Part shown: piece after piece, positions 1 to 64,000 of the stretch
Layout: each line of letters opens with the position of its first letter
How positions within the stretch are numbered: the stretch's first letter is position 1
Source: Bugula neritina
Taxonomy: Eukaryota; Bryozoa; Gymnolaemata; Cheilostomatida; Bugulidae
Assembly (NCBI GenBank): GCA_964035545.1
Contig: OZ037770.1
Span: 10,008,973-10,072,972, forward strand
Direction of reading: 5' to 3'
DNA length: 64,000 nucleotides
Notes under the pieces: generated by a model
Database searches by the model: none
What the model saw: the letters and a program-made list of their open reading frames with translations, nothing else
What the model was told of the DNA's origin: nothing
Translations under genes and position numbers: made by a program

Positions 1-651
1 TCTCTACAAACTTAGCCTACACAAAAGAAAAACAACTTGTAGAAAAACTAATATTTTACATTAGAAAAGCAAATACCATTATTACAAGTTGTCTTCTCGT
101 GTTATGAGATTCACAATTTAAACAATAAATAACAATCACAGAATGTTTTAAACTGTATAATTATTATACTCAATATAAATATAGGTTATACTTTAAGATT
201 TTATGGTAACTTCCATGTTGGAATAATATAACTTATGCACATAACTTTGTACTTCGTTTATATTCATTCCGTGTTATGTGTAGTGTGTATCACACGACAG
301 AAGACGCCGCAAAGAAATGTTTAGGTTGGGTTCCTTGCAATATTTCAATACACTCAGGTTACATTTAAATTACCAGGTCAGTTCTAACTATTCAACTGCT
401 TCACATATTACTTACAGGCCACCTTAGTTGTGAATATTAGCTATAAGCTACATGCTCACAAAAATAATATGTGGCTAAATTCTTCATCAACATGGCGAGA
501 AGGGGAGTTTTGAGACCCCCCCTACCTTAAGCAAATGATCTAGTATGAGACCGAAGCAACTGCATTACATTACTTCTTCCTTGTAATGAAAAACTATAAA
601 AAGTAAATTAACTAAAAAGTTAGTAATACAAATGATAGCCTCAGTGCCTAC
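1..651. other. Intron or 3' region of the left-edge gene; no exon recognised
   Basis: The donor at 651-650 (minus strand) shows that the gene continues to the left. I found no convincing exon in these bases; the next exon probably lies before the window. Confidence 0.5.
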
Positions 652-3600
652 CTGAATCTGAGGGACGGTAAGTAACTCCGCCAACGCCTCTGCAGCATAC
701 TCCTGAGTACCCAGGTCTTTTGTCAGACTCAGAGATATCAGGGTATGTAAGCCACTACTTGCCACAATAAAGAACTTGTTGTCATCTGACGCAGCCGCCA
801 TGGAGGCCAGTTCAAATGCAGCCATCCTTCGCTCTTTTACTCTGAAGATACAAAAGAACTATGAAGCGAAAAGTCTCACAATGTATGCTACTATTATACC
901 TTTACCTGAGCCATTAAAATTTCGTGAAGAAGTAAAATGCAATGTGTAGAAAGTAAAATGTGCAGAAAGTAGAACATGCAGAAAGTAGAATGTGCAGAAA
1001 GTAGAATGTGCAGAAAGTAGAACATGCAGAAAGTAGAACATGCAGAAAGTAGAATCTGCAGAAAGGAGAATGTGCAGAAAGTAGAACATGCAGAAAGTAG
1101 AATCTGCAGAAAGGAGAATGTGCAGAAAGTAGAACATGCAGAAAGTAGAATCTGCAGAAAGGAGAATGTGCAGAAAATAGTGTGTTTAGACAATTGTGAA
1201 AGTTTTAAAATGTCCAACAAAGTTTGCTAAACAAAGAACTTCGACCTGCAAAGATAACTGCTGAATATGGGTGTTATATAAGTACCACATATACGGTTCA
1301 ATGTTAGCATACACACATCACTAGTTGAACTCACACTGGGCTACTAGATGAATGAAGAATCTTCTTCAAATCTGGTGGCTCCATGAAGAGTCGCTCAATA
1401 ACGTCGCCAGTCTCAAAGCGGTAGTTCTTCAGCATGACCAGAAGCAGTATGGCGGTGCTCACGTACGCAACGGCGTGTATTCCAAAGAAAACAGCGGTGT
1501 AGATGTTGAAGTGTGAGCATTCATCCACAAACAGCCAATCCGGGCAACCGTGGTCCTAAAAAGTTTACAGATATCATATATATATATTCTCTCAATTGGA
1601 ATTTAATTTAATTCTTGGTACATTGAAAATAATTTTATAAACTAAAACAAGTCGGTTATAAAAACTCAAGTTAGTTTATAAACAATATCTTTACAAAAAG
1701 CCCTGAAAGGGTTTGCTTCAAGCGAGCTAAGGACCATTGAACTATAACCCTTCCTTATAGTTTCATTTCAGTGCTAAAGACTTCTCTATAATTTAAAATC
1801 AAAGAAAAGATAGCCCCAAACGCAGTCCACTATGTATGCTTATATCAAGTACAGTGACTCACAATTACGGAGATCCACTTGAGAGCTGACAGAGTAGTAG
1901 AAGCTGCTGCCACTAAAGTCATTACTATTGCAAATAGAATGCAATAGACTTTAGGGGGGATGGTGTAGTTTCCGGTGAAGCCCCCGAGCCGAGAGTATTG
2001 CGGGGCGTAGTAGGAGCTGAGGATATATATGAGGAGATGGTAGGAGAATGTGTACCAGTGGCTGGTCACCAGGCTGCATATTACACCCACAAAGTGCATC
2101 GACAAGAAACCCTACAATTGGCAACAGTAACTGTAGAAGGTAGAATGTGTAGAAAGTAGAATGTGTAGAAAGTATAATCTGTAGAACGTAGAATATGTAG
2201 AAAATAGTATCTGTAGAATTTAGAATCTGTAGAAAGTAGAATGTATAAAAAAAGAACTCAATAGTAAACTGACACAATTAAAATTTAAATCAGAAGATAT
2301 CAACATAGTTGCTCTATAAGTTTTACCTCGGTATCACAAAATAGCTTTTAAAATATATTATATATTAACTTGAAACATCGAGAAGCTGTGAATATTCAAG
2401 ATGGATTTAATAGAAAAACCTATCAAATCACTTCTGTTTAAACAACTTATTACAGTAAATATTTAGTATCACTTTCAGTCATGTTGACTTGATTTATTTT
2501 AGGGTTTAAAATACAAGAAAAACAGATAAGTTTGTAAAGGTCAACAACCAAACCAACAATTCAACATCTTTTTTAGTAATTTATAAAAACTTTTAATTAC
2601 TGGTTACCAAAAAACAGGCTTTTGATAATAGAACAAATACTTTGCTACAAAAACTGAAGGACATTTGGTTGTAAACAAAGATTTTACAACAATCTTTATT
2701 CATAGATATACACACATGAGAATTTCTGAAGTTGACTAGCAAAAATGTTGGTGATCACTTTCTTTCTGTACTCACATGAAATGTCGCTGTCATGACCTGT
2801 CTACGGTTTAGAATGTTAACTTCCTGTAAGAGTGCTGCCTTTGTGCTGCCGTATACACCACCTGTGTTCTCTGGAATATCCTCAGTAGAGTCACTAGGTA
2901 GTGAGTCCAAGTCAAAGAGTGACTGCAAACAGAAACACCGAGTCACACAATCAATATTATTGCCAAAAGCAACTAGTTTAGTTTCAGCTATTCAAAAGTG
3001 ATTTATATTCAACTTGAATGCAGGCTTAGTTTATAAGATCCAAATTGTGATTTGTTATCCAATTAGTATTGAAAAATGTAAATTTTAAATGGTAATAATA
3101 AATAAAAACTTGAATGATGCTAAAATTATTGTTTAAACACAATCGTCAATTAACAATTCATCTAAAACATTATGAAAATAATCAAAATATAGCATTGACT
3201 TAAATGCACAGAGTTTTCAATTAAGCTTTTATAATTGCTACTCAAAACAAACTACCATAAGAAAAATCACTTGCATTTTAACTATCAAAATAAAGCATAT
3301 CTTTATAAGCAGAAATTTTGCATAAAATTAAAATTAAAACTTAGCACTAACATCATTATCCTTAGACATTGGTATCATTTTAAAGACAGCATTATTCATT
3401 ATGTGATAGTCATCAAGGGTTAGAGAATCTTTCAATTCCTTCCCATCAAACCGAAGTCTGAACTGGTGATCCTCCCTGCCAAACTCGTACAGTAGATGCA
3501 TCAGCTGAGCTCGCACTCTTGCAATTGTGTGCTTTGGCTTAGCAGTCAACACAAATGTCTTCCGCTAAAACATAATATATACTTTATATACAGTTTCATA

Positions 3601-3744
3601 CTTAAAAATAAATTAATTAGTCATTAGTAAAGCTTTTTAAATAGTTCGATTTAAATACTCGTAACTCTAACACACACAAAAATTCCTCACCCATAATCTT
3701 TTAATAAGCTCATAGAGACAAACATTGAGTTCAGATATGCTCAT
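652..3744 (-). CDS. Unassigned Ubl-like / multi-pass membrane / armadillo-like protein, 5' part (runs off left edge)
   Basis: Six exons chain in phase on the minus strand: 3744-3691, 3564-3352, 2922-2776, 2111-1863, 1555-1335 and 841-652, all with AG acceptors and GT donors. The start ATG (3744-3742) follows a TAG acceptor and opens MSISELNVCLYELIKRLW. The next exon resembles a ubiquitin-like fold (RKTFVLTAKPKHTIARVRAQ, then RLRFDGKELKDSLTLDDY). A short acidic, Ser-rich linker follows. Exons 4 and 5 encode three or four hydrophobic segments (around YCILFAIVMTLVAAAS and VFFGIHAVAYVSTAILLLVM). The last visible exon has armadillo-like helices (ERRMAAFELASMAA, YAAEALAELLTV). About 337 residues are visible; the C-terminus lies to the left of the window. 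I do not recognise a named family. Membrane placement and Ubl identity are inferred from composition and pattern. Confidence 0.72.
940..1178. repeat. Minisatellite of GTAGAAYNTGCAGAAA type
   Basis: About 15 copies of a 15-16 bp unit (gaaagtagaa + catgca / tgtgca / tctgca). The right half shows a roughly 47-bp higher-order period (catgca, tctgca with 'aagga', tgtgca). It lies in the intron between the fifth and sixth exons of the minus-strand gene. The open frames read through it on both strands are repeat artefacts. Confidence 0.9.
2135..2250. repeat. Minisatellite of GTAGAATGTGTAGAAA type
   Basis: About seven degenerate copies of a 15-16 bp unit (gtagaatgtgtagaaa), clearly related to the array at 940-1178 but with TGTAG in place of TGCAG. 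It begins about 25 bp upstream of the acceptor of the fourth exon (exon start 2111) of the minus-strand gene. Confidence 0.85.
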
Positions 3745-3774
3745 TACTACAGCCAGAATTTTTACCAGCCATCT

Positions 3775-4782
3775 TAGTGATTAGCAGTGGTGGTGTTGGA
3801 TGGATTATGGAGACAAATAATTGAGCTACCTGGATCCAAACACCAAGGGCTGCAACGCGGAGACACTCGCTGCCCAGTCAAGACTTCATACTTACCTCCC
3901 CGTGGTCACCACTGGAAACTGGAGCTTAACCAGGCTAAAAGTATGAGAATCTAAGGGATGGAAACCCTGACAAAAAACCCAGAGGCGTGACATTCTGTGA
4001 GGGCAAAATGCTTGCAATTTGCACAGCATCTTTGGCCAGTCACTGCGACTGATGTATAACTTTGCTCGTCTTGGAACATCCTTGCCAGCTTTGTGTGTTG
4101 CATCAGTGGAGAAGGCTTCGCTATCAACTGGCAAAACATAGTGTTGCCTTACAGCAAATTGCCAGCATAAATCCTATAAATCCATAAATTTCAACAAGAA
4201 AAGATACTCATACTGGCAGGACGGCGCCCAGGATAAAAAGGTCCAGGAGCACATGGAATTAACATTCGTATCATGGAACGTTCCAACGATGCTCGACAAA
4301 GAAAATGTGGCAAAACCAGAATGCAGAAGTGCAATAATTGCAAATGAACTTGGGGAAAATAACATCGATATAGCTGCTCTCAGGGGGGGGAGGTTTTCAG
4401 ACGCTGGTTCTATCACAGAAGAGGCAGGCTACACAATTTTCTGGAGCAGAAAACCCGTAGGTGAGATCCGGGAGCATGGTGTGGCGATTGCAATGAGGAA
4501 CAGCCTTATACCCAAACTGTCAGAAGATCCCAAACCCGTGAATGAAAGGATGATAACACTCCGGCTACCACTCACGCAAAACAGATATTGTACTGTAATC
4601 TCAGCATATGCACCCACTATGACCAACAGTGCAGACAAGATCAACCAATTATACGCACAGATAAATGAGACGCTTGGAAACATCTCAGACTCCGACAAGA
4701 TCATTTTTCTTGGGGACATTAATGCTCGTATTAGTATTGACAATAACACCTGGAAGAATGTGATTGGGAACTAGTGATTAGC
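3775..4782 (+). mobile_element. LINE (RTE/CFDP2-like) endonuclease fragment with 11-bp target-site duplication
   Basis: An 11-bp direct repeat, TAGTGATTAGC, stands at 3775-3785 and 4772-4782 and brackets the insert. Within it, 4253-4774 encodes the start of an apurinic-type endonuclease like those of 'craniofacial development protein 2-like' retrotransposon ORFs: a WNVPTMLD start, a central GVAIAMRNSL, ISAYAPTMTN and the LGDINARI block. The ORF stops just past the insert border, so the rest of the endonuclease and all of the reverse transcriptase are absent. The residues at the usual catalytic Glu position (an S-E-T-R block in related ORFs) read RGGR beside a run of eight G at about 4386-4393, so it is probably dead. 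The region 3786-4252 is probably the element's 5' part. Confidence 0.85.
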
Positions 4783-5570
4783 GTTTCAATAATTAGTCTA
4801 TAAAAAAGTATTTTAAGAGTTGTTGCAATAAATCCTTCTCACTCTGCCTAATATCTAAAATCTAAAATTGTTTGAAAAGACAGTAAATGTAATACTAATT
4901 ATCAGTCAAAGCTAACATAAATATAAGTCAGTGAAATAACTTAGCTCAAAAAATTACAAAAATCATTAACAATTATTCCAACTTTAATTATATGCATGAC
5001 TTTAAAATTTAGCATGCTGTAGACGCTCAGAGCTACTGCTAGTACGATTATGATTTATCATTTTGATATTGATCTATGGCTGACGGTAATGATCATCATC
5101 ATGATGACTGATGGGTTCATGATCATCGTAATGGGTAAAACCTTAAAACTTACAGGAAAACACTTGCTTGTAGCGTAGATCAGCATTGTTGGAATAAATT
5201 TAAAAGAATTCAGATTCAGGTGCTATGCTTGTATTTCCATGCAGTTGGATGTTGATGGTTGCGTTTGGGTGTCTAGTCGAGTACAATACTTCAACAAGCC
5301 AATTGAAAATTCCCATATTGCTTTCACGATGTAGCGAATGTAAACAGACGAACCCAACTGTCATTTTAGCAAAATAAAATGTATCAACATTTTTAAATTA
5401 ATTTTTTGGTGCTTGCTGCGGATCTAGTTGTTGCTATAGAAATGTACAAAATGGCGCTGGGCATGTACGTTATTCCGCAATAAACGTCAAGCTTATAGAA
5501 TATCACTATAGTTAAGCTTGTAGACCCTGACAGTGTACATAATAATATAATATACTGATGAAACTAAAGA
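4783..5570. other. Intergenic or 5' region between divergent genes; no gene recognised
   Basis: AT-rich DNA between the minus-strand gene (start 3744) and the plus-strand gene (start 7029). No coding exon was recognised. Upstream non-coding exons and promoters of both genes may lie here, but I cannot place them. Confidence 0.4.
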
Positions 5571-5639
5571 AAGTTTTATGGCAATAATAATATGATTAGT
5601 AATGGTAATAATATAAGTGATGATAAGAATAGTATCCGT

Positions 5640-6480
<841 letters not shown>

Positions 6481-7028
6481 AGTCGATTTACACTTTTCTT
6501 AAGTATGTTTTAGTACAATAAAACTATTAGGTTTCCCTCATTTTGAAGTGTTTCAATGTTTGAATTCTTGACATTTAATTCTAATAAATTTTAGGCCAAA
6601 CGCGCTAAACGCTGAAGCCTATGTTTAGATTTATATCAATGGACTTCAAAGTTTTTTTAAGTTATATTTTTATGAATATTTGAAATTGTATGTGGGTGTG
6701 TAAATCATCAATATTTAATTTTGTTAGATGTTAGCTTAAATTGGCTAGTTGCGTTTACTTTAAATATTGGTAACTTATTTAGTCATATTTTATAAGTGTC
6801 ATTAAATTTGGTACTTTACATACTGACACTAGAATTGAATAGAATGTGTTCTTTATTTACCTGTGAGTAAAGCTGTAAGTTCAAAGTGTCAGCTATAAAT
6901 TTGTTATGTCAAAAACAGATATATTGCAGTATGCTATGGTTTGTTCTCTTAAATGAAATATATAGTTTAATTTTTATTGCTTTGTAGTCTGGGGTTTAGA
7001 GGCAATTAATAAAGCATAGAATATAGAC

Positions 7029-10000
7029 ATGGCAGATGTGCAAAAGCCAAACAAGGTAATACCTCTCTAGTTTAATACCGTGTTTCCTTTATCTCAAAGG
7101 ATTTTTGTTTTTGTTAGAAAACAGTTTAAATACATTTAGTATAGTGGGCGTCAACTTGAAAAAATCCTGGCGGTGCTTAAGTTTAGCGTTGGTGCAATAA
7201 TTTTAAATATAGCTTCTAATCTAATATACTAGTTATAATTCTATATACTATTGCACGATCTAAAATTTGGGGGTATTTATGACTATATTTCTATTCAAAG
7301 AATAGATCACTTTAATGGTTTATCTTATATTGTTTATTTTATTTTTGTATTTTTGTATTTTCCTTATTATTTAGCTGCTGGTAAGTAATATAAAAAGCAC
7401 CTCAAGTCACATGTACACATAGATATGACTGCACTGCTATATTGCACACCAGCATGCTCTGTTAGATGTAACACTTACTCTATGCATGCTGCTACATGGT
7501 TGTACACAATGTGTCTATATATATTATTATCAGAATGTACATTTATTTACGATGATAAATTCATGACCTATCCTTTTTTCATTTTTTATGATGATATTAC
7601 AACGTGCAATCACAGAACAGTATAGCTGGCCGGCTCATGAATATATATTAGCATAACTTCAGTAAAATTGTTTATCATTGACGCCTGTTATTCATTTGAT
7701 TTATAGTTCTTATTTTATAAGCAGCACCACATCCCTCTAATGTTTATTGAAGCTTTCCAGTATTGCTTTGAGCATGTAAAATAACCATCGACATGCATTG
7801 CATCTTAGTTTTTTTATTAGGCCATATCTCTAAAATATTGTGTCATAATTGTGTATCAGCATTCTATCAATTGCACGAATACCTTATTTGTTGTTTATAG
7901 TATACCTATTGTGGTTTAGTATCATATTTTTATATATAATATAAGTATTTTATCAGAATAAAGTTTGATATTTCAATTAATATATATTATATTAACCGTC
8001 ACTAGAGAGATAGATTCAGCTCTCAATTGGACTCTATGCTGCTTCACAATCATTTTAAGTTAAACTCTAATTTTACTTCATGTTTTGCCCCATTCAGCTG
8101 GTGAAGTTACATTAATTTAGTAACTGCTGTCCTTATATCTGATTCTATGCTCTGTGCTTGTCACATTATATGGCTCTGTGCTTGTTACATTATATGCTGT
8201 GGACAAGAAGGTTTCTTTTGTCAACAGGCGCAGCTGAAAAGTGCAGACGACTACCACGCTATGAAGGAATACTACTACCAGAGGTATATGAGTCAACTTA
8301 GGGACAAAATTCTTGAACTAGACCAAAAGTCTAACTTAGCTTCAAGCAAAAGTTCCAACACTCAGTCAAATGTGAGTAACTTTATTAATAAACAACTGTA
8401 ATTGATTTTGATAGTATAGTATATTTGAAGGTATGCTTGGGTTTATTCCATCCTATTATTTCTTATTAAATTAAATATAATTTTTTGATTTGACTTACAA
8501 GCTACATGAAGTGAAGTTCAGGCAATATCTGCTACTTAGCTTTTTGGTAATTAAGCTCCATTGGCTACAAAATATCTGTCATGATCTCAGATTTCTCTTT
8601 TTTAAGAATATTTGGTTATTTTAGTTTTACCCTTGAATTAATTTTACTGAAAGTGTTTTTGTGGGGATAGAAGTTAAACATGTATTTTTTTTACCTCTAA
8701 TGTACAGATATTGCAATATGATCTGCTTCTTGGAATATTTGTAGAGTTCCGCTAAGTCCAGAGGTACTTCAATTGGTCGAGGCAAAGCAAAGAATAGTCT
8801 GAGTACAGTGAAATCTGCTTCAACAAAAACATCCAGACTTAATGTATGTCGTGTAGTAGTTCTTTCTTCTGATATTAAATGTACTTTTTAATAAACTTGA
8901 TAATATTTTTTTTTTGGTTTTTAAGTAAAACCAGTTTTGATAGGCTCTTTTTTCTATAAATATTATTAGTTCATGCTGTTTAGTAGAACTACTATAAATA
9001 GACATCAACAGTGACTAGGCATGAGCTTGATGCTGAGAGAAATGCAAATTAAACATAACAATGTGTCGTCTGCTTTGCAATGCAAATTAAACATTGAAAT
9101 GCTTTTATTTTTATGCATAAATTGTAATTCAGCAGGTATTTCAATGCAACTTTTTAAGGCCTTCACAGAATTATAGATACTAAACTTGCAGGCAAAAATA
9201 ACTTACGGTTATTGAAGCAAGATGTTTGCGTTTTTGGCTAAATCATAACAAAAATGGTTATAAATAAATAATATAATAAATGCTTATGCACATTTACTTG
9301 AATGTTACTATTGGACTGTATTTTACCAAATTGGTTGCGTATGTTACATAGCTGTACTAGCAAAACTTGTGGATGGTTCAGCTGTTTTATTTTGAAGAAA
9401 ATTCCAATATTGCGTTATTACTTATTAAATATTTATTTAATTAAAGCCTTCTCAATTTAAAAAAAAACAATTTATCAATATTGTCGTTGCGAAAATCCTC
9501 TCCATTTCAGTTACTTTGTTGACTGATCTTAAAACTGACTGTTGATAATTTATGACTATTGTAATTAGACTTTAGTTACTATATTTTGCATTTTCACTTT
9601 AGTTTATAATAAATACAATAGTGCAATAACATTGTTTTAAACCTGATAAACTATTGACATTCATGTTTTATGGATGATTATTTCGAATTAAATTTTGCAT
9701 TTTTGTTCTGCTGTGTAAATTTTGCAAGTTAAAAGAGAATTCTGTTGGTCGTGACTTTCAGTATTTATGTTTCTTGTATTGCAGATGCTAGAGGTTGAAC
9801 AGAAGTTGATTCAGGGTGGATATCTGAAGACAGATGACGAAGTGGCGGAGTTCCGGTCTGGTGTAGCTGTAGCTGAGGATCTCGAACAGTATGCGGGTGG
9901 GTGTCTGGTACTATCTATATATTGTGGGCATCTGTTTAAAACTAGTGTCTAAACATATAGCTTGTGTTTCCTTCATTTTGTAAAGACAATTCTTACCATT

Positions 10001-13000
10001 GTCACTATGTATATAAACCATCTATTGTCAATCTTGGGCTATTTTTGAATTTTCAACAAGTTGCTAACTGCCATGTTAATAGTTTTAATTCTGAGAGTAA
10101 ACTTTAGGTTTTTAGTAGCCTGAGGTTATGCTATTAGCCTCGGTTTCACTAATTATTTACTACAGTAGCTACTCTAACTGGAGGTTGTCTACTGTTATAC
10201 ACTTTACAGCTGACTTCATAACCAAGAAGAAGAAGGCAGTCAGTCAGCCTCACACTGCGAGTAGGAAGGGTCCCAGACCTCTCAGTAGAATTGTGGAAAC
10301 CAGAGAGAACTCTGCTAACAAATCTCGGCCAGTTACTCGCGGAATTCCTAAGAAAGAGGTAAGAAATTTGGCTTTGCCTAATCTTGAATTTGTAATTGGA
10401 TTACAATTGAGTTGAAAATTGTCAAAGTGATAACTGAGTAACTCCAACACTCACTTGTCTGCTGTGTAGATTGACTCTATTTCACGCCATTCTGCAGCTT
10501 GTTTTGTCTCCTATGGTTGTTGCATTATGGTGTTTGTGATTAGCCATGTTTAAAGGTCTTTCAACTCGGAATTTGTCACAAAAAAATCATATGGCTTTGA
10601 TTTTCAGATCTGTTTAGGGAGTGGCAGCCAGCTGATTTTGTATAATTCAACTCTTGCGGTGCGGAGTTTAGGCTTTAAACTCATATTATATCTTTACTAG
10701 CCATTTTTGAATCCAATAGGAGATTGTGGGAATTACAAACTTCCATTCACAATACTTTTGCTATATATATAGTTTTACCATATGTGTAACAGTACAGCTA
10801 CAACTGTTTATTATCTAATAGTGTTATACCTACCGTATATGGTTGTATATATGTACGTATGCACGTGTGTATGTCCGCCTGTGTGTATGTATTGTATGTC
10901 GTTATTTTAACTAGTTTTTAGCATATTCGGCGTTGTGCTTTTTCAGATGAACACAGATCTGAATCCTCTAAAAGGCAAAAAGAATGTTTCACCTGCTGAC
11001 ATTGGCAGAGCGGCAGCAGCAGCTTTAGAGAAACGCTGTCCAAGGGTGAGTGTTGGTCGCGGCTCTAAAACAAAAACAACCAAAATAGTCATTCAGATCA
11101 TTTTAATGGACTTTCAATATTTACTCAATTGGTCAAGAAATGTTCAACTTTGCTAAATCTGTTCACAAGCAGCAAGAGTTTAGAAAGTTTTACAAAATCA
11201 AACAATACAGTCTAAATTTTCACCAACACTAAATTAGAATACCACACTTTTATGCTGTAGTAGGTTTAGTGCATATACCTAAATATAGTGGTTATGGGTA
11301 TTGACATATATGTACATGCAGGTAGTCATAATATTGACAGGTTTATGCAGGTTGTTGTAGTATTGACAGGTGCAGGCAAGTAGTTCCAGTTTTGACAGGT
11401 ATAGGCAAGTAGCTGTAAAATTGACAGGTATAGGCAGGTAGTTGTAGTATTGACAGGCCCATGCAGGTTGTCATAGTATTGACAAGTACAGGCAGGTAGT
11501 TGTAGTATTGACAGGTATAGGCAGGTGGACTGTAGTGTTGACAACTCTAGGCAGGTTGTTTCTCAACCGTAGCACCTGTTGCAGATGGATGTGCCAGACC
11601 TGCATTGTTTGCAGCCTGAGAGGGAGGACTCTGATGGTGAAGCTGAGATAGCCCTGAATGAACTTAGATCTAAACGAAAAGATGGGTACAGCAAGCAGGT
11701 GTCCCACCTCCGACAGATGTATCAGAGAGCTCAGGCTAATTTTGCTCAGTCTAAGAGAATTATAGATGCTAGAGATGATGACATTCTGCAACATGATAGA
11801 AAATCTAAACTCATATATGATTTGGTGAGTCTGCTGTGACATTGAATGTTGATGTTAGTTCGTTTTGGCTTCCTTATTTGATGATAAATTGTATATATAA
11901 TGTTTCACTATTATATTATACACAGCGAATGCACATTTCAAAAGAAAACAACTATTTATTACCAATCAACATATCGGTGCCATTTTTTTCTCATTTTAGA
12001 TAGTAAAAGTACTTTTCTGCATAGTGCATCAAATTCATCCATCACATCCTTACTCATCTCGCTTAACTTTACCTATACAATATACTCCATCTTTTTCCAT
12101 AAGTTTTTTTTCGCTCCAGAGATTAATTTAATCATTATTGCGACTTTTATTAAATATTTAGACTCAACTTTGCCAAACCATTAGTCCCGAAACTCATCTT
12201 CGTGATAATGACGGGTACATAGCTCGGGGAGACAACTTCGATGCTGTGTCGTCCATATATGACCCCGCCTATGACATTCCCGACCTTAGTGACGCAGAGG
12301 GAGACAATCTCTCCGACGCTCAGCAAGAACTGATTAGTAACTGGCGAGAGGAGAATCAGCAGCCTGTGATGTCAACTTCAAGGTCAGTCAAGGTCACCGT
12401 GACTCGCTGTTTTTTATCATCGGTGTTGTCGGACAAACTCATTTGTCATACTTTTGTAATGCTACTCAAGGAAACTTAAAGTCAACTTAATGTGTAGTCT
12501 ACCTAGGAGTCTGTTGTTATTAGGATTTTCATAGAGGTTGTTAAGACAAATAAAACAGGAGTTATGGTTTACTGTATTTTGTGTACATAGATATAACATT
12601 GAACTTTAAGTAATTGTTTACATAAATATAGTAGGTTAATGTTTGCTTATCTAGCAGCATCCCTCCCTCAATCTATATGCCCGATCAGACTAAAACATCA
12701 CTTAAATTTTAGGAATATAAGTTGGAAATGCGCTTGCATATTCAACAGTAGTGGAGTGACAACTCTCAATAATCATTTCAAAATATACATGAGATGTAAT
12801 TTATTATTCCTATTGACTTTATATTATAGAAAACAGTTTAACTTGTTCACTCCGATTGAAGAAGAGTCATCTACTCCACGATTTGATAAAACACCTAATA
12901 TCGACCAATTAAATTCACTGACACAACCAAGTGTTAAGACACGCACTTCTAGTATAAAAAGTATAACAGATACTGAGGCACAGGATGTGGTTTTGGCTAT

Positions 13001-14234
13001 CGAAGATGGTAAAGACATCAGCATCCCATTAAAGTTAAAGGAAATAGAAGCAGAGCTAAAAGTTCTGGTGGGTTCACTATTGCATAGATTTACGTTTGGG
13101 CATAATGTTAAGCTGAGGTTGTTGGGTTTGAAAATATTTAATACTACAAGAAAATTTGCCTATGCGTTTTTTAATTATTTTGTATGAAAATTTACAAAAT
13201 TTCTAATATTTAATTTGTGATTCTATGAAAATGAAAATATAGAAACTGTGATATTAAAATTCATATTATTATATTATTCTTTACCTTATATTCTAGTTTA
13301 TATGATATTAAATACTCTCTTGACTATAAGAACATATCATGTATAGTTTGTAGTTACCAGATGCTTTAGATTAAACATATCACATTACTTATTGCCCAAT
13401 AATCATTGTTTTAGTTCAACGTTTTTTTATTTTACACCTCTATAACAATATAATATCATAGCATTATGATATTTGAAATAACACAATATAATATATAATA
13501 TTAAAACAATTGTAATAAGATATTTGCTTTACTTTTTAGGAATCTAAATCGATGAGCACAAATTGGTCAAACTACATGAAAGCAGGAAAAAGTAAGTTTG
13601 CCCGAGAGCACAGTCTATTTCAAGGTCCAGGTAATGAGAGCTGAGGCTTAATGTCATCATGAGGTCAAGGTTCTTTGTTACGGAAGTGTTGACAAACTAT
13701 AAGAATTTATTCACTCTGTTTCGATCAGGAAAGATGCCAGTGCTCTCTCTAATTTATGTCACCTAAAAGGTTAAGACTGTGAATGTCACAAGTTATTTTT
13801 TCAGCAATGGTTTGGAATGCACTTCAACGTATTTTTTCTCTTGTTCTACATTTACACATTTTGTATCATTTTGTAACATTATGTCAATTGGATTATATAA
13901 TCATCTACTGTGTAAAGTTTTCTCACATAAATTGTATTGTTATATTTTTTATTATAGTATTACAATTATTATAATAATTTTTTTATTTTCATAACAGTAT
14001 ATTATATTGTATAATAAAATTTATTAATTCTATGATGCAATGCTTTATTAACAAAGAAATTTGACAGTTTTCAACTTTATATGAAGTACATAGAGAGAGT
14101 TAACATTTTAGCACGGACATATTGTTTGCTATGACTCCTCACTAAACTAACACCTTCATATTGCGACAGTGTTTTATATGCCTTGGAGTTTCTTTCCCCT
14201 GAAACAACAACTGCAGAACAATATTATACTTTAG
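7029..14234 (+). CDS. Unassigned protein of about 494 residues; probable 11-exon gene
   Basis: Exons in consistent phase: 7029-7055 (MADVQKPNK), 8228-8371, 8745-8843, 9785-9896, 10210-10358, 10947-11045, 11585-11824, 12162-12382, 12830-13067, 13540-13630, and a probable last exon 14170-14234 ending in TAG. The acceptor at 12162 was chosen because the TAG at 12184 would put the exon out of frame. The protein starts with a Tyr-rich stretch (DDYHAMKEYYYQRYMSQLRD), then has Ser/Lys-rich segments, a basic KKKK cluster, an Ala-rich helix (IGRAAAAALEKRC), a charged helical region (SHLRQMYQRAQANFAQSKR) and acidic loops (IPDLSDAEGDNLSDAQ). No catalytic motif, signal peptide or membrane segment is seen. 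A cytoskeletal or centrosome/cilium-type helical protein is only a guess. The 13540 exon has two phase-1 donors (after 13591 and after 13630). The 3' end is the least certain part. Confidence 0.7.
11300..11565. repeat. Minisatellite, unit about 29 bp (TTGACAGGTATAGGCAGGTAGTTGTAGTA)
   Basis: About eight or nine imperfect copies of a 28-30 bp unit in the intron before exon 7 (start 11585) of the plus-strand gene. The array ends about 20 bp before that acceptor. Confidence 0.9.
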
Positions 14235-14714
14235 CTACTAGTTAGTGTACAACTGAGATTATATATTTTTACCAAAGGAAGCTAGATGTGAATACAACAG
14301 TTATTAATTCAAACTTGAACTTCCTGCTTTATACTTTCTGTCAAATGGTGTCCACAGTTGGCCTGGGCTAACTTTTTACTGTAAAATCTTGAGGAAAAGT
14401 GTTTCTAACCGTATAGCCTCAGAGCCAATTAACTAGTGTAGTGCAGTGAAAGTTAGTTGTTAGTGAGTGCAGGGTGGAAGAGCAAGCTCATACTATCTGT
14501 GTAAAACAAGAAATACAGAGAGACCTGACTTGATGTAACCCTAATATGTTATTTAGTTTTGTACTAACTTCAGTCTAAAGGACTCAACATCTATCAACAT
14601 TATAAAAGAATTCAAAAGTGGTGTTTTGTTATAGCAATCTACTTAAATAATAGGCACAAAAGTATACACATATAAATTTGACTGTATGCAGCCTTCACTT
14701 AAACTTATGGTCTT
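14235..14714. other. No gene recognised (probable 3' flank of the 7029 gene)
   Basis: AT-rich DNA with no coding pattern seen on either strand. Confidence 0.4.
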
Positions 14715-14715
14715 T

Positions 14716-14960
14716 AAGTTATTGTATGGAAGGAGCAGCTATGGTCAAGGGGTTAGAGCGTTTGTTTAGTAAACAAGAGGTCATGGGTTTGAGCCTGACA
14801 AAGGCCATTGGTGATGTTAGGAAAAGCATCCAGTCATAATTGCTCCTGTGCCTCATCTGAATAAGTCCTTAGCTTTATCTAACAAAAACGCTTTCCATCA
14901 GGGGTTTCTCACAGGGATAGTGACCATAAACTTGTGTGAGTTTTTTTTTAAGTTATTGTA
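14716..14960 (+). mobile_element. tRNA-Thr-derived SINE, copy 1, with 11-bp target-site duplication
   Basis: The head (from about 14730) is tRNA-like: A box TGGTCAAGGGG at 14742-14752, an anticodon-like stem-loop with AGT at 14768-14770 flanked by TTGTT/AACAA, and B box GGTTTGAGCC at 14786-14795, much like tRNA-Thr(AGU). The body is shared with copies at 39822 and 51302 (GATGTTAGGAAAAGCATCC, ATAATTGCTCCTGTGCC, TATAAACTTGTGTGAG) and ends in a T-rich tail. AAGTTATTGTA repeats at 14716-14726 and 14950-14960 as a target-site duplication. Confidence 0.85.
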
Positions 14961-16137
14961 AGGAGCAGTCCAGTAGCCAAGCTAAGATTTGATATCAACT
15001 CAATCTGATTCTTAAGTCTCAGCATTGCCAAAGCCTCATATTTCATCAATTACTCATCAGTTTGATTTATCACTCAGTTTTGAAGTGGGTGATTAACGCA
15101 ATCACTTTTGGCCAAGTGCATTGCCCCATGTCATTCAACTTCCCATTTATTTTTTCCCCAAGTGACAAAAACTTTCCATATACGTGTCAAGAACTTGCAA
15201 TATAAGAAAATGTATTTTATGCTTTATGAAACAGATCTTCAATACGTTGGTACATATAATTATTTGCTTTTCAAAATATTTGTATAATCAACTACATTTT
15301 ATGGATGACATCGTGTATTAAGAAAGACATCATTCCGTTGAAAATCTCATTTAGGAGTAGTAGTGGAGAAACTGAGATAGTCTTAGGTCTTTAGTGTTTT
15401 TATTAAATATTGGTTTGGGACTCGACTCGAAATTTTTGTGAGAACATAACTTCTTCTGCTACATTCATAATCTAGAACACAGGCTTTTCTCAATTTCTCT
15501 ATTACCACACATATAACCTCAAAAATCTGTTAAATTGAAATTGGGGGCTACGCTTTGAACTACAGGTTCGATCAGCTATCAACAGCCAATAGGTATGGCA
15601 AAGAGAGCATATTGTGTTAGGCAAATTGTGGACGAACAGCTTTCCAAGATTCCCTTTACCAGTGAATTTAATTTCTTATTTCACTCGCCCTGTTTTAATC
15701 ACCTAGGTCCTAGACTAACTGCATCGCATAACTTCTAAAGAAATGTATTTTTGATATGAAGGAAGCAAAACTATGCCTAACTTTTATACCATATGAATTT
15801 GATGTTACTTTCGTTCTATTTTGTAATCTCACTGAAATAGCTGCTGTCTGCATTTTTGCTTATGAAAGTACGCTAGTACTTAGATTGAAAACACAACTAT
15901 ATAATAGAACAGCACCTGCTATAATTGACACTTTATTGGTGATGAGACCACAAATGTATAATTTTAATCAACATCTTATCAATCTCTGCTCAAAGCATAT
16001 AATTGGCTATTACATTATATGTTGGTTCTATACACTTAGTTATTAAGAATAATTTGATTATGCTCCATAATAACTAATCAATTAGTTTTCCACAGCAACT
16101 CTAATGCGTTATGCAATAAGTTATGATTACATAATGG

Positions 16138-16262
<125 letters not shown>

Positions 16263-16589
16263 CAGATAAGCTGTTTCGTATATTGGCTCAGCAACTATTT
16301 GAATTTTCAGATAACGTTTCAATTCGAAATTATACTATTGTGCTATTTGATTTTTTAAAACTATTTTATGAACTAGCTGTTTTGTACAAATATTGCTAGG
16401 TATACATAATTTTTCACCATCATGCTATAATATATATATGATTTTTTCAATACAAAATATAAAGATATTGTAAAAATGTAAGTGATCGAAGTAAAAGCTC
16501 TAGGTGATTTATTCTGGTTGTTCATCATGCACTATTAACACAAAGTCTTTTAAATTTTGATTTTAGTAGCTTCTCAAAATTTACCAACT

Positions 16590-16705
16590 TTTATAATAGC
16601 AATATTAGTATAATAGCAATATTAGTATAATAGCAATATTATTATAATAGCAATATTAGTATAATAGCAATATTAGTATAATAGCAATATTAGTATAATA
16701 ATTCA
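16590..16705. repeat. Short tandem array, unit TAATAGCAATATTAGTA (17 bp)
   Basis: About seven near-identical copies of a 17-bp AT-rich unit. Confidence 0.9.
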
Positions 16706-17022
16706 ATCAACCCCTTTTTGCCATTTCTATTAACTCTTAACCTGGAAACTTGTGGGTCTGTAAAACATCAAACAACATCAGAGTCCTCAAACTTGAAGTT
16801 AACAAAGAATTAGTAGAATCTTGATTAGAGTGAATAATGGTAATGGAATGATATGCTGCATACCTTGTGGATGTGCTGCATAGCATGCTGAAGGCTTCCA
16901 GACGAGATGATAATTACATATGATTGATTAGCTTAGCTCTTAGATTGAGTTCCACTGCAAAGACTCAGTTGGACGGAGGGTGGCTGTAAGACTCCCATCT
17001 TTTGCCTATTTTGAGATCACAG

Positions 17023-17138
17023 GCTAGCATGTATAATGAGCAATTCACTTCAAAGTTCATTCACAACCTGCACAGAGCTTCGAGTGGCAAGTTTAGAAAA
17101 CTGTTCAGACAACACACAAGCAGAGAAGAGTTAGAAAA
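17023..17138 (+). CDS. Orphan exon candidate (116 nt)
   Basis: Bordered by ATCACAG and a consensus GTAAGT donor. It reads ASMYNEQFTSKFIHNLHRAS followed by SGKFRKLFRQHTSREELEK in the single frame without a stop, a mixed-charge helical composition unlike the surrounding DNA. It starts in phase 0 and leaves in phase 2. It does not join directly to the 13540-13630 exon (phase 1), so either a linking exon was missed or it belongs to another transcript. Confidence 0.5.
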
Positions 17139-17224
17139 GTAAGTGAATCTTGCATACTCATACTGCACATGTAAGTTGGTATATTATTAGCTTTGCTCTA
17201 GCCTCATATTTTATACATGGATGT

Positions 17225-17485
17225 GTAACTATATATGTGTAACTATATATGTGTAAGTATATGTGTAAGTATATGTTTAAGTTTATATGTAAGTGTATGT
17301 GTAGGTATATGTGTAAGTATATGTGTAGGTATATGTGTAAGTATATGTGTAGGTATATGTGTAGGTATATGTGTAGGTATATGTGTAGGTATATGTGTAG
17401 GTATATGTGTAGGTATATGTTTAAGTATATGTGTAAGTATATGTGTAGGTGTATGTGTAGGTATATGTGTAAGTATATGCATTAG
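17225..17485. repeat. Minisatellite, unit GTATATGTGTAG (12 bp)
   Basis: About 20 copies of a 12-bp unit alternating GTATATGTGTAG and GTATATGTGTAA with a few variants. Because the period is a multiple of three it creates open frames on both strands that are not genes. Confidence 0.95.
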
Positions 17486-19490
17486 TCGTAGACATATATT
17501 CATATATGGTGAATTTATTCAGGGATTTAATTGTTGTGTTTATATCTACACACAAAACACACCCGCTAAAGCAGTTTTCCCTGCGCCACATCTTTACTAT
17601 AAACTCTGAGAAGGGTTTAGTGAGAATACAACTTCTTTTGCTAGATTTCTGATCAAAGATACACACTTTTCCTAATTTCTCCTTTACAACACCTACCTCG
17701 TAGTTTTACTTTGGCATAAGCCTTGATATATGGTACTAGATATTAAGTGGTTTTAGTGTTATGAATAATGTTTACTATAGCCATCTTCATAATTTTAAAA
17801 TTTGTACCCTGTTGATTTTTGTACAAAAAAAACTTATAATGCTATACAGTTTTTGATATAAATAATAGCTTATAGTAATATAAAATGCCAATTCACAGAA
17901 GCTGGTTTCTATTAAAAGAAAGACAAAAATTCACAGCTTTCTATGAAAACCTCTCCTCACATGCAATTCCCTATGAGTTTCTTCTAAAACTTCATAACTT
18001 TAGTTTTTTATAATGTGGGGTTCTGATTATTGTATTTTGTAAGTCTGGACAAGATGAGAACCAGATTATCATGATTGTCTACAAAAATGTTTAGTTTTTG
18101 TTATATAACAATTTTTCTTGATCTCAGTTGCAAAAGATGTTTTACCTACATTACGATTTGTATCCTGTTAGCCTTTTAACACAGCTTTTAACACATTTTA
18201 TCTGTACTCCAGTTTATAAGGATTGGGAATAGAAACATTATTAAACATGCTAATTGTGTTACCAAGTAAAAACAAATTTGGCTATAGATTCTGTGGCTAT
18301 AGCTGTGATATATTTTAACCAATGAAACTTCAGTACTTAGTTACAAGTATCTGCTGTCAAATGTCAAAACAAGGTTGGCACTACATTGCTAGTTGGCACA
18401 TGCCATACTAGAACCTTACTTGCTGCAGTGTGCCATGAGTATCTGGCAAGTTTTTGTAGTTGTTGTGATGTGGTTATCAAATTGATGAGATGCAGCTGTA
18501 CAGTACTCAGTATTTTTATGTAATCTTGTGTTTAAATCATTGATTACGTAAAATTATACAAATATTTGCAACATATATGAAAAGTAGTTAATAAATCTGC
18601 TTTTGAAATTTGATTTGGAAGATGGAGATTTGCGGCCCTTAGTTGAACTACATCTCTTAGAAAGTTTCATATTGGTGCAAAGACTTTTCAGTTTTCAGTA
18701 AAATAATGACTTTGCCAACAGTTATATTACGTCAAGATCTTTGCAGAATTAAGATTTTTTATCCAGACAAGCTAATTGCTGGCAACATCTTAAAATTTAA
18801 ATTTTTCAGTGCCAAGTTTGTGATGCAACTTTTCAGCAAATTTACTGAAAATTTAATGGTTTTTTGCTGTTGTTGTTTGACTGGATTGCAGTTTGTGTGG
18901 TTGAGCCAATTTTCAATTTGAAAACATTAGCTTGCAAGACTCTAACTTTTATTACCAACAACAAGGAAACGCAGAGTTTTTTCAACTTATAGTCTTCTCC
19001 TGCTGCACATGCTTTCTCACCCAACTAATTCACATGAGATTTTAACTGATTTCCTAATGACTATACCTATATTAGTATGCAACTGAAGTGTAATTTACTA
19101 ATTTATGCATGAAAACCTTTATAAACATTAAAAATTTCTTGTTTCTCTAATCATCCTGCTGTAGATACTCAAAACACCTTCCAAACTAAATATTGTCTAA
19201 AGAAAGCTTGTTGTGGGGCAAAGATTTTATACTTGTCACTAACAGTTTACAATTTGAGTTTTTGGTAATTCTAAACATTTAATCATGAATCTGAATAAAA
19301 TTGTCCATATTTTAAATATTGTAAATATTTTGGTCATAAATTTAGCAAATGCTCTTCTTCATATAACTTGGTAGTATAATCCTAAATAAGTGCAACAATA
19401 AAAGCTCACTGATATTAAATTGTTATAACATTTATCTCTAATTGAGCGTAGTAAAGGCTTTGTATGAATCGGGTTCTTACCAATTCAGAG
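17486..19490. other. No gene recognised
   Basis: About 2 kb of AT-rich DNA. Short open frames such as 18706-18921 have no supporting splice sites or recognisable protein pattern. Confidence 0.4.
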
Positions 19491-19742
19491 TTTTCTGTTG
19501 ATGCTTTATTTTCCACACAGACCATTTAGCACCTGAGTGCCTAAAGCTCTGTTTTAAGTGCACAAGGAAAAGGGTGGTTCGAACCCTACCTTTATATTGT
19601 AAAAAAGCTGCGATATGGCATTAATAGTTGGAATACATGACGCGTGAGCTTTTCTTTGATGTAAAAATTTTCAAGATCTGTTTTAGGTTTGATTGACAGC
19701 AGCTATTTATCAAACTTTAATAGCAAGTAGTTTTGACAATAG

Positions 19743-20212
<470 letters not shown>

Positions 20213-20926
20213 ACAATATATATAGGCAGCTCAGCTTAAACCATACATACATAAGCAGACTATGCATATATTAATTTCCCTTTACTTTAGTTTGGTATTT
20301 CCCTTCTTTTCCTAATAACACTTATATAATATAGTAGCTGATACTTATGCCACTTTATATTACTATAAATAAGCAATTATTGAAATAGCTATGTATAGTA
20401 ACTTTCTCAATCATTGCTAAACAATATTATCTCATCTTCCTAAAGCAATTAATGAAGGGTGTAAAAGTATTACACAATCCAGAGTAAAAACTAATTAGTT
20501 AGCCTAATGTGTATTTAGCCAATAGCATAGCTTCTAATACAATTACATCTCCAAGGGTTTGATGCTATTTTGTAAATACTATATTCAGGCTGATGTAAAT
20601 TTAGCTAAAAGTCTTTTCTTAGACTGTAGACAAGTGGTTGTGTTTCATAATTTAGAAATTGTTGCAGTTTGCTGACCCCAAAGCTATTTTTGCTTACCGA
20701 TGAAATATCAGCTAGTACTTCTTACTACTAAAGTAATTAATATTGGATTCTGCATTTACAGTAAACTAGAAAGAAAAGGGTAGGCATGCTCAAACTCATC
20801 TTTTCCTATTTCCAGTCCCTTGCACTCATAATAATTTTGTATTTTTTCTCAAATGCAGAGGAAAGGCTTTAATTATTTCCGAATTTAGGTGTTTGCCACT
20901 TGGTGTTTTTACCTCTCAACTTCCAG

Positions 20927-21001
20927 GCACCTCCCAAAAAGCCAAAGACACTACCTTGTACCAGAGCTGTTACCAAAACTGTGTCTCAGTCGTTTAGGTA
21001 A
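20927..21001 (+). CDS. Possible terminal exon (75 nt)
   Basis: After a pyrimidine-rich TTCCAG acceptor, frame 0 reads APPKKPKTLPCTRAVTKTVS then QSFR and a TAA stop; TCGTTTAG followed by GTAATT could also serve as a donor. The basic, Pro-rich reading looks protein-like, but the exon is short and I could not connect it in phase to 17023-17138. Confidence 0.3.
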   Translation, partial: APPKKPKTLPCTRAVTKTVSQSFR

Positions 21002-23057
21002 TTAGGTACAAGCAGGTCTAATAGTAATTGTAGCTTGTTGTTGTTTTCAAATTTTAGCTCTATTAGTCATTTATTATTTATAAAATTTTAAATAGTCATT
21101 AAACTCATTAAAGGGGTGTAAGTAGGCAATAAGCTACTGGCTTAATTAGCAATATATTAAACTCACCTGGTTTACTTTTTGTTTTGTGAATTAAATTTTC
21201 CCTAAATTTAAGCATTAAGCTATTTTTCTCATTAAATATACCTGAAAACCATTTACATGAAAATTGGGAAAATAATGGTGTGTGTTTACTTAATCTGCAT
21301 AAAAAATATATGCATTTGTGACAACAAATATTTCCAAAATTCCACAAATCCACATTTATATCAATTTTGAAAAAGTAACTTTAAAGTATAATATACAAAA
21401 TAGTAATATTTTATTTCTATTATAGTAATATAGCCTGCAATATATGTTTTAATTGCTGTAGAAATAAAAGCATGCACATCTGTCACAGGTTTGGCTATTG
21501 TAGTCCCAGATAGAGATTAATTACCATAAAGAAGTGCTGAGTGACAGCTAGTAGTAGTAAATGGTAATTTTGCCAGAAGGAATGAATTGTAAAAACGGGT
21601 CAAGAAGTTCAGGTCATAATTGCCAAAAACGTCATTTACATGCGAGGAATGTTGCCAAATTCTTCCCCATGATGACTCATTGCCATTTTATGACATCTCT
21701 GCGTTGACCTTAAAATAATTAGAGCTAAATTAAAGCTTTAGAGAGTCACCATGTACCACCAGATGGCTCTCTATATGGAATAACAACTAGGAAGTCAACA
21801 AAATCTGAATCATCTAACTTTAGTATCTGAACAGTTAATCTCCATGCAGGTCACACTTTTTACTGTTTAGTAACAGTTAAGTGATTTTCTAAAGTTATAA
21901 ATAAATCCATATGTATGTCTTTATGCCAACTTTTTTTAATAATTAATCCATTTTCACAAAGTTTTTGTATCATAACAGTTAAACCTAGAAGCAGTAGTTA
22001 TTGCTAAATAACTTCGATTACTCACAACATACTCCAGCAATAACTTCATTTACCCTTTTATTTGGTTTAATTATTTTTGAATACTTTAATACCTAAATCT
22101 TGTGCTGCTATATAATTGCATATTTAAAATCTTCAGTATAAAAGTCATATATAAAAATAACATTTTTATATTTGTTTCTAGTTATTTAGTGATAAAATAG
22201 ACATAGAAAATGAAAGTCTACAGCAGCTTATAGACAGCTTTTGGTGCTACACACTGAATAGTTCTTTGTTTAAAAATGTTAATGAAACAAATTCATATAC
22301 ACTTACATTACTTATTATATTATATATACACTTATATTACTTATTATATTATATATACACTTATATTACTTATTATATTATATATACACTTATATTACTT
22401 ATTATATTATATATACACTTATATAACTTAACCGAAATAAAACTGCAGTGAGAAATTTGATTTAATCATTTTCAAAGTTTGAAAGAATTAGTAAACCATG
22501 TATAGAATGTTTTGCACTAAAGTTTAACGATTTACAGGTGCTGTTATGACAGCTCTACTTGTTTGGCAGTTGTGTTTAATTTTCAAGGATTTCAGCTATT
22601 CAAAATATCTAAATTCCTGAATAAAAAGTAAAGGTGTGCAATGGATGCTTTATGAAGACATCAATGCAGTTGTAGCCATAATTCCAAGACATCTCATTAA
22701 GACACTTGAGCCCTCCCATGTGTTATAATCCATATTTTCCGAGAGCACAATTCCTTGTTGAGTTATAGAGCAAATAGTTCCCAAGCTCTTTATGTTAAAG
22801 TACATGTAGCATAATAGAACAAAATAACTTTCAGATTTTACACTGATTGAACTCTCTGTTGTATGCACTCAAATGAATAACTATTTTCATCTAGAATACA
22901 GCGAAATTTTGCGATAATGCTATTCATATTACATCATATTTTATACCTAATTGACTATGTACTTCACAGCAATTACACTGTCATCTGTATTGAAAAAATC
23001 TCTTGGTTAGATTAGAGTCACAGTATTTTATTAGTATAAATTGTTTTTTCCTTGCAG
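21002..23057. other. Intergenic or 5' region of the FHL gene; no coding exon recognised
   Basis: AT-rich DNA. A non-coding first exon and promoter of the FHL gene should lie here, because the first coding exon follows an acceptor (CTTGCAG ending at 23057). I cannot place them. Confidence 0.4.
22299..22430. repeat. Tandem array, 29-bp AT-rich unit
   Basis: About four and a half copies of a 29-bp unit beginning ACACTTATATTACTTATTAT, with very little divergence. Confidence 0.95.
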
Positions 23058-23066
23058 TTCGGCAAA

Positions 23067-26000
23067 ATGTCTACCACTATCTGTACCAGCTGCACGGGTT
23101 CCTTAATGGGCAAACGTTATGTATTGAGGGACGACAAAGCTACTTGCCTGAAATGCTACGAGACAAAGTTTGCTAACAAGTGCCAGAAATGTAAGACAGC
23201 AATTGGCACTGGTTGTAAGGTAAGCTATGCATAATGTTTCTACTCGTGATGTTTCAATAATATCTGACGTTCATTTGCTAGTATCTATTTATAACTAATT
23301 CCACAATCTTCCGTCTGCAAAGAACTAAAATACTTATCATGCAGCAAAGAAAACTAAGTTGTGCTAAGCATTAATGTGAAGGATTATAGAGTTTTATATT
23401 ACTACTTCCACCAGTGCCACAGAGCTTTAAGAAATTCCGGGACATGCTTAGCAAGACCTAAATAATGCAGTGAGAAATTTATATCTTTCAAGTGACTATT
23501 TAAAATCCATTATTCATCTACCTGTCAATTTCTAGACAAACTATTTCTAATAGGTATACCTAGGCTTGATTAGACTATAACTCCAGGTTTGATGAAAGAT
23601 TCAGTTCTCACTTATGTAGTCCTTATGAGTTATTTCTCAGTTGCTGTGAAATAGATGGCTTCGTGTGACACAAGAGAGCATGAGTGATAAAGTATGATGA
23701 CTAGTATAAAGCGTTTTCTCACTTCTTATTTGTATATTGTTTTTAATAAGATCAAGATAAAAGTGATTTGAGTGAGCCTAATGTAATAGTACTGCTGAAG
23801 CAAATTCTTTTGACCTAAACATAAAGTAAATCAGAATACTGTTTGTACCAAAAATCTAAACTTCACCACCCTGTAAGTTTCAAAACTTGTATGGCTCAAC
23901 CTATTGTGATGAATAACACATTTCTACACCAATTTCAATCAATTTTCTATGTGCAACAGGAAAAAATAGACCATCATAATTTCTGCATACTTCTATATTA
24001 ACATTGCTGTATTCTGAGCATATATGCTGACTGTTGCTGCAGATTTGTTATTGAGTAATGTCATAGATATCTTCAGAAGCCAAGAGTTGTATAATACTGT
24101 GATACTCATTAGAGGTACTTGGGTTTAATTATCCTATTACCTGATCAATGAATGAACAACCTGCCAACAGTGCTCATGAACTTCTACTAATATTATTACA
24201 CAATTGCCGGAAACTGTTACATGCAGCTACTATTGAGGTGTAAACCACTGCCCTGCAGCAAATGCAGACAGTAAACCACTGTCCTGCAGCAAATGCAGGC
24301 AGTAAACCACTGCCCTGTAGCACATTTAAGCAGCAAACACAGCTTCATAGTCTCTACGTCTCACACACCCAAACTGATTCAGCTCCTCAGTGAAGCACAA
24401 ACTTTATTGGCTGCTCAGCAGTCTTGAGGAATTTCATCTCCAAGTCTGGCAGAACTTAAAACTTATAAACCAAAATTCAGATTGAGTTGCAAACATTTCA
24501 ACTGCGTTTTTTATGGAAAACTAAAATTTAGGTTACAGAAAATACAAAAGAACCCATTCCTGTCTGTTTTAAAAATCAATGGGAGATAATTCACATGACT
24601 GCAAATTATGATTACATATTCAACTCAGCTACAACTAGAAATAAGTTGACAATCTGTATAATCTCCCGGAATATTTTATTTAGTTGAGGAATTTTCTAAG
24701 TTGCTGAGCAATGGAAGTAAACTTAGTGTAGCTTTCATATTCAGTTTATTCCTCCTCTATACATCTCAGCACTAACACACTGATCGGTGCTATAACATAT
24801 ATTATTTATAACATATTTTGCATTCATTGTTGCTATAAAATATGTCACTTATAACATAATTCACATTTATTGACAGATATATTGATGCAATAAATAGCGA
24901 TTCACTTTGATTGCATGTAGAGGTTTCTTTTACGGTGAAGGCTGTTTATTTGTTGCATTTGATATTCCATAAAATCATTATAAGATATTATAAAATACTT
25001 CAACATTTGTTATTTATACCTACATACCCCAGAAATTATCAATAAGTAAACAGTGAAATATTGCCAATACAGCTTGAATAAGGCCTATTGTTCAGCATAA
25101 AAGATGAGATAGATATATGCTGCTACACAAATATTGTAAAGATACAGATATATTATAATACAGTCATACAGTGATGCAAATAACATATACCTGTATATAA
25201 TACATTATAGTAATAAAACTTATAACCTATATCAGTCTACTACATAATATACTATTCTATTGCATAGTATACAAGTATACAGCATGATATATGAGCGTAA
25301 AGCAGGTAATATGGAAATATAACTTAGAAAACATGGGAGTAGAACACATAATATATGTTTATACTGCACAACATTCTTGGAATCTCAGTTTGATAGTTTC
25401 TGCCTGGAGTAACTCACATAATTATGTAACCTTTATAGCTACTATCTATATAGTTATATGATGATGTGAAGCCTTTCATTTGTTATTATACTAAATGATG
25501 GAAGATAAAAGCTGCAGTAATTAGTCAGTGTACGATGCAATACCATACTATACCATTACATTGATATCTAGAGCTGTTGCTTCATACAGTGAATTATGCA
25601 AGCTGTTTCCAAAAGCAATTTCGCCTTAATTGGTATTATTACTAGATAGAAATGCTTTGATACTTGGTGCCTTTAGCTCTATAACTGTAGATTAGTATTA
25701 GATAGTTTTAAAATCTACCAAAAAGCAAAGCTATATCACATATTATACGCATGAAAGAAGACATGTCTTGTTAATGCAATGTCATTTCGGTGTGGAAATG
25801 GAGAAGTTTTATTAGCCTAAGATTTTTCATTATGCTATGATTTTAGTTTGGGCCCTGGGTTGAAACTATCAACATGTTAATGTTTTTTTTAGAAAACAAG
25901 CTTTCTCGCGTTTTACTGCACATACATCTGAAATATTATCTACAATGGGTTAAAAAACTTCCTGCTAACTGTTTAAGCTTTTTCCTGATTTGTAAAATTC

Positions 26001-29000
26001 ATTTTTATTCCTATTACGTAATCTCAAATCACTAATTACAACATTTTAGCAATACTAAAGTGAAAAACAATTTTGCCTCCACTGGGAATCGAACCCTGCA
26101 AGCAAGTGTGCTACCATCACACCACGGAGGCCACTGGGTAAACTCAACACTACATCCCACCCAGTTCCCCGAACTCCACTGGCCTACCTACTACTCCTTC
26201 AGTCTTCAGGCTCTCCTGGCCTCTCCACTTCCTCGGAGTACTACTACTGCATTTTACTAAAGGCCCGAAATAGCTTGAAAAATAATTGCCCCCACTGGGA
26301 ATCGAACCCGAGACCTCCAGCTTGCAAGCAAGTGTGCTACCATTACACCACGGGGACACTGGGTAAACATAAATTAAGTGAGCTGACAAGTACCTCTAAC
26401 AAGTATGCACGCAGTTGCAATATGTACATGTATATGCATCCATCCTTTTTATATAAACCGAACCATTAGTAGAACCACTAGCGTGCTACAAAGTTTTTAA
26501 ACTGTGCAATAACCATCACATAAAAGACCACCTGAGAATGAGCCTTGAAAAAGATTATTTTTTTGACATACATTATTTTAGTTGCGGTCAGCAATAAATT
26601 GTATTTTAAGCCTCTGTTTCCATGCCCAGTTGATCTAACCTTTGATGATTACATGACGGCCTAAGAGTCCTACTAGTATAATTATATATTTTAGGGTAGA
26701 CAAGTAAATGCACAATGAATAGTGTGATATTTTTAAGAAGTGAATAGTCTAAAAATCATTACAGGAAAACAAATAAATGTAATCCTTGTATTAGTGATTG
26801 TTGTCCTTTACTAAAGTTGTGGCTAACACAATGCTGTACTTGGACAATAATTGCCAATCAAGGAAGTGGAAGCTTGAGAGCCTGGTTAGTGTCTCATAAC
26901 GAGAGCTGCTAACTTTGTCTGATCAGAAGCATTAGTGGTAGTGTTGGTAGTGCTGAGTTTACCCAGTAGTTTTTGTGGTGTAATGGTTAGTGTGCCTGCT
27001 TGTAAGGTGGGGGGGGGGGTTCTCAGGTTCGAAACTTAGTTGGAGCAAAAGTCTTATAATTAATTCTATAAAAACACATGCTCACTCACTCACGCAAGCA
27101 AGTTTATAGTCGCTATCCCTGTGAAAAACCCCTGATATTTAATTCTATAAATCAAAGTCTTATTGTAATGTCAAGTATCACTATAATTTGTTGATCATCT
27201 CTAAACAACATACCACGTGATAGTTCTAGTTAGAATGTTTAACTTGATTTGCCTCGATGCAGGACGTGACATACAAGGATGAGCATTACCACGAGAACTG
27301 CTTCCTCTGTGCCTGCTGCAACAAGACTCTGGCTAACACACAGTTCCTCACTCACGGCACCTCCCTGATATGCGAGAAATGCTATAACAGTGACTATGCA
27401 GAGACTTGTGATGTTTGTCGACTGTTATTTAAACACGGTAAGTGATGACAACTCCAAAACATGTACGACTTTTATAGAATAATGATTTATTTTCCTATTC
27501 CTGCTGATTTGATGAAAATATTTAAAACTTGAAATGCATTATGAATTGGAACTATACATTTCAATCATTCACAAATTCAAGCGTTGATTTTGCTGCGATG
27601 TATAGGAATGGAGAAGATTGAATATTCTGGGAGAAAATTTCATACAAACTGCTTTGTTTGCCTGAAATGTCACAAATGTATTGGACAGAACACCTTCATG
27701 CCAATGGGAGACAAGTTCATGTGCACAAACTGTTACAATGATAGCCATGCTTCTAAATGCGGAGGATGCGGGAAGGTGGGTGGTTCACAGGGGCCTCGTA
27801 TGCTGAAGTTTTGTTCTATACGTGAGACATGCTAAATCTGATTGCTTGATCACAGCTGCTGCAAGCAACGCTTTTCTAAGTCCAACTAGTAGTTCAAATA
27901 AATTAATTAAAAACTATTCACTAAACTGAATTAAGTTTGTTTAGCATGAGTTAGATGTCTTGAGTGTGCTTAAGGTGATTGTAGTGCATTAGCTACCAGT
28001 TGTAGTGGGTTTGGTGATGTGAAGCTACCTACGTACTACAGTCTGTAGTTTTATTGCTGAGATTGCTTATACTTTGAAAGAAGAGACACACCAGCCATAT
28101 TGTCCTGCATTCTGAAAGCTTACCGCATGCTGTTTGCAGATAATCTCCAAGTCGGGGATCAGGTTTGAAGGCTTGCTCTTTCACAAGGAGTGTTTTGTGT
28201 GCAGATCTTGCCGCACGTGCCTCGCAGGTGTTAAGTTTGCCGTGAGAGACGCCCATCCTTTCTGTACCGAGTGTTTTGCTAAGAAATTCTGCAAGAAATG
28301 TGAACTTTGCCTAAAACCAATTGCAGGTATGTTTATTATATTCAAGCATAAGAAGAATTGGATTTAGCTTAGGATAACAATTTCCCTGTAAACTTGCATA
28401 CATATTTTTCGCAAGTTTTTTATATCAAGTTATCTTGAAATCGATGCGTTGAACTTTTTTATGAAGTTCTACAGTTGTCTCAGTTGCATGTGTCTGAACT
28501 GCTTCAGGTGTAGTTTGGAATGAAATATTTGATTTAATTTTGAAAAGTAACGCTAGTAAAATAATGATGCAGTATGTGTACATGGCAAACAGTTTCGCTG
28601 AAGTTATATTAAAGAAAAATAACTGCTTTCTAAAGGCATGGTTTTTTAAATAGCATGTATTAGTTATTAATTTTATTCTATAAAAGGTTTGTTGGGGTAA
28701 ATCTGTACACAAGAAAACTAATTGTGCTGCAAGATCACAAAAAATTAACAAAACCAGTCAAATGCCACATCTTTATAACTTGATGATTTTTTAAAATGTC
28801 TTTGATTGCAGTAATCTGTATGCTATCTAATTATTTACATGGATAAGAGATGGTGTTATTTTGGCTCCGTTTTTGAATGTAACAATTGTTCATCTTTTAG
28901 GACTAGGTAGCAGTACCAAGTTTGTCACATTCGAAGGCAAACAGTGGCACTCCCAATGCTTCAGATGCTTTCAATGCACAAAGAATATTTCAGGCGAAGG

Positions 29001-29046
29001 CTTCTCTATAAAGAACTCTAAAATAGTCTGTGCTAGATGTGTGTGA
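23067..29046 (+). CDS. FHL2: Four-and-a-half LIM domains protein (FHL family)
   Basis: Five coding exons in phase: 23067-23219, 27263-27437, 27606-27775, 28140-28326 and 28901-29046 (TGA), giving 276 residues; human FHL2 has about 279. It starts with a half LIM zinc finger (CTSC...CLKC) followed by four full LIM domains with regular Cys/His ligands: CQKC...HENCFLCACC...CEKC; CDVC...HTNCFVCLKC...CTNC; CGGC...HKECFVCRSC...CTEC; CELC...HSQCFRCFQC...CARC. The RRKM-type spacing, 'YKDEHYHENCF' and the 'GLGSSTKFVTFEGKQWHSQC' start of LIM4 follow FHL2 closely. FHL proteins are zinc-binding scaffolds at actin structures, muscle Z-discs and in transcription complexes. The symbol marks the family; the FHL1/2/3 split is vertebrate, so strict orthology to FHL2 is not claimed. 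The ATG follows an acceptor at 23057, so a 5' non-coding exon is expected. Confidence 0.95.
24236..24325. repeat. Short tandem array, 31-32 bp unit in FHL intron 1
   Basis: Three copies of GTAAACCACTGCCCTGCAGC plus AAATGCAGRCA, the last one degenerate. Confidence 0.85.
26070..26365 (-). repeat. Two tRNA-like sequences in a dispersed repeat
   Basis: On the minus strand both copies (26073-26131 and 26284-26356) have an A-box-like TGGTGTRATGGTAGCAC and a B-box GGTTCGATTCCC. The right copy has a pairing acceptor (GTCCCCG with TGGGGGC) and D-stem, but its anticodon stem (CTTGC against CTGGA) does not pair. The left copy lacks about 13 bp before the B box. Both are preceded by GTTTACCCAGTG. They look like tRNA-derived repeats or pseudogenes, not working tRNA genes. 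Confidence 0.65.
26955..27060 (+). repeat. Third tRNA-like copy with G-run
   Basis: The plus strand carries the same flank (GCTGAGTTTACCCAGT), TGGTGTAATGGTTAGTGTGCC and B box GGTTCGAAAC, with a run of about 12 G (27008-27019) where the anticodon 3' side should be. Same family as 26070-26365. Confidence 0.6.
27075..27145 (-). mobile_element. 3' tail fragment of the tRNA-Thr SINE, reverse orientation
   Basis: Read on the minus strand it contains ATCAGGGGTTTTTCACAGGG and ATAGCGACTATAAACTTG, matching the tail of the copies at 14716, 39822 and 51302. Confidence 0.75.
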
Positions 29047-29686
29047 TTACTTTTAGACATCAGTGTGTATGTTGATTAGTCTAACAACTTGAAAATATTA
29101 TATAGACAGTAATAATCTATCAGCTAAAATGTGCTATAACTATAATAATTTCGTGATATATTTTATATATGTATTTAATATTATTATATGGTTTTGTTAG
29201 AATGTTTTTCATTGCTTATGTCTCAGAACTTTTATTTTATGCATTGTAAATGCATGCAACCGCTAGAACTGTCATCAGCTACTTTAAATTCCAAGCACAT
29301 GCTTTTCCATACATACCCGCTTATGGGTGACTGGCTATGTGTGAGTGGATTATTCATTGTGACAAGTTCGCAGTCATGAAATGACACATACTTGCATTAT
29401 TTTATAGCGTTTAAAAAGAAACAATTAGCCATTAATATTTTAGTTTTTCAACCATGTGACTGTTGAATGATAGCTCACTTATCATACTGATAATTGTTGT
29501 CACGTAACTATTCACAAGGGACACGAATTCATACAATATTTTTGAATGGAGATGGAATTTTATTTTCAGTCTAATAGAGAGACAACTCCTAACAGCAAAA
29601 TTTTATTATTTTATATAAATTCTTTGCTCAGCATTAGCTATCTAGCTTTTTTGCAGTGTAAAATTTAGTTACTTTATGGAATATAA

Positions 29687-29704
29687 AATAAACTTTGAAA
29701 TAAA
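29687..29704 (+). terminator. Candidate poly(A) signals of the FHL gene
   Basis: AATAAA at 29687-29692 and again at 29699-29704, about 640 bp after the FHL stop. They are the first strong AATAAA hexamers I noticed downstream; no cDNA supports them. Confidence 0.4.
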
Positions 29705-29859
29705 TAATTTTTAAAACTTCTATAAAAGGTTGCAACTTCCTGATTGGCAAAGAGTTGCATTTAAAGTAAACTTTGTAGATCTCTTTGAAAATTTAAATTC
29801 TATTGCAATATGGCGTTAAAACATACAAGTTTAAAAACTGTTATTCTACTAATAGCTAA

Positions 29860-29865
29860 TTTATT
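29860..29865 (-). terminator. Candidate poly(A) signal of the lebercilin gene
   Basis: TTTATT on the plus strand (AATAAA on minus), about 490 bp after the lebercilin stop. If real, the two convergent genes end within about 200 bp of each other. Confidence 0.3.
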
Positions 29866-30351
29866 AGTAAAAACTAAAGTAAATTGCATTGCAATAATAT
29901 AACGATCATATATATTATACATTTCCATAATAATTTTAGATATTATTATCTTGAGTTTAGCCAACATTACAACTAGGAAAAGAATAGTTAAGCATATTTC
30001 GAATGCTAGAATAACATTATTGCTTATTTCAGTTTTTATATAAAAAGGACACAGCATACAAATTTATAGTTACATGTATACTAATAATAACATAGTATTT
30101 GTGTATCTAGTTGATGCTTCATGAATGATAAATTACATAACGAGGGTAAAAGTTCAATAATCAAACAAACGGGAATCAATCAGATAATTTCAATCAAATA
30201 GAGAAACAACTGGCAGGAATTAGGGGCAAATAGTGAACACATTAACATAGCATAGAAAACTTGAAATAAAATCTATAGATATACATTTAAGAGTATTGTT
30301 TGCAAGGTAACATTCTTCAATAAAATCAATATCCGAACAGCTAGCAATAGA

Positions 30352-33300
30352 CTAGAGCATGACCTCTTCAAGGTCATCGTCGAAATCATCAATAGCCCGA
30401 ACTGTAGGCTTATTGTGAATAGTTGTGTTGTTAGCGCGTGGGCGGAGGGGAAGGACTTTATCATTAGAAACTGGTTTAGAGTTGCTTTCCCATGGAAACT
30501 CTGATCTATCTCCCTGAGCTGCTGGTTTAGGTTTTTGACTAGTTGCAAAAATATCATCGCTATCGTCAAACAATGATGGCTGCTTGCGTGTTTGGGAATC
30601 TCCAAAAATGTTATTTAGGGTACCAGTTTTCTTAGCCCCGCTCACTGACGAGTCCTTGACCTTCCAAGTGTTGGTGTCCTCAGCCTCTAGCCTCTGTCTC
30701 GTCTGCTTATCCTGAGAGCCGAATGACGTCGGATCATATCCTCCAAAGTCTAACGAGTCATCGTCGTCAAACAGCGAGGTTTTCTTCTTTCTTCTACCTT
30801 CCTCACCAAAGAGACTACTGTTTCTCGCACCAGTTTTATTTGCTGGAAGACCACGATACAAGTTTTCATCTGTTTGCCGGAAGCTATAGGAATAAAAAAA
30901 GTATCGTGAGAAACTTCATGACGCTAAAAGCAGTCAGATTTAAATTTGCAGCAAACAGGGAGAGGTGCTTCAGATATAAGCAAAGGGAACTTTGTTTAAA
31001 AGTACACAAACCTGCTTTGAAGAGCATAATCAAGGAATAAATACTTCATTAAAATAAAATGAGAGCTTTATAATAGAGTCTGACAAACCCAGAAGTGTTG
31101 CACCTTTATAACTTAATTAACCTACTAGCTACGCCATCACCAATATGCGGGGCAGTATCAAGTAGATGAATTGCATATATAATGGCAATGCCTTTTGATA
31201 ATCTGTTTGCATGTGTTGATAAATACGAAAAATGACAGACCAAAACAGCCGTAAACAAAAAGTTGCGACTTTCTGTCTACAGAAATAACTGTTTGGTCAA
31301 CAGTGAGGCGGATATTGTTTGCAATCCTCTATACTGTCACTTTTAATGAATACCATAGCCCAAGTAGAGGCAAATCAATAGAGTTGAAGAAGAATGATCT
31401 CACAGGGAAAATGCTTCGGTAGATTAGAAGCAGAGTTTTATTAAAACTTAAACCATAAAAATGTCTGACTAAATTCAACATTTGAAATAAACAAGGAGCA
31501 AGCTTACAATCACTATAAGAGGAGATAACTTCTAATACATAACTTAGATCAGTAATAGTAATGAGAAAACAAAAGGATTTTAATGTTAAAAAGAAAGAAT
31601 ACAACTCCTAATGAAGAGAAGAACTCACTTATAATCTTTGCCTCGCTCTGAACCTTCTCTATCATCACCAGAAGTGAGGAAAAAGTCTCCGTTGAATAGA
31701 CCTTTAGAAGAGCTTTCAACTGCCTGCGGTTTTGACTTTGCGTTAATTGAGGGCGGGGTAACAGAGGAGCCTGTGGTACAATCAGGTTATAGGGCTAAGA
31801 ACAATGCAATGTATACATTCGAATTGTTCTATAAGCAGCTGTAAGTTGGGGGTGACTGAGTACAGTAGTTTGCGGTTCTCAATTTGAAGTTGGGGGTTTC
31901 AATTTTCCCCCCAACTCCAAACTCAGGAACTTTAAACGTCTGCACTAAATCACCCCAGCTCAAAGCTGCTTATAGAAAAATCCCATACATTCAGGCATCT
32001 AAAAGTGTAGTATATGCATTAATATACCTGTATATAGGCTATGCATATTCATATTTATTTATTATATAATCTAACCGAAATCTATTTCTTTCATTTTCTG
32101 TAGCATCAAATCTTTCTTTTTTCTTTCTTCAGCTGCTTTAGAATCTCTTTCTAGCCTTTGTTTTTCTTGTTCTCTAGCAATACGGGCTCTTTCCTCAGCT
32201 TCCTAAAATTGCCATTGATTTTGGTTTATATAATAGAAGAAGCTATGAAGAACCATGTATAAAAGATATAAAACTACAGGTTGCATCTATGATTCTGAAG
32301 ATCAAATAAAATGAGAGAAATCTTTCGTCAAACAACGCCGCTCTAGTCTTGTACATGTTTTCTTGACTACAATGAATCATGCGTGGTCCAAGGAAACAGC
32401 CATAACTAGTAGAGCACATGTTTAGATGAGTCACATAACAATCAGCCAATAAGCATCCAGTATACAGAGTGTCTCTACTCCATTCAGACCACCCACAATA
32501 TTGATAAGCAGACTAATAAACTAAATAGATGTGGCATGGTCAAAGAAATGCAACTCTATACAAAATCAGTAGCTACGCTTACAATATTATTAAATTTTTC
32601 CGTTATTAGAATCACCATAAGCCAGTTCAATAAATGAATGTGATATAAATCATTAAAACCAATGACCGCAGTAGCATTAAGGAATCAGAAAATCAAAAAT
32701 TTTACACTAAAAACTTATTCTAAAACAAGATAATCACAAAGATAGCATAGGACTACATTAAGTGCATTTTCGCATAGACTGCTAACAAGATCTTTTCATA
32801 AGTGGAGAATTGGGCTGCCTTGTGCAGATTTCATGCAATTAAAATGCTAAGCAAACACAGTGAAAAGATTCCTGCGGGAATGATCTTATTGACTAAAAAC
32901 TATTTAGGGAGCCCACTTTTTGCATTTCCTTTTTTATGTTTTATTATTTACTTTTACATTCCAATCAATTGTGTATTATTGAGTGGTGTTTCAACATGGT
33001 GTAGGGCAGTTGAGCAATCAACAAATACAATTGGTCAATGTAGTTTTTTCTCCTGCTGACAACGTATTGTGTGTGGCAGGCAAATCCCGCAGTGGGTTTT
33101 ATGCATATATATATGGTTTCTTACTTAATGTGCTCTTAGACTTAGTGGGACTCATACAAAGATTCAGATACAGGTGTGTGCTTTAGCATGCAAGAGTGCA
33201 CAACTTAAAAGTGACTGATTGAAGAGGTGAAGCTTTTACTCCGAGTAAATGAATTACTCAGCACTAGCTACAAAGGAAACCAGGTGCACTATGGGTATTA

Positions 33301-36300
33301 AAACTGGTCCTGTCAATGCATTGGTTGAATTTACGATCAGAAGTAGTCATGGTGCAAAAAAAAACGACCATAAAAACAAATCAATAAACATGACCCTTAG
33401 ACACGTGCTTGCCACGAGTTTGAAATGGAAATTGAAGTATTGGGGTATATACAAAACTAGCAAATCATAATGAAATTCTGCTAAAAGCGGACAAGGTATG
33501 ATGACTGGGGGGACAACTTATAAGATTAACCACAAACTAACCTTTTGCTTGACTAATAAATCCTCTTCCTAAAAGACGGGAATTAATTAATACAATCTCT
33601 AGAAACCAACTATGTGATTGGTTAAAAGATTTTAAAAATGTTGGAGACTTATTTGATAATTCATCAAATGCTATAAAAATAAGTCATTGTTACAGCCTTT
33701 GCCCGCCACCCGCGCAGGCCCACGGCGGTGAAAGGTGACCATTGTAGCAGCATTTGATGAATTCTTAATTAAAATTCTATAAATAGCATTTGCTCCAACA
33801 TATTTTCATAAATTTCTAACCAATCACATGGTTACATGATTCAACAATGTAGTAACAAAGTGACCAGACGCTTCCTTGTAAATAAAGCCAATCCGATACA
33901 CATGTATATATCTGACATATAGCATTTACAATTATTGAACTATTTTCAGTCATAGCGACTATGTGCGTTTGTGCAACTGTTTTAATAAAAACCCATTTTT
34001 GCATAAACATAAGGTTTACAACAGCTTCTAAAGACCTACCCACCAAAGGAAATATTTTAAAACTCACTTTAAACTATTTATTTAAAGGCCATTATGGAAA
34101 AAAATTACGAAGTTCTACTGCTCAAAGTATTGACACAGTTCACAAAGTTCTACTACTGCTGAGATAATGTGAATGTTGTAATTAGCTAAGCTACTATATC
34201 AGGTATGTAGAGATGAAAAAGTACACAAGGAGGCAAGTAGAGACAGAAAGACAAACAGACAGACAAACAGACAGACACACAGACAGAAAGATAGACTGAC
34301 CTCTCTAAACTTTCTTTCTCGCTCTGCCACTTCTTTGGCTCGCTGCACCTCCTTTTCCTTTGCTTCTCTTTCTTCTCTCTGTTTCTCTAGATAATCTCTT
34401 TCATACCTATCTCTATCTTCCTTAGCCTGTGAAATAAAGTATATATGATAAAATTATAAATAAATATGCTAGTGAGAAATTTATACATGGAAGTAAAGAT
34501 GAGCTCACAATGAGAGAAGAGGCTGAAATGGTGTGACTCATAAGAAAGTCACAAAATGATTCAATCCATACAGTTTTACTACTCATGGCTATGACTCATA
34601 ACATCTCTTCAGTCACACAGCTCTACTACTCATACTAGCTGGCAACTCAGTCACACAGCTCTACTACTCATACTAGCTGGCAACTCAGTCACACAGCTCT
34701 ACTACTCATACTAACTGGCAACTCAATCACACAGTTTTACTACTCATACTAGTGACTCAGTTTGAATAGTTCTACTACTCAGCATCAAATCATAAACTAT
34801 TTACAAATTCAATCTCACCCTGCGATCTCGTTCTTCTTTCTCGCGCCTTTCTCGTGCCTCTTTCTCCCTTTGCTGTCTTTCTTCTTGCTCTTTTCTCCGT
34901 CTTTCTTCTTCTTGTTCTCTTTCTCTCGCCTCATCTTCCTCTCTTTGCCGACGCCTTTGTTCATCTGCTAACCTGTAAACCCCAGTGAACGTTATCATAT
35001 GTCCCAGTATCACAGCAATGGCAATAGGTTGGTACTAACATTTGACCTCTGATTGACTTAAACATCTGTTGACTTATCAAATTTTAAAGTTTAAAATTTC
35101 AAACAGAAAAGCTGAATAGGATACTTTGGTATTGTTATGTGGAAACAGCCAACTATTGTTTAAAATGAAAAAAAATCTTTGGATATTTACAAAAAAATGT
35201 CAACAACTGAGATAAGTTTTACTTTAAAAAGTGTTCAATGGCTGACTATAAACACATCTAGACACACAGCATTGCAACTGCAAGAAGAGGTGAATAAACC
35301 CATACTGTAAAAAACTGAGATTGAATTTACTGAGAAAAAGTGCAAGTAGTGGTAAAATTCCCTTTTGAAATAAAGAAACAAGTGTGAAAAGCTAAGGTGG
35401 ATGCCTGATATATGAAGGAAAATCATTAGGTGAAAAAAACATTGCTTGTGACAAAACTGAAGTAAAGCCCTATCTTTACACTAATGATAATGATTATATA
35501 ATACAGTGAGTCAAATTAAAATCACAAGAAATCCCATACAAAATATTTAGGTACCCACGGCTGAAAAGAAGAAACACACAACATGATTTTTATAAGAGAA
35601 GGCATCAAAAAGTTGGAATCAAAGTTGATGTATACAAAGTAATAGCTAAAAGTAAATAGATTGTTTATGTATATGTGTTATATATTGAAACACAAACTTA
35701 AACTACAGGAAAAGATTACATAAAAAATCTCATCAAATATAAAAATGGAATGATTCTATTGGAAGCCTGTGTTGAAATTTTTAGTGAAAGCTGCTTCTAG
35801 TGACATTTGGGAACTAAAGAAATAATTTTAACTAAATGTATTAAATCATATTTCAGCAAAACCTAGCACACCTTTAATATGGAAGTAGAGATTGACAAGT
35901 GTGTGTGGAAATGAATAGATCTCTGTGAAATATCTTTAAACGTAAATGAACTTGGTAGTTTTCAAAACAGAAGCAATTTTGCACAAAGGGGAACGTCTTA
36001 ATTTTAAAAAATTAGTTTTATTCTCTAACAGCTTTTCAGACGGACTGATTATGACATTGTGTTGAACAAAAATAAACTGAAATAAAATTATGAGTAACCT
36101 TGACCAACTATTCTTATAGACTAGAACTACAATATGAGTCACTATTGGTTACTGACAGTCACTATAACTCACTGTAATACTACTACAGCTACAATGCATG
36201 ATCACCATCACAATTACTGACAGTCACTATAACTCACTGACGTGACTATAGTTACAATATATGAGTCACTATTAGTTACTACAACTCACTATAAGTCACT

Positions 36301-39300
36301 GTAAACTGTACAGTGATGTAACTACAGGTATAATGTACACACATCACCAGCAAATAAAGAAGATAAAAGCAAGAATGGTGCCCAGAAGTTACCCCTGTGA
36401 AGCTTACCCGTTGTCTATCTCAGGTATTTCAGTCGTGAAGAATGACTTAGTCACTTCAGACTTAACAAAGGTGTCGTCCCGACTATATGCATGACAAATA
36501 TTAAACTTAGGCTACAATCTGCTAAGACAAACTAAATAGGCAGAAAGTGTGGAAAGCAAAACTTAATAAAAGCTGACAAAACTTTAATTTCGCTGATAAG
36601 AACTCCTAATTTAGAAATAGACATGTTACGTTTTCAAAACGTAACTAGAAATATTTTATATAACAAAAAAGTTAGTATGTTCGACCAGAAAACATCACAT
36701 AAATAAGAAAATTAAATTTAAATATAATACGTATACTGTTACAAGCTGATTTCACGAGCTATATTAGAGTTATCCTCTCTTAGCCAAGTATGAAATCAAG
36801 AGCAGATAAGTCTGAAATGCAATCAAGTAATGAACTTGAGCCATTCAAGGTAAGGTGTACCTTTTGTTAAAACTTCCTTCCAGAGAATCTTTAGTTACTG
36901 TAGCTTTTGGACCAGAAATCTGCTTCTGTTTATTTACAATGGCTTCCCACGAGTTTTCTTTCTCAAACTTAGGAGTGTCGGGTGGCTTAGGCTACAACAA
37001 AGTGAATGATCTGACTACTAGATATTAGACATTCAGAATATTTTATTTGAAAAGTCAAACTTTTGCTCATGCTTTGCAGCAAAACGAAAGCTGTAAATTT
37101 TCTAGACTGATAACAATAATTTTTAGTAAAGAAAAGTAAAAAATTTAAAAAAATAAAATTTTAACTTGATTGATGCCTGTGGTGAGTTAGGAGAGTACAG
37201 TTGATTCAAGTTAGTATCCCCTGTTTCTGGTGAGACTTGCAGCAACGCTATCACAAATTGTGATTGGGCAAACAAAAATATATACTTGCTTTATTTTTGA
37301 TCTGAGTGCACTAAACATTTGCCAATGGTCAACATTCATGGAGCATGCTCAGACCTTAGCAATAAGAAAAGTAACGGCCCGTGAAAAATAGGGCTGTATC
37401 TAAAAATACAAACCAAAACTGTCTGCTCAGCCATGATTTAAATCAAATTTTAAAAGCAGAAAATTAAGTGCCGAACGACTTTGCGAATTTTCCAGTTGCA
37501 AATTTTTCAACTTACAGTAATTGATTTGATTGGCTGGCTCTTATATTGTTCCGGTGATTGTGATTGGTTGTTTGCAGGTTCTACAGATTTTCTTGGAGTT
37601 TTATCTTTGATGGTGTCTAATGTAGGCTGTCTCTTTTGTCTCTACAAGAAATATGCACCTCCAATTAATTCGACAACAGAAAAAAGAAAAACTATAATTT
37701 AGAAATGTTGCAACTATATTATTTTAATTATTACCATGCAACTGCAATTAAAATTAAATTAATATTTGTTACAGTTGAGTCAAAAAAATGGCAAGCAGTT
37801 ACAAAAAGCTGGTGCAGAGAAAATGAAATTGCTAACAATTGCCTCTTCAGTGGTGAGTACTATGAGTATTCAGGGCACATAATTGAAGATATCAATGAAT
37901 ATATTAAATTACCTGTCCATGACTGAGGGAAGAACTAGAAGTTGTATGAACAGATTTGATTGGATTATCAGCCTGTTTGTTTGATCTGATTGGTGGAACA
38001 AGAGCAGAAGAATTGGGAGACTCAAAGGATTGCACAGCTAGCTACAAACACAGCGTTACCACACTTGCACAATACAAAGAAGCCAACAGAGTTTACTAGC
38101 ACAACCCACAACAATTAGTCTAAAGCCATTAGCCCTTTACATTATTTCTCTGTAAGTAAATGTATTGGCGACAAAACACATAGCACTAATTTAGCATAGT
38201 AAGAGGAAAAGAGCAAATTACGAGCATTTTATGAAATAAATAGGACCACTCTAGATTAAATGAAGAATTTAGAAAGTTTCACCTTCTAGCTAATTTGTAA
38301 GGCAGGTTAAAAGTGTTTCACAACATGAAAGTATAAAGCAAAGTTTGTATTTTTCTCAGAAGCTTACTTCTTTAGCTTTGGCTTTTTGCTCTTCTCTTCT
38401 CTTTTGCTCAAACTGCTTAATTCTCTGTCTGGGAGATATATCTGGAGACTTTGCAGGAGGTTGATATCGAGCTGGAGGTTCTAAGGCTGGTAAACTGGAT
38501 ACAGAACCTTTACGTTGAGCTAGAGCTATCCGGTTCTGATATATATTCCTCACCTCCAGCTCTTTCTCCCGATCCTAAAGAAGATTCAATGATTGATTTA
38601 TTACATATCACAGACATGAAAATATGTTGCGAAATTCAGTGTAAATACTGGCCTTAATAAGTAGGCATGAACAAATGAGAAAAAAAAGTTAGAACTCTGT
38701 AGGATTATTTAGAATAAAGTATCATTTAAAGTATTTACAAAGTGGCATAAAAGCTATCTCTACCCCAAGCTCCTCTATATTTTATGGTTCGATATCTTCG
38801 GTCATAACTTGACAACCTCTAAATAGTTTGAAATAAAAATTTAGAGTGAGCAAGGATAGACAACCCTATATATTCAAATCATATTGACAAACCCTTAGAT
38901 GTATTTTAGTGTACTCCAGTTCAGCCTGCAAAGTTTCTAATTCTAATTTAGTTGCTGCATGCTTCTTCATCTGAGAGAGAGTTTCTCGTCTGTGAGACTT
39001 CTCTAAGTTTTCTATGTGTCGTTCCAATTGCTACAAACAAATGAGATAACTCCTGATTACTCAGACTACAGTTTACTGATTACTAAGACTACAGTTTACT
39101 CAGTTTACTGATTACTAAGACTAGTATTCAAATTGCAACAAACATAGGAAATTACTCCTTGTTACTCGAACCAAAGCTTGAAAAAACCTTAAACTTTTGC
39201 ACATTTTATGTGTCAGCCTTTGTTCACAATGTTTTTGAATGTACCTAGTAAAGGAAGACAACTTTGAAACCTAAGTGTCCAGAAAAAGACAATGTAAAGG

Positions 39301-42300
39301 GTGAAAAACTGTTAAACTGACTGACTGAGTAAATGAGTGAATCTGTAATTAAACATGCATATTATCCAAAGTGGCGATACCAAAGTTTAGAGGCCTGTCA
39401 CTTGGAATTTATTGAATCATTAGAAAGCTGGCATCATGTTTCCTATGATATAATAACTTATTCTACAGAACATTAACTTTTTAGCACAACAAACATAACA
39501 TGACTAGTAAACTAAAATCACTTGGACAATAACTTTTACAACATGAATTCCATGGTATATCGCACCTGAACTCTGGCAGTGCGATCGGCCAGTTCGCTCT
39601 CTGATTTACCCAGCCGTTTGCTCAGCTCTTCTCTCTCTTCCAACTTTTTGTCGTCTGCAATGCCCTGCAACTTTTTGACCTTCCTTTGACTTCTAGCGAG
39701 CTCATCTTCTGCACTTTTCAACGATTTGTTGGCTCTATCTGTTTTGTCTCTCAATTTCCTATATTTAAGTATTGTTTAATTAACCAACTGCAGCATAGCA
39801 TCGACTAAAGCATTAGAAAACGGAGCAGTCGTGATCTAGGGGTTAGAGCGCTGGATTAGTAAACACGAGGTTGTGGGTTTGACCCCCGGTAAAGGTCATT
39901 GATGATGTTAGGAAGGGCATTCAGTCATAATTGCTTTTGTGCCCCATATAAATAAGTCCTTAGCCTACTCTAAAAAAATTCTTTCCGTTAGCGGTTCTCA
40001 CAGAGATAGTGACTATAAACTTGCGTGAGTTTTTTATAGATTAAATAGGAAAACCCATTAAAGTATTAAGTTCAGATTTGAAATGATAGTTTCATTTAAA
40101 TATTTTTTTCACATTAAATACATTTCACCAAAAGTCAATAATTAGATACGAGATTACATGACATAGAATTAGATTTGAGATTATATGACACAGAATTAGA
40201 TATGACATTATATGACACAGAATTAGATATGACATTATATGACACAGAATTAGATATGATATTATATGACACAGAATTAGATACGAGGTTATATGACACA
40301 GAATTAGATACAAGATTGTATGACACAAAATGCCATGAGTTTAACTGACCTGATTTGTTCCTTGAGGTTTCTAACTTCTTTGTTGTGAGACTCCATCATC
40401 TGCGGGAGTTCTCCCTCCTGATCTTGCAGACGATCTAATTGCTTGTTTTGCAGCAGATTGTCTCGCTTCAGCGCCTTGTTCTCTAGTCTAATATCATTCA
40501 ACTCTTTCATCAAAGTGTCTATTTCATTCTAAAACACAGCAAATGAAACAACTAAAAACACAAATGACAGCAGGTTGTAGACTTCAAACTTATAATAAAA
40601 TTTATAAATAATTATTATATTAATAAAGAAACAAACAAATAAGTAAAATTCGACAATCCTAGAATATAAATAGTGTTCTTTTAAAAGTTGTCTGTTTAAA
40701 CCAAAAGTAGCTGATGATAATGAGAAAAGTGTTGAAAAAATTCAAATGAATTTCAATCAGTAAACCCACTCGTAGTTCATTAATTTTCAATCTTCTAGCA
40801 GAAAGCATTCGTCTGGTGACCACATCATGAGCACCAGGAGGGCGAGGGGTGGTGGTAGCCGCGCCTCCTTTTTTCAAAGGCTTTTTCTTACCAAGGGCCT
40901 TAACTACAATAATTAAAATACATTTCAAACATCTTCAGAACGCATAACCTATAATATCATAGAGTTGAGTATATAGATTGAACAGTTTATAACTGCTTCA
41001 TATAAACTGCAGATAACACCATCCCATGGGAGTTTTGTTGCCAAGTATAAATAGCTGAGTAGGATGTTTGCGATGAAGAATTACCAACACATGTTATGCA
41101 TTAAGAGGTTAACAACACTATCAATTTTGCTTATTGACATAGCATAACTGTTATAAGCTGTTGGAAACATTAATATTGCATACAAAAGCATAAGCTTTAA
41201 GATAAGTTTAACTACAGTTGGCTAGCAAAATGAGAAGCCTAGTTCAACTACTGCGGGTCTAGAGAATCACCCGCATCCCATTTTGTATTTAACAAGTGCA
41301 TGATGCTTATTAAAAATTCATCAAATCTTTAATATTTCATAGAAATAAGATCTTAGACTATAAGGAGAATTGATCAAGTTTTACTTAGCTTAATTGAAAA
41401 GGCAAAACTATTCAACCATTTTACTACTTTAAACAAAATCAGTCTACTAACTGTCTTGTTTCTAATTTCTATAACTAATGAAGTCATTAAAGACTGTGAA
41501 AAATATTTCACAGAATCATATAAAATTAAATTTAAATTAAACCGATACAGGCATCATAAACAGAAGATAGAACTTTTAGCGAGGTTTAAAAGAGATGTAA
41601 TTTGTTGAACGGAAAGGTGTTCACTGAAAAAATTTTCAAATTTTTTTAATGTTGATTTAGCTAGCAATTAAACAATTAACATCCAATGCAGCTTTCATAA
41701 GCTAACAACATTAAAAAATGAATAACTGAGTATTGAAAATAAAAAGTGGGTTAAAACCATTTCACCCAGCTAATTGCAAGGCAAATGTTAGAGCCACAAC
41801 AAGAGTAACATAACTCCAACTTACATTTTGGGATAGTAACTTTAGATTTGACAACTGAAAGTATAGCAATTGGACTATTTAAATCTAGGAAAACATGATG
41901 AAAGTACATATAAGAGTTTTAAGGAACAAGTATTTACTGAGAGTTGAACTTAAAGCATTTGATCATTAAAGCAGGAGCACAGCTCTAATACTAGGTATGT
42001 TTCAGTTAGCCAACCCAGCAGCCCTTGAGAAAAAATATCATTTAATTTAAAACTTGGATTAAAATGTTTTAAAAAATTTAAAAAAGGTTGATAAACCTAG
42101 CTATAGTGCATAAATTTTATAAAAAAAAAATTAAATTAAGTTTTAAAATTCTAGAATTCTATTCTGTTTATTGAAGATGTCAATATGTTGTGCGGCTAAT
42201 CTAATTATCTACAAATTTGAGTGTTAACCTGCATCAAAATTGAAAAATGACAAAAAAATGGATATTACAAGCAACAAATAGAAGGAACATACCACCTTGC

Positions 42301-42800
42301 TGTTTAGGTTTAGCATAAGGACCCTTGGGAGGACTACGGCTCCTACTTCTACGCCTCCTACCACGACTGTCATCGCTGTGAAATGAGTCGCTATAGTAAG
42401 TGTCCGAGTACCGAGAATCACGGGATCGTGACCTTGTACGACCTTGAATGGCAAGAATGACTCATTATGAAACTAGTAATTGACAGGAAATGTTCAACAA
42501 TATATATGGTATGAATCCTACTACAAGCTGATATCGCCTAGGGTTAGGCTAATATTATGGATACATAACATTTATAATAAAAACTATTCACAAGGAAACT
42601 TACCTAATCATAGCTTTTACAGGGTAGATTTAAATCATGCAACTAAAGCAGTGTAGGTAAAAACAAGTAAACGATACACTTGATAATCTATATTAGAACT
42701 ATCTATTAGATAAAAAATTACCTCGAGATCTTGGTGTATATGGTGATCGAGTTCGTGACCTGGTTCTGCTGCTATAATATGAGGGACTCCTGGCAGGCAT
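30352..42800 (-). CDS. LCA5: Lebercilin (LCA5 family) ciliary coiled-coil protein
   Basis: Sixteen coding exons in phase: 42800-42722, 42442-42296, 40903-40770, 40528-40350, 39758-39566, 39030-38893, 38574-38368, 38041-37913, 37641-37516, 36991-36861, 36482-36408, 34972-34819, 34426-34301, 32202-32076, 31770-31629 and 30883-30352, giving 872 residues plus TAG. The lebercilin core is clear: VVTRRMLSARRLKINELRNE, LENKALKRDN, HNKEVRNLKEQIR, EEREELSKRL and EKELEVRNIYQNR match the conserved coiled coil. The C-terminal part keeps a long charged helix (exons 12-14), LQKMKEIDFG and an acidic end (DDFDDDLEEVML), as in vertebrate lebercilin. The first 60 residues are Arg/Ser-rich. Lebercilin acts at the ciliary base and axoneme and binds the intraflagellar-transport machinery in photoreceptors. 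Vertebrates also have LCA5L; this single gene could be pro-orthologous to both. The ATG follows an acceptor (TTTTAG), so a 5' non-coding exon exists. Confidence 0.95.
31827..31977. mobile_element. Foldback (MITE-like) element, copy 1, in a lebercilin intron
   Basis: About 150 bp that are nearly one inverted repeat. The left arm TTCTATAAGCAGCTGTAAGT...GGTGACTGAGTACAGTAG is mirrored on the right by ...ACTAAATCACCCCAGCTC...AGCTGCTTATAGAA. A homologous copy is at 55703-55839. No coding capacity. Confidence 0.85.
33604..33834. mobile_element. Second foldback element type with a GC-rich centre
   Basis: The left arm (TATGTGATTGGTTA, then AATGTTGGAG and AATTCATCAAATGCT) is mirrored at the right end (AGCATTTGATGAATT, CTCCAACAT, TAACCAATCACATG). 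The centre (about 33700-33735) is GC-rich (GCCCGCCACCCGCGCAGGCC) in otherwise AT-rich DNA. It lies in the lebercilin intron between 34301 and 32202 and has no coding capacity. Confidence 0.7.
34230..34292. repeat. (GACA)n microsatellite
   Basis: Runs of GACAGACAAACAGACAGACA type, ending about 10 bp downstream of the donor (exon end 34301) of a lebercilin exon. Confidence 0.85.
34545..34785. repeat. Minisatellite, unit about 45 bp (CACACAGCTCTACTACTCAT + ACTAGCTGGCAACTCAGT)
   Basis: About five copies; the three central ones are nearly identical. In the lebercilin intron between 34819 and 34426. Confidence 0.9.
36125..36345. repeat. ACTCACTATAAC low-complexity repeat
   Basis: Irregular recurrences of ACAGTCACTATAACTCACTG and relatives over about 200 bp in a lebercilin intron. 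Confidence 0.7.
39822..40035 (+). mobile_element. tRNA-Thr-derived SINE, copy 2
   Basis: The head has GGAGCAGTCGTGATCTAGGG, a TTAGTAA anticodon-like loop and B box GGTTTGACCCC. The body has GATGTTAGGAAGGGCATTCA and ATAATTGCTTTTGTGCCCC, and the tail GATAGTGACTATAAACTTGC then GTGAGTTTTTT. Intronic in lebercilin, opposite to the gene's direction. Confidence 0.85.
40132..40328. repeat. Minisatellite, 26-bp unit ending about 20 bp from a lebercilin donor
   Basis: About eight copies of a unit around ACACAGAATTAGATATGACATTATATG, ending about 20 bp from the donor that follows exon end 40350. The repeat makes artefactual open frames on the minus strand. Confidence 0.92.
40904..42295. other. Lebercilin intron; no additional gene seen
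   Basis: About 1.4 kb of AT-rich intron between the third and second coding exons. Nothing further recognised. Confidence 0.45.
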
Positions 42801-44054
42801 TTTATACTACTACTAAAACCAAACATTATTATTTATATGTATGCATACATCATTCAGGCTACATGATTCACAACAAAAAATATTTACTATTTTCAAAATA
42901 AAATTTAATCACGCATTAAATAATTGTTATGCTAGAAGATTTTCAGCCAAATAATTTGCTCTATGCATAACTTTCAAAAATGTGTTCACTAAGTTACATA
43001 ATAGTCCTAGGTCAACTGTTTTAGACATTTTATCCTAATTAGAAATCGAGATTATAAATAAGGTTGACAAGAAAACTAAGATAAAGTCCTGATATACAAT
43101 ATTATGAGCATAACTAAACCGACACTCGATTCACAGGAAAGTGACTTTAAAAATAAACAATGAGTATAACACCACAAGTTTCATTCCCAAATTGCTGGAA
43201 ATACAATACTCTTAACTTTTACTTCAATTACAACTAAAATATGAGTATGAGTATGAGTATCATATTTATTTTCATACCAATAGTTATAGTGATACTCATA
43301 CTGATATTGATAATAATAATGGTAATGATCCGTGATTGCCAAATTGAAGCTCAAGTGAAACTGAATATTTATATTGTAATTGAATTTGATGAACTGCATT
43401 TGTTCAAGTTGAATTTTATTTTGTAACATAATTATTAATAACCTTAACAGTTAATTTATTAGTTAAATCTATTATCATTATAATTCAATTTTAAATTTAT
43501 GCCTATGATAATGATTATCATTGTCAGTTAAAGTTGATGATTTAATCATTTATCAGATTGAGATTCAACTCTTAGAAAAATAACCTAGACTAAGACTTGG
43601 TGTATAGAAGGGTCTTTCAGTTACAAATACCAAAAAAAAATTTGAACGACACGATATTTTACTCCAAAACGAGTATATTTAAGAATAGCAATACAATGTC
43701 GGGAGATTTTTAAGTAATAAACCAACTAACAACGTGGTTTTCGCTGGAATGCACTCTCCCAGGAGTTCTCTTAGCAACGCGCCATTTGCAAATAAGCATC
43801 ATCATGTGATGTCATCGCAAGTGTCACAAATACAAAAATTGGTGACGTCTACGGAAATGTGTCTCTGTGACCTACAATCAATGTAATACTTAGTACGCGC
43901 TTGCTAACATAACGTGAAAGTAGGAAGTCACTAGTCATTCTTTTCTCTATTAGTTAGGATTTATGTTGTATGCTCATTTGGCTCATCTTCACACTTTATA
44001 GTCATCTTTCAATTATTGTCTTTTTAGCAATTTTAAATCCTTGTCACAGTCGCA
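42801..44054. promoter_or_regulatory. Divergent intergenic region (bidirectional promoter candidate)
   Basis: About 1.25 kb between the start codons of two head-to-head genes. The stretch at about 43735-43870 is less AT-rich than its surroundings and holds the X-box. A TTTTAG acceptor just before the lebercilin ATG and a pyrimidine-rich CTTTTTAG before the SH3BGR-like ATG suggest 5' non-coding exons on both sides. Confidence 0.55.
43765..43778. promoter_or_regulatory. RFX X-box motif in the divergent lebercilin / SH3BGR-like promoter
   Basis: GTTCTCTTAGCAAC fits the ciliary X-box pattern RYYNYY-N2-RRNRAC at every position. It lies 277 bp before the SH3BGR-like ATG and 965 bp before the lebercilin ATG. 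The latter has a 5' non-coding exon, so the motif may be close to the lebercilin transcription start. RFX factors drive ciliary genes through such sites. Function here is inferred; one match in about 1 kb can arise by chance at an appreciable rate. Confidence 0.5.
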
Positions 44055-47000
44055 ATGGGAATAAGAATATTCATTACATCCGTGTCTGCAAACTCAACGG
44101 TACGTAACACTTATTCACTAACATAAACAAGTATTAGTTACAACTTAAAGTTAAAGTGCACTTTGACTTACTCTTAGTTATTACAACTACTACTAGCACT
44201 AACAGTAACAGTGTAACACTAACAATAACCGTAATCAGCCATCAGTAATGTTGCACTAACAGCAACAGTGATGACTAACAGTAACTCTAAGACTAAGTCT
44301 AATGACTAATGAGTTAATCATAATGATTTGACCACTAATCCCATAACGGTAATTGCCAATTGCCATTGGTAATCATTAATGATTTGATTAATCATTTATT
44401 TTTAATGGTTATACTTATACTTATAGTATTATTGTCACTATCATTATGATTATCACCATCACTATGAGTATGACTATGACTATTAGTATTAGTATTAGTA
44501 TTACTATTAGTATCCTTACTGCATACTTACTATCATACTACTGCTACTGCTACTAGTACTACTTTTACTACTAATACTGCTATTAATACTACTGCTACTG
44601 CTACTACTACTGTTACTACTGCTATTGCTGCTGCTGGTGGTACTACTACCGCTGGTAGTAGTAGTATTAGTAGAGTAAACAGCTACGGGCTCACTGCATG
44701 TACTGCAACTTGAACTACTAGTAGTTGTAGTGGTAGTAGTAGTACTTAGTTACTGTTAGTATTAGTATTAATGCTAACTGCTATGACATTACTATGAGTT
44801 GTCGGTTCTAAATATTGCTATTTACTTATGTTAATACTATTAGTATTAGTATTAGTACTATTATTAGTATTGCTATTGCAGTATTAGTATTAGTTACTAT
44901 TAGTATTACTTTTTAGTCCCGGTACTAATAGGTCACAGTGCTACTTTACAGTCTACACTGACCTCTACTGTCAGAACAACTACTAAATTTCATATTTAAA
45001 CTAAACCGGAATGCAATATGAATAACTATGGGCATAACCAAGTCCAATGCAACTTGAACTACACTCCTAAGAACAAGTATATCAATATTATTATGAATAG
45101 GAATAACTCAGTATGAAATAAAAATGTACTCAGACCAGAAAAATTAGTATACATTATTTAAGTGATGATATTAGCAGCACTTAATATTTTTAATATTTGC
45201 TTGAAGTTGATTTAGCTGACTAGTGAAACTAAAAGTAACGGGTCACCAGTAATCAGTGATGAGTAATGAATAATTATCATTACGGTAATAGCTTTAGTTG
45301 CTCATTAATTAAGGCATTAATTGAACCATTAGATTTACATACTTTTAGCTGTAGTGGGCACATTGATGGTCAGTTATTGCCATTTGTGTATGCAATGATT
45401 AAAGCTATGAACCAGTGCAAACTTTTACAATGTTGAATTCTTGAAAGTTCAAAGGGGATATGTGTGGACAAAAACCTTTGTACCTGAGGCTGAAATTGCT
45501 TATAGTTCAAATTATACCTGGTAGTATCCGGTAACTAGTTGAATAAAGAAGCTTTTTGAGTCATCACCATAGTTGAAAATATTTGTTTTATAAAAATACT
45601 AACACCTTAAAGATCAGCAGTTACTACAAGTTACAGTAGCATTCTGTCAAGTTCCAATTTAAGCTACATTTGTCAGTATTTCAATAACCATGAAGTATGA
45701 ACATAATTTCAAATTTAACTTCCAACAGTGGCAGTATAACCACATAAGTTTACGACAGACTGGATTTAGTTTCACCTTTATTATACAAGTGTCAAATCCA
45801 GCAGACTAATTAATTCAAAACAGTGTTCGGTTTTTAACTTGTTCAGATATCATTTAAGAATGTCAACATCATCCATTTTGGTGCTGAGTAAAATTAATAT
45901 GATTAATCCTAATTTTAATTGTCAACTGTGTGTCTAAATAAAAGTCTAGCTTTTTTCTTATATATTCTATTACTAAAACTAAATTTCAACATCAAAAATT
46001 AACTAAGCTATGATAATTACCCCTATCACTTTATTTCCAAATAAGGGCATAACTGCTGTGTATTATCTGATTAGGATCACATTTGCTATTTGTGTACAAA
46101 GTACAGGTTGTGAGTAATGGTATATATTATTGTTCACACTCCTATAGTAGCAAGTACATTTCCATGGCTACAATAATGCTGTAACTATAAGTCATCACCT
46201 CAGTCAGTTTATAGTCATAGCCTATTGTTGATAGTAACCTTGTCTAAATGATCATTCTCAAACTTATCTTACATCTATCTTAGTATGATATCTTCCTATT
46301 AATTGGTAATTATGTTATCCAATATATTAGATAATGATGTCTATGTAATTACATCACTTCAGCGGTCATTATTTTTTGATAACTCTAGACCATTTGACTT
46401 TAGTCAGCATTTCCTTTCTGTGGACAGCTGACTTAGGTTGTATAGATCAAGCTGGTTGGTGTTTATGTTTTACACATGAACGCAATTGTAGACAATGTAG
46501 AGTGTTTAAAGCTCCAGCCTGCACAATCTCTCTAGGTTGTATATACATATATACATTAAAATAGTGATTTTGGTTGTAGTGAATTGTTCTTTAGTTTTAT
46601 TGGGTATAAGAATATACACTTGTTTTTTACTGCAACTCTTTCTTAGTTTTCCTTCAAAAGCAGTAAATTGGTTTCTTTTCATATATTTGAAGGTGAAGAA
46701 ATGTCAACAGCTAATTGTAGATGTCCTCACAGCAAAGAGTATTCCCTTTGAGCTGGTCGACATTTCGGCTCCTGAAAATGAAGAATTGAAGATGTTTATG
46801 AGAGAGAAGGCCAAGCCTAAGGAAGGCCAAGTCAACCCAATGCCTCCACAAATATTTTCCGATGACGAATATCTTGGGGTTAGTATTTAACATTGCCTAC
46901 TGCATCCACTATGATTTCCGTTTATGTCTTGGTGCTCGTTGTGGGAATTTTTAATTCCAAATTTTAAAATAATTTGCAAAAATCATACTTTTACTTCGAA

Positions 47001-47243
47001 TGGAATGTTCTTTTCAATTTTAAGAAATAGATTGTGATATTTCCTGTAATGGTTTGTAAGTAACAGCTTGAAGTTATTGTTGAATTGTTTTGGTTTTTCA
47101 TGTTGAATAAAATATCACTTGTCATTCAGGACTACCAGGCGTTTGACGAGGCAGTTGAAGACAACTGTCTGGACGTTTTCCTCCAACTGGCCTCGGCAAC
47201 CAAAACCTCTGAGGCTACAGTCACTCTCGGAGTAAGTTTTTAG
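44055..47243 (+). CDS. SH3BGRL: SH3BGR-like thioredoxin-fold protein
   Basis: Exons 44055-44099 (MGIRIFITSVSANST), 46693-46878 and 47130-47231 join in phase 0. The sequence follows SH3BGRL proteins: a first beta strand, KKCQQLIVDVLTAKSIPFEL, VDISAPENEELKMFMREKAK, the conserved MPPQIFSDDEYLGDYQAFDE, and DNCLDVFLQLAS. The family has a glutaredoxin-like fold without the CXXC active site and a Pro-rich PPQIF ligand motif. After codon 111 there is a consensus donor (GTAAGT at 47232). If it is not used, the frame reads VSF and stops at TAG, giving a 114-residue protein, the same length as human SH3BGRL. If it is used, a short terminal exon such as 48380-48418 (VTLNTCKQSDMQ) could end the protein. 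Which member (SH3BGR, SH3BGRL, L2, L3) it matches cannot be separated here. Confidence 0.88.
44150..44960. repeat. ACT/AGT-type low-complexity DNA in intron 1
   Basis: Several hundred bases made largely of ACTA, TAGT, ATTAGT, ACTAC and TGCTACTGCT words with no fixed period. Same composition as 5640-6480 and the right window edge. Confidence 0.85.
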
Positions 47244-49515
47244 CGAATCCACTTCTTCGCTGACTCTATATTTGCCTGTAAACTTTGCCATCTCCACAGT
47301 TTTAAATAATTGTTGAATCCGAACTCATGCTCACTCAACTCCTGTATCAAAGTTTTATCCAGTTTATCTAGAATTTATTTCTGTTATTATCTGAGTTTAG
47401 CAGTCTTAGCCAGTTTTAGAGACTGACAATTAGCGCATTTCAGAGAATCACTAACAGCATTGAAGACTTGTTCAATTCACTTAGCGTAGAGTCTAGCACT
47501 ACTACTAGTTAACTGTTAAATTCAGTACTATTGCTTATTGGTAACCACTAAGTTTAGTAATAGTTCTACTAGTTAACTACAACAGTAAGACTTATGGTTA
47601 ATGGCAGTGGATATTATTACTCCACGTAATTTTTAAGTTTCAAGTACTCTGTAAGACATTGCTACGCTGACCTGTTGGTGCGAATAACTGTGTTGTATTG
47701 TGTCAAGGGAAATCATTGAACATAGTAGTGCAGCATTATGGAGTTGTAGCTTCAACTTCCACATACCTTCCATATGTCCACGAATTTACACCACTATCTG
47801 TATATTTCAGTAAGAAGCCTCAAACATGCCGTCTCCTTCCCAGGATGCAGTTTAGAACTTTCCAGAATAGCATAGGTTTACAAGTTACTGTAACCTTGAC
47901 GGTTTTCTATAAGATATATAATCTATGCTCAAGTGAACTAATTTCTACCCCAGGCTCTGTACTGCTGAACAGTGTGTAATATAGTCGTGTGCTATACACA
48001 TAAATAATCTTCAGCAGACGTAATGTGCTCAAAGTTAAACTAATCATAGTTATAGAAAGAATATTATATATTGGTGTTTATTGTATTAAAACTAACCTAT
48101 TTTTAAGATATTTGGTTTATAAAAGATTATATTTGGTTACAAATAATTCCATTTTGTTATTGACTGTCTATTCCATTGTACTGCTAGAATTCCCCTGTTT
48201 TAAAGTGTGCAATAATTGTTGTCCTTCCTTTATTATTTCTACTATATTGCTCTATAATCTTTTTCTATTCCGAGGTCTAAATACATTTGGTGAAAATTTG
48301 CTACGTGTTTCTAAATCTAGATGGCAAATGATTTCACATCAGCATTATACTGAGCACCAAAAAGTTGTTTTTTGGCAGGTTACATTAAATACATGTAAAC
48401 AATCTGATATGCAATGATGGAAAATACAGAAATAATTGTCCTACCAAGTTGTTCACTTCTACAGTAAAGATAAATTAGTGGTCAAACAATAATTTCGCTT
48501 GATGGTTTTTGCTGACATGAATCTTGCCCAATGTGTTTAGACCTTTGAGGTAGCTGCTCTGTATTACATTGAGTAGATAACTCCTGCTTTGAGCTGAACG
48601 CTATTTGTCTTAATGTTTTGTTAAACGTCCAAATTTGCATTTTTTTTTTTTCTGGTTTTGTGTTTATTTTTCCTTAGAAATAGGTTTTCAACAGGTTGCT
48701 TATAGCTGCTTGCTTCTTGTGACTATAGTTGGGTATTGCTAATTATATCTACTCATCTATGAAAGTTTATATTACTTGGGCATTTTATTGTTATTAATTA
48801 TTCTATTAGAGGCATTCTTGAAGATAATATGTTTTAAAAGCTGGTTTTAAAAATAGACTACTTATCTTTTAGAATTTACCATGATTTTATGAACGCTTCT
48901 AATAGAATTATTTTAAACTATTTTTTACATTAAAAACAATAAATGGTAACATGCCCAGTAAATTACTATGCTTATATATGATTGCAAGGTGATACACAGT
49001 TTAAGTTGAACTGCTCACTGTAAAGACAGCAGTATAGTTTGTTATTTATTACAAATGCCACAGTTCTGTATTGAATTCAAACACTGTTATACAGCAGAAT
49101 ATAATACTTGTAGTACAAAAAGTTGGCTGCTGTCTTTCCAATGACAGGTTAAACTTAATGTCATTTTTCTCAGACAGCATAATTTTAACAAAAATAGTAT
49201 TAAAATTTTCATTGCTTAGTTATTGAGCAAATGCAAGCTTAGTAGGGGTCCATGCAATGGTATTTAAAAAACACATAAAAACTGACACCAAATTTGAGTT
49301 TATTTGAAGTTAGATTGTAAAAATTATTGCGTTAAAGTGCAATAGAGCCTCATATTGTTGACGTGCTAGTAGTATGGTCAGGTTACATGGCATGCTGTAC
49401 AGATGCTCTCAATTTCAACAAAGTGTGTGTTGGTGAGTTAACCAGTTGTTGCAATACAGCAAACTATAAACAGTTTAATTTAGTCAATGAAATAATTGTT
49501 TTTCTTCTAAATAAT
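47244..49515. other. Region between the convergent SH3BGR-like and OPA1 genes
   Basis: AT-rich. Possible 3' exon and 3' untranslated region of the SH3BGR-like gene (AATAAA at 48938-48943). Open frames such as 48025-48417 have no family resemblance. Confidence 0.4.
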
Positions 49516-49521
49516 TTTATT
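49516..49521 (-). terminator. Candidate poly(A) signal of OPA1
   Basis: TTTATT on the plus strand (AATAAA on minus), about 340 bp after the OPA1 stop codon. Confidence 0.35.
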
Positions 49522-49859
49522 TGTAATCCACCAACAAGTGGTGGAATATGAAATTACGACATAATAAAGTAACAATCATGATAGCTGAGAAACTGCTATT
49601 CAAATGCTGAATGCAGGTTTTTACATAAATAGTTATTTTCATTTTGCACAACGAAGAAAAAACCTCTAATATTTCTATCTTACAAGAATATTTTTCTTTC
49701 AAAAGGCAAGTCATCAATTAATGCATAACACAAGGCAATATTGGAAAATTTGTAGACTAATAAGAAATTTCATATCGTCTGCTCATCGAGATGGGTGAAA
49801 ACCAAATGGCAGTAACGTGATATAGCCATGTGTTATGTGAGATGGGAGGCTACAGTAAT

Positions 49860-52800
49860 TCATGACTTATCTCTATTCAGACACTGAATAAACTCTTCGA
49901 GCTTGTCTTGAATATGTCTGACTCGCTCTACAACAGGAAATGAAGTCATTGCAGCAGCCGTTTATTACTAATGTTGGAAATTCCGAAATGATTCATGGTT
50001 TATCAATTTTCTTAGAAATATTACTAGATTAAAACATTTACAATTAAAACATTTACTATTAACACATACAATCATGGAAATTAAGAAATGATTTATCTAA
50101 TTATTTTAGAAATATTATTTTAGAGTCTAGACTATTACAAATTCTACCATCATTGTTGAAATCAAAACAAAATATTTCAAGGAATCAGACTAATTAGAAC
50201 TGATATCTTACTTAAATCTTCAGCTAGCTTTACTCTACGCCCGGATATGAGCTGCTCGAGCTTGACTTTATCTTCTCCAAAATCATCCAACACCTCCTTC
50301 ATAATTCTCTCTAGTCGACGAGCTGTGTGAATATTGAGATATGGAGCTGGGCATGACATACAAAACTCTTACTTGCTTAAGGTCTACACCCCTGTGAGAA
50401 CCTCTGGTGGTAAGGGTTATGATAATATCAAGGAGTGCAGACTTCAAATATTTAGGATGTATTTGTAATGTCAGGAAGAGAATTAGATCACAATTTCTCC
50501 TGTGCCACAGTACACACAGTCTTTAGCTCAGTTGAAAAAACCCTTTCCATCCGAGTATAAAATCCAACAACCACAAGCAGTGCATGGTACAATTACCCAA
50601 GGAAAGGATCAGAAAATATAAATTTATCAGCTAGAGACTAAATTTGTGCTCCTAATATCGATGGAAAGCCTGAGAAATGTATAAGATAATAAATTACATA
50701 ATGTGATACCAGCATACATGTGGTAAGAGTATAACTAGTCAATGTATGATCTCCATTCCAAACATATTACTAATACAAAATCAATGTAGACTTCAAAAGA
50801 GATAATTTTCCTATAACTTTCCAGATGGCTGCAGCCATAGCCACAATCTCAGTTATACAACATTAAATTCAACAGACGACTCCTTTAGTAGCCTTAGTTC
50901 ATCTCATATTCCAGGGCTGTCGGAGGGGGCCTACAGCTACCCGCACATGCTGTCCCCGATTTGTTTTATTCAAGATTTAATTCTTAGCTTCAATAAAGCT
51001 AAACTAACAACCTTAACTAGATGAGAGAAAACTAACATGCAAATTTCATGTCAATGTAACTTCAACAAGCCATGAGAAGTTGTTACGTCTAAACAGACGG
51101 CAGAGGATGAGAAAAGAGTTTACCTTCATGGTTGGTGACTTGCTGCCTGAGAGCATTGCTGGTAGTCTGCATCATCTGCTGCACCCTCCAGAATAAGAGA
51201 ACATCCTTACAGTCCAGCTAGAAGGAAACAGAAGATATCATTACGTTGGTTCAGTAGTAAAGTAGCCCTCAATATTGTTGTAAGAGTAGTATTATCACTG
51301 CAGAGCAGCCGTGGTCTGCCTAGTAAGCACAAAGTCATGGGTTTGAGCCCCGACAAAGACCATTAGTGATGTTAGGAAAAGCATCCAGTCATAATTGCTC
51401 CTGTGCCTCATTTAAATACGTCCTTGGCCCACTTCATAAAAAAACCCATTCCATCAGGGGGTTCTCACAGAGATGGCGACTATAAACCTGTGTTAGTAGT
51501 ATTAATACCACTACACTGCAAAATTTTCCTGGCCTTGATTTAGTAAATACTGCACACAATTCCTATTAACAACAGTGCTGTAATCACACTGACCTAATTA
51601 CCAGCAACTACATGTTAGGAGAAACATCTTCACTTCCACAATACAAACGGCTGACATGTTCTATCTGCTACGACGGATGTGTCATGTGTAGGGAACAGAG
51701 AAGGAAAGTCCAACTGGACACACATCAGTGCACATGTCACCCACATAGATGACACTGCAAGCAAGGTGTGTGTTACACAGTACGTACCCCGCATTGCTCT
51801 GGAGTCAGACCTTTCTGGTAGAAACCGAAAGCCTTTCTGCACATCTTAGCCGTGGTTAGTGAATGATTGAGAAACTGTTTCCTGTATACTTGGTACCAAG
51901 TCTCTCTGATCTGCAGGAAGTCACGCAATTACATGAAGTCACACAACTATATGAAGTCACACAACTATATTATGAAGTCACACAATTACATGAAGTCACA
52001 CAACTATATGAAGTCACACAATTACATGAAGTCACACAACTATAAGGCAAGATACGGATAGTACTCGGTCGGCATGTGCAGAACATTTTATCAACACAAG
52101 GCAATTCATTTCAAGCTGATTACCTGACTATGTTATGCAAGCAGTTGATCTTTAAAAAATATGCACATCAATGATTCTAAACTTGATTGATAAAATCCAT
52201 TTTGCTCATCTAAAAATTTCTGGAACTACTCCAACAAAACCTAGACACTCTCCAAATGATATTGTGATACAGATTTTTAAAAATTCTTTGAAAACTTTAA
52301 AACTTATTTGTGGTAAATAAAATGTTTATCTAATTACAGATTCCAAGATTAATTATACAAAAACATATTTTGGCTTATTATTGCAGGTTTTAGACTAAGT
52401 TCCATTACTGCCAATTAGAGTACAACTCACTATTGTTAGAAGGCGGTACTAACGTTAGAAGGCGGTACTAATGGGAGAAGGCGGTACTAATACTCACTAG
52501 ATCATCAGACGCCTCGACTTTTTGCATCTGCAGATTTTTCCTAATAGCTGTCATCTCATCGGCAGAGAGCTGCGACTTTCTAACCTTTTCATGTCCGAGA
52601 AGCTTTTCTAGCTCATGTTTTATTGCAAGGGTACTGTTTTGTTCAGGAGTTCGTGACTTCCACGACGTCCACTGCGTGGCCCATCCTGGTCCAGTCATCT
52701 CATTTAATTTCTCATCAGCTGGAAAACAATATTTATTGGCGGCATAACTTTACAATTTCAGCAAACTTATCCATTCAAATACCATGAAAACTCAATTTAC

Positions 52801-55800
52801 ATTTTATTTGCAATGAAACTAGTGAAATGGAAAGCGAAAAAGCCAACAGTTTTATATGACGAAATGCTGATGTTACATGATTAATGTCTCCCATATTAAG
52901 TTGGATACCAATAACATGCTGCATACTGTGTGGTTTAATGCAGTAGATGTGATCAGATAACAGCTGGTAATACAAGACTTGATAACAAGTAATAATACAA
53001 GACTTGAAAGTAAGTTATGATACAAGCTGATAGGAGCTGGCAGCAGCATATTTACCCTGTTTGAGCATATCCTGAAGTGTAGTTTCCATAAAGACCACCG
53101 AATCCTCCCACTGCTGTCGACTGTTAATTGACCTGTCCTCCAGACAAGACTGCTGCAGCACCCTCAGACTCCCTTCTGCCTTGCTGTCCCACTGGTGTCT
53201 CTTGAACACCTGGCAGGTAAACAGACATCTAATAACTGAATGAGCAACTATTAGCAACTATGGTGCAGTCTGTACGTAGAGGTCAGTTTGTACTAAGAGG
53301 TCAGTTTGTATGTAGAAGTTAATTTATATGTAGAGGTTAATTTGTATGAAGAGGTCAGTGGAGAAATGCAGACGTTTTGGTAAGAACTAGAAGAAATATT
53401 CTCAAAATATTAAAACTTGAAAGGGAAAACTGAATGAAAAGCTTGAATAAGAGAAGATAACTATGACGAGTTGCTTTACTTCCAAAAGGAACAAAAATAG
53501 AATTGAAATACGGAAATATAAGATTAGGGGAAAATCGAGAAATGAGGAGAAAGATCATGGAATAGAGATCAGGGGACAGGAAATAGAAAACAGGGCACAA
53601 ACCTCCCAACACAACCACTTCACTGGACAGAACTTGCTTTTCAATTTTCTTCATATTAACAGATGTAATGCCCAGTTATATGAGAAAACACACAAACATG
53701 TAGTATTACTAGTATTACTAGTAATACATGGTACCAGATAGAGAGGATAATTCGCCACTTACTTCCTCTATGACCGCCATCTTGAAAGGTTCTGTAATTG
53801 ATAAATCTGTGTCTTTATTTTCATTAGAGTTACTCTTCTTCAACTCTTCTATCAGAGATGAGTATCTGCAGAACAAGAGTTGATATACAGCAGAAGGAAA
53901 AGAATATCTACAGACATAAAACCATCTACATATTTACTACAGTAAAATACTATCAAATTGCTCTAGAATATCAATTTATTAAACTTTAAAAAACCTGAGA
54001 GCATTTGAAGCTTTTTTGACATATTTTGTAGAATTCTGATTTTTTTCAAAACTAAAAAAAACCTGTAATAAATTGTTTTATTGTGATTAAAAAACAAAAC
54101 TCTCTTAAGCTCACCAATATTCTTTATTACACTGCTTTATTCTGTTTTAGAGCTTTTTGCTGCATTTAAAAAAACTTTAAACCGACAGAGCTAATCTGAA
54201 GCACACTAACCTTTCTTTGAGAGCATTGGATCCAACGTCTACAGCGGTTTGAGGTAGAGATTTGTCTGACCATTGCTTGAGTTTAATGTCTATGGTTGTG
54301 TTAAATGTCCTGAATATATCAATATAAAAGGTTAAAGGTCATTAGCATATATAGCTATGACAGGTCAGTGAACTAGCAAATCTCTTGTTCAGCATCAAGA
54401 CAAGAAAATGCCTTTAAATGAAATCAGGAGAAGTATATTTCACACTTCTAAAGGACACCACAACAAGTACAGAGCACTGACTGTTAGAAGCATGTCATCC
54501 ATCAGTTTCTGATATCCTACCACACTAACTGGTAGCCACTCAACATAGTAAAATCCTACCCTAGGTTAGAAGAGGAAGCGGCTGGTAAATATATAGCCTC
54601 GAACACGTGGGTGCAGGTCTTATCCCACAGTCTTTTTGTAAACTCATCTTCCCTAAAACAGAGAGTCAAGCTAAAAAACTACTTGAAGTGTAGTGTTACT
54701 TTATAGATATAATACAGCATGACACCAATACCATAAACACAGCCAAGTCAATATATTGATAGTTTAGAATTTAGATGTATTGCTAGTTAGCTAAACTGAT
54801 GGTATATGCTAAGTACTATATAAAGGAAGCTAAATGCTATATAAAGACAGCGACATGCCAATATAGGAGTTTGAACTTTCACAGCATCTACAAACTTAGT
54901 GGACTGAGCCCTCATCTGCTGCACTACCAGCAATTAACATTAGAAAGGACAGCTGAACAGCAAGCTTAATAAGAACCACTCTAAATTGCATAGATGATCC
55001 TTTCAAGAATCCCTGACACACTACATTTATGCAGTATTAAACAATTCCTATATATCTTAGCTTTTATTGTTCAAACAATGTTGTTTTAAAACAAACATTT
55101 CTGATGATGTTCTCATTCGGCAATGGAGTCTGTGGTATTATAAAACTGATACTAAATATTGCTGACTTCCTTTGCATTCTATTCTTAGCTGCTGCAACAC
55201 ATGGCTTAATCACTGTACTGGCCCAAAGGTTTGTTCTAGATGATCATTTCAACTGATACAATATAATATCCGCATTTAACAACTAGACAAATTTCTACAA
55301 CCAGCTACAGACTTGAAATGACTATTACCATAGCAATAGCTTCCCCTCATAGTCAATGTAGTAAATATAAAAGACATGAAACACCCACCACTCCTTGCTC
55401 TGTATCTGACTGAGAGAGACCAGCTGGTCCAGGAGCTCCCCTTTAGCTTTCTCAAACAGATCCAGTCTGTCTAACTCTCTCTGTCCAGGGTACGTGTTCT
55501 TCCACTCCGTCTCCAGATTATACCTCGTGGCTAAAAATTCAGCAATATACACATTGTAGCAGCCAGAACAATCAACAGAATGCACAGGGTTGCAGCGCAG
55601 CAAATACTGGAAACAACATAACCATGGGTTCCCTTTACAGCTCAACATATGTGATGATATAGTACTGTAGCCTATGAATTGTGGCTCATTTGAACGGAAT
55701 CATCTATAAGCAGCCCCGAGTTGGAGGTGACTGAGTGCAGCAGTTTGGGGTCTCAAGTTTGGAGTTGGAAGTTCAAACTCCAAACTCAAGAACCCCAAAC

Positions 55801-58800
55801 TACTGTACTCAGTCACCCACAACACGGAGCAGCTTATAAAACAAGTCCATTGGAAAACATCACATTCACAGCTGAATATAGAGAAATAACCAGCAACTTT
55901 TTCAAATATAAAAAGAAGAGGTAAGACAACTTATGCCAAACCCCTGACTGACCTTTGAACTCATCGGCCTGCTGCTCCACACTGTCTCGCACCATCTTCC
56001 AGAACTTAGTGGAGACGGCCATACTCATGTTCTTAGTGCTCATCTGAGAGGGTTTCAGGAGTTTGTCTCTGTGTAACATAAATACAAAGTATAGTAGAGA
56101 GTAAAAAGATAACCTAGATAATAGAGAACAAATATAATTAGCATACTGACTGACCTAAATATCTTTGAGTTCTTAAAGAATTCCTCCTCATAGTTTTTAA
56201 TACTCTGAATGCTGTCGTTCTGATTGCCCCGCCCCGTTACGACAGCGAAGTAGCCAAGAGCTTTCATGGGAAACAACCGGCCATCTAGAATTTTCTTTAT
56301 CTATAAAATGCCAGAGTAAAAGATTTAGAGCACACACTGATTAGAACATAGAAAGAATACAGAACCTTAGTGTAAAGTAGTACTGGGCATGTATCTTATG
56401 CAGTTGGTGTGCTAACAACAATGTTAGTCATTTCAACTATGCAACTCCACCCCTGATACATATCTCGTGTTTTGTAATTGCTTGATCTGATAAAATGTAA
56501 ACTATAGAAACATTCTTTGCTGCGAGATAGATTTGTTTATTGCACAGTTTAGGTGACCACACTGTAACACCTAGTAACCACACTGTAACACCTAGCAACC
56601 ACATTGTATCCCCTAGCAACCACACTGTAACACCTAGCAACCACATTGTATCCCCTAGCAACCACACTGTAACACCTAGCAACCACATTGTATCCCCTAG
56701 CAACCACACTGTAACACCTAGCAACCACAATACAACACCAATTACTAGGAACTATCTCTCAAAACATGCCTACCCTCTCAGGGTTGTGAAGGCTGGTTTC
56801 TGCCATGTCGACTTTAGTCAATACAAATATGGTTCTCTTTCCTTCAGAATCTATGGAGCTGACAAGGTCTGTAACATTACTTCTCTCAGCGTCTATGGAT
56901 CCATCTATAATAGAGATAAAATCATCCTGTGTGTATGTTGTGTGTGTGTGTGTGACTAACAACAGAACCCATACTTCTTATTCGCTATAATATAATATAG
57001 CAGAAATTATAACACCATTGTAGTATTCCATCACTGCTAGCAACACGATATTACATACTCCCTGATATTACAAAACATATCAGTAGGTATGTTACAGGCT
57101 AAGAATTGAATTATTGTGATAACACTACTCACCCTGTATGCAGAGTATAATAGCATTTGGGTTTTCCATATACTTCTTGCAGAGAGACTGTATGGATGAT
57201 TTGGTGTCGGTGGCCATTCCCGAAGTTACAGTCTACAAAAAAACAATGGATCTATTTATAGACTAAATGAGAAGCTATTTATAGCATCGAATAAGCATCA
57301 AATACATAAAAAATTGCAGAAGCCTCAATATTTTAAAATAGAATATGTGATAGAACTTTTGGATATATCTTTATATTGTTTAAAAATTTAGCAAACTATG
57401 AGAATATTCTATAAAAAAAACTATTTAATATCTAAAAAGATTCAATTTCAGGTTTAAGCGTAGAACATTGTACACCTACAATATACGTAGCATATTTCTG
57501 CAAATCTTTGTTGTTTATAAATCAATTTAATTATTCAAGTTGATGTAATCCTGTTAAAAGAAACTGAGGAGTATGTTCGGTTCTTACAGATATGACTCCA
57601 GGAAGATCAACCAGAACCATTCTCTGTAGCCCTGGGCCCTTCACAGTCATAGAGATTACATCGGAGCTGATAGTCTGTCCCTTGTTGACGCTGTTGCGCA
57701 TCCTAACCTCAACTTCCCGTCTTAAAGCTGCCAGCTATCAAAACGAACACATAGAAAATATAAAGAAGTATAATAATATGAACATTCATCTCCACCTGTT
57801 ACTTATGACAGGGGGGACAAGAAAAGAGAATTGATTATATTTTGCTCCAAAAAACACCAATCATCACAATGTTTCTGTAATTTTCAACCACAAATAAAGA
57901 AATCACAAGCTGCAATTAACATGCAAACTGTTCACTGCAGTTGAAACAAAACTTTGTTCCTAAATGCATTTATAGGACAACAATTCAGCAACGTTTATAA
58001 GAGCAGCAAATTCCATATTTTGGAGTTGTCTCGAATACATTGCAATAAGCTCCTCACATTGATTTACCTAATCAAAGACTAGAGCTAATTAAACAGAAAA
58101 AGCCTTTGCAAGAGTGGCTAAGGAAAATACAGCAGAAAGTGTCATTAATGTGCACATAGCTGAGTTCCCTGGAACTCATCCAAGCATGGGACGACCCGGA
58201 AACTAGTTAAACCGTACATTGTTACCTCACTTTCCTTGCCGAGGTCAAACTCGCGAGGGCTGTCCCTGAACTTAGCCACATGGAAGGGGCCTTCACTCAG
58301 AGTAACCATCACAGGTGACCTGGTCATCATCTCTCCTGAACCTCTCGGGAATATTCTAGCCTGTGCTATCATCTCTAGTACGCTAGTCTGAAGGGGAGGG
58401 TAACAGCGGGTAGTTATATACAAAGGGATACTCTAGGGCTAACTAATTATAGAGAAGACACTAGATCAGAAATATAGACTACTGAAGCTAACAATAATCA
58501 GACCTGCATATCTTGCTGTGTAGTTTGTTGGGTTTAAGAGCTTTTTAATAGAATGATGCGCTGCTTTACTAGTAGTCTATAAAATATTGTCTAATTGTAA
58601 TCTATATGTGACTTCTAAGTAATCTACTTGTAGCTAATTATAGTCTACAAACATTCTACTCGTAGCCTAAACAGCTAAACACTCGGCAGAAACAGACCTA
58701 GCTTCAAAAAATCCCCAACTCACATGAAATATAAAACAGGCCACTTTTCAGCCCTAATTAATCAATGTATTAATAGTAAGTATAGTATAGAAAGCTACCT

Positions 58801-61800
58801 TCCCGGAAGACTGATCCCCCACCACGACAACTCTGGGTAGGTGGTCTAAAGTGTCATATGTATGGTCATAGGTGGAGAGTTCATCCAGCACCTCTGAGTA
58901 CATGTCTATTGCAGACCTCCGCATTGACCTCCTGACCTTAGAGTCAGCAACAGAAGTAGAGCCAGTCTTACCGAGCAGCACCTGTCTACGCAGTTCCCTG
59001 TTCTCTTTCTCTAACTTGTCTATTTCATGTTGGTACTGTATCTGCAGATAACATTTTAGTTATTACTGTATATGCAGATAACACTTTAGTTATTATTGTA
59101 TCTGCAGAATAACACTTTAGTTATTACTGTATCTGCAGATAACACTTTAGTTATTATTGTATCTGCAGATAACACTTTAGTTAATATTGTATCTGCAGAT
59201 AACATTTTAGTTAATATTGTATCTGCAGAATAACACTGTAATTTGTTTTGTGTCCACAGAAAACAGTTGGTTTTGTATCAGTATAAGAACATTTTAGATG
59301 ACAAAACATTAAACAAGTTGGCAAAAACTGACAATTTTTGTATCTGAAGAAAAGAATGAAGTGTCAAGTTGTGAAAAGAGACACATACACAAGATGGCAG
59401 AAGTTGAATAAACAATGTTTAAAAATGCACAAACTGTCACAAGACAGAATATGCAAGGTGTCAGAAATACGCACACAATATGTCAGAAAGCATGCATAGC
59501 AAGTTTTAGGAAATATACACACCAAGTAGATGTAAAGTGCCAGAAAACATTATTTGACAGAAGAGAACATGTGCAAGGTGTCAGAAGAGAACATGCGCGA
59601 GGTGTCAGAAAGTATACACACATGGTGTCAGAAAGTATACACAAAAGGTGCCAGAAAGTATATAATATAGAATGTGTCAGAAAGTGTAGAAGCTCAAGTA
59701 TATACAAGGTGTCAGAGTATATATACGAGGTGTCAGAATATATATACAAGGTGTCAGAGAATATATACAAGGTATCAAAGTATATATATATATATATACA
59801 AGGTGTCAGAGAGTATATATACAAGGTGTCAGAAGCACATTACCTGCAGTGTCATCAGCTCATCCTGTATGTCTTTACTCTCTGCCTGTTTTGACTCTTG
59901 CCTTACGCTGCCGCCCCCAGCACCACTAGACTGACTGAGCGCAGTGTCACTGTTGGTGATGACTTCCTTATCTGTTGGTAGTAGAGAACAGTGAGGGTGA
60001 ACAATGAGGTCCACACTCTAAGTGCTACAGGGGGGGGGGTGGGGTGGGGTGAAAGAAATAGTTCAGTAATTACAGAGGGAACGAATAGAACACATCTAAA
60101 GACAAGTGGGTAAACTAATCCCAGAGATATGGAAACATCAAGTTGATAGCAAGTGTAGAACATTATCTACACTGAGCTGTACAATTTCAGAGGAAAAACA
60201 AATATTTCAGTCACACTATTATGTAAGCGAAAAATAATGTCTCAAAATTTAGCAAATCAAAAAGTACAATGTTCCCTCCATCTCTCACGGATCCCTTTCT
60301 CACGAAATTCCATGGGTCACGGCTTAGACCTTGTTTTGTGGTTTGTATATGTATGTGTAGGGACAAAATGGCCGAATTTGATGAATTTGTGAGTTAAATT
60401 TGGCATTCTACTATGTTACTAATTGAGGCTTCGAGACCCACAGCTGAGTGAGATATGAAGGGAGCAATAAATTCTCGAGGTAAGATAACTATCCTGCAGA
60501 AGACAAGCTAAAGGGGATAGAATTAGAGCTAAGAAGACATCTGTTGAGTCGTAGAAACCGCTGGTTGAATATAATAACACAGTTATGGATAGAGAGAGAG
60601 AGACAATCACCGCCAGATTAAACTCTAGAGTTTGTATTTAACGAACCTGTAAACTTATGAACAGATGAAATATTGTCTTTACCACCCAACAGATGAGCCT
60701 CGGGACCTGGGAATTAGAAACGTAGGCTAAATAATACTGCAGATTAATTAACAGGCTGGAAACAAAAATACAAACAACACAACAGATAACATGCAGTACA
60801 CACCTGAGAGGTGAAGGTCCTTGAGTGCATCTCTTAAGGAGTCTTTTCTTTCGTTCCAGGTTTGGATGAGGGTAGGGGGCATCCAAGACTAAAATAAACC
60901 ATAGCTGTTCACCTAGACAACTCATTTAGATCAATATGGATAGATATTGGCAAAAGAAGGCTAAATTTAGAGATATCTGGTTAAACTAAATTGAAAACAG
61001 TCATTGGCGCACAGACATTCTGCTATAATGAAGCTGAGGGGGCATCCAAGACCAAAATAAGTACAGTTGCTAACATTATAGGGCACTAGGAGAACAGATG
61101 AATAAACATCATATGACAGCCTCAATGATATCGGTGTATACTGGTCTACAATGTTGACTTGACACACGAGTTTCATGACATGAGCTGCAAGTCTTTACAC
61201 TGCATGGTGACAGGAACAGTCCTTAGCTGGCCTATAACAACTGCTACCATTAGGTTTCTTAGAGGGATTGTAACTCCAAAAAAATGAATTTTATTCACTT
61301 TATACAATGACTACCTATCAATCAAAATTCAAACTTTTAGTGCCATTTATAACTGCCCAACATAGCATAAACTTAAAAGTATTGTGTAATGAAACTCTAA
61401 AAGCTTAAAAAGTACAGACGGGTGAACTAATATTGATTATCACCGAAATTGCAAGTACAAAAAAAGCTTCTGAAAGAGCTAATAATGATGGAAGAAGGTT
61501 AGTTTATCATCCGTAAATACTATACTTCTAACATTCATAAGCATTATTGCTTTCAAAGAACAAATTAGACATGCACAAATGAAATGACAAAAATAAAAGA
61601 TGGAATAAAGGAAACAATTGGCTCACAAAATGTAGCTATAATAATGATTTTTAAGTTCAATTCAACTGACAAGACTATCACTATGATTCAACTGACAAGA
61701 CCAATGAATAAACAGAAAACACTCACGGCATCCGGTAAAGAAAGACCTTTCTGCATTCTGGCAGCAGACTTCTTAAAGTCAGCCCAATAATTAGTAAACC

Positions 61801-62918
61801 TCTCACTGATCAGTTGACTCTGTGGAAAGTAAGCTTTCAGCCACTCTGTATCTGGTAGCTTGTCTTTCCACTCTTCATATCTCTGTGGAACAAAGACCAG
61901 AGTTGTGAGATGATCATCTGATTCAATGAATGAGTCACATGAGTTGAACACAAAATAAAGCTGCTAACACGACCGTGGCTTTTACTTTTATTAATACGAC
62001 AAACTTGAGAAAAATGCCAACAAAATTCATTTCATGATATGAAGTAAAACCTGAAATCATTACAAGAGAACAGTTGGCGATACACAAAACTCTTGCAAAC
62101 TAAAATTGAATGTTGAAATTATAAAACCTATTCCGGACTTTTGTTCAAAAGATACAAAGCAGTTGCAAGAGCTACAGTTTAAAACAGTTAAATTACGGAA
62201 ATAAAATGGAGGTAAACGGCCTTGACATCTATTGCTAGGCAAGTGAATATCGGCAAATTGACTTCCACTTCTTGTTATAGGTTCTAGACAATAATTCATT
62301 TTAAAAAATACCATATTGATATATAATACTCTCACTAAAGGTCTGTGCAATTTAATACTTGAATTTGAAATATATCTTTTGTCACCTACTGTATTTTGTA
62401 TAATGGCAAATAGAAATATGCTGAAACTTTTCAACAGCCATCAACATATTAGAAAAGTAAATTCAAGTTTATAGAAGAACAAAAGCTAGTAGATATTTTA
62501 TGCTAAGTAAAATCATGCCTAGATGTTACTTTCTTACATAATCATAGACTGTGTTTTATCCATTAAAAATAGTATTTTTGCTACCATCAGCAAGTCTCAA
62601 GCGTTTTTCTAATACACAAGTAGCAGAAGACTTTCAATTATAAAACCAAGAAAGGACGGGGAACGTACCTTTTGAGCAGCCACTCCACCCGTGACTGTAC
62701 CACCCAACACCAAATATCTCGGTCTAAGCAGTCGCGGCAAATTCCGGACTATGATGCTAACAATGGTTCTTCTAGCAGTTAGACTGAGAGGATTGTACTT
62801 TGATGACGGGCCTGTGAGCACGCCCCCATCTATGTGTCGGTGCAGAACTCTGTAGTTTCTGGTAGAGTTGTTCGCCAACTTAAATCGAGATTTGGCAAAT
62901 GCCAATCTTAGTTTTGAA
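49860..62918 (-). CDS. OPA1: OPA1, mitochondrial inner-membrane dynamin-like GTPase (first coding exon not seen)
   Basis: Twenty-two exons in phase: 62918-62669, 61882-61727, 60888-60804, 60706-60647, 59971-59844, 59041-58799, 58387-58226, 57734-57588, 57232-57133, 56904-56774, 56300-56155, 56068-55953, 55530-55389, 54652-54560, 54309-54211, 53865-53763, 53209-53056, 52718-52498, 51910-51788, 51217-51124, 50346-50212 and 49927-49860. Together they encode about 984 residues, against 960-1015 for human isoforms once a short first exon is added. OPA1 fuses inner membranes and shapes cristae. Identity is certain from the GTPase core ([37 protein letters not shown]) and the C-terminal helices ([17 protein letters not shown]). 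No truncation or frameshift seen. The first coding exon, about ten residues in human, is missing; it needs to end in phase 2 and lies upstream of 62918, in or beyond the window. Confidence 0.97.
50385..50560 (+). mobile_element. Degenerate tRNA-Thr SINE fragment
   Basis: AATGTCAGGAAGAGAATTAG, CACAATTTCTCCTGTGCCAC, GTCTTTAGCTCAGTTGAAAA and CCCTTTCCATC match the SINE body in order but with many changes. In an OPA1 intron. Confidence 0.6.
51302..51492 (+). mobile_element. tRNA-Thr-derived SINE, copy 3
   Basis: GAGCAGCCGTGGTCTGCC, the TAGTAA loop, B box GGTTTGAGCCCC, GATGTTAGGAAAAGCATCC, ATAATTGCTCCTGTGCCTCA and GATGGCGACTATAAACCTG. The head lacks about 15 bp compared with copies 1 and 2. Imperfect flanking repeats (GTAGTATTA...CACTGCA) may be the target-site duplication. 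Confidence 0.82.
51914..52045. repeat. Minisatellite, 17-18 bp unit (GAAGTCACACAACTATAT), touching an OPA1 acceptor
   Basis: About eight copies. The array starts within a few bases of the exon that begins at 51910 on the minus strand and so forms the pyrimidine tract and probably the branch region of that acceptor. Confidence 0.92.
52436..52496. repeat. 22-bp triplicate (GTTAGAAGGCGGTACTAAY) at an OPA1 donor
   Basis: Three copies of a 20-22 bp unit that end at the GT donor following exon end 52498 on the minus strand. Confidence 0.88.
53275..53360. repeat. Short array, about 20-bp unit (AGAGGTCAGTTTGTATGT)
   Basis: Four or five imperfect copies in the OPA1 intron upstream of the exon that starts at 53209. 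Confidence 0.8.
55703..55839. mobile_element. Foldback (MITE-like) element, copy 2, in an OPA1 intron
   Basis: Same element as 31827-31977: TATAAGCAGCCCCGAGTTGG, GGTGACTGAGTGCAGCAG and a TTTGGAGTT core, mirrored by AACTCCAAACTC, CTGTACTCAGTCACC and GCAGCTTATA. About 137 bp, arms better conserved than in copy 1. Confidence 0.87.
56155..59041 (-). other. OPA1 GTPase domain exons
   Basis: G1 P-loop GDQSSGKTS is split between exons 59041-58799 and 58387-58226. G2 lies in [11 protein letters not shown]3 is DLPGV in 57734-57588, and G4 is TKVD in 56904-56774. The following exon carries the conserved [20 protein letters not shown]. All key GTP-binding residues are intact, so the enzyme should be active. 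Confidence 0.93.
56555..56740. repeat. Minisatellite, alternating 21-bp units (42-bp period)
   Basis: ACCACACTGTAACACCTAGC alternates with ACCACATTGTATCCCCTAGC, about eight units in all, in the OPA1 intron between 56774 and 56300. Open frames on both strands are artefacts of the 21-bp period. Confidence 0.95.
59030..59240. repeat. 30-bp minisatellite spanning the OPA1 exon 59041 acceptor
   Basis: Seven copies of a unit TACTGTATCTGCAGATAACA + CTTTAGTTAT. The first copy begins inside the exon, so each copy carries the sequence of the authentic acceptor (minus strand TTATCTGCAG followed by ATACAG). Confidence 0.93.
59430..59845. repeat. Minisatellite, GTGTCAGAAAGTATATACACA type
   Basis: About 15 degenerate copies of a 20-27 bp unit (CAAGGTGTCAGA plus ATATATAC), reaching to within about 15 bp of the donor following exon end 59844. 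With 59030-59240 it makes up most of this 0.8-kb OPA1 intron. Confidence 0.9.
60028..60050. repeat. G-rich run
   Basis: G10-T-G4-T-G4 pattern in an OPA1 intron; on the transcribed sense (minus) strand it is C-rich and lies about 60 bp upstream of the acceptor at 59972. Confidence 0.85.
60647..62918 (-). other. OPA1 N-terminal module: presequence, membrane anchor and variable exons
   Basis: The 62918-62669 exon is rich in Arg/Ser/Asn, typical of a matrix-targeting presequence, and ends in [19 protein letters not shown], matching the inner-membrane anchor that precedes 'YDQWKD' in human OPA1 (here [11 protein letters not shown]). Exons 60888-60804 ([20 protein letters not shown]) and 60706-60647 ([19 protein letters not shown]) occupy the place where vertebrate OPA1 is alternatively spliced and proteolytically processed. 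The 60-nt exon enters and leaves in phase 1 and can be skipped without a frameshift. Confidence 0.8.
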
Positions 62919-64000
62919 CTGAAACAAACAGCTATGTGTAGACGACTGTATTGAGTATAATGTCTGTGGCTGTATTCAATAGATTTTTTAGTTAATTTTG
63001 ACAGAAATATATATTGAGATGATGTGGTATAAGAAATTGAGCCTTCACTGACAAGATGAGCATAAATCATCCCAAAACTAAAGATTTCACTTGGCTTTAT
63101 TACACACCTTATCCCATGCAGCATAAGTTGTAGATAAACTTAGTTGCTAATAAATGTTTTACCTTTTTATATATCGCATTGTGTCAATCAGTCACTGTCA
63201 TAGTAACTCACAGCTGCACAACTAAAGCATGTCAAAACTCTGCAAATACACAATGCAGGCAACATGTTAGAAAGTAAGATTAAATGTGAAAATTAGTGAT
63301 TTACGCTTTGATATAAAATCAAATTACCAGAAAAAACCTTTCAAATTCCATATTGAAAAACATTGCCCACTTATAGCAATTAAATGACTCAGAAATTACA
63401 TTAAAACTCATTTGAAGCCACAAGTTGTATCAATACAACACTGAGTAAGTAAGTTTTATTATATGTTTATATTGCAAACACTTTAACTTATTGAACACAA
63501 CAAGGCTTGTTGAGCAGAAAAAAAATTGAAAAGAAAAAGTGAAGAATTTCATTACAGCAGTATTAATATCAGTAACCGATAGTAGTAGGCTATGTGTATA
63601 AAATCGACTTATAGCGATTTTAATTTTATGATCCAAGTCTGACTATCATTATGATTATGACTTATGAGTAAAAGTACTAGTAAATTTTTAATTACTAAGT
63701 AAGAGGAAAACAAATACCAACATCAAAATTAAAATACCAATGTGAAAATAAACAGCATACTCATATTTATAATAGCAATACTGATATTCATACTGATAGT
63801 GAGGCACATAGTGACACTCACTCTCACTGTAGCTGTAGGATTACTATTAGGACACTCATACAGTCATACTGGTAAACCTGAAGTTAAAGTAAAACTAAAA
63901 GTTTAAAAAATTAGCACAGCATTACATTTTGAATTTGATTTACTATTACGTATTAGTATTACTATTAGTATTAGTATTACATTTACTATTAGTATTACTA
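62919..64000. other. OPA1 intron 1 or 5' flank; nothing else recognised
   Basis: The acceptor at 62919-62921 shows that at least one exon lies further right. I could not place a first coding exon in this kilobase. The last 350 bp become ACT/AGT-type low-complexity DNA (ATTAGTATTACTATTAGT). Confidence 0.5.

Follow-up and report, generated by a model that had tools for sequence, protein, structure and literature searches.

In the bryozoan Bugula neritina, a lebercilin gene and a gene of the SH3BGR family stand as divergent neighbours in the window analysed here (a stretch of 64,000 nucleotides), and the same pairing occurs a second time in the genome, on another contig and with a common exon structure. 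Lebercilin is a coiled-coil protein of cilia; members of the SH3BGR family are small and have a thioredoxin fold. Gene trees and signs of linkage in other animals suggest that the two genes probably formed one old divergent pair, which bryozoans and vertebrates would each have duplicated separately as a unit. The single ancestral pair and its independent copying are supported by these results, not proven.

The divergent pair in the window

The gene models of both pairs are predictions drawn by eye from the genomic sequence. In the window, which lies on contig C6, the lebercilin gene is on the minus strand, with the first base of its start codon at 42800 and a stop ending at 30352. Its hand-built model has 17 coding exons and 882 aa, keeps the frame throughout and has GT-AG borders in 16 of 16 introns; the 27-nt exon at 33542-33568 is the least certain of the 17. 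The hand-built model of the SH3BGR-family gene occupies 44055-47243 of the plus strand, with 3 exons and a predicted protein of ~114 residues. Positions 47231/47232 in its third exon can also be read as a donor, and the orthologue of Watersipora subatra (P0003) ends near there. Both models agree with the coordinates 30352..47243 and with the arrangement described in the sequence-only reading, a minus-strand lebercilin and a plus-strand SH3BGR-like gene about 1.25 kb apart, since 1,254 bp separate the two start codons.

30352..42800, minus strand: lebercilin coding span (hand-built model)
42722-42800, 42293-42442, 40770-40903, 40350-40528, 39566-39758, 38893-39030, minus strand: lebercilin exons 1-6
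38368-38574, 37913-38041, 37516-37641, 36861-36991, 36408-36482, 34819-34972, minus strand: lebercilin exons 7-12
34301-34426, 33542-33568, 32076-32202, 31629-31770, 30352-30883, minus strand: lebercilin exons 13-17
38893..40903, minus strand: exons of the Lebercilin coiled-coil domain (PF15619; residues 105-297, extending into exon 38368-38574)
30352..30400, minus strand: lebercilin C-terminal tail FDDDLEEVML (compared by eye)
42801..44054, no strand: gap between the lebercilin and SH3BGR start codons, 1,254 bp
43551..43950, no strand: CpG-rich peak on the SH3BGR side of the gap (CpG observed/expected 1.07, 14 CpG)
44055..44099, plus strand: SH3BGR exon 1, with start codon (hand-built model)
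46693..46878, plus strand: SH3BGR exon 2, 186 nt (hand-built model; genome family search)
47130..47243, plus strand: SH3BGR exon 3, with TAG stop at 47241-47243 (hand-built model)

The two family identities were borne out by Pfam. Residues 1-360 of the 882 of the lebercilin, used as query, matched Lebercilin PF15619 (E 4.5e-44, 150.8 bits for a cut-off of 34.3) over 193 of 193 profile positions, and 111 of the ~114 residues of the second protein matched SH3BGR PF04908 (E 1.1e-30; cut-off 21 bits). The C-terminal tail resembles, by eye, the tails DDDLEEVVL, DDEIEEVIL and EDEIEEVVL of Watersipora, mollusc and frog lebercilins. The SH3BGR protein of the window is 75% identical to a metagenome protein, 70% to the 'adapter SH3BGRL-like' P0003 of W. 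subatra, which like B. neritina is a cheilostome bryozoan, and 45% to human SH3BGRL2; its solved structural relatives are SH3BGRL, L2 and L3.

The window holds other features. Beside the 3' end of the lebercilin gene are LIM-domain exons of an FHL-like gene (27545-29046, plus strand), two stretches of which match PF00412. Exons of a mitochondrial dynamin-like gene (OPA1-like by eye) extend over ~50000-62000 of the minus strand; one of the three stretches searched there matched Dynamin_N (E 5e-08), another matched a different family below cut-off and the third had no match. Armadillo-repeat (PF00514, E 2.8e-4) and ubiquitin-like (PF00240, E 5.4e-10) stretches lie close together at 568-3564 on the minus strand and perhaps belong to one gene. 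A 210-residue open frame at 4142-4771 (plus strand) is retroelement-endonuclease-like, with an Exo_endo_phos2 score of 20.7 bits, below cut-off. Finally, a tRNA match of 39.7 bits (26287-26357, minus strand) falls within a stretch resembling a dispersed repeat, and is thus possibly a tRNA-derived short element.

A second pair on contig C3

Our searches of the whole genome (215.8 Mb, 295 contigs) returned few members of either family. For lebercilin they gave the two coiled-coil exons of the window and one exon on contig C3; for SH3BGR there were three places, one in the window, another on C3 and a weak third on C2. On C3 the matches are separated by 4.4 kb and belong to a second, diverged lebercilin/SH3BGR pair, again head to head (C3:21858279-21867804), with 1,755 bp between start codons. 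The pair is thus not single-copy, as had been proposed from the window alone.

C3:21862231 to 21867804, plus strand: lebercilin, exons of 733, 113, 179, 193, 138 and 240 nt (model of the first six exons)
C3:21860425-21860475, 21859808-21859993, 21858279-21858356, minus strand: SH3BGR exons (hand-built model)
C3:21856531-21856587, minus strand: possible fourth SH3BGR exon (a guess)

Both C3 genes match the same profiles as their counterparts in the window (PF15619, E 3.4e-21 and 76.1 bits; PF04908, E 2.7e-29, cut-off 21 bits), and the SH3BGR protein shares 98% identity with the B. neritina protein EB796_022733 (P0008) across 85% of the query. Four exons have identical lengths and the same frame in the two pairs: the 186-nt exon of SH3BGR and three consecutive lebercilin exons of 179, 193 and 138 nt. 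A second pair with this common exon structure therefore points to copying of the pair as a unit. It also makes it very improbable that the genes became neighbours by chance, once in bryozoans and again in vertebrates, since finding the same two families head to head twice in a genome is more than chance would give. We estimate at about 1 in 100,000 the probability that a gene landing at random in a genome of 215.8 Mb comes to lie within 1.8 kb and correctly oriented, and in Watersipora the two genes are on sequence of equal size, which also argues against independent encounters.

When 90 kb of sequence surrounding the C3 pair were compared with 144 kb surrounding the C6 pair (ORFs of at least 35 aa, E<=1e-3), the matches were two SH3BGR exons (2 and 3) and a single lebercilin exon. 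We rejected duplication of a wider block, the other flank matches being short, repeat-like or low-complexity by eye; two of the short ones are of unassigned type (C3:21878295 with C6:10036779, 30 aa; C3:21875179 with C6:10064666, 35 aa).

We found no further members in the genome. The C3 lebercilin, used as query on the whole genome, gave 6 places (5 of its own exons on C3 and 1 on C6) and no further lebercilin. The weak place on C2 (C2:29290424) scores 31.1 bits with SH3BGR, above cut-off, but 47.5 bits with Glutaredoxin, which makes it more probably a glutaredoxin-like gene than a third SH3BGR gene; the whole-genome search gave no lebercilin match on C2. No SH3BGRL3-type gene was found in the genome, an SH3BGRL3-like query giving those three SH3BGR places again. 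In viral contigs, 168 stretches fitted the pattern of SH3BGR relatives and 0 were confirmed.

Gene trees and linkage in other animals

When was the pair copied? The lebercilin tree of whole proteins (20 rows) placed the C3 gene with the window gene and Watersipora (support 98/96). It was superseded by a tree of the domain only (203 columns, 17 rows), in which this grouping was unchanged (95/94). Within it, the window lebercilin joins the lebercilin-like protein of Watersipora (97/91 with whole proteins, 95/87 with the domain). The SH3BGR tree (36 rows) likewise places the C3 gene with bryozoan sequences (98/93), although bryozoans are the sole protostomes in it and it carries a long-branch warning. 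We therefore favour a scenario in which lebercilin and SH3BGR formed one divergent pair before bryozoans and vertebrates parted, and in which a single copying event in the bryozoan line brought the whole pair to another chromosome. The C6 copy would have remained near the ancestral proteins while the C3 copy diverged fast, and vertebrates would have copied the pair independently, giving LCA5/SH3BGRL2 and LCA5L/SH3BGR.

The vertebrate side of the trees fits this scenario. The window lebercilin falls in the tree with mollusc and vertebrate lebercilins, and vertebrate LCA5 and LCA5L group together (100/97 for 9 rows of whole proteins; 92/82 for 8 rows of the domain), the pattern to be expected had a single pair preceded the duplication in vertebrates. 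The hypothesis that the C3 lebercilin is an orthologue of LCA5L, set up after the first lebercilin tree had been seen, was rejected (AU p=0.0025, with 2 LCA5L rows).

The main rival is a single older duplication: an early animal would have had two pairs, both of them kept in bryozoans, with the C3 type lost from vertebrates and other animals. A position of C3 outside all other animals is but weakly rejected for lebercilin (p=0.042), and is not rejected for SH3BGR (p=0.079). The SH3BGR proteins of C3 and C6 have 41% identity overall, and are thus no closer to each other than the C6 protein is to human SH3BGRL2. The branch of the C3 lebercilin is very long (2.0-2.7 changes per column) and its highest identity among the tree rows is with the mussel Dreissena (31-33%), above bryozoans, both of which count against grouping C3 with bryozoans. 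A lebercilin group of C6, Watersipora and molluscs without C3 was not rejected (p=0.054), and the C3 SH3BGR placed with SH3BGRL3 gave p=0.078. Yet the best trees of both genes group C3 with bryozoans, and no C3-type lebercilin of another phylum is among the 36 proteins listed (judged by name, and by tree for 18). We thus regard the older duplication as unlikely, and bryozoan copying as the better reading.

Within bryozoans, a group of C3 and C6 without Watersipora was not rejected either (lebercilin p=0.108, SH3BGR p=0.133). Both Bugula SH3BGR genes, and the metagenome proteins P0001 and P0002, have two residues after ENE that are absent from Watersipora P0003. This insertion pattern would agree with the C3 copy having arisen after the lineages of Bugula and Watersipora separated, on which the trees are undecided (p=0.133). 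No C3-type SH3BGR of Watersipora was found among the matches listed (120 of 2,379 proteins).

Linkage in other animals is indirect. The SH3BGR and lebercilin genes of W. subatra are each on sequence of 46,061,466 bp, an equality of size that indicates linkage indirectly. In the eel Synaphobranchus kaupii, the lebercilin SKAU_G00185390 has a locus tag near that of SKAU_G00185410, a gene of the SH3BGR family, and both are on 85,591,107 bp. In Xenopus tropicalis the listed SH3BGRL and lebercilin are on sequences of different size. Indirect signs of linkage were thus found in two of the three named species common to both protein lists, among the matches listed. In the SH3BGR tree, SKAU_G00185410 of the eel falls with SH3BGRL3 instead of SH3BGRL2 (eel entries P0005 and P0150); perhaps the fourth vertebrate SH3BGR copy also kept its lebercilin neighbour in eels. 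The linkage proposed to predate vertebrates accordingly gains from the grouping of LCA5 with LCA5L and from these indirect signs in Watersipora and the eel, whereas the part of the proposal that saw one pair in this genome did not stand.

We take the human LCA5/SH3BGRL2 and LCA5L/SH3BGR pairs to be head to head, with the 6q genes much further apart than those of the bryozoan pair. In line with linkage in man, the excerpt of PMC9276112 describes small 6q14.1 duplications that include LCA5 and SH3BGRL2 in six of eight cases and LCA5 alone in two of eight. The excerpt of PMC4593198 places the human paralogue SH3BGRL at Xq21.1, with BRWD3 and HMGN5, and that of PMC10188112 has Igsf5 adjoining Sh3bgr in the Get1/Brwd1 region of gar. 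In Bugula we noted a BRWD/PHIP-like stretch, HDMPNIHDFLVLRQFYD..., at C3:32367049-32367177 (L027), whose BRWD_AD score of 35.6 bits falls short of the cut-off (40). It is 10.5 Mb from the second pair on C3 and not on C6; by length, the chance of falling on the same contig is ~15%.

The gap, shared control and known systems

Why would the two genes stay together? A break between them might harm one or both, and control elements serving one or both genes may sit in the gap or in the introns of the neighbour. The alternative is that the pair is a passive relic: neighbours by descent, copied in an ordinary segmental duplication of the block, with no shared control. The contents of the gap lean towards the latter. 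Nothing gene-like was found in the window gap (42801..44054), where ORFs of at least 40 aa from ATG were just of 45, 61 and 82 aa and low-complexity-looking, nor any Rfam RNA at gathering score. A comparison of the C6 and C3 gaps gave nothing conserved except simple repeats.

Candidate shared switches fared no better. The window gap has 3 degenerate X-boxes where 1.68 are expected, two of which are one palindromic site (43765-43778), and the C3 gap has 1 where 2.08 are expected; the strict RFX motif was found 0 times in each of the two gaps, and the best RFX match was equalled by 18% (C6) and 30% (C3) of 60 shuffles. We thus rejected an X-box/RFX motif as shared switch, the counts not being above chance in either gap. 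The CpG-rich peak of the window is at the 99.1 percentile for observed/expected and at the 96.3 for CpG number (4,666 windows of 400 bp), and the C3 gap has a peak at 21860801-21861200 (99.8 percentile for observed/expected), likewise on the SH3BGR side. We do not regard the peak as establishing a shared promoter: it is present in both gaps, yet there are 29 such clusters in 234 kb, or ~1 per 8 kb. For introns in the 5' UTR that would move the lebercilin start near the SH3BGR start, the splice scan of the gaps gave candidate sites no better than many others and left the first exons unplaced.

The shared control suggested by the sequence-only reading therefore found no backing in the gaps, and we put its probability at somewhat under one half. 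The passive relic comes close to an even chance while falling a little short of it. The many duplications of bryozoan genomes described in the excerpt of PMC13326412 are in its favour. Against it, both pairs remained tight (1.25 and 1.75 kb) while their proteins diverged to ~30-50% identity and nothing further that could be recognised stayed common to their flanks. The extensive rearrangement of bryozoan genomes, described in the same excerpt, also argues against it, and the keeping of the pairing despite this rearrangement is therefore more notable. We consider it doubtful, judging from sequence, that the two genes might be an obligate regulatory unit of animals, a block copied whole at least twice independently, in which SH3BGR would be a partner of the ciliary programme co-expressed in ciliated cells.

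Old gene pairs matter as a way of getting at control that cannot be broken. Here LCA5, a blindness gene, is joined to the small protein SH3BGR, and the two Bugula pairs are a natural replicate in addition to those of vertebrates. Should shared control be what has kept the pairs, SH3BGR proteins would be candidates for a function in ciliated cells.

Overall, the feature is probably an old conserved neighbour pair, which is of a known kind. As in other cases of ancient microsynteny in animals, its members would be long-kept neighbours that are divergent and separated by a small gap; Bugula differs in having the pair twice in one invertebrate genome, copied, according to the best trees, independently of vertebrates. 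Among the matches listed, covering open-access titles and the starts of abstracts, no paper on the lebercilin/SH3BGR pairing was found, though one may already be in print. What seems new is the presence of the pair twice in Bugula, the second pair having most probably arisen through independent copying of the entire unit. Bidirectional promoters offer another likeness, in their head-to-head genes, short gap and CpG-rich peak, but the start codons in Bugula are 1.25 and 1.75 kb apart, above the 1 kb that is usual between transcription starts. The closest known systems are the vertebrate pairs LCA5/SH3BGRL2 (6q14.1) and LCA5L/SH3BGR (21q22.2), which, like the bryozoan ones, have the same two families as near neighbours. 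In the excerpt of PMC12779367, LCA5L and SH3BGR share the human band 21q22.2 with BRWD1, HMGN1 and GET1, whereas the BRWD-like domain of Bugula is 10.5 Mb off on C3. In the trees, bryozoan and mollusc lebercilins are a single lineage outside the LCA5/LCA5L duplication, and the second bryozoan pair differs from the second vertebrate one in not being an orthologue of LCA5L (p=0.0025).
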